In this document: one piece after another, positions 1 to 64,000 of the stretch
How positions within the stretch are numbered: position 1 is the stretch's first letter
Layout of the letters: each line of letters begins with the position of its first letter
From: Caprella mutica
Lineage: Eukaryota > Arthropoda > Malacostraca > Amphipoda > Caprellidae
Direction of reading: 5' to 3'
Assembly: GCA_947561585.1 (NCBI GenBank)
Contig: CANNZV010001465.1
Coordinates: forward strand, 1-64,000
DNA length: 64,000 nt
The notes under the pieces: model-generated
Databases searched by the model: none
What the model saw: the letters and a program-made list of their open reading frames with translations, nothing else
Told to the model about the DNA's origin: nothing
Program-made: the position numbers and the translations under genes

Positions 1-39
1 ACAATTGTTTATATATAAAATATTTATTATAAACAATTG

Positions 40-300
40 TATGCAAATGAAATGTATGTAAATGAAATGTATGTAATGAAATGTATGTAAATGAAATGTA
101 TGTAAATGAATGTATGTAAATGAAATGTATGTAATGAAATGTATGTAAATGAAATGTATGTAAATGAAATGTATGTAAATGAAATGTATGTAAATAAATG
201 TATGTAAATGAAATGTATGTAAATGAAATGTATGGTAAATGAAATGTATGTAAAGAAGTAAATGAAATGTATGTAAATGAAATTTATGTAAATAAAATTC
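40..300 (+). repeat. 15-bp minisatellite, unit ATGTATGTAAATGAA
   Basis: About 17 units of ATGTATGTAAATGAA with single-base losses. It is the inner repeat of the composite element and the same sequence as 45590-46195. The open frames through it are by-products of a 15-bp unit without stops. Confidence 0.95.
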
Positions 301-454
301 ATTTAAATAAATATGATGTAAATAAAATTCTGTAAATAAAATGTTATTCTTCTTATTTCAATAACTTTTCGTGATCTGATTTTAATGATTTATATCATTA
401 AAGTTAATTGAATGAAACTAATTGATTAAGTTTTAATATCAAGTTTTCATCACA

Positions 455-630
455 TACATTTCATTTACTTACACTTCATTTACATACATTTCATTTACAT
501 ACATTTCATTTACATACATTTCATTTACATACATTTCATTTACATACATTTCATTTACATACATTTCATTTACATACATTTCATTTACATACATTTCATT
601 TACATACATTTCATTTACATACATAAATTT
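455..630 (-). repeat. 15-bp minisatellite, inverted arm
   Basis: The reverse complement of the 40-300 array (unit TACATACATTTCATT on the + strand), about 11 units. With 40-300 it forms a large imperfect inverted repeat with a spacer of about 155 bp. Confidence 0.95.
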
Positions 631-1204
631 TACTTGCATACATTTGTTTATACATAATTTTTTATGTACATTTTTTTATATGATTCTAACTAATTTTTTT
701 TAAATAATTTTTTTTCGCTTATATATTTTCAACATATATTTTTTGATATATATTGTTTTCAACATATATTTTTTGTATTTTTTGGGGGAAAAAAAATATT
801 AATTTTAATGGGGAAGTACCTTCATTAGTATGATAATAAATTAGAGAGATTCGAACTGAAAATTAAAAACAACAACGATGCTACCGAATTTTTTTTATAA
901 AATACCTATCGTATAAAATAGTTGTCATGATCGATAAATTTTAACTTTTAATTGTTATATTCTTATAAGTATTGTGATGTCGGCATCGTTTCTCTTCCGA
1001 AGTCATCTGAACTGGTGTGCGTACGAACGTCGTGTCGTGTCCGTTCCGAGGCTTCGTGATCTTCCGTGTCGTTTCCGATCCGATCAGGTGGGCGACAAGC
1101 TTTAGTGGGCGTTATCACGTTCAAATGTATTGGTTAAATTTTTGTCTGATGCTTCGTGTCCGTTCCGACGCGTCGTTTCCGATCAGGTGGGCGACAAGCT
1201 TAAA

Positions 1205-1375
1205 TTGGTCAGCGGTCAGTAGATTATACCCTTCAATTTGACTCAATAAATTCAGTTGGTCAGCGGTCAGTGGATTATACCTTTCCATTTGACTCAATAC
1301 ATTTATTTGGTCAGCGGTCAGTGGATTATACCTCTCAATTTGACTCAATACTTTATGTTGGTCAGCGGTCAGCGG
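1205..1375 (+). repeat. About 51-bp tandem repeat
   Basis: Four degenerate copies of a unit containing GGTCAGCGGTCAGTGGATTA followed by TTTGACTCAATA. The array lies directly beyond the end of the composite element. The open frames on both strands are repeat artefacts. Confidence 0.85.
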
Positions 1376-1555
1376 TCAGGGGATTAACCTGTGCCTTGAG
1401 TCGGACATGTTTGCTGGGATTGGTTACTGATCATGTTTGATCGTGCGTGAACTTTCGTCAACTGTTAACAATCTATGAAATAAATAAACGTTTATCATTA
1501 AAATGGTTAGGTCTTTATTTTACATCTTAGTCTTAGTTGGCTGAGACTCTAAAGA

Positions 1556-2144
1556 TTAAAGGTCCTCTCCAGGCTCCGGTGAAAAAATGAGTTTATTACA
1601 TAATATTATAGAACTAAGGCCTACGATCATTATTCCGCAAACCGCATACAATTCGGTTCAGTATATATTTTATTATTTGCTTTTAAAGTTTTTTAATACT
1701 CTGTGCGCAACAATCGAGCGAATCTCCAACCTGACGCTGAGAAAGAAGATTGTACACTCTTTGTTTTGATTTCAAATTTAGATTTTTAAACAAACAATGC
1801 GTTTTTGACCTTTTTTCAAGATATTAATTGTTTCTTAAAGTATATAAACGGTTCTATAATAAGTTTATTCAAGTTTAAACCTTTAAACGAATAATAAATA
1901 GATTTATTAAACCAAATACCTAGTTGACAATCAAAACAAATGGTGTACATTCTTCTTCTTCAGACTGAAAATTAGAAAGTCGGAAGTAAAGTAGGTTTTG
2001 TAGAGTTTGGATATTAAAAATCTTTAAAAGCATATAAAAATAAAAATATGCTATCAAACTTTATGGGGTTAGTAGTAAAATGATGAGAAACATTAGCATC
2101 GTTGATTTAAGCAATAAAAAAATTTGCTTGGAGGGGACCTTTAA
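1556..2144 (+). mobile_element. TTAA-flanked MITE, copy 1 (piggyBac-like)
   Basis: A 589-bp element beginning TTAAAGGTCCTCTCC and ending GGAGGGGACCTTTAA, so it has inverted ends inside a TTAA duplication, the target of piggyBac elements. Related copies are at 46610-47211 (reverse) and 60412-61465 (same orientation, interrupted). No transposase frame is present; the 60-aa frame inside is not conserved in the other copies. The piggyBac assignment rests only on TTAA and the inverted ends. Confidence 0.7.
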
Positions 2145-2690
2145 ATCGTCTTGGTTGTTGGCTCCCCATTATATATTCGATATTTCGTTTTCCTGTTGGC
2201 AATGGATTGAAGCAGGCTTCTGTTCTGTTCTGAAAAGAAAATAAATTTTAATGTTGAATTTATGTCGGACTCGATTATTTCGAGGACGGTGTTGGTGTAT
2301 TGCAATTATACATCATTATACTGATACATTATGATACATCATCAGGTAGAACTATTGACGCTACCAACAACAAATATGACGGTCGTGCATCCAGGCATAT
2401 CGCATGACCTGAAGGAAAGATAAATAATCGAATTAGTTCACTTAGGTATATGCTGAATATAGTTTTGAAACTTAGTCACAATATTCTCGAGGCTTCCCCC
2501 CGACCCCCTGCACCATTCTCTTCTCCCCCCACCACATATATATTGGTCATGCGTTGGTCATTTGTGGTTGTGCGTGGTCATGCGTCTTTTAAATATTGGC
2601 CATGCGTGGTCGTGCGTGGCTGTGCGGTGCCGTGCGTGGTCATGCGTCTTTTAGTCAAACCGTAATTTTACTGAGAACAGAAGCTAAAAT
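2145..2690. other. Intergenic stretch without a gene
   Basis: I see no coding signal. At about 2548-2650 there is a degenerate short repeat built on TGGTCATGCG. The open frame over it is low complexity. Confidence 0.5.
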
Positions 2691-3400
2691 GTAGGATTTC
2701 TTGGAGAACAATTTACCAGTTCCCATGTATAAGAGTATGCCAGTTAAAGCCAATTAATTGGCTTAGATTTGAAATCGTCAAATCTCAGATATGTCTAATT
2801 GGCTTCAAATTTTGAATTATTTCCTATGTTAGTATGTTAATTTTGGCTTGAAATCTTCCTAAAATGATAAAATGAACCAAATTGGCTTGGCTCAGATTTT
2901 TTGTGAAATTTTGGCTCAAAAATTGGCTTACAATTTTGGTGGATGGGTAAAATGTTGGTGGATCAGCCAAATTTAATTACTGGAAATTTATGGTGGATTT
3001 TTTTAGCTTTTTCAAAAAGTCAGTGGAATTTTGTGCACCAAATTGGCAAATACGGACTGGTTATTCTGTTAGTAGCAAAATTAATTAGATTTAGATATAG
3101 GGATAATTCAGAAGTGATCATAACAAAATTAATGTTAATATAGGATTTAATTCAAAATTGTTTGGAGAGAATAACCCAAATATCTCCCATATTCTGCAGA
3201 CTGGGAACTTAGTAGCCAATCCATGTTACAAACTTTCAGAGTACCTATGTCAGCCACTTTATTTCGGAGTAAATTCCACCGACATGTCAGTGGAATTTCC
3301 CATGAAATACAGACTGGGAACTGTGCACATACTGATATACTCTACACTCATTCTTGATTCTTAAAATCCAATCTACTCTACTCCTTTGCAAATCATTAAA
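2690..3400. repeat. Remnants of hAT-type MITEs
   Basis: Fragments of families seen better elsewhere. 2675-2725 matches the element at 43252-43395. 2938-3060 matches the right half of the 40797-41032 family, ending near GTGCACCAAATTGGCAAATA. 3262-3325 matches its left end (CCACCGACATGTCAGTGG). 2740-2940 carries repeated AATTGGCTT and GGCTCAAA words shared with 41045-41165. These look like old nested insertions; borders cannot be set. Confidence 0.55.
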
Positions 3401-4660
3401 GGGATAGTAAAGCCAAAATCAAACAGTCACTAAATTGGCTTTAAAAAGATTCAGAATATTTAATTACATAACATTTGAATGTTTGTTAATCTTTTAAATG
3501 TTCGTTAATTTTTTTAATGTTTACCTAGGTATATAAAATTATATAATAAAATTGGTGATGCCTAGCGGAAGCATTTTCAAAGTTGCAGTATTTATGTTAG
3601 TAGTATGTTTGTTGTTTTTGTATTAATTTATGAATGCAGTACCTAATCAAAGTTTGTTTACATCAAAATGGTGAAAAAGACTATGTATAAAACACTCATT
3701 CATGAGAATAAGAAGAAGGCATAGCTATTTTTAAAATAAACTACACCTGTAAACTGAACTAAGTGGAAACTTATCTCAGTTAGTTTGTTTGCAAGTTATC
3801 AACTGTATTTAGTAAACAAATGACACTGATTGTGACATAAATCATCTACCATTAGCATTTGGTGAGAAATCAATATTATATAAAATATATTTCCTTTTAG
3901 ATTTTCTTGAACATCACATTTCTACACAAATTCAAATTTATTCTTACTAAGCAATTGTTTGACATTAAAATTATTGAAACAAAAAATGACAACTGCTCCA
4001 TTAATAATCTCCATTACAGTCATAATAAACACCTGGGAAGAAGAATTACACCCCTTCCTGAAACAATTCTTCCCCCTTTTCTCACTGTTCACCCTAAATT
4101 ATGTACTTAATTCTCATACACTCTTGTAAATACATCTATCATTCTAGAATCACACCTTCAATCAGACTTCCTCTCCTAATACCATCAAATACCTTCACAA
4201 AATAAACTAACACAACAATAAATTTTTTCTTATCACTCCTTCACATAACTCGAGATAAATTATTTTGTATCCTTTTCCCATCCCTATGCATCATGTGGTC
4301 TGACATGATGTCAATGCTTTTCATTTTATCACTTGAATTGTAATAAATTTGTATTTGTGGAATTTCCAAATATACTCTTAGGTCTGTTCAATTTTTACCT
4401 TAATTGCTTAGGATTGTATTAAATGTTTTCAAATTGCTTTAGTTAGTTTGATAGAAAGATTTCATCATTCAAATTCACTTTCAACCATCTGACTCAAAAC
4501 TCAACACTATCTTTAACTCATCTTCCTATATTGTTAATTATAATTTAACTGTTTGGTTTCATTGCTGATGAACTTTGATGAACTCACTTTATTTAAAGTA
4601 GTACTTATTTCAAGTCATGTCTCAAAAATAAGTAGCTACTGTTCGTAGACATAGAAAATG
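3400..4660. other. AT-rich intergenic DNA
   Basis: No gene, clear repeat or RNA was recognised in this stretch. Open frames are short and lack family resemblance. Confidence 0.5.
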
Positions 4661-4667
4661 GAGACAA

Positions 4668-5046
4668 TTTCCTGTGATTATTTCATGGTAGCTACCTAAA
4701 AAACCATCAAAATTATAATCCAGATGAGGTTATTAGAAGCAATTGGTTCAGAAATTCAACACGTCCTATTTTAGAGTAAATTCCGTGTTATCGCACGGTT
4801 CCATATTTTCGAACACGTACAAATCTCGTGTTAACTTTCATTTCAATTGGTATTCATGATACCAATTTGAAAAGAAGTTGAAATTGCTGAATAATAATTA
4901 TATTCATTTTCTTTTCGGACTTGTCCGAAAATGTAGAATGTACCAATAACTTGAAACTTGGTACCCATCTTCCAAAAATATTTTATAGAACATAAAATTG
5001 CTGTTTGTTCACTGTAACACAGTAGTTGAAATAATCACAGGAAGCT
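4668..5046. mobile_element. Small inverted-repeat element with a nested MITE fragment
   Basis: The ends TTTCCTGTGATTATTTCA (4669) and TGAAATAATCACAGGAA (about 5028-5044) are reverse complements. Inside, from about 4772, lies the end of another family (TTCCGTGTTATCGCACGG, then ATTTTCGAACACG) that also occurs at 23040-23475 and, diverged, at 30187-30350. No coding content. Confidence 0.5.
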
Positions 5047-5049
5047 ATG

Positions 5050-6535
5050 GTTAGATTTTAAAACCTTTAATTTATTGAAAAGTATTGGCCAATACTCATA
5101 TTATTATTTAAATTTTATTAATTTCATAAATTCTTTTTTATTATTGAATTTCTATTATTCTACAGCCTTAAATGAAATAAATAATTAACAAAATCATTAT
5201 AACTACAATCTAATAATTGACCAGCTACCCACTGGAGTTTTGAGTGTGATTTTATTTATTTATTTATTATGACATGAATGAAATAATTAATAATAAATTA
5301 ATGTATATAAATAATCTACCAATAAGTTTTTTAGTCTGACTATAAATTCAATAAGAATTATTCGGCTACCGTTGACCATTTTTGCACTTATATATGGCAA
5401 GTATCACAAGAGGATAACACCCATCAGAAAAGTTATCTATCTAATACCAATGCATTTCAATTAATGTGAAATATGTAAATCACTTCATGCTATACTACAT
5501 TGATAGAGCATAACTGTGTTAGTTCTATGAGTTAAAACTAATTAAACTTACAAAAATAATTGATACTTAATAACTCATTAAGTATCAATGAGTTTTATAA
5601 ATATAAACTTTAAAAAATGCAAGTATCGGTATCGGCAAGTGTTACTACGATCACTTCTTGGGTTTGAGAATTGACACTAGACTTTCAAATTTTAATGGGA
5701 ATATATGTGAATTTATCCCTTAAGAACTAATTGTTTATTCTTTATTTCCATAATTCAGTAACTGATCTAATTAATGTCTATCAATTACACAGGAAAAGAA
5801 AGCGGATAATGACCGGTTCAATTTTATTATAGGCACAAATATAAAAATACACAGTTTGGCAAATATGGACTTATTGCGGATAATCGAAAAGAGGGTAAAA
5901 TGTAGAGCACTAGTGGTTGTTAACCCCACAAAGTCTAGAGCCAATCTAACAGAGGACCAAACTATACAGGAAAGCGTCAGATTTTTTAGGCTTATTTTCT
6001 AATTGGACTACAAACAGCTCATTATATACCTAGGCCTTATATTCAATAATAATCCTACGGATACAATAAGAATGTCTTACGGTGGTATTTTAACGGACTT
6101 TTAGGGTAAGGGTTAAAAGAGAGGATGTAAGCAATTAACATCATTCGATACTTTTGAGAAAGAAACAATGTTATTTCAAGAGTTATTGAAATATATAGGT
6201 ATAGCTATTCTTATTGAAATTATAGTTCATAACACAAGAATCGGCATTTTTTTAAAGTATCGGTATCGGCACTTGTTGCGAAGTATTGGTATTGGCAAAA
6301 ATTTGGGTATCATCCCATCCCTACACTTTAATTGTCATTTGGTAATTAAATTGAGTTGTGATTTGGTAACTAAAGCAGGGGATGCCTGTAGTAGCTACAT
6401 GTTCTCCATCAATAATATATTTCAAATTTTTTTGTCATCAGCTGATCACATTTTTTTCTTGTTTTACAGTACTCTTCGTTTATCATAGGAATATATAGTT
6501 GATTGTTCCTGATAGTCAGCAGTTACTTGCAGGCA
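5050..6535. other. AT-rich DNA upstream of BLOC1S2 with hAT-like end remnants
   Basis: No gene seen. GTATCGGTATCGGCA occurs at about 5624 and 6259, followed at 6315-6327 by ATCATCCCATCCCTA. On the minus strand this reads as a typical hAT-style end (TAGGGATGGGATGAT). Both copies of the motif point the same way, so I cannot define a complete element. The promoter and 5' UTR of BLOC1S2 should lie at the right edge, but no core promoter motif stands out. Confidence 0.4.
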
Positions 6536-6537
6536 AT

Positions 6538-7513
6538 ATGTCCAGTAACAGCAATGGACCATCCATGTCCCCTCAAATAAGAGTGAAGAATGAGAATGCA
6601 CAAGAAGAGGGCACTGCAAATGATTGCTCATCACAAGGAGACACTGTGAAGTCCACCAGAGACATGAGGTGTCACGGCTCACCAAGGAGAGGCCCCACTC
6701 TATCCACCAGCACCAGTAGCTTTGAAGCACTGGATCCACATGACCCCAACCTGAGTCACTTGGCATCTCTGATGTTCTCTCACACTTCTAACTATCTTCA
6801 GGTGGGTGGAAAGAACTTGGTAGTCATGGAAAACAGTATATATAGGGCAAGTTACGAATTATCAGTCAGTTCTACATCTTTGGTAACATAAGAAAAAACT
6901 ATGATAATTTTTATTAATCTTATTTTAATTATCATTAAAACGATATATATTTAAGTGATCTTTTAGTTCATTTTTTTCTTATTCGATCAAAGCTGTGGAA
7001 CTGACCAATAATTCATAAAAACTCAAAAAGTATTGAACCATATTGCATTAAACTTGGTGGGACGATTGATCATTATCATGATAGCTACCAGTTTATCAGA
7101 TTTTGGGAGCGAACGGGTCAAAGTCATGTAAGCAGCAGCAAAAGGTATGCGCTCTACCGAGTTCACGTAATCTAGTTCTATGTGTGGCATATTTAATGTA
7201 TGATGAGGAATGTGTAACATGGTTTTCATTCTCTCCACCCCAGGGAGAATTGTCTGCAGTCACTGAAGACTACACACTTCTTGAAAAGATGAACAGGGCC
7301 ACCATAGCAAAGTATACCGACTTACGGCAAGTGACTAGCAGTGTCGACAGATCTCTCGATGACCTCAACTCCAAGTACCTTGCGCTACAACCTTACCTTG
7401 ACCAGATAGATCAAATAGAAGACAGTGTTATAAAGTTAGAAACAGCTGCTTATAAACTGGATGCTTATGCTAGGAGGTTAGAAGAGAAATTCAAAACTCT
7501 AGAAAAGAAGTAA
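6538..7513 (+). CDS. BLOC1S2: BLOC-1/BORC subunit 2 (BLOC1S2), 2 exons
   Basis: Exons 6538-6801 and 7244-7513, with a 442-nt intron starting GTGGGT and ending CCCCAG, phase 0, 177 aa. The protein is a small coiled-coil subunit of BLOC-1 (biogenesis of lysosome-related organelles) and of BORC (lysosome positioning), acting on the cytosolic face of endolysosomes. Exon 2 carries the family core: GELSAVTEDYTLLEKMN, then KYLALQPYLDQID and AAYKLDAYARRLEEKF, very close to vertebrate BLOC1S2. Residues about 1-65 are Ser/Thr/Pro-rich and disordered in look. The product is longer than the 142-aa human protein, all of the excess lying at the N-terminus. The ATG at 6538 is the first in frame; an upstream in-frame non-ATG extension to 6499 is not needed. 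The intron holds a reverse copy of a dispersed repeat. Identity is secure; the exact N-terminus is less so. Confidence 0.93.
7018..7195 (-). repeat. Dispersed repeat R, fragment in BLOC1S2 intron
   Basis: The reverse complement contains CTCGGTAGAGCGCATACC, followed by the parts seen at 35046-35520 and 60473-60925. Only the first 170 bases of the family are present. CTCGGTAGAGCGC resembles a tRNA D-arm/box A, which suggests a tRNA-derived SINE head, but no convincing box B was seen. Confidence 0.7.
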
Positions 7514-7785
7514 TTGCCTCATCTCCAGTAGCGATTTAGTGTTGGGTTAGTTAGTGAGTCAGATCTGTGAGCCAAATCCTCTTAGCTAGTTTTTGTACCT
7601 GCAAGAAGTTATCTAATCATGCACAATTGATGGTTAGTTAGTGATATTAACAACATTCCAAATGGTTAGTGTTCTAAACTATTTAACTGCCTCTATGATG
7701 GTAGTATTTATCTCAAATTAAAATAATATTAGGATTTTTTGAAACGAGCTATATTATGCACTAGTCATCTTGTTTATAGAATAGA

Positions 7786-7791
7786 AATAAA
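7786..7791 (+). promoter_or_regulatory. Probable BLOC1S2 poly(A) signal
   Basis: AATAAA 273 nt after the BLOC1S2 stop, followed by a T-rich stretch. A suitable distance for a 3' UTR; inferred only from motif and position. Confidence 0.5.
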
Positions 7792-7859
7792 GCCATTTCT
7801 TAAAATATTTTTGTATCAATATTCTTGATGTTATTTAGTTAAACTAGGACTATTTAAAC

Positions 7860-9060
7860 AAGAGATGAATATCAGATAGTAGCAATAGCCGGTAGATTGT
7901 TCAAAAGACAATTGACCGAAAGAACAATTGTTCAGATAATATAAAATAAATAGAATACAGTTATTATTAAATACTAATTAGAAAGAAGGATGATTAGGTG
8001 CAGCTAATCGAAGAGATTTCACTTCATTCTTAACCGACTTTCGGCATTATTCATGTAATTATAAATTTATTTAATAATTAAATTTCGAAAAGGTCAATTG
8101 CTTAGCCCTAGTTGCTAAACCTAACCTAGCCCTGAGAACATCTCGTCAGAGCCAGGGAAGCTATTGACTGACAAAAACGAAATTAATGTACCCATTATTG
8201 GTGCAGTATTACTGTTCAATAGAAATAAGAAATCCAGGAAGATAAAACAGTATTATGATTGATAGTAAATAGCGATGAAAAATATGAAATGCAGTTATTT
8301 TAAATTACTAATTAGATACCAGGACGGTTATGTGCAGCTAATTGAAGTGATCCAACTTGATGATTATCTGTCTTATTAATTTGAACACTGAGCAATTTTA
8401 TCATTCGATCAATTGTTCGTTTGAGCAATTTGCCTAGAACAGATAGTAGCTAATAGTTAATACATTAAAATGGCCTTATGAACAGCTATCAAAAGTACAT
8501 TTATATTTTCAACAATTCCCGAAATATGTAATAATCTAATTAGAACTCATGGAGAAAAAATTCCATTCTCCGTTAAATTGTGGAAAAATCCGACAAGAAC
8601 GATTTACTTCATAATTATTTTCAATTGACTGGAAGAAATTAATCATAAAATTATAATTAGATAAAAACTCTTATGACACAACTATTTATTTGCTGAACTG
8701 CTGCAACTTTGTAGCAGGAAGATAAATTAATATGGTATGGGTTTAACCAAGGCTAATATACTTTAATAAGGTTGACCAGACGCCATTTTTCTGCCAGACG
8801 TACGATTGCCGGGCACTCAAGCCGATAATAAAGCATGCAAATCAAAAAGATATTAACTATATATCAATATTTAACCGTTTTTAGACTAAAAGCTTGTGAA
8901 TATTATGAGAAAAAATAAATACCTTACCGAATTGGAAGAGATAGTGACGTGACCAACTATTGTTGGAAAGGCTACATAGCTGTTTATAACTCTATTTTAG
9001 GATAAATTGTGAAAAATAGTTACTAGCTACATATTCAAAAACCACTATGGTATCACCAAT
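7860..9060. other. Non-coding DNA with two diverged direct copies
   Basis: No gene. About 7925-8020 and about 8245-8370 are related: both contain ACAGTTATT/GCAGTTATT, then ACTAATTAGA and GTGCAGCTAAT. They may be remains of one MITE duplicated in tandem. The remainder is AT-rich and unrecognised. Confidence 0.4.
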
Positions 9061-9226
9061 TGCCCATTTCTCAGCACTGTAAACACATAAGGTGTCCGAG
9101 TCGTTCTGTATCTCTATCTTCAATGAACGTTTCCTAACTCTAGTTTTGGAATATAGTGTTGTGTCTAACCTGAGAAGAAATCGTGCAGATATCTAAAATT
9201 GTGCTAACAGTGGATGTAGTTTTGCA

Positions 9227-9964
9227 ATGCCACGTCCTAAAAAGAGCTCATTGAATACGTCTAACACAGACGGCAATGACAGCGAAGAACCTGTAACTCT
9301 AAGTGATTTGTCATTTAAGTTAGACACTATTTTACAGCAGATGGAGTCAATGGAAGCTATGCTCGAGCAGTACGACTCTGAAAACAAAAAACTGAATCAA
9401 ACTATTGTTACATTGGAAGACAGCATCGAGAGTCTGGAAACTGTTCATCGTAGTAGCAATTTAATCTTATCTGGTCACTCTTTGGAGGTGATGCCTAAGG
9501 ATGGAGACTGTACTCAAGCTGTTGTCGACCTGCTTTAACGTAGTTTAAAATATAAGCTGCGTGTCGAACATGTTGTAGCTGCATATCGGCTGGGTTCGAG
9601 ACTTTTGAATCAAACCACTGACCGAAGAAACGTTATGCTGAAACTTCGAGAAACTGAGGTAAAGAAGGATCTCCTATCTGCATGTAGGTCAGCGAAACCT
9701 GCTGATCTTTACGCCAATGACGATCTCACTCCATTGAAGAGTTCTATTCTCTATGGATTGAGACAAGCTCGCAAAAGGTTTCCGGAGAAGGTAAATGCAT
9801 GCGGTTCACATGAAGGAAAGGTTTACGTGTTCATTAAGCCACCAAATCCTTCAGCTCGTCCTCAGAAAGTCTTCGTGAACTGCCTACAGAGAATGAATGA
9901 ACTGTGCAGTCAATCTTTTGGAGTTTCTGCCGAGGAGTTGATGAAAAATAGTCCTAGGAAGTGA
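9227..9964 (+). pseudogene. Retrotransposon 1 ORF1, one internal stop
   Basis: One reading frame broken by a single TAA at 9536-9538; coding sense continues in the same frame on both sides. Residues about 25-65 form a coiled coil (LDTILQQMESMEAMLEQYD and following heptads), which in such proteins drives trimer formation. The C-terminal half (RRNVMLKLRETEVKKDLL through the FPEKVNACGSHEGKVYVF region) resembles the RNA-binding ORF1 proteins of non-LTR elements that coat their own RNA. The start at 9227 is the first ATG of the frame. The element's ORF2 begins about 200 nt later. Confidence 0.75.
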
Positions 9965-10160
9965 CTCTCCAATTTGCTGTTTACTTTTTTATATGGAGTA
10001 ACATGTTTTGCCTTGTGTGATGTTCTAGAAGTTTTTGGTATGGAAGTGAAATCAGAAAGCTCACCACTGCTACCTGTCTGCTCACCACTTGTGATATCAA
10101 CCACAGTGTACCCAACTGTATTGCATTCGTGTATGGTATCTATTTATTATTCTTTTTCTC

Positions 10161-12977
10161 GTGATGGATGATAATTTATTTCAAGATTTTGATCCAGCTA
10201 GTAACTTAGATATTTCGAATGAATCTAACTATTACTATATTGACTATTTCAATCAAGTGTTTTCTAATCAAAAAGATTGTTTCTCTATTTGTAATTATAA
10301 TATACGTAGCTTTCAGAAAAACCAGGACCTATTTTTTGTTTTTTTTCAGTCACTGGATATAGAATTTAAAATTGTCGTGCTGACTGAAACTAGATTCACA
10401 GATGGAAATGAGATTAATTTTGATAGGTTCACTGGCTATCACGGTAGGCGTGCTCTTAGAGTGGGAGGCGGAGTTTCCTTGTATTGTGCTGATTTTTTGT
10501 CTTCTGAACAGCTTTCTCATCTCTTATTTGTTGGTGATGATATAGAGGTGTGTACTGTGAAAATTAAATATTCCAAACGTTCAATAGTTATTGTCACAAT
10601 ATATAGACCACCTAGTGGTTCACTAGATCGCTTTTGTGAGCATATGTTGACTCTATTAAATGACCCTATTCTGATAAATCGTGAAGTAATCTTGACTGGA
10701 GATATTAATATCAATCTTATAGGCTGGGAATCTTCTTGCTCTGGTATAAGAGACTTTGTTCATGATATGTTTTCGCTAAATTTTTCTTCACTTATCAATA
10801 AGCCAACTAGATTTCCGTGTGGCAACCAAATGGGAGTGCCATCTCTTCTTGACCATGTTTGGTATAATAGATTCAATGAAATAACGTCTGGTATATTACT
10901 ATTTGAACATACTGATCATTTACCGGTATTCATGTTTATTAATGATTTGACATTTAATGAACAGGACCTAGTTAGAGTTACATTCCGTGACCATTCTATT
11001 ATTAATAAAAGATTTCTCTCTGAGTGTAGTAGACTCTCGTGGGACTCATTTACCGGCAATGTTAATAGCGATACCTTAATTTTCAATACTGTTCTCAATA
11101 ATTTATACTGTAGGTGTTTTCCTTTGAAAGTTAAATATATTAAACAGAAGAGATTAAGTAAACCATGGTTGTCTTCTGAAATCATTATATTACAAAAAAT
11201 TAAAACAGAATCTTATTACTGAATCTTTTTATAAGAGATTTAAAAACAATCTTACCAATGAAATCAAGAGAGCTAAAAAGAATAATGTTGCCGATGCATT
11301 TCATGGGTGCAGATCAAATGTCAAAGCAACATGGAAGCTCATTAATAACCTTCTTATGAATAATGTTAGAAAGAGAGTTATTACGTCATTAAAGATAGAG
11401 GAGGAGCATGAGGGTGACACTCAGAGAATAGCTGATCATTTTAATAACTATTTCTGTAATGTAGCTTCTGTGCTTGATTCTAACATTCCTATTTCTAACC
11501 AAGATCCTGTTGACAATATAAACTATAATTCTTCAAATTCTCTTTTCCTCTCGCATGTGCCTCAGGAGGAAATTATTGCCATTACTAGTCAGTTGAAAAA
11601 ATCTGGTTATGGGCTTCATAAGATTCCAACTAGAATATTTAAATTGGCAATTTGTTTTTAATCAAATCCTTTGTCAGTCATTGTAAATAACTATTTCTAG
11701 TGGAATATTCCCTGACAGCTTAAAAAAGCAATTGTAATACCTGTGTTTAAGAATGGTTCTGAGTGTGAAGTGACTAACTATCGACCGATATCCATTTTGC
11801 CCCTGCTTAGCAAGATCATATAAAAATGTGTTGCATCTCGATTGAGTGGTTACCTGGCTAAATACGGAATTATAAATTCAAAGCAGTTTGGTTTTCAGAA
11901 ATTTAAGACTACTACGGATGGCATTTTGAATTTTGTTGAGAAGGTATATCATGACCTTGATAGTAAGAAATATATATTTGGAATAGCCATAGATTTTAAA
12001 AAAGCTTTTGATACTGTAAGCCATGTAATCTTATTGCGTAAACTTGATAAGTATGGAATTCGTGGTGTGGCTTTGGAGTGGTTCCGTAGTTATCTTCATG
12101 GACGTACACAGAGCGCAAAAATTGGTGATGTTGTGTCGGGTGATAGGGCAATATCATGTTGCGTACCTCAGGGAAGTGTCCTGGGATCTGTTTTATTTCT
12201 CTTGTATATTAATGATATTAGTAATTGCACCAATGATGGACACTTCACCTTATTCGCCGATGATACCACTATTAGCCTAGATGATGCCAATCTTAATTAT
12301 TTGATACTTAAAACTAATGAAAATTTATGTAAGCTGTTCGATTGGACAATTAGCAATAGGCTCTCTCTAAATACTAATAAGACATCTGTACTATTCATCA
12401 CTAATAGATTATATTGTAATGATCCTCCTCTGTTTCTGAAGATAGATGATAATCCAATTGCTTTTGAAGATTGCTTAAGCATTTTGGGTGTGAAAATAGA
12501 CTAAGTTAAAGTTTTCTAATCATATTCAATACATTTGCAATAAAATTTCCAAGATTTCTGGCCTGTTTCATAGAGCTAATAAGTTGTTTGTCCCATTAAG
12601 TTCTTAGGTGACTATGTATTATTCTCTTGTGTACCCTTACCTTTTATATGGAATTCTGGTGTGGGATGCTGCCTCTGATACACATTAAATGTGGGATACT
12701 TAGAGTCGATGATATGTACAAATTTGCACTTGGAGTTCATATGTTTAAGAATCATATTTCAGGTACAATAGATTATCCTAACCACAATTATAGCACTAGA
12801 TCGAGTAATAACGCATCTATCTCGTATCAGCGGCTCACCCAGTGCTAGAAGTCTCTTCATTATAGTGGACCAAAGTTGTGGAATGCGCTCCCCTCAGATT
12901 TGAAAAATGCCTCAACTGTCAGTTCATTTAAGAAAAAATACAGGGTGTTTTTACTCAGTAAATATGTCTCTTCATAG
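10161..12977 (+). pseudogene. Retrotransposon 1 ORF2: APE endonuclease + reverse transcriptase, broken
   Basis: Open from 10161 to 11222 is the APE-type endonuclease, with CNYNIRS, LTETRFTD, YRPPSG, LTGDININ, SLLDHVWYN and HTDHLP as metal and catalytic motifs. A frameshift near 11220 leads to the linker (11223-11661). Stops follow at about 11659 and 11819. The reverse transcriptase palm is at 11842-12504: AIDFKKAFDTVSH, CVPQGSVLGSVLF and LFADDTTI; the catalytic box is FADD rather than the commoner YADD. Another shift lies near 12502. The last part (12849-12977) keeps the usual C-terminal motif SLHYSGPKLWNALPSDLK. It would nick target DNA and copy the element's RNA; this copy cannot. Confidence 0.85.
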
Positions 12978-13589
12978 ATGCACTAAATAATTTTGATAAA
13001 TCATGTTTCTGTTTTAATTGCTTTAGTACTGTTTGCTGATTGTTATTTGTGATACATCGCTAAACAGTTTAATTGTTGCCCGAAAAGTTCTTACGAACTT
13101 AGATATGGGCTTGAATTTAGAAAATATATATATATTTTTTTTTTACGTATATATGTTATGTAGGATATTACTTTAGAATTTGTTTCGTTCTTTTTTTTAA
13201 TGTATGTAGAAAATGTTTTTCTTATGAAATTCTTGTATTTCTATAATTCAAAAGATTATTATTATTATATTTACCGTTACTAATTAGTAATAGTCAAATT
13301 AATTTAATGCTAATGTTAAACACCAATCAACCTAACTAGCCTAGTTAGTATACAACTACTACTTAGATCGTTAGTTTACCAAGATGGTGAATACTTTTCA
13401 TGTTAATTACGTAGCTAAATACATATTTTATTAAGTTTAAAATAGAATAAAAGGTTAACATCTGTGTGATCTCCAGAAACTTGGGTGCCCGGACGAGGAT
13501 TTTGAGGTTGCAAAAATGTATAATTTGCGGAGCTTTGTCGTACACTTTGCTAGTCTGGTTAACCTTATGGTGTATATAAACCTTGGGTT

Positions 13590-13930
13590 TAACATCTGCC
13601 TTAGAATCAAAGACCATAGCACTGAAATCAAAAGGAAATTATAAACAAGGAACTGGAAGATGTTAGAAAGGAAAGTGACTCGAAGAACAAAGTCGCCTAC
13701 ATCTGTTGCTGACAATGCTCATGGATGCAGAAAAGCTACTTCGTGAATGCAGTTACTTACCAAGGAATGTGACGAAAAGGGGCACAAGCACCGGTGGCAG
13801 CACTCACGGATGGAAGAGGAAAATGAAGAGATGATAGTAAATGAAACCTTTCTAACACAAAATCTAAGACCTCGTAGTTGAAGAGCATAACCCTAGCGCT
13901 ATCCTCCAAAACTGCAAGTAGCGTTAAAAA
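13590..13930 (+). repeat. Dispersed repeat S, copy 1
   Basis: About 340 bp shared with 23530-23860 in the same orientation, for example CACAAGCACCGGTGG, AACACAAAATCTAAGACCTC and GAGCATAACCCTAGCGCTAT. The second copy keeps a 60-aa frame (EAVRKESGSMDKV, KKLLRECCHLSKNV) that is broken here. It could be a fragment of a mobile element or of a duplicated gene; I do not recognise the protein. Confidence 0.7.
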
Positions 13931-15100
13931 ATAGTAAAGATGAAAGATCAGTTATTGGTAAAAGTTAGTCCCATCCATAATATATAAATAGAGAAGTATA
14001 TTAAGTTTCAAATTAATTGAAGGTTAACTTTATCAATTCTTCAGAAACGATGTAAACAAATGGCGTCACACAGAGTATGGTCAAATATTATAGGTATTAT
14101 AACTATTATTATTTGAATATTGTAAGAGAATAGAGTGTAAAACGTAATAAAATAATTTTATGTAAATTAATATCATGAAAATGCACATTTAACTGAATAA
14201 CAGTAAATTTTTTATTTAAAAACAAGAAAATATTTTGTGTGAGTGACGTCACTCAGGATATTTTCGGATGTTCTAATATTTTACTTGGTATACTTTTCTA
14301 TTTATTTACTATAGTCCCATCACTGACAACTAGAGCTACAGTAGGTAAATAAAACATTTCATAATAAATTTATATATTGTGACTAATGATACAATGAAAA
14401 TATAACTAGCTACTAACCAACTTAGGCAAGAATCTAATCAAAACTTAAAGGGCCACTTGAAGCAGCCATTTAAAAATTTTACAGATAGGAGAAAAAAATG
14501 TACCTGACATTGAGAGTTCCATGTCCATTTGTTTGGTTGTTATTATTATTCATTCACAACTAAAACTTTGATAATTGTATTGTATTTTATAATGTTACAT
14601 TATATCAATGTTTCAGTATCATCTAAATTTATTATTATCAAGTTAATTTTGAACATTTGGTTAAGATTGACTGTTGTGTTTATAACTCATTACTATTTAG
14701 TTGAAGTAGCTAATCAACTCATTAAAATAATAAATTGCAAGATGTTAGAATAGGAAATGATATATACACCTTAAAGAATACACAATTACATGTAGTTACT
14801 TATGTAGCTAAATAATTAACACAAAGAAATAAGCTAGTAACACCGAGTTAATGATTTAAAGCCAATAAATTTGAGGAAGTAACTACTAAGTCCACAACCT
14901 AGAAATTTGTAATAAGAACTATATTGCAAGTGATCTACAGTACCTTATTAATTTCAAAGCTACATCCCATTTAATAGAGTAAAGTTCTACACCGAAAGCA
15001 CAAACAAATAAGTCCTCACCATTGATTAGAGTGAGTTAAACACATCAGACTAAGTACTTAGAATAGCCCCTTCAGGAGGTAAGACTTGACCATTTAGGAT
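13931..15100. other. AT-rich DNA downstream of SERINC
   Basis: No gene recognised. The SERINC 3' UTR must run leftwards into this stretch from 15100. Several TTTATT words (AATAAA on the minus strand) occur far downstream and none is convincing. GTGAGTGACGTCACTC at 14239-14254 is a near palindrome with a CRE-like TGACGTCA core. Confidence 0.4.
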
Positions 15101-18100
15101 TTAATTGAAGTCCCTGTCCACGAGAATGGACGGGGCGAGCAGAGTCCAGAGGTACAGAGCGATGCACAGCCAACTGGAAACAATCTGAAGAGAAGACAAA
15201 AAGTTATACATTGAGAAGCATTATCTCTTTAAATGAATATACAGTAAAACTCCTCTATAGTGAATGAGTTAGGATGTAGCTAGCATCTCTAGTGAACAAA
15301 ATGTCTTTTAGTCTGCCATAAAATTGCCCTGTTTTCTGAATCTGAAGGCAATTCATTGAAGATTAAAGAAAAACTTGTTCACTATAGAGGAGTTTTACTG
15401 TACAATGGTAAATAATTGGAGATGAATTCGTTTCTTCTCATTAGATAGTCACGTGAGTCTCACCTTGACCCAAACGGCGGCCATGTTGCTGCTGACATCA
15501 GTGATGTCATCACCAGGGGAGTACCAAGCAGTGAGAGTCATCATCACATAGAGTGTGGCCAGTGCAAACATGATGTGGAAGAAAGTCCAGTTGTAAGCCA
15601 CACCTTCAGACTCATTGTCCCACACGTGGTGACCTTCTCCTGCTTCAGGGTCACTGGCTGTGGAGGGAGAGAGAGAGAGGTAACTACCACGAAGAGGAAG
15701 AACCTAATTACCAGGAAGAGGAAGAACCTAACTACTACGAAGAGGAAGATCCTACCTACCACGAAGAGGAAGAACCTACCTACCACGAAGAGGAAGAACC
15801 TATCTACCACGAAGAGGAAGAACCTATCTACCACGAAGAGGAAGAACCTACCTACCACGAAGAGGAAGAACCTACCTACCACGAAGAGGAAGAACCTACC
15901 TACCACGAGGAGGAAGAACCTACCTACCACGAAGAGGAAGAACCTACCTACCACGAAGAGGAAGAACCTACCTACCACGAAGAGGAAGAACCTACCTACC
16001 ACGAAGAGGAAGAACCTACCTACCACGAAGAGGAAGAACCTACGTACCACGAAGAGGCTATTTATATGTTATGCACCCAAAAGTAAACTCTAAAGCCATA
16101 ATGAAATTATTAAAAACAACATTTGAAAAATATGATGCTTTTTAAAATAGTTTTTATTTTAAAATTAAAACCAGCCTTATTTTTTGCCACAAAACTACAC
16201 CCATTATGTAGCTATATATATGAGCATGGTAAATTCAAAGTAAAAATTTAGTTAGGGAATATACAATATTGGTAAATATTTCAAAAGCTAGTAGACTAGT
16301 TGAATAATTTTACTCACCATCATTGTCTTCCTTGACTAGAATAGCATCAGAACCAGCCAGTTTGGAGGCCTGGGTGTTGGTGGCTGTCCTGATGGAGGAG
16401 TAGAGCACACACAGGAACCAGATGATCAGAGAGATGATAGACTCTGTGTCGAAACGAGGGTGAACAGTCTGTGTGAAACAGTAAAGGGTTATTGTTATTC
16501 AGAACAAGGGAAATAGAGTAGCTATCACCAACCATAAAACAGGAGCCAAGCCTATCAGATAACTGACATAGAAAGTCATAACCACACATGAAGCTGCAGT
16601 TAAATAAAATGTCTAATAAAGTTGAAATGGATGAATTTTATCAAACCAAAACATGTTCATTTACTACACTCTTAATAATTTCAACATGGTTTCATTGGTC
16701 TATTATTGCCAATGGAAGCTTTGTTCATCAAGATACCTACTACAAAATGGCAATTTTTTAGCAATAGGTAAATATTAGCATTATAATAATTAAGTCTAAA
16801 CTCACTGGATCATCATCGTCGTCATCATCCCCATCATTAGGGCTGCCAGTAGTGGTGTCAGTGTCACCATTGATGATCTGCTGCCAGTGAGGCTTGCACG
16901 CCTGGTTAGGAGAGTTACTCATGGCAGACCAGGTGAGGTACATTGTGTACAGGGTGATGACAGAGGCCTGGAGCAGGCCTGAGCGAGGCTGGTGCTCCTG
17001 AACCTTGGGATGCACACTCACAATGCTGATCACAACACACAGAATGAGGTTGAAGGAGATGAAGAATTTGTGAAGACCGCAGTCACTCGTTGTTGTGTAG
17101 TACACATAGAACAGAACCACTGCTGTTATCGAGGCAGCATAGTTGAAGAAAGAAGCAGAGATGAGAGCACAGTACCAACCACGGCTGTTGGACTCTTCCA
17201 GTTTCTCAATCCATGACTCTGCCCAGGAGTGAGCAAAGTCAATAATCAACACCAGCTGTATGATGATAAAGAGGAAGCCTCCAATCATTCCAAAGTACAT
17301 CCACACTTCACCAAATTGTCCACGGGGAATGAAGAATGATCCGATGATGCCACCAATGACTATGAGGAATTTCAAACCCCAGAAGCCATTTTGAATGCCT
17401 GCCCTCGGATCATGGCTTGACTTGACACCTATCATTATCAAAGCCATCAGGAAGAAGAAGAGGGTCACAATGAAGCAAACTCTGTACACAGCCAGGTAAC
17501 CAACCAGTTCAGAACAATTGATGGAGACTTTCTGAGCAGCAGCATCTATAAATGATGCAGCCGTTGTGCCATCGTTGCAGAATGGTACCTAAGTAGAATG
17601 AAAAAGAATGAGTTGGTTACTGGGCAAGAAGAGTGAATCATTTTAAATTCTTCAGATAATTATATTAAACAGTTTCACTAGTCCCATCAATAATACCTTC
17701 TAAAGCACTGAAGCCTAACACTCAAAGTTAGCAAATAGCTTGTTGAATGATTGGATCCACATTTCATTATTAGTTATAAACAGACTATAATATAATAGCA
17801 GAGAAACAATTCACTCGTGCCATCTAAGAAAAGGAGAAGAGTCCGAGAAGCAGTTAGTGAGAAAATCGCTTTTAAAGTTTGCAAATGAGTTCAGTAAATC
17901 ACTGTATTTTAACATAATGATGAACAGATTAATTAATCTTCATAATAATATACCTTGGCAAGAGTGCTTTGTAGTCCTGGACTGAGCATCACACAGGCCA
18001 GTACAGTGGAGAGGAGGAGTAGGATGGCATACATGATGCGTGATGAAGAACTGTTCTTGCAGGAGGGGCAGGCAGAGCAGCACATGCTGCAAGCTGCACT

Positions 18101-21100
18101 ACCACAACACATTGCCACCTGCAACACAGAGCATGGAGGTTAGTTGAAAGTCTGGCATGGAGGAGAATAACTTGTGGCTTCAAAAGAAAGAATTCTTTTT
18201 TGTTAACATTAATACAGGAAGTTATTGAATTAAAATTGAAAAAGTAAATGAAAATTGAGTATAAAAATAATTTGTAAAATATCATTATTGAAATATTCAG
18301 GATGGTATGCAAAAATTGTAAAACATCTGGTAGCTACATTATTTTAATAAATAAAGTAAGAATTTTCAAATATCAAAACTATTTAGCATTATGATCATAA
18401 AATAGGCCATACTGTGCTTTGTCTGTATGTGATTTTTTCACAATTGAGAATTGCATCAGCCATCAGGGTTGTTAAAAACAAAGTTTATTATTAAATATGG
18501 TTTATTTCATTTCTAATGGTTCATTTGTTTTTATATGTGGAATTATTTAATAAAAGTGCATAAAGATACTGATCAGTTCATAACTGCTCACTATCCATGG
18601 TTAACAAAACAAAAATCATCCATATCTTTGTAAATTAAGAAATAAAAAAAAAATCAATTTATTTGAGATAAAATAGAAATCATTTGAAAAATAATTAATG
18701 CTAATTGCTAGATATCATTTTACTACCAATTCATAAATGATTCTTAGATTGTAATAACTACTAGTCTAACCTATTTTAGATTTTTAATAAGCTCATAGAG
18801 AAATTATCAATTCAAGGTGTAAATAACACAGCTAGAATAGTAGAATTCAAATATTTCTTTGGTTTACATTTCAAATGTAGATGTTTAAACTAAAATAAAT
18901 ATCAGTGTGACTCAAGCCATGTTTCAAAGTGTGGCAAGAAAGCCACCAGTTTAGTGAGAAAATGGATCCAGGTCACCACATTTAAGATACTTTAAAGAAG
19001 AAATCTGACTTCCTAGTGAAGATTTTACACTTGAAAATATCCTCATGCTTCATGTCTGATGCATGTGAGACTAATCTCTTGAGACTTATTTATGAGCGAT
19101 TTACTTATTATTTATATGTTTTCAACTTCTTTCACCCCTCAAAAGTAGTCAGTATCTGGCGACTTTGTCCATGCTTTGAAACATGGGACTCGAGACTATA
19201 TTCTAATATTTACCACCTGAATCACTATGTAAAATATCTTCTTAAATTAATAAGATCACAATATGTGGTTATGTCAAGCCAGTCTGCAAAAGGTGCATGA
19301 AGTTGTGAAGTTTATCCGGCGACTATTTAGGTCTTGAAATTAGTCTCCTGAATTATCTGGTGACGATTTTCTAATTAATTTCAGTTTACATTTAATTATT
19401 GGAGATTTTGGTCATTTTGGAGAGAAAATTGAAAATCTTTGGAGAGAAATTGACCCTAAAATTAAATATCTGGAGACTGATTGTGCATGCTTTGCAGACT
19501 GGATGTCAAGAAAAAAACCCTGTCCATATAAGATATTACTAATTTTATTTGTATCTTTGCCAGACAGTAACAGACTTCAAGACTGCAGGAACTGGTAAAC
19601 TATTCTCCAAGAAATCCTCTATTTTGGCTTCTGTTCTCAGTAAAATACATGTAAATATAGGAGGAAATCAAGGATTGTTCCAGTCTGTATTTGGTCCACC
19701 AAATTCCACTGACTTTTTGAAAAAGCTGAAAAAATCCACCATTAATTTCCAGTAATTTGGTTGATCCACCAACATTTTGCCCATTTTTCCACCGAAAATT
19801 AATGGTAACATAGGAATAAATAGCTAACATAGGAATAAATAGCTAAAAATCCACCGACTTTGCCAGAATATTATTTTTAATAGAGAAAAATTCCACCGAC
19901 CCAAGTAAAAAAGTATGTCTCATAAACTTGCCATTTGTCTCTCCAAAAATCAACAAATTCTCTCCAAAATGATTGAAATTATCATTAATCCTCTCCAAAA
20001 TAACATTGTAGTATAGGAGAAAAATAGATAAAACTCGCCATTTGCAATGGAAGGGCTCAGAATAACTGTCACAAACTCGCCATTAAAATGGCGAGTTTGG
20101 ACATGCTTTATTACTTGGCCACCGACAAGTCGGTGGAATTTACCATGAAATACAGTCTGGGGATTGTTCACACAGAAAATGTTAAAAATGTCCCATATTC
20201 TGCAGACTGGATTGCAACATAACCAGTCTGCAGAAACTGGTAAAGTGTTCGTAGAGATCTCTTATTTTGTTCGTAGCAAAATTAATGTAAATATAGGGAT
20301 TAATTCGAAAGTGTTTGTAGCAAAATTAATGTAAATATAGGAATTAATTCAAAATTGTTCGGAGAGAATATCCCAAATATCTCACATATTCTGCAGACTG
20401 GCAACATAACAATAGAAAAATATTCTAACACTGTCAAATGAAAATATAAATGAATGAATAAATAATAATATATTAACAAATAACATAGGCATTTAATATT
20501 AATTCAACAGTGTTTTCAGATAAATTGAATCAACAAATTAACTATCTCAAGGGCCAGACTGTATTTCATGATAAATTCCACCAACTTGTCTGTGGAATTT
20601 TTCTGCATTGAAAATAATATTCTGGCAAAGTCGGTGGATTTTTAGCTATTTATTCCTATGTTACCATTAATTTTCAGTGTAGAAATGGGCAAAATGTTGG
20701 TGGAACAGCCAAATTACTGGAAATTTATGGTGGATTTTTTCGGTTTTTTCAAAAAGTTAGTGGAATTATGTGCACCAAATGGCAAATACAGAATGGCTCG
20801 AGGGTAATCCCAGCCGGCAGCCGGGCCAGCCCCCAGGGGCAGGCCTGTTTCTGTAGGACCTAAAGTAACAGGCCTAAAATCTAACTACCTAACAGTGTAG
20901 GTAGACTAAGCCTCAGCCAGCCCAGTTTGTATTTGGTGCACTGAACTCCTCTGACTTTTTCAAAAATCTGAGAAATAGCTGCCAACATTTTTCATCAATT
21001 TGTCTAGTCCTCCAACATTATTCCAGTTTCTCCTCCAAAAATTAATGGTAATATAGGAATTAAAAGCTAAATATCCTCTGACATTGCAGGAATTTTATTA

Positions 21101-21622
21101 TTAGCCAGTCTGTATTTCAAATTTGTGGTAAATTCCACCGACATGTCGGTGGAATTTTTTAACCTTTCAATATTATATTCTGGCAAAGTCGGTGGATTTT
21201 TAGCTATTTATTCCTATGTTACCAATAATTTTCGGTGGATAAATTGGGAAAATGTTGGTGGATCAGCAAAAAAACTGGAAATTTATGGTGGATTTTTTCA
21301 GCTTTTTGAGAAAGTCAGTGGGATTTTGTGCACCAAATACAGACTGGATTATTATAGAAATTGAATATCTCCTGAGATATCATTGGAATTTACTACCAAA
21401 TACAATCAGCCTGGGAGTCTGGAACTAACCGACTAAGGTAGCCTAGTTAGAACTTAGACAAAGAAAAACTAAATCACAAAGGACGAGTCTGATCGACTTT
21501 CATTTAACTACTAAACTAGATATAAAGATTCACAGAGAAGTGAATAGTAAAATAAGATGAAAACATATAAAAACTATTTATTTTACCTGAGTGGCACCAC
21601 ACACTCCTAAAACAGCACCCAT
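15101..21622 (-). CDS. SERINC: Serine incorporator (SERINC/TDE1 family), 6 exons
   Basis: Exons on the minus strand: 21622-21587, 18118-17954, 17588-16806, 16468-16318, 15657-15464, 15184-15101; all introns GT-AG, phases consistent, 470 aa, normal for the family. SERINCs are multipass membrane proteins of ER, Golgi and plasma membrane linked to serine-derived lipid (phosphatidylserine, sphingolipid) handling and lipid scrambling. Seen: MGAVLGVCGAT start; Cys-rich segment MCCGSAACSMCCSACPSC (residues 15-32); first membrane span about 41-60; GYLAVYRVCF; DPRAGIQNGFWGLKFLIVIG; AHSWAESWIEKLEESNSRGW; an acidic loop with a run of seven Asp at the end of exon 3; and the C-terminal signature VAYNWTFFHIMFALATLY, AAVWVKIVSSWLCIALYLW. 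Exon 1 codes for only 12 residues and is split off by a 3468-nt intron full of MITEs. Ortholog within SERINC1-5 cannot be assigned. Confidence 0.95.
15242..15400. mobile_element. pogo/Tc1-like MITE in SERINC intron 5
   Basis: A 159-bp element with near-perfect inverted ends CAGTAAAACTCCTCTATAG and its complement, flanked by TA at 15240-15241 and 15401-15402, the target duplication of Tc1/mariner/pogo elements. No coding content. Its terminal sequence is the same as that of the element at 51563-53239, whose satellite appears to derive from it. Confidence 0.85.
15686..16058 (-). repeat. 24-bp minisatellite in SERINC intron 4
   Basis: About 15 copies of a 24-bp unit, on the + strand built on CCTACCTACCACGAAGAGG. 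It begins about 30 nt upstream of the exon 5 acceptor (exon start 15657). On the transcribed strand every unit reads a pyrimidine run, then GTGGTAG followed by GTAGG, so each unit resembles an acceptor directly followed by a donor. Both strands stay open through it (168 and 172 aa), but these frames are artefacts. Confidence 0.95.
18917..19186. mobile_element. hAT-type MITE, family CCATGTTTCAAAG, copy 1
   Basis: A 270-bp element beginning CCATGTTTCAAAG and ending CTTTGAAACATGG, with flanks GACTCAAG (18909-18916) and GACTCGAG (19187-19194), a 7/8 target duplication. A second copy is at 41171-41423. Lies in SERINC intron 1. Confidence 0.8.
19680..20160 (-). mobile_element. hAT-type MITE, family CCAGTCTGTATTT, nested copy
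   Basis: Inverted ends CCAGTCTGTATTTGG and AAATACAGTCTGG, with a perfect 8-bp duplication GGATTGTT at 19672-19679 and 20161-20168. It sits inside the CCAGTCTGCAG-family element and is itself split by 19901-20118. Confidence 0.88.
19901..20118. mobile_element. hAT-type MITE, family CCAAGTAA, copy 1
   Basis: 218 bp, CCAAGTAA...TTACTTGG, with the perfect 8-bp duplication CCACCGAC on both sides (19893-19900, 20119-20126). It has an internal hairpin AACTCGCCATT/AATGGCGAGTT near the right end. Sister copies at 42050-42266 and 42766-42981. Confidence 0.92.
20554..20796 (+). mobile_element. hAT-type MITE, family CCAGTCTGTATTT, copy 2
   Basis: 243 bp, starting CCAGACTGTATTTCATG, with degenerate right end AAATACAGAATGG. 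The flanks CTCAAGGG and CTCGAGGG match 7 of 8. It carries the family's inner words CCACCAACTTGTC and GTGCACCAAAT. Confidence 0.82.
20922..21400 (-). mobile_element. Related hAT-type MITE (ends CCAGTTTGTATTTGG), split
   Basis: A reverse copy of the element at 43022-43420, using GGAGGAT words where the sister family has GGTGGAT. It is split by 21105-21347. The right end lacks its last few bases (ACCAAATACAAT then CAGCCTGG), so the duplication is only suggestive. Confidence 0.65.
21105..21347 (+). mobile_element. hAT-type MITE, family CCAGTCTGTATTT, copy 3
   Basis: 243 bp, CCAGTCTGTATTTC...AAATACAGACTGG, with flanks ATTATTAG and ATTATTAT (7/8). It contains CCACCGACATGTCGGTGG, a perfect 18-bp palindrome near the left end. 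Confidence 0.85.
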
Positions 21623-21649
21623 GACGTAATATGAAGAGTGTAGCAAGTA

Positions 21650-23035
21650 CAACCACACTCAACGAATCAACAGAGGTAACTGCGCTAACTGCGTCATATG
21701 CTCACATCTATGTTTTAATTATATTGTTGAACAGAACTGTAATTGAGAAGAAGCATTTCCGTATTGAATAAAATCAGTGGAATCATTCGGCTATCAAATT
21801 TTAGAGCGGCTACCAACAATATAAAAAGGATTAGTCAAGGTCAAGGTGTCCAATGTACAGATTCCTTTGTAATCAGGTCCGTCTTACTTATCTCAATCTC
21901 AATCCGTACTCACAATTAGTTCTCCACCCCGACTCATCAGGGAGTCAACTAATGGGGCATCTCCCCGTCTCTCCTTCTCATCTCTCTTTCTCTGCGCATC
22001 CACATCTCATGCAGCACCCTTCTTTTCTCCCTCCCATCTCCTCCTCCAAACAAAAAGCTCCCCAACACCTCGTCTCCACTCTCCTGTCTCGGCCTCTGCA
22101 GCTCCCCCAGCAAACATGAATGTATCTATTCGATGTCGAAACGACTCTGTATAACCTCTCTTCCGACATCGAATACCAGTAACAAATTAGACATGGTGAC
22201 ATCAAGTAGACATCAATCCGATATCCGTTTGCACCGCTAAACCGCATCATATTAAGTATATTTAGCATCGGAGCGATACCGTTATAACAGCGTTGAATAG
22301 AAAGATAAATTACGACATCCAACATACATAGGGATTCTCTATCGAACAGACGCCTAATTATATATCTAATATGCTTCGAAACGATATCCACTTGCATACA
22401 ATAAATAAATAAAAATAGAAAATTCTTACTTCATTAAAATAACGTAGGTACTGTACGTTTAGATGCATATCAATTTGATTAATGTTACATAGTGTAATAT
22501 ATAAATTAAATGGGAAGAAATGAAGTGACGTGTCCGGGAATCGTTCGTGGGTCCAACCGTCGTCGTGCCTGTAGCTCTGTCACTTTGCCACCGTGGATGC
22601 ATTTGATTAAAAAAAAATTTCATATTAAATGACCCGGGGATACTTAAAGAAATTTTAAAGTGAATAAAACAATACAGGCAAGCACCGCTTTTATAACCAA
22701 AATCACAACTTATTGTTATTACAAATAGTAATGAGTTGGTCAAATTTTCATATAATTGTAACTCCTTAAAAATTTCGATCTCTATGAGTTCAAATTAAAG
22801 AAAATGTTTTGAGGCCACGACTTAGAATACAGATGAAAGCTCTGTGATGAAAGTTCAAAGTAATGAATGCATTAATTAAAATTTGACCATAGATTAACTC
22901 TCACTCAGTAAATATAGGTCATGATAGTTGAGTAATTAGTCTGATATTTTGACTCATATAATTGTGTTTCATTGAACAATCATGAATTTTGTGCTCTGTG
23001 AAATATTTTTAGCAATAGGATATATGTTCCAAGTT
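21650..23035. other. DNA upstream of SERINC, no gene seen
   Basis: This should hold the SERINC promoter at its left edge. 21960-22115 is a C/T-rich tract (CTCC, CTTCTC words) whose open frames are compositional. The rest is AT-rich and unrecognised. Confidence 0.4.
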
Positions 23036-23039
23036 ATTA

Positions 23040-23475
23040 ATAGGGTCTATATTTTCGAACACGTGACAAAGGAAAATATAATAATCATTATTTAACTACT
23101 ATTTAATTAGTAACATAATAGCTGAAGGTATGATATCAATTGAAATAAAAGTTAAATAATGATTATTATATAGATTTATTGAGTCTGATTACCACTTTAA
23201 GTTTATTATCTATAATATGAATCACTAAATTTTAATCGTCTCATTTGCAGCTTTTGGCACTAGGTGGAAGCTCAAGTTATCGGATATGGGGTTAAGCATT
23301 TTACGTAGAAAAATTATTTATGTATTGATTTTTATTTCTAAACTTGTATTTTACGTACTGGTATCATGGATACCAATTTAAGTAAGAGTTTAATAATGAT
23401 AATTATTATATTTATTTCTTACATATTCGAAAATGTGGAACCGTCCGATAACACAGAATTTACTCCAAAATGGAA
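23040..23475. mobile_element. MITE with ends related to 4772 and 30187
   Basis: Internal ends ATTTTCGAACACG at 23050 and CGAAAATGTGGAACCGTCCG at about 23429, followed by ATAACACAGAATTTACTCC. The long AT-rich centre contains AAATAATGATTATTATA repeats in both orientations. The left border is uncertain. Confidence 0.5.
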
Positions 23476-23529
23476 CATGTTAAATAGCCCATCAACTATT
23501 AATTATTTACGTTTAGTAGATGTTTAACG

Positions 23530-23860
23530 TCTGCTTCGGAACCAAAATCCATTTCGCTGACGTCAAAAGGAAATGAAATACAAGGGACTGGAAGAAGCAG
23601 TCAGAAAGGAAAGTGGCTCCATGGATAAAGTCACGACGCTCATGGATGCTAAAAAGCTGCTCCGTGAATGCTGTCACTTATCGAAGAATGTGACAAAAAT
23701 GCTCACAAGCACCGGTGGTTGCACTCAAGGATGGAAGGGAGAAGTGAAGAGGTAATAGTAAATGAAGCCTACGAGCTTACCTAACACAAAATCTAAGACC
23801 TCGTAATTGTAGAGCATAACCCTAGCGCTATCCTCTAAAATTGCATGGAGAGTTGAAACA
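23530..23860 (+). repeat. Dispersed repeat S, copy 2
   Basis: The partner of 13590-13930. A 60-aa frame (23573-23755) is open here and decayed in the first copy. It is Lys/Cys-rich and not recognised. Likely part of a mobile element or old gene duplicate. Confidence 0.65.
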
Positions 23861-23864
23861 TGGT

Positions 23865-24300
23865 AAACATAAAATAGACAATACATAATCCAAATTACAA
23901 CAGTTTGGGACCCAAAGGACGCTACCCTCTTCTCTTCTATTCACCAAAGACAGCTTCAGGAACCCCTCAGGGCTTATTTATAATAAGCAGTTTAAAATAG
24001 ATTCATCACCATTTCGTTCTCACGGTACTGGAGGAACACTGTTCAACAACCGATGTTCTAGTATTGCTTAATTTTCGTTGATACAGTTCACAATCGCACT
24101 AGCGTGTCAATGCTCAATCGTATACCTTTACAACTGCCGTAGTGTCGTTAGTCCCCTATAAGTATATTAATTATTGGGTATAGTTTAAAGGGAGCACTAT
24201 GTATGTTATATAGAAAGGTACAATTCAATTGAATGGAAATAATTCATACATTTCTATACGTATTATAAAACAGGAAGATAAGAAAATGAATTTCTAATTT
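23865..24300. other. Intergenic DNA, nothing recognised
   Basis: No coding signal or obvious repeat. Confidence 0.4.
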
Positions 24301-24304
24301 TGAA

Positions 24305-24480
24305 ACGATTTTTTTAAAACTACGTATCTGGTTTCGCACTTCTGGTCGAAGTATAAATTCAGATATCGTTTGGAAACAGACATGCCGACGTCAAGATGAT
24401 GCTGTTAAAACCATGTATCGGTTTTAGTGTTTCTACTCAAAGTGTAAATTCAGATATCATTTAGAAACAGACATTCTGAT
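24305..24480 (-). repeat. Two tandem copies of an about 85-bp unit
   Basis: Shared words: AAATTCAGATATC, GAAACAGACAT and ACGTATCTGGTTT versus ATGTATCGGTTTT. The repeat lies immediately 3' of the second retrotransposon's ORF, so it may be the element's 3' UTR. Confidence 0.6.
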
Positions 24481-24485
24481 ATCTA

Positions 24486-26816
24486 CTATGAGTCGAAATG
24501 GTTGCTAAGTCGATACCCACCGTTAGCGCTACGAATTCGACAGCAAACGGCATCGAATCGACATTCATATGTTTGTTGGGCCACCGCCTGCCCCCTTTCA
24601 CCCTCCAACTCCTTACACTCCAAGATAAAATGCTCCTCATCCTCTCTGTCTGCTCCACACAACCTACACCTGTCGCTCTCTTCACCCCATCTTCTACATT
24701 CCAACCTCAAGCATCCCGTCCTTGCCGCGAACCACAGCCTTGATGCCATTCCCCCCTCATGATCCTCCTCCTTCATCTCACTCTTAAACCTCCCGTACAG
24801 TCTCAGACTGCTCTTCCACTCAACCTCCTCTCTCCACTCCGCGTGCACCACCTCCGCGACTTTTCTCTTCACTTCTTCCTTTGACATTGCCTTTAACTCC
24901 CCCTCATCAATCCCCGCCCAGCTCATATACTTCCTCGTGTCCTTCATCCACTCACTCCCCTTCACCTGTGCGTTTCTCATCACTCTGGCCAACAACTTAT
25001 TCTTCCCCTGTTCCACTCTCCTATAGTACTGTAGCCTTCCTCGTGCCACTCTACTCTTCATTGTGCCTATTCCTATGTCCCCCCTCATCCCTGCTATTGC
25101 TACATTCCTCGGTGCACCCAACATTCTACGCATAGCAACATTCTCCTGCCTCTGCAGACTCTCCACATCCTCCACCCTCAGCTTCACCACCTCCGACCCA
25201 TACAACACACTTGGTAACACCACACCCTTCCAGTAACTTTTCCCTATCATAACCTTATGGCATCCCTTCTCTATGACTGAGTAGGTCATACCACTCAATC
25301 TCTTCGCCTTTCCGACCATATCACTCCTCTGCTTCTCAAACATATTTCTCCTGCTCTGCACTCTCACCCCCAAATATCTCACCTCTTCCACAACCAATAT
25401 TCCCTCAATCTGCTCCACCTGCCTCTCAACATTGAACAAGAGTACCTGGCTCTTTCCATCATTCATCTCCAGTCCATATCTACTAGCCACCCGTCTCAAC
25501 TCCCTCACCCCCTCCTGTGCCTCACCCACACTCCTTGCCAAAATCAACCCGTCATCTGCAAAAAACAAACTCCTCAACTTCACATCCCCCACTCTGACTC
25601 CCTCCAGCTTCATCCTCAATGCCTCAATAATCTTAAAAGTTATCAACTTAAACAACACCGTTGATGCCGTACAACCTTGTCTAATTCCGCTCTCCACCTC
25701 CACCTCAACATCCCTCTGCTCACCCATCACCAACCTCGTACCATCCTCACTATACACCCTCTTGAACAGCTCCACAACTCTCCCCTTTATCCTATACTCC
25801 TGCAAAACCTCCAGAATCTTTTCCCTCTTGATCGAGTCAAATGCCTTTTTAAAGTCAACTGCCACAACAACCATCTCCTCCCTCCTCTTGAATACCTCAT
25901 GTACACACTCCTGCAGCATAAACAGGTTGTCCGCAATCATGCCCCCCTGTGTGAACCCCACCTGCTCGTCCCTTCTCATCCCGTTCTCCTCAATCTGCTC
26001 CTCTATCCTGTCTCTCAACACTCCCATAAGAATTTTATAGGAGATGTCCGTCATAGCTATGGGTCTGAGCTGCTCCACTGTTGGCCGTGTATTTTTTGGT
26101 ATCAAGACAGTCCTTGACCCTTTCCAACTCTCTGGCATCTCCCCCGTCTCCACCACCCTCCGAAAACCTCCCACCATTGCACTTATAAACACCTCACTTC
26201 CCTCCAATACCTTATACATCTCCGGCTTCAATCCATCTATTCCTCCCGACCTTCCGTTCTTCATCTTCTTCATAATCTTTCTGATCTCTTCTTTTTCTAC
26301 AATCACATCCATAACCTTGATGTGTCTGTACGGGTCCACCACCACTCTAGGTAATACCAATCTTCTTTCCTGTCTCTCCTCCTCTCTCTCTTGATCTCTC
26401 CTTACATCTAACTCTCTCTCATACATTGTTCTTCTCTCCTCAGTCCACATTTCTTCCATTTTGTTTGGATGGGTCTTGTAGACCCCCTGCCAGAACCGTT
26501 CCACCTCCTCCCTCATTCTCCCTCCCTCCAACTCCTCACCAGCCTCATCGTATATCTTCAGCTCCCTTTTTTTCTTCTCCACTCCACGTTACTTATTTAT
26601 TCTCTCCCACAATGTTCTCTTATCTCCTGCCTTTATCTCCCTCGTCATCCTCTCCTCAAATATTCTCATTTCTTCGGCTATCATCACTTTCACCCTTTCC
26701 TTTTGCTCGATATAATTCTTCCAAGCCTCTTCTTTCTCCTGTGCACTTCTACTGTTCCTATGTACTTTATTTAAATTTCTTCTACTCTTTATTGCCCTCC
26801 TTATTTCATTGTTCAT
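24486..26816 (-). pseudogene. Retrotransposon 2 reverse transcriptase with C-terminal Cys/His motif
   Basis: A single stop (26589-26591) separates the linker (26816-26592) from the 698-aa reverse transcriptase frame (26582-24486). Motifs in order: GGIDGLKPEMYKVL, LRPIAMTDISYKIL, VAVDFKKAFDSI, SGIRQGCTASTVLF, FFADDGLIL and YLGVRV, so all catalytic palm blocks are present. Near the C-terminus is CRLCGADREDEEHFILECKE, a Cys-x2-Cys...His-x4-Cys pattern thought to bind nucleic acid. It would copy the element RNA onto nicked target DNA. The frame ends at TAG 24486-24488. An extensive C-rich antisense frame on the + strand is a shadow. Confidence 0.85.
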
Positions 26817-27790
26817 CCATGGTTGCTCCTTCTCCCTTTCCTCCTTCTGTATTTGGCCTTCAGTGTTTCATCCGCAGCATCTCTGATCATTCGATTTACA
26901 TCCTCTATTTTCACTTCACCTATCCCCTCTAAACTCTCCTCCATTTTTTCCTTAAACCTCTGTACCCTATTCTCATCAAACCTATAATATTCCTTTTCAT
27001 GCCATTCTACACCAATTCTACTTTCCTTTTTCTTTGTCTCCAAATGAACCACCAGCATACAATGGTCCGAAATTTCAATTATTTCCCTCTTTTCATCAAT
27101 CATCATATCCTTAAATCTTCCATACATTCTCTCATTTACCATCATTAAATCTATTGCACTCTTTTGCTCTCCTCTCTCCCATGTGTAGGTGCCCTCACAC
27201 TTCTGGTCACAATTCAGCAAAATCATGCTAAACCTCTCAATAAACTCATTTATAATCCTCCCATTTCTATTTTCCACTTGTTCCCCTAAATATCCCAGAT
27301 GTCCATTTAAATCCCCCATAACCATCAGATACTTTCCCTCCAAATCCCCCACTCTCACTATATCCCCCACTTCTCTCATTATCAGCTCATTAAATAGTCC
27401 TATTTCTACTTCAATTCCTGTCTTCAGGTATGCTATTACTATGCTTGTGTTCATGTCTCCCATTTTACCCTCCAAATGCAATATATCCTTACTCCTTGTC
27501 TCTCTCTTTACAATCTCCATCTCATTCTCCCTATAAGCACAGAGAATTCCCCCTCCTTTTCTATCCTGCATGCCTCTCATACTTTGTAGAATTCCTATTC
27601 CCTCCCCCACTCTAACATCATCAATTTTCTTTTGGGTCTCAGTCAAACAAATTATCCTATTCTCCTTGACCATGTCAAGTATTTCCATCGCTTTTCCCTG
27701 ACTTAACCCCTGCACATTCATCAACATAATTTCTAACACTGTGTTTACCTTGCTCCTCTCCCTCTCCCCCCCACCATTCCCCTCTGCCAT
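26813..27790 (-). pseudogene. Retrotransposon 2 APE endonuclease
   Basis: 325 residues with the APE fold motifs: IMLMNVQGLS, ICLTETQKK, VIAYLKTG, VMGDLNGHLG, SAIDLMMVN and EISDHCMLVV. It nicks target DNA to prime reverse transcription. The frame ends in TGA overlapping the ATG of the next frame (ATGA at 26816-26813). In related elements endonuclease and reverse transcriptase are one protein, and the bases here encode the expected PWMNNEIR junction in the shifted frame, so I read this as a 1-nt frameshift rather than a programmed restart. Confidence 0.8.
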
Positions 27791-28030
27791 CCTCCATTTC
27801 TCCTCACCCCTCCAAAATTTTCTTTGGGTCTTACACCTCTATTTTCATATTCTTCTTTCTCACTCTCCTCAGTCTCCTGCTCCATTCTAACTATTCTTCC
27901 TCTCCTAATCTTAAATATGCCGACAATTCCACTTCTTCTCACCCGTAACTCCTCTCTCTTTCTCTTTCTGTTAGATCTCTATTTATGTACACCCTATCAA
28001 AACTCTCTGACTGGCGTAACTTCTTAGTAA
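27780..28030 (-). pseudogene. Retrotransposon 2, C-terminal end of ORF1
   Basis: The minus strand reads RVYINRDLTEREREELRVRR and continues with a Lys/Arg/Glu-rich tail ending in Gly/Arg repeats. The pattern (INRDLTEREREE) resembles the end of RNA-binding ORF1 proteins of non-LTR elements. Its upstream part is missing, so the element was 5' truncated at about 28030. Confidence 0.6.
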
Positions 28031-28679
28031 CCTAGCTTAAATTACTTGTAATATTTAGTTATTAAGTATGGTGAATTGCCCACATAAATAAATATATAAT
28101 TAATTTTTCATAATTTAATAATGAATAGAATAATTTTTCCTATTCAAAAACAATCAAAAGTTTAGAAAAAAAATGCATTTTCGAGGTATGATATATGTTT
28201 CAGGTATTATAATTTAAAAGTATGTACCTAGCTATGTATTTGAACTAGGCCTAATTTTTGGTAAATTCCTTGTTCATGTCCCTATTTCCAGAGATGGGCG
28301 GGAAAGTACTTCCCAAGTACCAAGTAAAAGTACTAAGTAACAAGTAAGTACTTCAAGTACTACTTGAAGTACTTTCTAAAAAGTACTTAGAATAATTACT
28401 TAGAAGTACTTTTTACAAGTACTTGTTACTTTCCAAGTAAAAAGAACTTTGCAAAGTACATTTTTTCCTTTCAGTCAAGAGATTTTAAAAGATTAACCAA
28501 ATTTTATTCTTTTTCTCATCAAAACTGTATTTACAGCAACTGGATAAAAACTAGAGTTTGAAGAGGTCCAACATGTTGGAAAATTGTTTGTCACGCAGTA
28601 AAATTAAAAACTTTATCAAACAGTAGAATCGAAAACTACACAGAGAAAAAAGTTTACTCATATTTAATGGGTCAACAAT

Positions 28680-29225
28680 TTATGCTTTGAATCAATTTAT
28701 TACCTGAGTTGGTTTGACTATATTCATGTTTTCATGTGTGTCAAAACAACTATGATGTGTGTGTCACCAAACATAGTTAATTCAAATCATTTTATGGATT
28801 GAATCAACTTACTATGAGAGTTGGAGTTACATATTGGGAGTTTGAACATATGTTAAAACAACTAGGACATAGTGTGTTGAAGAAACTCACAAAGATTGTC
28901 AATTCAATGTATCTGGTGTATGAATTAACTTACTATGAGAGTTGACGCTACTTTTTTGAAGTTAAGGTGCGAGTTAACTCAACTCTGATATAGTGTGTTA
29001 TAGTAACCCACAAAGACTGTTAATCCAATGTATTCTGCAGTGTATGAATTAACTTACTATGAGAGTTGGCGCTACTTTTTTGTAAGTTTAGGTGTGACTT
29101 AAAACAACTATGACATAGTGTGATAATGTAACCCACAAAGACTGTTAATCTTATTTATCTGGTGTATAAATTAACTTACTATGAGAGTTAGTGCTACTTT
29201 TTTTTAAGTTTAGGTGTGAGTTCAA
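28680..29225 (+). repeat. About 122-bp tandem repeat
   Basis: The word AACTTACTATGAGAGTT recurs at about 28805, 28926, 29050 and 29171 (spacing 121-124), followed by CTACTTTTTTG and later AACTATGACATAGTGTG-like text. Lies inside the hAT-type element. Confidence 0.85.
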
Positions 29226-29674
29226 TCAAATGAGTAAGTGGCAACTTATGCTTTCCTCAAAGCTAATTTATTCGCATAACACTTTTCAGTTCAAATCTTG
29301 TTTCAAGTGTGTTACGTGTTGAATGTGAACGCTCCTCAATACCATTTTAGTTTAAGTGCAAACAATAGCGTTATATGCCTTTAATATTATTATCGCTGCC
29401 GATCGATTATTAATTATTTCCATTAATAAATTGATAAATGTCTGCCTAAATATTCTAAAATATTTGTGATTGATAGTTTGGTGGCTTTATATTGGTAGTT
29501 ATTTGAAGAGCTGATTATCAGTATATAACTTTTATAATAATAAATTTTGATTACTGCCTTCCAGTTTGTAAACTGATATCCAAACTAATTTTCCTAAATT
29601 ATTATATGTTAACTTATTTAAGCATCATACCTACCTAGCTGTTTTTATTTTTTCAGTGTCAATACCTTCTACAT

Positions 29675-30143
29675 GGGGTACGGTCAAGAGCCCCCCCCCC
29701 CCCCGGTCAAGAGCCCCCCGGTCACGAGCCCCCCCGGTTATGAGCCCCCCTAGGTCATGAGCCCCCCCCCCCCCCCCCGGTCACGAGCCCCCCCCCTCCC
29801 TGTTTTTCCACCCTTATTTACCTAGTTAAACAAATGAAGAATTACTTAGATAGAAATAAGTGAGAGTTACTAATGTAGTTTGTTGTATCCGCTAGTTTGT
29901 TGTACTGCATACTTCATGATTGTTTAATGATCTGGCAGGGGGGTTCGGGGGCGGCACGCCCCCCGATATACATGAATTTTATGTCTCTTCACTAATGAAC
30001 TACAAAAGTGTCAATAAGGATTAAATAGTATAGGTAAATAAGGATTTAAAAACAGGGGGGCTCATGACCGGGGGGGCTCTTGACCGGGGGGGCTTATGAC
30101 CTAGGGGGGCTCATGACCGGGGGGGGCTTATGACCTACACCCC
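29675..30143 (+). mobile_element. Foldback element FB1: shared core with GGTCAWGAGCCCCCC arms
   Basis: Starts GGGGTACGGTCAAGAGCC and ends, reversed, GGGGTGTAGGTCATAAGCC. The flanks TTCTACAT and TGCTACAT match 7 of 8. Each arm is a short tandem of GGTCATGAG followed by C runs, inverted between left (29681-29812) and right (30054-30138). CTGTTTTTCCACCCTTATTT at 29800 and AAATAAGGATTTAAAAACAG at 30033 continue the stem. The core 29871-29970 (GTAGTTTGTTGTATCCGC, CTTCATGATTGTTTAATGA, CTGGCAGGGGGGTTCGGG) recurs in FB2 and FB3. Confidence 0.85.
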
Positions 30144-30186
30144 TGCTACATAGGCTAGGCAGTTACTGCGCTGTCCTCAGAATAGG

Positions 30187-30350
30187 GTAAGTTCCAAATT
30201 ATCAGGCTATTTCAAATTTTCGGTCACGTATGAAATATAGTATATAGCTACCTAATAGCTAATTAAAATAAAAGTTAATTTAATATAGTTTTTCTTACGC
30301 GACCGAAAATGTGGAGCCGTCCGATATTTCGGAACTTATCCTAGTATCTT
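30187..30350. mobile_element. Small MITE nested in the hAT-type element
   Basis: About 165 bp with roughly 40-bp inverted ends: GGGTAAGTTCCAAATTATC and, reversed, GGATAAGTTCCGAAATATCG, each followed by ATTTTCGGTC. Related ends occur at 4772, 23429 and 44827. Confidence 0.75.
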
Positions 30351-30619
30351 AAGTTAAGTGGTCTGATAATCTATATATTTTAAAACTAGTTGGTGTACCT
30401 ATAGGTAGGGTTACACAGCCAAATTCGGTTCTTTAATTTCTAATTGTGACCCTATTAAGAGAGTCTCAAAATCATTCTGAAATTAGTTTAGTTATATACT
30501 GAATTGTTGAACATCATAATTTAAGCTCAATTTATGATAGGTTCTATTCATGTTTCTGAGATAAGAGACCGCAGTTAGTTAAAGTGCCGCAATTTACCTA
30601 CTTGACCCTAGTTTCTATG

Positions 30620-31309
30620 ACTGGGAGAACTCCATCCAGGGATTTAGCAGGGAGAACTCCAACCAGAGGTGAGCCTTTTGATATATTATACTTTCTTGGT
30701 ATTTAATTAAAGTCTACATTATGAGTTTATAATGAACAAAATTAGCTAGAAAAATCCATTGCATTTATTAGAGCTAAATTTATACTGCATCTGAAGATTT
30801 ATAATTAGTTTAACATTTTATATAAATAATTTAATTACCTATATGAAAGAATTCTCAGTTAATAATTCTTTTCATTTATTTATTAATATATGGTTTTCTA
30901 TATTTTCTGAATTTACTTTCAGATCTTCATGAAGAATTGATGAAGTAGATCAACGTCATTAACTATCGGAGTCCTCTTCAATTCCTTTGAATGGTTCAGG
31001 AACAATTATGCTAGGTCAAAGTAAGTATTTGAAAATATTAGATGATTTCTAAATATGTATTTGCAATATGATTAGCTCTTACTTTTTCATATGCTCTTAG
31101 GGATTCCAGACATGAAAAGAATATCGAAGCTGTCGCTATCTCATCACAAAAGGAAAAAGAGTAGGTGATGTTATTGATAATGTATATGAACGATACTGTG
31201 AATTTCTATTCAATATATATTAATATACGAATCTCTTATTTCAGGAATTGGCAACCTACAGTCGTGAAAGAAAGAGACGAGAATTCAAATTAAACTTCTA
31301 AATAATAAA
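30620..31309 (+). other. Candidate small spliced transcript inside the hAT-type element
   Basis: Four possible exons: end of exon 1 at 30668 (CCAGAG|GTGAGC), exon 2 30923-31020 (TTTCAG| ... |GTAAGT), exon 3 31101-31160 (TCTTAG| ... |GTAGGT), exon 4 from 31245 (TTTCAG|), with AATAAA at 31304-31309. An ATG at 31008 reads through both junctions in phase (A|GG and A|GA) to TGA at 31265-31267, giving a 31-aa basic peptide with DMKRISKLSLSHHKRKK. Splice motifs and phase agree, but the peptide is unrecognised and short; it may be a captured gene piece, a long non-coding RNA or chance. Confidence 0.3.
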
Positions 31310-31544
31310 TCTAAAACTTAAATGTTTATATTTCGTTTTCAATTTGACCTTGGTAATTCTATTAGCATATTTCAATATCAGTGCCTATGAGTAAGATGAA
31401 TTGCACTAAAATATGGTTTAGAAGATAAAGGCTTTATCATTAATTTATTATTCATTAAGTTATATGTATAGTGACTGAAAAAGTCTTGTAAAAAGTCTGG
31501 CTACTGCTAACCAGACCGATATTTCAACCTACACTATAATAGTT

Positions 31545-32010
31545 GATATACATTTACTTAGTTTACAAGTAGTTGATATAACCAACACGAGAAGATGATA
31601 TAACCTACACGAGTAGTTGGTATAACCTACACGAGTAGTTGGTATAACCTACACGAGTAGTTGGTATAACCTACACGAGTAGTTGGTATAACCTACACGA
31701 GTAGTTGGTATAACCTACACAAGCAGTGGGTATAACCTACACGAGTAGTTGATATAACCAACACGAGTAGTTGATATAACCTAACCGAGTAGTTGATATA
31801 ACCTACATGAGTAGTTGATATCACCTATACGAGTAGTTAATGTAACCTATACGAGTAGTTAATGTAACCTACACGAGTAGTTGGTATAACCTACACGAGT
31901 AGTTGGTATAACCTACACGAGTAGTTGGTATAACTTACACGAGTAGTTGGTATAACCTACACAAGCAGTTGGTATAACCTACACGAGTAGTTGGTATAAC
32001 ACATAGGAGT
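31545..32010 (+). repeat. 22-bp minisatellite
   Basis: About 21 units containing AGTTGGTATAACCTACACGA with GT completing 22 bp, more diverged toward both ends, fading by about 32100. Inside the hAT-type element. Confidence 0.93.
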
Positions 32011-32504
32011 GATTGGAGAAACATACACAAGTAGTTGATGTAACCTTGTTCTGTAGTTGTTTTAACCATTACATATTATTGGTTCAACCATCACGAGCAG
32101 TTTTGACTATCACAGGTAGTTGTTGTGACCATCGGGAATTAAAAATAATCAACTCACATATGTGTTGTTTTAACCAACGTCAATTTAACTCATATTAAAT
32201 AGTACCTGCAACTCACCACGTAGGTAGGCGCACAGATAAACCATAAAATTTAGTCAAAACCAATCAAATATGATTTGATTCAACTAATCCTTTCTCTGTG
32301 TGTAATACTGTAAGATATTGTATACTTTTATGTGACGGTGAATATTTATATATTCTGACATACAATCATGTATAGAGACTATGAGTTATATTGACCGATT
32401 AAAGTACATTGAATATAATTATTTTGTGATACCTAGATATCACAACCAATATTTACCAAACACATTGACGAATTATAAGCGTGTGGACGTGTACAGTGTG
32501 TCAC

Positions 32505-34695
32505 TGTGATGATGTACTATCAGAGAAAAGAGTCACTGTGATGATGTACTATCAGAGAAAAGAGTCACTGTGATTATGTACTATCAGAGAAAAGAGTCAC
32601 TTTAATGATGTACTATCAGAGAAAAGAGTCACTGTAATGATGTACTATCAGTGAAAAGAGTCACTGTGATGATGTACTATCAGAGAAAAGAGTCACTGTG
32701 ATGATGTACTATCAGTGAAAAGAGTCACTGTGATGATGTACTATCAGAGAAAAGAGTCACTGTGATGATGTTCTATCAGAGAAAAGAGTCACTGTGATGA
32801 TGTACTATCAGAGAAAAGAGTCACTGTGATGATGTACTATCAGAGAAAAGTCACTGTGACGATGTACTATCAGAGAAAAGAGTCACTGAGATGATGTACT
32901 ATCAGAGAAAAGAGTCACTGTGATGATGTACTATCAGAGAAAAGTCACTGTGACGATGTACTATCAGAGAAAAGAGTCACTGTGATGATGTACTATCAGA
33001 GAAAAGAGTCACTGTGATGATGTACTATCAGAGTAAAGAGTCACTGTGATGATGTACTCTCAGAGAAAAGAGTCACTGTGATGATGTACTATCAGAGAAA
33101 AGAGTCACTGTGATGATGTACTATCAGAGAAAAGTCACTGTGACGATGTACTATCAGAGAAAAGAGTCACTGTGATGATGTACTATCAGAGAAAAGAGTC
33201 ACTGTGATGATGTACTATCAGAGTAAAGAGTCACTGTGATGATGTACTCTCAGAGAAAAGAGTCACTGTGATGATGTACTATCAGAGAAAAGAGTCACTG
33301 TGATGATGTACTATCAGAGAAAAGTCACTGTGACGATGTACTATCAGAGAAAAGAGTCACTGTGATGATGTATTATCAGAGAAAAGAGTCACTGTGATGA
33401 TGTACTATCAGAGAAAAGAGTCACTGTTATGATGTACTATCAGAGAAAAGAGTCACTGTGATGATGTACTATCAGAGAAAAGTCACTGTGAGGATGTACT
33501 CTCAGAGAAAAGAGTCACTGTGATGATGTACTACCAGAGAAAAGAGTCACTGTGATGATGTACTATCAGAGAAAAGAGTCACTGTGATGATGTACTATCA
33601 GAGAAAAGAGTCACTGTGATGATGTACTCTCAGAGAAAAGAGTCACTGTGATGATGTACTATCAGAGAAAAGAGTCACTGTGATGATGTACTATCAGAGA
33701 AAAGTCACTGTGACGATGTACTATCAGAGAAAAGAGTCACTGTGATGATGTATTATCAGAGAAAAGAGTCACTGTGATGATGTACTATCAGAGAAAAGAG
33801 TCACTGTTATGATGTACTATCAGAGAAAAGAGTCACTGTGACGATGTACTATCAGAGAAAAGAGTCACTGTGATGATGTACTATCAGAGAAAAGAGTCAC
33901 TGTGATGATGTACTATCAGAGAAAAGAGTCACTGTGATGATGTACTATCAGAGAAAAGAGTCACTGTGATGATGTACTATCAGAGAAAAGAGTCACTGTT
34001 ATGATGTACTATCAGAGAAAAGAGTCACTGTGACGATGTACTATCAGAGAAAAGAGTCACTGTGATGATGTACTATCAGAGAAAAGAGTCACTGTTATGA
34101 TGTACTATCAGAGAAAAGAGTCACTGTGACGATGTACTATCAGAGAAAAGAGTCACTGTGATGATGTACTATCAGAGAAAAGAGTCACTGTGATGATGTA
34201 CTATCAGAGAAAAGAGTCACTGTGATGATGTACTCTCAGAGAAAAGAGTCACTGTGATGATGTACTATCAGAGAAAAGAGTCACTGTGATGATGTACTAT
34301 CAGAGAAAAGTCACTGTGACGATGTACTATCAGAGAAAAGAGTCACTGTGATGATGTACTATCAGAGAAAAGAGTCACTGTGATGATGTACTATCAGAGA
34401 AAAGTCACTGTGACGATGTACTATCAGAGAAAAGAGTCACTGTGATGATGTACTATCAGAGAAAAGAGTCACTGTGATGATGTACTATCAAAGAAAAGAG
34501 TCACTGTGTTGATGTACTAGCAGAGAAAATAGTCACAGTGATGATGTACTCTCAGAGAAAAGAGTCACTGTGATGATGTACTACCAGAGAAAAGAGTCAC
34601 TGTGATGATGTACTATCAGAAAAAAGAGTCACTGTGATGATGTACTATCAGAAAAAAGAGTCACTGTGATGATGTACTATCAGAAAAAAGAGTAC
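32505..34695 (+). repeat. 32-bp satellite with higher-order 190-bp period
   Basis: About 69 units containing GTGATGATGTACTATCAGAG and AAAAGAGTCACT. A 30-bp variant lacking AG (AAAAGTCACTGTGACG) recurs at 32941, 33131, 33321 and 33701, steps of 190, 190 and 380 bp, so blocks of five 32-bp plus one 30-bp unit were amplified together. It ends close to the right subterminal region of the hAT-type element. Confidence 0.95.
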
Positions 34696-34917
34696 TATCA
34701 GAGTTAACAGTATAAATTATTAGTTTTTAAATTGTATAGTAAATGTACTTGGTACTTCAAAGTACTTTAAAAAGTACTTGGTACTTGTACTTTGAAAGTA
34801 CTTTTTTATTTGAGTACTTGGGCAACTACTTCAAGTACATTGATTTACGAGTACTTGTACTTAGTACTTAAGTACTTTCGATGTACTTTTTGCCCATCTC
34901 TGCCTATTTCATTTATA

Positions 34918-35010
34918 AGGACGTGAACAAGGAACTGATCCAAATACCCCCTTCCTAGTTCACTTCCCTAATTGATTTAGAGGCGCAAAGTAGGAAGGGG
35001 GTATTTTTAA
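34918..35010. other. Palindromic DNA flanking the hAT-type insertion
   Basis: GGACGTGAACAAGGAA at 34919 is the inverse of TTCCTTGTTCATGTCC at 28266, so the hAT-type element entered the loop of a short hairpin. Just beyond, AATACCCCCTTCC (34946) pairs with GGAAGGGGGTATT (about 34995). Confidence 0.7.
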
Positions 35011-35045
35011 ATTAATTTTTCGTAAATTTAATCACCTTTTACATG

Positions 35046-35520
35046 ATTAAACTAGATTATGTGCACTCGGTAGAGCGCATACCTTCGCCCCCGCTTATCA
35101 GTTTGCTACTAAAATCTAAGAAACTGGTAACTGGATAGTGACCAATCGACTCACCAAGTTTCATGCAATATGGTTCAATACTTTTTGAGTTATAAATGAC
35201 CTTTATTTGTTAGAATACTTTTGGAGTTATCGAGTTGTAAATGGCCTTGACCTTGATCTTTGAACCGATCGCTCCCAAAATCTAACAAAATGGTTCCTGT
35301 ATATTGACCAATCGTCCAACCAAGTTCCATGCATTATGGAACAATACTTTTTGAGTTATAAATGACCATGACCTCGACCTTTGACCGAGTCGCTCTCAAA
35401 ATCGTTTCATCAAATTACAGGCAATTTGGTTGAGCACTTTTTCAGCAATGCGAATAACATGACAAATAAATAAATAAATGCAGTCAATAATATATACTTC
35501 CCTTATTCTGCGGAGGTAAA
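35046..35520 (+). repeat. Dispersed repeat R, near full-length copy
   Basis: Begins CTAGATTATGTGCACTCGGTAG with a tRNA D-arm-like stretch, then tandem-like text on GACCAATCG, CCAAGTTTCATGCA, TTTTTGAGTTATAAATGACC and TTTGACC, an AAATAAATAAAT tail, and a terminal GCGGAGGTA that is nearly the complement of TACCTTCGC near the start. It could be a tRNA-derived SINE or a MITE; I cannot decide. Other copies: 7018-7195 and 60473-60925. Confidence 0.75.
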
Positions 35521-35529
35521 TAATATTGC

Positions 35530-36780
35530 GCTAAGATATATTAATTGAGAGAAAATCTAGTACCTTAACTACATAATAATACCAAAAAAGAAATTGAAAT
35601 TCAGCAAATTTAACAATATCGTTAAAAAAACATTAATATGCGTTACGCTTATGCTGTCTGAATATACTAGATATGGCCCTGTCAGTTTGAGATTGGACTA
35701 CATATACTACACAAATTTCAGTTGCTACCAAACAGATACGCGTATGTCAAACATTTAGGTTTATAATAATCATATAAATGTGTAGTTACTGTAGTACATC
35801 TCATTAAAATATTATATTTTTTTATCTACTTAATTTTTATCCCTCTATCCTTTCCATACCTTGGCTATGTTGGTTTAAAACTATGGAGACAAATTGAATA
35901 TTATTAACCCAGATCCTATTTAACAAATTATTTTTTTCAACTATTTGAAAATATTTTAGGCATTTTTTAAACAACGTATTTCAAAAATATTGTTACTATG
36001 ACCAAAGAATAACATTTCAAATAAAGCAAACTACTGAAAGGGCCTAATATGTTTTCGTTCAATCCTTCCACACAATAAATTTGTCATTACATTTATATTA
36101 GTTATATCAGGTTAATAGGAAATTTCTATCTGATTGGTTACTGCGGGTCATGAAATAACTATGCAAAATAATATTCAGATAGTATATTTTGAACACATAA
36201 AAGACATGAAAATAATGACAGGTAATTACTATATCACGAGATGCAGAAAATAACCATGCAGTCATATTATGTGAACACAAAGCATATAGAAAGATGACAA
36301 CCTCCTTCAACATTATTACTTAGCCTACATAAATAAACTCTCTGTATTCTACTTTAATATGCACACTATAATGCTATTCAACTGTCATCTAATATACTAA
36401 CTTTCAGAACAGTATTTTATTACTTTGGCTTCATTGATATTATGTATAACTTATATAAGTTCAAGCATTAATTTTACCTATTCTAGTTTTTATTGAAGTA
36501 GGGTTTTGAGATAAAACTTTAGTGCACAACAAGCACAAAGAAAATGGTGAACAGAGTAGCTAGTGTAAAAAGAATAAAATTCGAAATAAACCAAAGACCG
36601 TTAAACGAATCAAATGCTACAAACTAATTTTTGCAATGAAAGTTATTCAAGAGTGAAAGATAGAAATCTAAAATTTCTCTGATAGGAAATGAACCTAACT
36701 AAAAGGAGCGGTAAACAATAAAAAGGAAGGATGGAGAATCAATCCCTATCCTAATTAATCACAGCTAAATGCCTCTTTCC
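35530..36780. other. AT-rich DNA downstream of TMBIM
   Basis: No gene recognised. The right part is the probable TMBIM 3' UTR. A TTTATT at 36489-36494 (AATAAA on the minus strand), 440 nt past the stop, is one possible poly(A) signal. Confidence 0.4.
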
Positions 36781-36789
36781 TTAACGTAA

Positions 36790-36925
36790 AAGGAATCTTT
36801 CAAGATATATCTTTAGACATCCTTTTCAAGATATATCTTTAGGTATCCTTTAAGATATATCGTTAGGTATCCTTCAAGATATATCGTTAGGTACCTTTCA
36901 AGATACATTCTTAGGTATCTTTCAG
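36790..36925 (-). repeat. About 25-bp tandem repeat in TMBIM 3' UTR
   Basis: Five to six copies of CTTTCAAGATATATCTTTAG with small changes, starting about 10 nt after the stop codon on the transcribed strand. Confidence 0.85.
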
Positions 36926-36933
36926 GAGCCATT

Positions 36934-39866
<2,933 letters not shown>

Positions 39867-40194
39867 TATTTAGTATCAATGAGAAGATATTTAGAAATAA
39901 GTTGGTAATCTGGAAGAATAAACATTGAGAGATTATATAATTTCAATGATTATCTTCTAAAATAGTTTCATGTTTAATATAATTCAACTCTGCATATCAT
40001 GTCCAGTGTCACCTGACTCTCAGATAATTTAATTTGAGATAGAGTTACTCTCAGCCCTCAGGCTTTTGCCTCTCAGTTAGCTTTATAACATATCGAATTA
40101 TTTGGACTAAATTGCTATCTGAAAATAAATCATTTCAAATCAACAAATTTTCATAATCTCCCTGACTCCATCACCCTTCAGGCCTCAGCTCCAG

Positions 40195-40345
40195 CAAGAC
40201 TGCAGGAACTGTTAAACCATTCTCCAAGAAATTCTATATTTCTGTTTCTGTTCTCATTAAAATACAAGTAAATATTAAAATATAGCTAGGAGAAAATAAT
40301 TCAAATTAAGGTTAAAATTAAATCTTAAAAATGTCCCATAATCTG
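40195..40345 (-). mobile_element. CCAGTCTGCAG-family MITE, diverged copy
   Basis: Starts CAAGACTGCAGGAACTG and ends ATCTGCAGTCTTG. The interior TTCTCCAAGAAATTC and TCTGTTCTCATTAAAATAC matches 19577-19679 and 43252-43395. No clear duplication. Confidence 0.6.
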
Positions 40346-40796
40346 CAGTCTTGCTGCTCTTGCAGACTGGCAAAGATCTTTGGAGACATATTTTGAGGGA
40401 AAATATATCTTTGTAAGATCTTGGAGACACTTTCCTAATTAATTCCTATGTTTACATGTAACATGTAGATGTATCCAGCTAGTAAAGCATGTCCAAGCTC
40501 GCCATTTTGATGATGAGTTTTTGAGTTATTTTAAGCCCTTCAGTTGTAAATGGTGCGAAATATTATCAAATATCTAATCTACAATGTTATTTTCAATATT
40601 TTGGAGAGAATTTATTATATTTGATTATTAGATAATAGATCATTTAGGAGAGAAATTTGGAGAGCTGGAAAGACAAATGGAGAGTTTACTATTTTAGTTG
40701 GACATGTATTTATTGGAGACATTTTGTAGAATTCTGGTTATTTTGGAGACAGAATTGCAGTTTGGCGTTTGCCACACTTTTCAGACTGGCTGCTGG

Positions 40797-41032
40797 CCAG
40801 ACTTCATTTCATGGTAAATTCCACCGACTTGTCGGTGGAATTTTTCTTCAGTGGAAATAATATTCTGGCAAAGTCGGTGGATTCTTAGCGATTTATTCCT
40901 ATCTTACCATTAATTTTTGGTGGAAAAATGGGTAAAATGTTGGTGGATCAGCAAAATTACTGAAAATTTATGGTGAATTTTTTCAGCTTTTACAAAAAGT
41001 CAGTGGGATTTTGTGCACCAAATACAGACTGA
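40797..41032 (+). mobile_element. hAT-type MITE, family CCAGTCTGTATTT, copy 4
   Basis: 236 bp with the perfect 8-bp duplication GCTGCTGG at 40789-40796 and 41033-41040. The interior has CCACCGACTTGTCGGTGG and GTGCACCAAATACAGACTG as in the SERINC-intron copies. Confidence 0.88.
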
Positions 41033-41170
41033 GCTGCTGGCAGACAATGTTTATTGTTTCAAAGGCTGGAAAATTGTAAGCAAATTTTTGAGCCAAAATT
41101 TCAGAGCCAAGCCAATTTGGCTCAATTTTTGAAGATTTCAAGCCAAAATTGACATGGGAACAGAGGAATT

Positions 41171-41423
41171 CCATGTTTCAAAGTGTAGCAGGAAAGTCAC
41201 CAGTTTAGAGAGAAAATGGATCCAGGTCGCCACATTTAAGATACTTTGAAAGAGAAGTTTGTCTTCAAGGTGAAGATTTTACACTTAAAAACATCATTAT
41301 ACGTCATGCCAAATGCATGAGTATCTCTCGAGACTGTTTTGGGATTGATTAACTTGTTATTTACATGTTTTTCTACTTATTTAACCACTCAATTGGCGAC
41401 TTTGTCCATACTTCAAAACATGG
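41171..41423. mobile_element. hAT-type MITE, family CCATGTTTCAAAG, copy 2
   Basis: 253 bp, CCATGTTTCAAAG...CTTCAAAACATGG, with flanks GAGGAATT and TAGGAATT (7/8). Same family as 18917-19186. Confidence 0.82.
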
Positions 41424-41737
41424 TAGGAATTAATTAAAATTTAAAGCCAATTAGATATATCTGAGTTTTGACCTATTGAAATCTAATTGGCTTTAACTGA
41501 CATTGTGACATACTCTGTAACATGGCTGGCAGACTGGATTTTGAGCACTTCAATTGCAAATGGAGACTAGAGAGAAATAGCCTATCTAATTTTATATTTT
41601 GCTATTTATTTTGGAAAGAAATTATGATGATAATTTGATAACTTTGGAATTTGGAGAGAAATTCAGCTTTACTCTTTTTCTTTTAGAGAAAACTGGAGAG
41701 TTTAGGTTTATGAGGCATGAGCCATACTATTTTAGTA

Positions 41738-41966
41738 GGGTCAAGCAGGTAAATCTAAACTGCGGCACCGGGCACCCTAACAAACTGCGGCCCCTAACAA
41801 CAGAAGCATCATGGCTTCAAAACATTCGTTAAAAAATTATATTGATAAATTATAGCATGCACTGCGCTTCTTTTGGTAGGTATGAAACATTTTAATGTAA
41901 TTTCGGTTCAGAATGTTTTAGAGACTCTTGAGAAGGCTGCAATTTACCTGCATGACCCTATTTTTA
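41738..41966. mobile_element. Possible MITE with GGGTCAAGCAGGTAAAT ends
   Basis: GGGTCAAGCAGGTAAAT at 41738 is the near complement of ATTTACCTGCATGACCC ending at about 41964. GCGGCACCGGGCACCC inside is also found, diverged, at 37959. Fragment of the same end at 30585-30602. Confidence 0.5.
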
Positions 41967-42049
41967 TTTTACTTGGCAGTTGGCATGATGATGAGTGATG
42001 ACCTATGTTAGCCTGTTAGGTAGTAGGTATATGGGCTACTAGCTATATG

Positions 42050-42266
42050 CCAAGTAAAATAGTATGTCTCATAAACTTGCCATTTGTCTCTCCAAAATTC
42101 AACAAATTCTCTCCAAAATGATCAAATTATCATTAATTCTCTCTTAAATAACATTATAGCATAGGAGAAAAATAGATAAAACTCGCCATTTGCAATTGAA
42201 GGGCTCAGAATAACTGTCACAAACTCGCCATTAAAATGGCGAGTTTGGACATGCTTTATTACTTGG
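42050..42266. mobile_element. hAT-type MITE, family CCAAGTAA, copy 2
   Basis: 217 bp, CCAAGTAAAATAGTATG...TTATTACTTGG, with the perfect 8-bp duplication GCTATATG (42042-42049, 42267-42274). Confidence 0.92.
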
Positions 42267-42765
42267 GCTATATGCAGATAATTTAGGAGAAATTGAACAT
42301 ATTTTGGTCTTTGGAGGCATCATCAATCATATTATTTTAGTAATTTTACTTGGGCAGGTCAACAAGAGAGATACGTATCTAAAAGCTGAGCGGCGCACCA
42401 GATTACGGCGCACCAGATTACGGCGCACCACTGTACATCCTATTAGATACCTAGGTAATTTGAAAGAAGATTATTGATATATGGAATGAATTTGATAATT
42501 TTTGAAGGCTATCAAATTTATGACCGACAGTATTTGAATCCATTGTTTATACTATACAGTTTAATTCTTAGATTGAGATATTTAATTTGGAATAGAAAAT
42601 AAAAAAATTCATAGAAAACTAATAAATATTATTTTATGGGGTAACTATTGTAAACTTTCTGTCTGAGGTCAGTGAGATGTAAATAAAACTGTCAGTTATA
42701 GTACATGTATGATGTATCTGCCATCTGAGGGTGCCGCACTGCCGCCCCCCAAACTCCCCTGCCAG

Positions 42766-42981
42766 CCAAGTATAATAGTATGTCTCATAAAATGATAAAC
42801 TCACCATTTGTCTCTCCAAAATTCTCTCCAAAATGATCAAATTTTCATAAATTCTCTCCAAAATAGCATTGTAGCATAGGAGAAAAACTGATAAAACTCG
42901 CCATTTGCAATTGATGGGCTCAAAATAACTGTCACAAACTCGCCATTAAAATGGCGAGTTTGGACATGCTTTTTTACTTGG
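42766..42981. mobile_element. hAT-type MITE, family CCAAGTAA, copy 3 (in FB3)
   Basis: 216 bp, CCAAGTATAATAGTATG...TTTTTTACTTGG, with the perfect 8-bp duplication CCTGCCAG (42758-42765, 42982-42989). It splits the shared core of FB3 at its CTGGCAGG box. Confidence 0.92.
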
Positions 42982-43021
42982 CCTGCCAGGTCATTAAACA
43001 ATCATGAAGTGTGCAGTACAA

Positions 43022-43420
43022 CCAGATTGTATTTGGTGAATTGGTGGTAAATTCCAATGATATGTCGGGAGATATTCAATTTCTCTAATAAAAAATTCCT
43101 GCGATGTCGGAGGATATTTAGCTATTAATTCCTATATTGCCATTAATTTTTGGAGGAGAAACTGGAAAAATGTTGGGAGGACTAGACAAATTGATCAAAA
43201 CTGTTGGCAGCTATTTCTCAGATTTTTAAAAAAAGTCAGAGGAGTTCAGTGCCAGTCTGCAGAACATGGGACATTTTTAACATTTTCTGTGCGAACAATC
43301 CTTAATTTCCTCCTATATTTACATGTATTTTACTGAGAACAGAAGCCTAAATAGAGGATTTCTTGGAGAACAGTTCACCAGTTCCTGCAGTCTGGGTTCA
43401 GTGCACCAAATACAAACTGG
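43022..43420 (+). mobile_element. hAT-type MITE CCAGATTGTATTTGG, in FB3, itself split
   Basis: CCAGATTGTATTTGGTG...GTGCACCAAATACAAACTGG, with flanks CAGTACAA and CATTACAA (7/8). It contains the 43252-43395 element. Confidence 0.85.
43252..43395 (+). mobile_element. hAT-type MITE CCAGTCTGCAG, innermost
   Basis: 144 bp, CCAGTCTGCAG...CTGCAGTCTGG, with the perfect 8-bp duplication GTTCAGTG (43244-43251, 43396-43403). The best preserved copy of this family in the window. Confidence 0.92.
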
Positions 43421-43574
43421 CATTACAACAAACTACATAACAGACAATTATGTTGAAATCATTGATAGAAGAATGTTAGTGGTGCGCCATATTGTAGTGC
43501 GCCGTTATGTGGTGCGCCGCTCAGCTTTTAGATACTGTTGACAACTTGACAAGAGATGACACTCAGTCACACAC

Positions 43575-44005
43575 CCAGTCTGCAGTTTAGGAGACATTTT
43601 TTAGTATTTTCTGTGCGAACAATCCTTAATTTCTTCCTATATTTACGTAAATTATACTGAGAGCAATTAGCAAAAGCCAAAATAACCAGTCTGCAGAATG
43701 CGTCTCTTCTCCCGCAGAGACTTTAAATTGAGAGAGAGCTGCTCTCTGACTCTCAGCAGCAGATTTAGAATCTCCCGCAGCTAAATTAATGGTAGCATAG
43801 GAATTAATTCAAAATCTCCCGCAGCTAAATTAATGGTAACATAGGAATTAATTCAAGATCTCCCGCAGAGATCTCAAATTTCTAAAATTCAATCAAAAAC
43901 TCCCGCAGAGAGTCTTGGAAAAATGCTCCATATTCTGCAGACTGGCAAAATAAGAGTATTTCTTGGAGAAGTTGAGAACAGATTATCAATTCCTGCAGTC
44001 TGGTC
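43575..44005. repeat. Mosaic of CCAGTCTGCAG-family pieces
   Basis: CCAGTCTGCAG-like ends at 43577, 43689, about 43936 and 43995, and a short repeat on ATCTCCCGCAGCTAAATTAATGG near 43770-43860. Nested or tandem MITE remains; borders not resolved. Confidence 0.55.
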
Positions 44006-44109
44006 ACACTCACACAAAACCTTCAATGTTCTGTGCTCAGTCATGAGTCATAGTAGGAGAATGTATTGGCCGAGAGTCAGGACCAGCGAAGATGCCCAGG
44101 AGCATGACA

Positions 44110-45130
44110 GGACTCGAGTAAAGTAAAAATTGGTTAGAGGAGATTTAAAAAGGGGGAGGGAAGAAGTACATATAGATACTTAACACGATTATAAAGATAG
44201 CCTAACTTCACGGACTCAGTAAATACTTCCGTGACTAACGGTGACTTTGGGTAGCAGTGACTCGAGCAGCTAGAAATTGTCTTCTTCAATGAAGTGGACG
44301 GAAAACCCTCTAATGGATATAAGAATTGTCTACTATTGCACCACATACGTCAAAGATTGCACCCGTGACTTGGGATAAAAATCCGACTAATAGATGTGAG
44401 ATGATGTGAGATCAGAGAACATGTTCAGAAGGTGAATTCATTGTTATTGAAAAGTTCCTATTATCATTTATTAGCAGCTAATGGGCTTTACATTATTTCA
44501 ACATACTAATTGTTCTTAACTGATCATTTTTATCATGATCAATGAGAGACTCAGAGAGAGTTTTTCAGCTAGGAAAATATGAAGAATATCATAATTTCAT
44601 AAATAGCCAAATTACTGTATACTCCAGTCCAGTGTCCACCACCCGAAAATCGTAACTATTTTTACAACTTTATAATTGACTTAAGTGTCCATATGAAATA
44701 GTTTCCATAGTTAATTTAGTAGGCGTCAATGAAATTATGTTATACCTAGATATAGATATTAGATTACAATTTTACATAATTAATATAACCCTATAAGTGC
44801 ACCGGTATATTAGGTAGGTATAAATTAAATATAGGGTAAGAACCGAATTATCGGACGAATCGAAATATCGGACAAATCCAGTTCAACCGCCCAAATATCC
44901 TATATATTAAACTTAATGTGACCAAGCGAAGGATAAATCAGCTGCTATATATACCATGTACAATTTAATGCATTTCAATTTCGTGAAGATCATTGACAAT
45001 GCAGAGAAATAACAGACAATTAGGTATTTTGAATCCCATTCATATCATTTTTAAGCACACGATGTTATAAAAGTGACGTAAATTGCAACAAACGTAACTT
45101 ACGACCTAACTGCTCTAGACCGCTTGGACA
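44110..45130. other. DNA without recognised gene
   Basis: Nothing coding. GTAAGAACCGAATTATCGGA at 44827 is a lone end of the 30187-30350 MITE family. Confidence 0.45.
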
Positions 45131-45137
45131 AGTGTAA

Positions 45138-46575
45138 AGCTTGTCGCCCACCTGATCGGATCGGAAACGACGCGGAAGCTTACGAAGCCTCGGAACGGAC
45201 ACGAAACGACGTTCGTACGCACACCAGTTCAGATGACTTCGGAAGAGAAACAATGCCGACATCACAATACTTGTAAGGTTGTAAGAATATAACAATTAAG
45301 AGTTAAAATTTATTGATCATGACAACTATTTTATACGATAGGTATTTGATTAAAAAAATTCAGTAGCATCGTGTTGTTTTTAATTTTCAGTTCGAATCTC
45401 TCTAATTTATTATCATACTAGTTATCATACCCCATTAAAATTAATGTTTTTTCCCCAAAAAAAATATATGTTGAAAACAATATATATAAAAACAATATAT
45501 ATAAAAAAAAATTAGTGAGAAACATATGAAAAAATTTATAAAAAAAATTATGTATAAACAAATGTATGCAAGTAAAATTTATATAAATGAAATGTATGCA
45601 AATGAAATGTATGTTAATAAAATGTATGCAAATAAAATGTATGCAAATAAAATTTATGCGAATAAAATGTATGTAAATGAAATGTATGTAAATGAAATGT
45701 ATGTAAATGAAATGTATGTAAATGAAATGTATGTAAATGAAATGTATGTAAATGAAATGTATGTAAATGAAATGTATGTAAATGAAATGTATGTAAATGA
45801 AATGTATGTAAATGAAATGTATGTAAATGAAATGTATGTAAATGAAATGTATGTAAATGAAATGTATGTAAATGAAATGTATGTAAATGAAATGTATGTA
45901 AATGAAATGTATGTAAATGAAATGTATGTAAATGAAATGTATGTAAATGAAATTCATGTAAATGAAATTCATGTAAATGAAATGTATGTAAATGAAATGT
46001 ATGTAAATAAAATTCATGTAAATGAAATTCATGTAAATATAATTCATGTAAATAAAATTCATGTAAATAAAATTCATGTAAATAATATTCATGTAAATAA
46101 TATTCATGTAAATAAAATTGATGTAAATAAAATTGATGTAAATAAAGTTGATGTAAATAAAATTCATGTAAATAAAATTCATGTAAATAAAATATGTTAT
46201 TCTTCTTAGTTATTTCAATAACTTTTCGTGATCTGATTTATAATCATTAAAGTTAATTGAATTAAACTAATTGATTATGTATTAATATCAACGTATTCAT
46301 CACGCAGTAGGATATTCACAGCTATTCCAATCTTCCATCTCCATCCCAGTCTCTCCAAATACCGTTCTGCGCATGCGCAATCTCTCGGACGCATCAGAAC
46401 TATCAGAAAAATATTCTTTCAAACATATCCGCGACGTTTCCGTTCCGATCCGACGCGTCGTTTCGTTTCCGATTCGAGCAGGTGGGCGTTAGCACGTTCA
46501 AATGTATGGTTAAGATATTTGTCTGATGCTTCGTGTCCGTTCTGATGCGTCGTTTCCGATCAGGTGGGCGACAAA
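45138..46575 (+). mobile_element. TIR element with 15-bp minisatellite interior (copy B)
   Basis: The left end CTTGTCGCCCACCTGATCGG (45139) and the right end, reversed, TTGTCGCCCACCTGATCGG, are inverted repeats continuing into GAAACGACGC. The middle is the 15-bp array. No coding capacity; the superfamily is unknown because no target duplication could be read. Copy A at 1-1199 carries the same parts rearranged. Confidence 0.8.
45590..46195 (+). repeat. 15-bp minisatellite in copy B
   Basis: About 40 units of ATGTATGTAAATGAA, very uniform in the centre and diverging on both sides (ATTCATGTAAATAAA at the right), the usual picture of homogenisation by unequal exchange. Frames of 227 and 254 aa on the two strands are artefacts. 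Confidence 0.96.
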
Positions 46576-46609
46576 CTGTTGCTCCTATGAATAACAATTA
46601 CGAAATAAA

Positions 46610-47211
46610 ATAAGGGAAATGCAATCCAAGCAAATATTTTTATTGCCTTATTCAACGAGGCTAATGTTTCTTATCATTTTGCTGCAAACCGCATCGAATT
46701 TGGTAGCATATTTTTAATTTTATATGCTTTTAAGATTTTTATAATCAAAACTCTTCAAAACCTATTTTACTTCCGACTTACTAATTTAAGAAATTTTCAG
46801 CCTGAAGAAAAAGAATGTTCACCATTTGTTTTGATTGTCAACTAGGTATTAGGTTAAATAAATCCATTTAATATTTGTGTAAAGGTATAAAATTGAATGA
46901 ACTTATAATAGAAACGTTTATATACTTTGGGAAACAATTAATATCTAAAATAAAGGCCGAAAACGCATGGTTTGTTTATAAAATTCAAATTTGTAATGAA
47001 AACAAAGTGTACAATCTTCTTCTTGAGCATCAGATTAGTGATTCTCTCAATTGTTGCTCACAGAGTATTAAAAAACTTTAAAAACAAATTATTGTAAAAT
47101 ATTTACTGAACCGAATTGTATGCAGTTTGCAGAATAATGATGCTAGTCCTTAGTTCTATAATATTATGTTTTAAACTCATTTTTTTCCCGGAGCCTGGAG
47201 AGGACCTTTAA
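46610..47211 (-). mobile_element. TTAA-flanked MITE, copy 2
   Basis: A reverse copy of 1556-2144; the good end reads GGAGAGGACCTTTAA at 47197-47211. The other end is decayed. It lacks the insertion present in copy 3. A 114-bp internal piece (46930-47045) is repeated just outside at 47213-47325. Confidence 0.7.
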
Positions 47212-47212
47212 G

Positions 47213-47325
47213 AAATAATTAATATCTAAAATAATGGCCGAAAACGCATGGTTTGTTTATAAAATTCAAATTTGTAATCAAAACAAAGAGTGTACATCTT
47301 CTTCTTGAGCATCAGATTAGTGATT
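47213..47325 (+). repeat. Partial duplicate of MITE copy 2 interior
   Basis: Matches 46930-47045 closely, for example GGCCGAAAACGCATGGTTTG and CTTCTTCTTGAGCATCAGAT. It lies directly next to the 28-bp satellite, whose birth may have involved this duplication. Confidence 0.8.
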
Positions 47326-47331
47326 CGCTTA

Positions 47332-49643
47332 CAACACATGTGTACGCTTTCATTCATTAGAACACATGTGTACGCTTTCATTCATTAGAACACATGTGTA
47401 CGCTTTCATTCATTAGAACACATGTGTACGCTTTCATTCTTTAGAACACATGTGTACGCTTTCATTCATTAGAACACATGTGTACGCTTTCATTCATTAG
47501 AACACATGTGTACGCTTTCATTCATTAGAACACATGTGTACGCTTTCATTCATTAGAACACATGTGTACGCTTTCATTCATTAGAACACATGTGTACGCT
47601 TTCATTCATTAGAACACATGTGTACGCTTTCATTCATTAGAACACATGTGTACGCTTACATTCATTAGAACACATGTGTACGCTTACATTCATTACAACA
47701 CATGTGTACGCTTTCATTCATTAGAACACATGTGTACGCTTTCATTCATTACAACACATGTGAACGCTTTCATTCATTAGAACACATGTGTACGCTTTCA
47801 TTCATTACAACACATGTGTACGCTTTCATTCATTAGAACACATGTGTACGCTTTCATTCATTAGAACACATGTGTACGCTTTCATTCATTAGAACACATG
47901 TGTACGCTTTCATTCATTAGAACACATGTGCACGCTTTCATTCATTAGAACACATGTGTACGCTTACATTCATTAGAACACATGTGTACGCTTACATTCA
48001 TTACAACACATGTGTACGCTTTCATTCATTAGAACACATGTGTACGCTTTCATTCATTAGAACACATGTGTACGCTTTCATTCATTAGAACACATGTGTA
48101 CGCTCTCATTCATTAGAACACATGTGTACGCTTTCATTCATTAGAACACATGTGTACGCTTACATTCATTAGAACACATGTGTACGCTTACATTCATTAC
48201 AACACATGTGTACGCTTTCATTCATTACAACACATGTGTACGCTTTCATTCATTAGAACACATGTGTACGCTTTCATTCATTAGAACACATGTGTACGCT
48301 TTCATTCATTATAACACATGTGTACGCTTTCATTCATTATAACACATGTGTACGCTTTCATTCATTAGAACACATGCGAACGCTTTCATTCATTAGAACA
48401 CATGTGTACGCTTTCATTCATTAGAACACATGTGTACGCTTTCATTCATTAGAACACATGCGAACGCTTTCATTCATTAGAACACATGTGTACGCTTTCA
48501 TTCATTAGAACACATGTGTACACTTTCATTCATTATAACACATGTGAACGCTTTCATTCATTACAACACATGTGTACGCTTTCATTCATTACAACACATG
48601 TGTACGCTTTCATTCATTAGAACACATGTGTACGCTTTCATTCATTAGGTACGCTTTCAATCATTAGAACACATGTGTACGCTTTCATTCATTAGAACAC
48701 ATGTGTACGCTTTCATTCATTAGAACACATGTGTACACTTTCATTCATTATAACACATGTGAACGCTTTCATTCATTGCAACACATGTGTACGCTTTCAT
48801 TCATTAGAACACATGTGTACGCTTTCATTCATTAGAACACATGTGTACGGTTTCATTCATTAGAACACATGTGTACGCTTTCATTCATTAGAACACATGT
48901 GTACGCTTTCATTCATTAGAACACATGTGAACGCTTTCATTCACTAGAACACATGATTACGCTTTCATTCATTAGAACACATGTGTACGCTTTCATTCAT
49001 TAGAACACATGTGTACGTTTTCATTCATTAGAACACATGTGTACGCTTTCATTCATTAGAACACATGTGTACGGTTTCATTCATTAGAACACATGTTTAC
49101 GCTTTCATTCATTAGAACACATGTTTACGCTTTCATTCATTAGAACACATGTTTACGCTTTCATTCATTAGAACACATGTGAACGCTTTCATTCATTAGA
49201 ACACATGTTTACGCTTTCATTCATTAGAACACATGTGTACGGTTTCATTCATTAGAACACATGTTTACGCTTTCATTCATTAGAACACATGTGAACGCTT
49301 TCATTCATTAGAACACATGTGTACGCTTTCATTCATTAGAACACATGTTTACGCTTTCATTCATTAGAACACATGTGCACGCTTTCATTCATTAGAATAC
49401 ATGTGTACGCTTTCATTCATTAGAACACATGTGTACGCTTTCATTCATTAGAACACATGTGTACGCTTTCATTCATTAGAACACATGTGTACGCTTTCAT
49501 TCATTAGAACACATGTGTACGCTTTCATTCATTAGAACACATGTGCACGCTTTCATTCATTAGAACACATGTGTACGCTTTCATTCATTAGAACACATGT
49601 GTACGCTTTCATTCATTAGAACACATGTGTACGCTTTCATTAA
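47332..49643 (+). repeat. 28-bp satellite with ACACATGTGT palindrome
   Basis: About 82 units: ACACATGTGTACGCTTTCAT plus TCATTAGA. Variants (GCGAACG, GTTTACG, CTTACATT) are clustered in runs. One deletion at about 48647. No unique spacers, so it is not a CRISPR array. Confidence 0.97.
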
Positions 49644-49649
49644 GCACTA

Positions 49650-51360
49650 GTGGGACTATTTCGATTTAAAAAATGTTTAATATGCTTAGTCTACCTATAG
49701 CAATACTAAAAGGAGATTCTATTTTTTTTATTCACGAGCAAATTAAATCAGTATTTAAAGTGTTAAATAGGTAACTGCCTATTCTTTTTTATAGTAGCTA
49801 TTATTTATCGCGGCAAAGTCTGTGATATATCATTTAATGATTAATTTTGACATTTTAATGATATTAAATTAATTAAATGATAACAAAAACAGTTATCAAT
49901 CGGAAAATTAAACCTCAAATGACTACTTAGATAACTAACAAATTCTAGTAAGGTTAACTTTCACATTTTCAGGTATAAAAAATATATATAATATTTTTTA
50001 CAACAAATATTACTCTTACAGCAAATATTTCATTCTAATTTCGCAAATTTATTACCCATTATAATTTTATAAGAAAATGGTACATAATTTGAATTTTTCG
50101 ATAAGTAATATCATGATTATAGTCCGTTACACCAAGTAATCTGTTTTTCGATTAAAATCTTCTTAAATAGGAGTGTATTTGAGAGAGTAATCACCGCGTG
50201 CCTCTGCCAGTCACATTCTCTTCTGACTTTCAACTCTCACTAATAAGCTAATCTCCACCGGCATCACGTAGAGAAAATTAATGTACAGATGTTTGTATGA
50301 GCCTTTCATATTTTCAATTGGAATACGAATCAAATAAAGGACTAGTATTGAAGAACGTACTTTAATGCGAAGTGTGTGATCAATTGACTATGTTCCATTC
50401 ATTAGGAAATGTGACAGGTTTTCAATAATTAATGAATTAAATTTATCAAAAGGGCAGTAAGTTTTTGAACCATTTTTCTATATTATGAATAAATCGATAG
50501 AGGAGCATTAATTATGAAAGAAACTGATTTTTGGTAGATATAAAAATAGTTTGTAGATATTATGTTTATCAAATGGAAGACATTTCCTAGCACTAAACGC
50601 TGCCATTTTACTTAGCAACTTAAGTTCATCTTTGATTTATTGAAACTGTGTTTGTTTAATTAAGTAGTTAATCGATTAGAGAACATTTAAGAACATTTTA
50701 AATGCTACCTAACTCATGTATATAATATATAATGATAAAGTAGATACATGTACAAAATATTAGGCATACTCCTAATATGGCTTTCGAAATTATACAACCG
50801 AATGTGAAAAATTTACCCGAATATGAAATTGAATTTTCTACCTTTCTTGTCCTTTCTTTCTTTGTCCCTTTCCTTTCTTTCATGTCCTTCCTTTCTCGTT
50901 TCCTTTCTCTTTCTGCTCCTTTCACAGACAGTAATCCCTTCCTTGGACTGTACGTCTCTTCCCAAGGGTCGGCACGGACGTTTATTGAGACGGTGAGCGA
51001 CGGCCTGTATGATATTCTCTCTGTAGCATTCTTACTTACTACAAACTAGAATAAATAAATAGAACTGGTAACTAAAAGTCATTGTAATTATAAATTATTA
51101 GTAATTACATACAAAACTACTTGAGAAAAATTGAAGTTATTAATATATGTCAACTATTTTTAAGAAACTAAAAATATAAAATGTCTGATACTCTTAATAC
51201 CATTTATCTGTATTATAGTACACATTCGATATATCAAGCATTGCAGTGTGATGCACTTAGAAAGAGTATAGTGAGATTAGCAATTAGTTGCTTAGAGACA
51301 CTAAAGTGCATCGTACTGCAATGCTATCAGCTCCTCAAACACATGTCTAAGTATAACAAA
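49650..51360. other. AT-rich DNA between satellites
   Basis: No gene. 50838-50920 is CTTTC-rich, and the 90-aa frame over it is low complexity. 51181-51350 has words AGTATAGTGAG and GCAATTAGTTGC; nothing recognised. Confidence 0.45.
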
Positions 51361-51562
51361 TTGGTGACCGGAAGAATGTCCACAGAAAAAAAACTAACAG
51401 GAAAAATCCCACAGGAAAAAGCCCACAGGAAAAATCTCACAGGAAAAAGCCCACAGAAAAAGCTCACATAAAAAAGCCCAAAACTGTCTAATATTTAGCA
51501 TAAAGCCATAATGTAGTTTATTGTGTCCACTACTTTGTTGTACCGCACACTTCAAGATTGTA

Positions 51563-53239
51563 CTGTATAACTCCTCTATAGTGAACTTCAACTAGTTCAC
51601 TATAGAGAGTTTACTTCACTATAGAGAGTTTGCTTCACTATAGAGAGTTTACTTCACTATAGAGTTTACTTCACTATAGAGAGTTTACTTCACTATAGAG
51701 AGTTCATTTCACTATAGGGAGTTTACTTCACTATAGAGAGTTTACTTCACTATAGAGAGTTCACTTCACTAGAGAGAGTTTACTTCACTATAGAGAGTTT
51801 ACTTCACTATAGAGAGTTTACTTCACTATAGAGAGTTTACTTCACTATAGAGAGTTTACTTCACTATAGAGAGTTCACTTCACTATAGAGAGTTCACTTC
51901 ACTATAGAGAGTTTACTTCACTATAGAGAGTTTACTTCACTATAGAGAGTTTACTTCACTATAGAGAGTTTACTTCACTATAGAGAGTTCACTTCACTAT
52001 AGAGAGTTTACTTCACTATAGAGAGTTTACTTCACTATAGAGAGTTCACTTCACTATAGAGAGTTTACTTCACTATAGAGAGTTTACTTCACTATAGAGA
52101 GTTCACTTCACTATAGAGAGTTCACTTCACTATAGAGAGTTTACTTCACTATAGAGAGTTCACTTCACTATAGAGAGTTTACTTCACTATAGAGAGTTCA
52201 CTTCACTATAGAGAGTTTACTTCACTATAGAGAGTTCACTTCACTATAGAGAGTTCACTTCAGTATAGAGAGTTTACTTCACTATAGAGAGTTTACTTCA
52301 CTATAGAGAGTTCACTTCACTATAGAGAGTTCACTTCACTATAGAGAGTTTACTTCACTATAGAGAGTTTACTTCACTATAGAGAGTTTACTTCACTATA
52401 GAGAGTTTACTTCTTTATAGAGAGTTTACTTCACTATAGAGAGTTTACTTCACTATAGAGAGTTTACTTCACTATAGAGAGTTCACTTCACTATAGAGAG
52501 TTTACTTCACTATAGAGTTTACTTCACTATAGAGAGTTTACTTCACTATAGAGAGTTTACTTCACTATAGAGAGTTTACTTCACTATAGAGAGTTTACTT
52601 CACTATAGAGAGTTTACTTCACTATAGAGAGTTTACTTCACTATAGAGAGTTTACTTCACTATAGAGAGTTCACTTCACTATAGAGAGTTTACTTCACTA
52701 TAGAGAGTTTACTTCACTATAGAGAGTTTACTTCACTATAGAGAGTTCACTTCACTATAGAGAGTTTACTTCACTATAGAGAGTTTACTTCACTATAGAG
52801 AGTTTACTTCACTATAGAGAGTTTACTTCACTATAGAGAGTTTACTTCACTATAGAGAGTTTACTTCACTATAGAGAGTTTACTTCACTATAGAGAGTTC
52901 ACTTCACTATCGAAGAGTTAAGAAATTCATAGAAAACTGGCTCTTTTATGGCAGGCTGCACATTTTTTTTAATTCAATGTACAGGGTATTTCATTTTTAT
53001 TAACATTAAAAATTAGGATGGTTCACTACACATGACTTCATTATAGAGGAGTTACACTAGTAGAAATCCTCTATAGTGAACTACAACTAGTGTACTTTAT
53101 AGAAGTGCATGTAACACTGATAGTCATTTTATCACACACTAAACTAAATATGTTCACCGCACAGGCTAGTTCATTACTCAGGAGTCAATTAGTCAGCGTA
53201 GTTCACTATACAGGAGTTCATTATATAGGAGTTGTACTG
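51563..53239. mobile_element. pogo-like element with a satellite interior, in FB2 core
   Basis: The left end CTGTATAACTCCTCTATAGTG and the right end GGAGTTGTACTG (reverse complement CAGTACAACTCC) match the 159-bp MITE in the SERINC intron. TA lies on both sides (51561-51562, 53240-53241). Closing the gap restores the FB2 core. The interior is nearly all 19-bp satellite. Confidence 0.8.
51599..52912 (+). repeat. 19-bp satellite derived from the pogo-like terminus
   Basis: About 69 units of ACTTCACTATAGAGAGTTT, very uniform apart from TTT/TTC choice. The unit is the terminal sequence TTCACTATAGAGGAGTTT of the host element with one G lost. Confidence 0.96.
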
Positions 53240-53704
53240 TATAGTGACCTGGCAGGGAGGTCGGGAGGCGGTACGTCCCCCGATATACGTATATCTTATA
53301 TCTGTATAAAATGAATGATTTAAGTTTCACGTTTACTGTGGCCTGTTTTCCTTGTTGTCGTTTGTACCTGCGGTTTTTTCCGTGTGGGTATCTTTCATTG
53401 TGGGCAATTTTCTTTGTGGGCTTTTTCCTGTGTGGCCATTTTTCCTGTAGATTTTTTTTCTGTGGGCATCTTTCCGGCAACCCTCGAAATTATAGTTATG
53501 TCTAGATTTTTTCTGTCTAATTATTGTATCTTGGTCAAAACATTGATTTTGAATTGGGAATAAAAATATATGTTAATAAGAAGAAAAAAAACTGATTTTG
53601 GTTCCTTTTTGAAGTGAATTTTAATATTTTGAAAAAATCGAATTAATAATAATTTTGAATATGTGATGGAAATGTTAGTATTCCTTGAAAGCATCATTTT
53701 TCTC

Positions 53705-54797
53705 ACTATGCACACTGTGTTACATCACTCACAGTGTTATGACTTCATCACAGTGTGTTACATCACTCACAGTGTTATGACTTCATCACAGTGTGTTACA
53801 TCACTCACAGTGTTATGACTTCATCACAGTGTGTTACATCACTCACAGTGTTATGACTTCATCACACTGTGTTACATCACTCACAGTGTTATGACTTCAT
53901 CACAGTGTGTTACATCACTCACAGTGTTATGACTTCATCACAGTGTGTTACATCACTCACAGTGTTATGACTTCATCACAGTGTGTTACATCACTCACAG
54001 TGTTATGACTTCATCACAGTGTGTTACATCACTCACAGTGTTATGACTTCATCACACTGTGTTACATCACTCACAGTGTTATGACTTCAGCACACTGTGT
54101 GTGTTACATCACTCACAGTGTTATGTCTTCATCACACTGTGTTACATCACTCACAGTGTTATGACTTCATCACACTGTGTTACATCACTCACAGTGTTAT
54201 GACTTCAGCACACTGTGTTATATCACTCACAGTGTTATGTCTTCATCACACTGTGTTACATCACTCACAGTGTTATGTCTTCATCACACTGTGTTACATC
54301 ACTCACAGTGTTATGACTTCATCACACTGTGTTACATCACTCACAGTGTTATGACTTCATCACACTGTGTTACATCACTCACAGTGTTATGTCTTCATCA
54401 GAGTGTGTTACATCACTCACAGTGTTATGACTTCATCACACTGTGTTACATCACTCACAGTGTTATGACTTCATCAGAGTGTGTTACATCACTCACAGTG
54501 TTATGACTTCATCACACTGTGTTATATCACTCACAGTGTTATGACTTCATCACACTGTGTTACATCACTCACAGTGTTATGACTTCATCACACTGTGTTA
54601 TATCACTCACATTGTTATGACTTCATCACACTGTGTTACATCACTCACAGTGTTATGTCTTCATCACACTGTGTTACATCACTCACAGTGTTATGTCTTC
54701 ATCACACTGTGTTATATCACTCACATTGTTATGACTTCATCACACTGTGTTACATCACTCACAGTGTTATGTCTTCATCACACTGTGTTACATCACT
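53705..54797 (+). repeat. 38-bp satellite
   Basis: About 29 units containing ACATCACTCACAGTGTTATG then ACTTCATCACA; the first third has CACAGTGTGTT, the rest mostly CACTGTGTT (37 or 38 bp). Overlapping 80-109 aa frames are artefacts. Confidence 0.96.
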
Positions 54798-54884
54798 AAC
54801 TGATAGACTAGAGATGAACCTCTCCCACATTTTAAGTAGGTATAAATACTCTAACGCGTGACGTCACTAAGTCTCCTAGCAATA

Positions 54885-55890
54885 GTACATTGTCAAACAC
54901 TTCATCAAACTGTTTGTCTAATGTCTCGTACACACTGTCAAACACTTCGTCAAACTGTTTGTCTAATGTCTCGTACACACTGTCAAACACTTCGTCAAAC
55001 TGTTTTTTCTAATGTCTCGTACATACTGTCAAACACTTCGTCAAACTGTTTGTCTAATGTCTCGTACACACTGTCAAACACTTCGTCAAACTGTTTGTCT
55101 AATGTCTCGTACACACTGTCAAACACTTCATCAAACTGTTTGTCTAATGTCTCGTACACACTGTCAAACACTTCGTCAAACTGTTTGTCTAATGTCTCGT
55201 ACACACTGTCAAACACTTCGTCAAACTGTTTTTCTAATGTCTCGTACACACTGTCAAACACTTCGTCAAACTGTTTTTCTAATGTCTCGTACACACTGTC
55301 AAACACTTCATCAAACTGTTTGTCTAATGTCTCGTACACACTGTCAAACACTTCGTCAAACTGTTTGTCTAATGTCTCGTACACACTGTCAAACACTTCG
55401 TCAAACTGTTTTTCTAATGTCTCGTACATACTGTCAAACACTTCGTCAAACTGTTTGTCTAATGTCTCGTACACACTGTCAAACACTTCATCAAACTGTT
55501 TGTCTAATGTCTCGTACACACTGTCAAACACTTCGTCAAACTGTTTGTCTAATGTCTCGTACACACTGTCAAACACTTCGTCAAACTGTTTTTCTAATGT
55601 CTCGTACACACTGTCAAACACTTCGTCAAACTGTTTTTCTAATGTCTCGTACACACTGTCAAACACTTCGTCAAACTGTTTTGCTAATGTCTCGTACACA
55701 CTGTCAAACACTTCATCAAACTGTTTGTCTAATGTCTCGTACACACTGTCAAACACTTCGTCAAACTGTTTGTCTAATGTCTCGTACACACTGTCAAACA
55801 CTTCATCAAACTGTTTGTCTAATGTCTCGTACACACTGTTAAACACTTCGTCAAACTGTTTGTCTAATGTCTCGTACACACTGTCAAACT
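54885..55890 (+). repeat. 45-bp satellite
   Basis: About 22 units containing CACACTGTCAAACACTTCGT, CAAACTGTTTGTC and TAATGTCTCGTA. As 45 is a multiple of three and the unit lacks stops, three long frames stay open (377, 310 and 276 aa). No start context, splice sites or codon signal supports a gene. Confidence 0.96.
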
Positions 55891-55894
55891 GTTT

Positions 55895-56335
55895 GGTCAA
55901 ACTCAACCAGTATCTATCCAATCTCATGATGTTTGATAAACTGTTTGTTAAAACGTTAGTTAGATATCCAGGAATAGTAAATAAATTATAGGTAGTCTAT
56001 TTTACTATTTAGTTTAGTCAAGAAACAACTCGTATGCTTGATTGTATGTCAGAAGATATAGAAATAATAACCTTCATAAGACCAACCATTTTCTAACATT
56101 TTGGATCTTTTTATGCTCTCTATTTGATTGCTTGACAACAGGAATCTTAACGAGTTTGACAAAGTGTTTAAGGAAGTGTTTGACAGTGTGTACGGGCCAT
56201 TAGAGTCTCTGTGAAATGCAGGAAACAAACTCATCGGTAGTGAGGCCATAAAATGGAGATGTGGAGTCCTAACGATTTAATGTGGAGGGGGACAGCTTTT
56301 ACTGTCTCACGCTACTTCTATTTTATTGTATGTTC
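55895..56335. other. Spacer between satellites with one inverted 45-bp-type unit
   Basis: No gene. At 56154-56207 a single unit of the 44/45-bp family is present in reverse (GTTTGACAAAGTGTTTAAGG, GTTTGACAGTGTGTACGG). Confidence 0.7.
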
Positions 56336-56336
56336 T

Positions 56337-57080
56337 GTGTTAGCACCTTGTATGTACTGTGTTAGCACCTTGTATGTACTGTGTTAGCACCTTGTATGTA
56401 CTGTGTTAGCACCTTGTATGTACTGTATTAGCACTTTGTATGTACTGTGTTAGCACCTTGTATGTACTGTATTAGCACTTTGTATGTACTGTGTTAGAAC
56501 CTTGTATGTACTGTATTAGCACCTTGTATGTACTGTGTTAGCACCTTGTATGTACTGTATTAGCACCTTGTATGTACTGTGTTAGCACCTTGTATGTACT
56601 GTATTAGCACCTTGTATGTACTGTGTTAGCACCTTGTATGTACTGTATTAGCACTTTGTATGTACTGTGTTAGCACCTTGTATGTACTGTGTTAGCACCT
56701 TATATGTACTGTGTTAGCACCTTGTATGTACTGTGTTAGCACCTTGTATGTACTGTATTAGCACCTTGTATGTACTGTGTTAGCACCTTGTATGTACTGT
56801 ATTAGCACCTTGTATGTACTGTATTAGCACCTTGTATGTACTGTGTTAGCACTTTGTATGTACTGTATTAGCACCTTGTATGTACTGTGTTAGCACTTTG
56901 TATGTACTGTATTAGCACCTTGTATGTACTGTATTAGCACCTTGTATGTACTGTATTAGCACTTTGTATGTACTGTATTAGCACCTTGTATGTACTGTGT
57001 TAGCACTTTGTATGTACTGTATTAGCACTTTGTATGTACTGTATTAGCACCTTGTATGTACTGTATTAGCACTTTGTATG
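56337..57080 (+). repeat. 22-bp satellite
   Basis: About 34 units of GTTAGCACCTTGTATGTACT plus GT, alternating between TGTGTTAG and TGTATTAG forms and between CACC and CACT. Confidence 0.96.
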
Positions 57081-57434
57081 TTCTTCTTGGCTCTCGTGCC
57101 TGAATAAAAAAACTCTTTATAAGAGCATTTAAGTCGTTATTTAAAGGATCAGCCACATTATTCTTTTCCATTCAGGTAATTAAAATGTTATTCACTTATT
57201 GAGACCTGCTGAGGAAATAGTCCCTATGAATATATAAACACACAGAAGTACGTTTCTTCAAATTGAACAAAGATCTAATAGTTTAACTGTTTAAAAATTG
57301 ACTCAGTGCTCAAAGGTTAAACAATGTAGTGGGTCACAAACAAAATGACTACTGGAATACAGGTAAAGCTGGTACAACGCCCAGTACATGTACGGAAAAA
57401 TGTCTGCTATGCTATCAACATTCGCTGTAACGTC
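57081..57434. other. Spacer between satellites
   Basis: AT-rich, no gene or repeat recognised. Confidence 0.4.
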
Positions 57435-57436
57435 AC

Positions 57437-60015
57437 ATTTGTCTAATGCCCCGTCACACTGTCAAACACTTCATCAAACTGTTTGTCTATTGTCTCGTAC
57501 ACACTGTCAAGCACTTCGTCAAACTGTTTGTCTAATGCCCCGTTACACTGTCCAACACTTCGTCAAACTGTTTTTTGTCTAATGCCCCGTTACATATCAA
57601 ACACTTTGTCAAACTGTTTGTCTATTGTCTCGTACACACTGTCAAGCACTTCATCAAACTGTTTGTCTAATGCTCCGTCACACTGCCAAACACTTTGTCA
57701 AACTGTTTGTCTAATGCTCCGTCACACTGCCAAACACTTCATCAAACTGTTTGTCTATTGTCTCGTACACACTGTCAAACACTTCGTCAAACTGTTTGTC
57801 TAATGCTCCGTCACACTGCCAAACACTTTGTCAAACTGTTTGTCTAATGCTCCGTCACACTGCCAAACACTTCATCAAACTGTTTGTCTATTGTCTCGTA
57901 CACACTGTCAAACACTTCGTCAAACTGTTTGTCTAATGCTCCGTCACACTGCCAAACACTTCATCAAACTGTTTGTCTATTGTCTCGTACACACTGTCAA
58001 GCACTTCATCAAACTGTTTGTCTAATGCTCCGTCACACTGCCAAACACTTTGTCAAACTGTTTGTCTAATGCTCCGTCACACTGCCAAACACTTCATCAA
58101 ACTGTTTGTCTATTGTCTCGTACACACTGTCAAACACTTCGTCAAACTGTTTGTCTAATGCTCCGTCACACTGCCAAACACTTTGTCAAACTGTTTGTCT
58201 AATGCCCCGTCACACTGTCAAACACTTCGTCAAACTGTTTGTCTAATGCTCCGTCACACTGCCAAACACTTTGTCAAACTGTTTGTCTAATGCTCCGTCA
58301 CACTGCCAAACACTTCATCAAACTGTTTGTCTATTGTCTCGTACACACTGTCAAACACTTCGTCAAACTGTTTGTCTAATGCTCCGTCACACTGCCAAAC
58401 ACTTCATCAAACTGTTTGTCTATTGTCTCGTACACACTGTCAAGCACTTCATCAAACTGTTTGTCTAATGCTCCGTCACACTGCCAAACACTTTGTCAAA
58501 CTGTTTGTCTAATGCTCCGTCACACTGCCAAACACTTCATCAAACTGTTTGTCTATTGTCTCGTACACACTGTCAAACACTTCGTCAAACTGTTTGTCTA
58601 ATGCTCCGTCACACTGCCAAACACTTTGTCAAACTGTTTGTCTAATGCCCCGTCACACTGTCAAACACTTCATCAAACTGTTTGTCTAATGCCCCATCAC
58701 ACTGTCAAACACTTCATGAAACTGTTTGTCTATTGTCTCGTACACACTGTCAAACACTTCGTCAAACTGTTTGTCTAATGCCCCGTCACACTGTCAAACA
58801 CTTCATCAAACTGTTTGTCTAATGCCCCATCACACTGTCAAACACTTCATCTAACTGTTTGTCTATTGTCTCGTACACACTGTCAAACACTTCGTCAAAC
58901 TGTTTGTCTAATGCTCCGTCACACTGTCAAACACTTCATCAAACTGTTTATCTATTGTCTCGTACACACTGTCAAACACTTCGTCAAACTGTTTTTCTAA
59001 TGCTCCGTCACACTGCCAAACACTTCATCAAACTGTTTGTCTATTGTCTCGTACACACTGTCAAACACTTCATCAAACTGTTTGTCTATTGTCTCGTACA
59101 CACTGTCAAACACTTTTTCAAACTGTTTGTCTAATGCCCCGTCACACTGTCAAATACTTCATCAAACTGTTTGTCTATTGTCTCGTACACACTGTCAAAC
59201 ACTTTGTCAAACTGTTTGTTTAATGCCCCGTCACACTGTCAAACACTTTGTCAAACTGTTTGTCTATTGTCTCGTACACACTGTCAAACACTACGTCAAA
59301 CTGTTTGTCTAATGTCTCGTACACACTGTCAAACACTTCGTCAAACTGTTTATCTATTGTCTCGTACACACTGTCAAACACTTCGTCAAACTGTTTGTTT
59401 AATGCTCCGTCACACTGCCAAACACTTCATCAAACTGTTTGTCTATTGTCTCGTACACACTGTCAAACACTTCATCAAACTGTTTGTCTATTGTCTCGTA
59501 CACACTGTCAAACACTTTGTCAAACTGTTTGTCTAATGCCCCGTCACACTGTCAAATACTTCATCAAACTGTTTGTCTATTGTCTCGTACACACTGTCAA
59601 ACACTTTGTCAAACTGTTTGTCTAATGCCCCGTCACACTGTCAAACACTTTGTCAAACTGTTTGTCTATTGTCTCGTACACACTGTCAAACACTACGTCA
59701 AACTGTTTGTCTATTGTCTCGTACACACTGTCAAACACTACGTCAAACTGTTTGTCTATTGTCTCGTACACACTGTCAAACACTTCGTCAAACTGTTTGT
59801 CTAATGCCCCGTTACACTTTTAAACACTTTGTCAAACTGTTTGTCTAATGCCCAGTTTCACTGTCAAACACTTTGTCAAACTGTTTGTCTAATGCCCCGT
59901 TACACTGTCAAACACTTCGTCAAACTGTTTGTCTAATGCCCCGTCACACTGTCAAACACTTTGTCAAACTGTTTGTCTATTGTCTCGTACACACTGTCAA
60001 ATATTTCGTCAAACT
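57437..60015 (+). repeat. 44/45-bp satellite with 443-bp higher-order repeat
   Basis: About 58 units of two related kinds: 44 bp with GTCTAATGCYCCGTCACACT and 45 bp with GTCTATTGTCTCGTACACAC, both followed by GTCAAACACTTCRTCAAACT. The unit family is that of 54885-55890. Mixing 44 and 45 shifts the frame, giving many short overlapping frames that are not genes. 57828-58158 is repeated exactly 443 bp later. Confidence 0.96.
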
Positions 60016-60411
60016 GTGCTGATAATATAGAATAGTTACACCTTTTTTTATTTTCTATAGAGCTTTTCTAATGAAAGAAAATTTAAAGGGGAAGAGTAAC
60101 TTGATCAAAATATTAAAAAAAATTGAAAACAATACATTAAAGTGTTGAGTGTAATTTTGTAAATTGTAATACCTCTGAATATAATAAATGTTTGACTAGA
60201 ATTAGATACTTGGAAGACGGATAAAAAATATGTTAAACAATATAATTTAAAGAGGAAATTGTAGCAATCTGCAGTCCGGTGGAACGAACAATTTTTGTCC
60301 TTTGTTGGGGATGTGTACGGTCAAGGATCGTCCCCTCTAAAAACTTTACCTGTACCTATGTAGACCAGCCATTTTTCTCTAAAGCATAATGATAGGAAAC
60401 CCCATGTGACG
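60016..60411. other. Spacer, nothing recognised
   Basis: AT-rich; no gene. CAATCTGCAGTCCGGTGG near 60267 is a weak echo of the CAGTCTGCAG MITE ends. Confidence 0.4.
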
Positions 60412-61465
60412 TTAAAGGGCCTCTCGGACCTCTCCAGACTCCGGGAAAAAATGTTTTTTTTTTACATAATATAATAGAACTAGATTATGTGTACTCGGTA
60501 GAGCGCATACCTTCGCCTCCGCTCTGACCCGTTTTCTCCCAAAATTAAAGAAACTGCTAACTGGATAATAACCAATCGTTCCACCAAGTTTCATGTAATA
60601 CTTTTGAGTTATAAATGACATTGACCTTTGGCCGGATTGCTTCCAAAATTCAACCAGATCGTTCCTGGTCATTGACCAATTGTATCATCAAATTTCAGAC
60701 AATTTGGTTGAATACTTTTCGAGGTACAAATAGCATTGACTTTGATCTTTGACCCTATCACTCACAAAATCTATCAAAATGGTTCCTTCATATTGACCAA
60801 TCGTTTCACCAATTTTCAGGCAATTTGGTTGAACACTTTTTCAGTTAAGCGAATAACAAGATGATAAATAAATAAATAAATTCCGATGAAAATATAACCT
60901 TCCGCAAGATTGCGAAGGTAACGAACATCTACGATCATTATTCTGCAAACCGCATACAGTTCGGTTCAGTATATATTTTATTATTTGCTTATAAAGTTTT
61001 TAATACTCTGTGTGCAACAATAATTGTACGAATCACTAACCTGACGCTGAAGAAGAAGATTGTACACTCTTTGTTTTGTTTTCAAATTTGAATTTATAAA
61101 CAAACAATGCGTTTTCGGCATTCTTTTATGATATAAATTATTTCCTGAAGTATACATATAAACGTTTCTATAATAAGTTTATGCAATTTTATACCTTTAC
61201 AGTTTACACGATTATTAAATAGATTTATTATACCAAATACCTATTTGACAATCAAAACAAATGGTGTACATTCCTTTTATTCAGACTGAAAATTAGTAAG
61301 TCGGAAGTAAAGTAGGTATTGTAGAGTTTTGATTATAGAAATCTTTAAAAGCATATAAAATTAAAAATATGCTATCAAATTTCATTGGGCTTGCCGCAAA
61401 ATGATAAGAAACATTAGCCTCGTTGATTAAAGCAATAAAAAAATTTGTTTGCAGAGGACCTTTAA
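60412..61465 (+). mobile_element. TTAA-flanked MITE, copy 3, interrupted
   Basis: TTAAAGGGCCTCTC at 60412 and GCAGAGGACCTTTAA ending 61465 are the inverted ends. Repeat R (60473-60925) is inserted after TAGAACTA; without it the length matches copies 1 and 2. Confidence 0.78.
60473..60925 (+). repeat. Dispersed repeat R, nested copy
   Basis: Starts TAGAACTAGATTATGTG, then CTCGGTAGAGCGCATACC, and ends GATTGCGAAGGTAAC. TACCTTCGCC near the start and GCGAAGGTA at the end are inverted. A full copy like 35046-35520. Confidence 0.78.
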
Positions 61466-61679
61466 AGGTACCTCTCGCTCCCTTCCTATGGCTCCACATT
61501 CAGCACCACAAAAAGAAAGACAACAGAAATGGAAAAGTGACTACAAAACAGTCATCTCATCAGATTTAAATTTACGAAGTACATAGGCACCACTTCTATT
61601 GAAGGAGGTCATAGAGCGAGAAATATATCTTTTGCTTCTCTCAAATCTGACGTCAAAATACATCCTAGATATTTATAAT

Positions 61680-62826
61680 GCTGATAGAGCACTATAGTGC
61701 TGATAGAGCACTATAGTGCTGATAGAGCACTATAGTGCTGATGGAGCACTATAGTGCTGATGGAGCACTATAGTGCTGATGGAGCACTATAGTGCTGATA
61801 GAGCACTATAGTGCTGATAGAGCACTATAGTGCTGATAGAGCACTATAGTGCTGATAGAGCACTATAGTGCTGATAGAGCACTATAGTGCTGATAGAGCT
61901 CTATAGTGCTGATAGAGCACTATAGTGCTGATAGAGCACTATAGTGCTGATAGAGCACTATAGTGCTGATAGAGCACTATAGTGCTGATAGAGCTCTATA
62001 GTGCTGATAGAGAACTATAGTGCTGATGGAGCACTATAGTGCTGATGGAGCACTATAGTGCTGATAGAGCACTATAGGGCTGATAGAGCACTATAGTGCT
62101 GATAGAGCACTATAGTGCTGATAGAGAACTATAGTGCTGATGGAGCACTATAGTGCTGATAGAGCACTATAGTGCTGATAGAGCACTATAGTGCTGATGG
62201 AGCACTATAGTGCTGATAGAGCACTATAGTGCTGATAGAGCACTATAGTGCTGATAGAGCACTATAGTGCTGATAGAGCACTATAGTGCTGATAGAGCTC
62301 TATAGTGCTGATAGAGAACTATAGTGCTGATAGAGCACTATAGTGCTGATAGAGCACTATAGTGCTGATAGAGCACTATAGTGCTGATGGAGCACTATAG
62401 TGCTGATAGAGCACTATAGTGCTGATAGAGCACTATAGTGCTGATAGAGCTCTATAGTGCTGATAGAGAACTATAGTGCTGATGGAGCACTATAGTGCTG
62501 ATAGAGCACTATAGTGCTGATAGAGCACTATAGTGCTGATAGAGCACTATAGTGCTGATGGAGCACTATAGTGCTGATGGAGCACTATAGTGCTGATAGA
62601 GCACTATAGTGCTGATAGAGCACTATAGTGCTGATAGAGCACTATAGTGCTGATAGAGCACTATAGTGCTGATAGAGCACTATAGTGCTGATAGAGCACT
62701 ATAGTGATGATAGAGCACTATTGTGCTGATAGAGCACTATAGTGCTAATAGAGCTCTATAGTGCTGATAGAGCACTATAGTGCTGATAGAGCACTATAGT
62801 GCTGATAGAGCACTATAGTGCTGATG
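61680..62826 (+). repeat. 19-bp palindromic satellite
   Basis: About 60 units of GATAGAGCACTATAGTGCT; AGCACTATAGTGCT is a perfect 14-bp palindrome. Variants: GATGGAG, GAGCTC and GAGAAC. The doublet GAGCTC/GAGAAC recurs at 61991, 62295 and 62447, 304 and 152 bp apart (16 and 8 units). Confidence 0.96.
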
Positions 62827-62829
62827 GTA

Positions 62830-64000
62830 ATGTGACAGACATGAGCTACCCACAGTAACTACAAAACTTTTTTAATTCGCCGCATTTACACTGCTATAGC
62901 AAATGTTTTTATAAATTTAAGCAGGACTTTTATTTTTTCTCTTATTCGCTCATTCCTAAAAGTAAACAAAGTTCAAAATTAGTTGGTGGAGTAGCCAGGA
63001 TATTTAGAAACTTTGCAGCTAAGAGCTTTAATGAAAAACATCACACAGAAATATCTACATCACCACCACGGTGTGAGGGCTGTGCATCTGCTGTGCATCT
63101 GCTGTGCATCTGTTACATCTGCTGTGCATCTGCTGTGCATCTGTTACATCTGCTGTGCATCTGTTACATCTGCTGTGCATCTGCTATAACATTTACTTTT
63201 CAATTTTTTTTCTAATTTCAATGTAACACTATAATAAAAGTTATACCCTCACTGTTCCATTTTTCTTCTCAATGCAGAATTATTCCCCAATTTTGAATAG
63301 CTAATCCCCTAAAATATTTCCTACCTTCCCATTCATTAGTTGCAGGGGAATATCAAATTTCCTGACTACACCGAACTCTGATGTCTGACTGAAACTCTCA
63401 GGACTAAATATCTGGGGGCTGATCTCATTTTTGGCTGACAGATGTCGCTCTACATCCGCTAGATGTCGCTCATCAGTTAGTTTGGACCATGGCTAAGGAG
63501 TCTCTGATGTCGGACCAATAAGTCGATAGGTAGGCAAGGTAAAGATTCTCATTCTAGGTGGATTTATCATGTGGTGAAATACGTAATGATTCTCCTGATC
63601 GTAACCCTTGGTATTACGGACTGAAACTGCTCTTGTTTGCAGTAAATTATCCAAGAGTTGAGTCCGGACTATCATTTTACAGCCAAGTGAAAATTTCAAT
63701 AGCCTCTAATTTCGATTAGAGTTTTCCCATCAGGTATTCACATGAATTGTAATGCCGTCAGATAGACGCATCTCTCTTATCGTTACCCTCCCCCCTCCCC
63801 CTTCTCTCGGATTGAATTTCTTTACAGTGGGTATAGAATGGAGAGGCCCTATCAATAAATTAAAGCGTACGCCGTTGCCTTTATCCAATTATTGGATAGC
63901 GATAGGCAGTGTATGTTAGCTAATAGAGATTTGTTTGCTTGGCGCATCCTACTCTATGAAATACGGCGCCAAGTGGCGCAAAATGCCCTCTAATTGGCGC
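62830..64000. other. Right-edge DNA, no gene recognised
   Basis: 63083-63185 is a short tandem of TGTGCATCTGC with TGTTACATCTGC variants. At 63935-64000, TTGGCGC, GGCGCCAAG, TGGCGC and TTGGCGC repeat in both orientations, possibly the edge of another foldback arm cut by the window end. Confidence 0.45.

What the first reader, a model, noticed from the sequence alone, without database searches (positions are those of the whole stretch)
29675..53479. One core, three different inverted arms: elements that seem to swap their termini
FB1 (29675-30143), FB2 (51366-53479) and FB3 (42371-43548) share an internal core (GTAGTTTGTTGTA, CTTCATGATTGTTTAATGA, CTGGCAGGGG with a GC hairpin, CCCCCGATATAC). 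Their inverted arms are unrelated short tandems: GGTCATGAGCCCCC, CCCACAGGAAAAA and GGCGCACCAGATTAC. The core sequences and arms are seen directly; FB1 and possibly FB3 have 8-bp duplications like hAT elements. In hAT elements subterminal repeats bind transposase, so a conserved core with exchangeable arms could be a way to switch the mobilising transposase, or the core may itself be the functional cargo. I know of no described family with this design, but I could not search.
Basis: partly seen in the sequence, partly recalled or inferred. Interest (0 to 1): 0.8.

Follow-up and report, generated by a model that had tools for sequence, protein, structure and literature searches.

The report
Foldback transposons sharing interchangeable middle modules
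In this animal genome the same 142-letter middle piece sits inside several different kinds of hairpin-ended jumping elements, and one kind of ends also occurs with another middle, so these transposons look like mix-and-match assemblies of known parts.

Summary
The shared core is real: FB1, FB2 and FB3 carry parts of one ~142-bp module, interrupted in FB2 and FB3. Stretches of the host genome added a C4 and a C5 form: five inverted-arm classes around one core. Between families, similarity is strong just inside the core borders and absent in the 50 bp outside. Conversely, an FB2 end query matched 39 loci: 6 (FB2 included) ran through the core, 10 stopped exactly 3 bp before it; three of those fetched share another middle. 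A second core recurs with other arms. Arms and middles look modular.

Corrections: duplications are 9 bp (exact in 5 of 7 FB1-family insertions; 2 lack a readable right end), with GG tips and tandem-repeat arms. That fits Mutator/Foldback elements such as Tm1, not hAT. Arms were constant within each close core lineage sampled, and FB1 and C4 arms look related, so drift contributes. FB1 is a passenger in a larger repeat.

Most likely mechanism (inferred): a middle is copied into another foldback element during break repair. Transposase switching is untested: the partner search did not complete. New variant of a known kind.

The parts
29675..30142 (+). FB1 element: paired arms of GGTCATGAGCCCCC-type units around an uninterrupted core; tips GGGGTACGGTC and GGGTGTAGGTC
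29871..30012 (+). core I, complete, 142 bp
29685..29797 (+). FB1 left arm array
30055..30137 (-). FB1 right arm array
28632..31537 (.). part of a larger high-copy repeat that carries FB1 (95-98% over ~2.9 kb in 7 of 7 fetched copies); the right limit is set by the fetched loci
51363..53482 (+). FB2 element: arms of CCCACAGGAAAAA-type units; tips GGTGACCGG and GGTTGCCGG read by eye; no clear target duplication found
51509..51561 (+). core I, 5' part in FB2
53238..53329 (+). core I, 3' part in FB2, with the GC hairpin
51596..52919 (.). 19-bp minisatellite (about 70 copies) interrupting the FB2 core
42370..43548 (-). FB3 element: arms of GGCGCACCAGATTAC-type units; flanking 8-bp duplication ACAAGAGA
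42982..43022 (-). core I middle in FB3; 41 bp, identical by eye to FB1-family copies such as L042
42740..42765 (-). core I hairpin part in FB3 (diverged, weak match E 0.02)
43424..43436 (-). core I start in FB3 (GTAGTTTGTTGTA)
38..645 (.). another foldback element without the core, 15-bp arms TGTATGTAAATGAAA; a related copy lacking one arm lies at about 45560-46290

Best explanation
These are non-autonomous foldback transposons of Mutator/Foldback design: short asymmetric tips, arrays of 14-16-bp units as inverted arms, and a short middle. Shown: one middle occurs between several end classes and one end class occurs with several middles, with the step at a fixed border. Inferred: a middle is copied into another foldback element during repair of a break at its palindromic centre or at an excision gap (template switching or gap repair). 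This keeps the recipient's two arms matched and leaves no duplication at the core border. The arms are most likely transposase-binding arrays that also drift and change unit number like minisatellites.
For: Five arm classes around core I: FB1, FB2, FB3, C4 and C5 forms. Border step: for the first 50 bp inside the core, z 13.8 to 14.6 among FB1, C4 and FB2 families (4.5 to 5.8 for 16 bp with FB3); for the 50 bp outside, -1.7 to 0.7. On the 3' side 5.2 to 13.8 inside, -0.9 to -0.1 outside. FB2 5' query: of 39 loci, 6 (FB2 itself among them) run through the core, 10 end exactly at query 146 (core begins at 150), 2 at 138 and 160, 21 by 137 (loci on one contig were merged, except two far apart on C1035). 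Three of the ten were fetched. L052 matches FB2 to query 146 under standard scoring (81% over 36 bp, E 3e-5); L052, L053 and L054 share another middle (81% over 108 bp, 93% over 55, 80% over 55) and none has a core I or II profile hit. C5 query, by my count: 40 of 40 scored loci hold the core and reach at least 12 bp into the right array; 22 also cover the left arm, two of these being the query itself and an identical copy; 18 begin at query 89-96, where C5's match to core I begins. Core II is shared by E104 and E192 (E 4e-22) and weakly by E25 (E 0.005), each with other arms; E104's arms resemble those of C5, which holds core I (76% over 58 bp, E 1.5e-7). 9-bp duplications are exact in 5 of 7 FB1-family insertions; the other 2 lack a readable right end. 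Within that family, core 97.3% v spacers 97.8% and 94.8% identity over 21 pairs, so no special constraint on the core shows. FB1 right arms have 3 to 7 units in 7 of 8 copies of one insertion; the eighth was not parsed.
Against: FB1 and C4 arms look related (GCCCCCTAGGTC v GCCCCCTAGTC), and unit sequences resemble each other slightly more than shuffled ones (mean 7.77 v 7.48; 0 of 200 shuffles reach it; I picked units and phases), so part of the difference is drift. All 7 FB1-type loci fetched carry one arm class and all 7 C4-type loci another. Exceptions to paired arms: L041 and L046 lack the left arm at its usual place, L045 lost its right arm, L049 has an altered right tip. The C4-type loci and the FB1 matches tested largely share flanks. 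FB3 is one locus. No accepted target duplication for 8 of 15 elements: FB2, ELC, E25, E58 inner, E69, E96, C4_297, C5_5. Lenient scoring carries the L052 match to query 156, 7 bp into the core; L053 and L054 were cut too far in to show the border. each scored 40 of 901 and 2606 candidates. No empty site for the core, recombination intermediate or transposase was seen.
Confidence: 0.6

Rival explanations
1. Common descent with fast arms: one old foldback family whose tandem arms and neutral spacers diverged beyond recognition while a functional core (for example a hairpin needed for excision, a promoter or a structured RNA) was conserved.
For: Some tips are alike: GGTRCTNGGA is exact at 3 of 12 ends of the six non-FB1 elements with duplications (E33 left, E104 left, E156 right), E58 left is one base off. 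FB1 and C4 arms look related; units resemble each other weakly; unit number turns over fast.
Against: The FB3 core piece is identical over 41 bp to FB1-family copies while its arms and tips are unrelated. FB2-type ends with spacer occur with another middle. Similar arms hold core I in C5 and core II in E104. No extra constraint on the core within the FB1 family, though that covers only recent time.
Confidence: 0.25
2. The core is an independent small mobile element that inserts into the centres of other palindromic elements.
For: The left border is shared by FB1, C4, FB2 and FB3; weak inner inverted ends (TGTAGTT...AACTACA) seen by eye.
Against: No direct duplication flanks the core in FB1, C4 or FB2 by eye. 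L052-L054, with FB2-type ends, have a different middle, not a closed site. In 284 kb the only core I profile hits at E 5 or better were in the five foldback elements the profile was built from.
Confidence: 0.1
3. Switching of the mobilising transposase: each arm class is served by its own transposase and the core changes partner.
For: Distinct arm arrays per family; passages of PMC3573991 and PMC4079207 say that repeats in Galileo arms hold secondary transposase binding sites.
Against: Elements with different arms have 8-9-bp duplications and some share tips, which fits one transposase group. No autonomous element was linked to an arm class; the PF10551 search did not complete.
Confidence: 0.05

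Closest known systems
Tm1, a Mutator/Foldback family of root-knot nematodes (PMC3169594; passages seen, some from the abstract)
   Same: 9-bp duplications, asymmetric outer tips, arms of 13-15-bp tandem units in variable number, several classes with different middles, one of them with a hairpin motif.
   Different: In the passages seen, Tm1 has one arm-repeat consensus with several middles. Here one middle also occurs with at least five arm classes; no transposase was linked, and the core hairpin does not look like a histone hairpin (by eye, histone motif recalled).
Galileo (P superfamily) in Drosophila mojavensis (PMC3573991; abstract and first part of the Discussion read)
   Same: Foldback design, tandem repeats in the arms as secondary transposase sites, arm subfamilies, exchange between copies.
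   Different: Its subfamilies are described as diverged from one ancestor; no shared short middle between unrelated arms is described in what I read.
TU elements of sea urchin (recalled, not read; one search found no paper holding its three terms)
   Same: As recalled: 15-bp tandem outer repeats, modular middles that are themselves dispersed repeats, 8-bp duplications.
   Different: As recalled: common arms with varied middles; here the reverse also holds.
Tetris of Drosophila virilis (PMC4079207; passages seen)
   Same: Modular non-autonomous foldback with tandem repeats in the arms, 8-10-bp duplications, suggested by its authors to be Mutator.
   Different: Its repeats are named TIR-220, far longer units, and the ends of its arms, not its middle, are shared with another element (DAIBAM).

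Membership tests
Mutator/Foldback (Tm1-like) | 8-10-bp, mostly 9-bp target duplications | tested here: met
   9 bp exact in 5 of 7 FB1-family insertions (2 without a readable right end) and in E104, E156, E192; 8 bp in E33, E58, FB3; FB1 8 of 9. None accepted for 8 of the 15 elements
Mutator/Foldback (Tm1-like) | arms of 13-15-bp tandem units in variable number | tested here: met
   units of 14-16 bp in the core I and core II elements; unit number varies
Mutator/Foldback (Tm1-like) | asymmetric short tips outside the repeats | tested here: met
   FB1 family: GGGGTACGGTC left, GGGTGTAGGTC right in most copies
Mutator/Foldback (Tm1-like) | related autonomous element with MULE transposase, Phantom type with FLYWCH | not tested
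   PF10551 search did not complete; PF04500 not sent
hAT | 8-bp target duplications | tested here: not met
   FB1 family has 9 bp exact; three other elements have 8
hAT | hAT transposase in an autonomous partner | not tested
   no search run
TU elements | sequence relation to sea urchin TU repeats | not tested
   no TU sequence at hand; features recalled

The most novel reading that the evidence does not exclude
Core I and core II are mobile middle modules that live by moving between foldback transposon lineages: parasites of MITEs that change end-pairs, and so possibly change mobilising transposase, over time.
Probability: 0.25. Interest if true: 0.75.

Novelty: new variant of a known kind. 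Interest (0 to 1): 0.55.

Why it matters
Foldback elements with tandem-repeat arms are an old puzzle of transposon structure. A genome where one middle occurs with several end classes, and one end class with several middles, would let the exchange be dated and its breakpoints mapped. It bears on how non-autonomous elements outlive the transposase that mobilises them.

Tried and rejected
Considered and rejected: hAT membership (9-bp duplications). A known RNA family: no Rfam match in the window at gathering scores (no laxer search was made). Exact core-motif matches elsewhere: 0 in viral contigs, 2 in genome contigs, both in bacteria, taken as chance and not followed. The 40 matches as independent insertions: 7 of 7 examined share about 2.9 kb of flanks. 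A Mutator-like transposase gene at C4:199482-200744 as partner: its end repeats (TTAAGGG...) do not resemble the arms or tips. A first, stricter scan for inverted arrays found 3 elements only and missed FB1-FB3, so one search was used. A further weak core II hit at C4:110270-110305 (E 0.036) was not followed. Literature: the listings showed no title or abstract start describing one core with several arm classes; three papers were read in part.
Full report
Observation. The window is G000:C1465:1-64000 in a 903-Mb assembly of 7200 contigs. It encodes animal-type proteins (Serinc, BLOC1S2) and LINE proteins. Contig C1 looks bacterial, while C4 and C5 hold the core and have the low GC of the window. 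The core motifs and arms are in the sequence as detailed in the observation check. The core is one 142-bp module in FB1 (29871-30012). In FB2 it is split by a 19-bp minisatellite array and other sequence, and in FB3 by two insertions with 8-bp duplications read by eye.

More copies. In 200 kb of C4 and the first 10 kb each of C4 and C5, two more core I copies appeared (C4:297634-297751 and C5:5043-5105), each with another arm class, CTAGTCCGACGCCCC and GAGACCGAATTTTCT. A scan for tandem arrays with inverted partners gave 42 of 785 arrays at score >=17 within 3 kb, against 3 and 1 at control offsets; 19 of those rows have 14-17-bp units and 14 rows have units of neither that length nor its double. 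Two further elements, E104 and E192, share a second core (E 4e-22); E25 is a weak third (E 0.005).

Ends. FB1-family copies at different sites carry 9-bp duplications, exact in L042, L044, L047, L048 and L049; L043 and L045 have no readable right end in the stretch fetched. The left tip is GGGGTACGGTC (GGGGTATGGTC in L043, TGGTACGGTC in L047); the right tip is GGGTGTAGGTC in L042, L044 and L048, one G longer in L047 and altered in L049. E104, E156 and E192 have 9 bp; E33, E58 and FB3 8 bp. These candidates were chosen by eye, where 8 of 15 elements shared an 8-mer across their flanks against 33 of 210 crossed pairs; no duplication was accepted for the other 8 elements, FB2, C4_297 and C5_5 among them.

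Modularity. Between FB1, C4, FB2 and FB3 forms the core is alignable up to its borders and the 50 bp outside are not. Cores of the FB1 and C4 families (L048 and L040) are identical at 124 of 142 positions. The FB2 5' end as query matched 39 loci: 6 (FB2 included) run through the core, 10 end exactly at query 146, 2 at 138 and 160, 21 by 137; the core begins at 150. Three of the ten were fetched (L052-L054). L052 ends at 146 under standard scoring and at 156 under lenient scoring; L053 and L054 were cut too far in to show the border. All three share a different middle, and no core I or II profile hit is in the 451 to 601 bp held of each. L055, next to a core-bearing locus, shows no core 3' part in its 431 bp. 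The C5 element as query gave 40 of 40 scored loci with the core and at least 12 bp of the right array; 22 cover the left arm, and 18 begin at query 89-96. C5's match starts about 15 bp inside core I, so its left border is not the shared one. C5 arms resemble those of E104, which holds core II.

What weakens the case. Within a close core lineage the arms do not change: the 7 FB1-type and 7 C4-type loci fetched have one class each, with L041 and L046 lacking the left arm at its usual place and L045 the right. The C4-type loci largely share flanks, as do the FB1 copies examined, so they are passengers of larger repeats. FB1 and C4 arms look related, and the arm units are slightly more alike than shuffled ones. 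Arrays change unit number fast: 3 to 7 units in the right arm of 7 of 8 copies of one FB1 insertion. Drift of arms therefore explains part of the pattern. It does not easily explain FB3, whose 41-bp core piece is identical to FB1-family copies while its ends are unrelated, nor FB2-type ends with another middle. Only the best 40 candidates were scored in each genome search, so counts are lower bounds and the sample leans to close relatives of the query.

Mechanism. In each of the five forms the two arms match each other. One-sided exchange would give mixed ends, so transfer of the middle into a recipient element is simpler. I infer copying during break repair at the palindromic centre or excision gap. 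This step is not shown.

Comparison. The nearest described family I found is Tm1 of root-knot nematodes (PMC3169594, passages): 9-bp duplications, asymmetric tips, 13-15-bp units, several middles, a MULE transposase. Galileo (PMC3573991) shows exchange among copies. TU elements are recalled only. The structural features of Mutator/Foldback elements are met; the transposase is untested, so I call these Mutator/Foldback-like.

Noticed in passing
28632-31537: A larger high-copy repeat, starting near 28632 and running to at least 31537, with 125-bp tandem repeats near its left end (28853-29219), carries FB1 as a passenger.
   Followed up: partly
C4:199028-201466 (L019-L020): A Mutator-like transposase gene (PF20700, E 4.5e-33) between 24-bp inverted stretches TTAAGGG(A/G)ATGGTTTCCGGTATTT; looks like a short element, unrelated in its ends to the foldback tips.
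   Followed up: partly
31568-34693, 47329-49641, 51596-62825: Much of the window's right half is long minisatellite arrays of 19-45-bp units; one of them lies inside FB2.
   Followed up: no
C4:158301-159579: Concentric foldback arms: arrays of CAAAGTATCGAAAGA around a second inverted pair of GACAATTGGGCCCAA-type units, as if foldback elements insert into each other's centres.
   Followed up: partly
42049-42269, 42765-42982, 19888-20120: The insertion in the hairpin part of the FB3 core (ends CCAAGTA...TACTTGG) has relatives elsewhere in the window.
   Followed up: no
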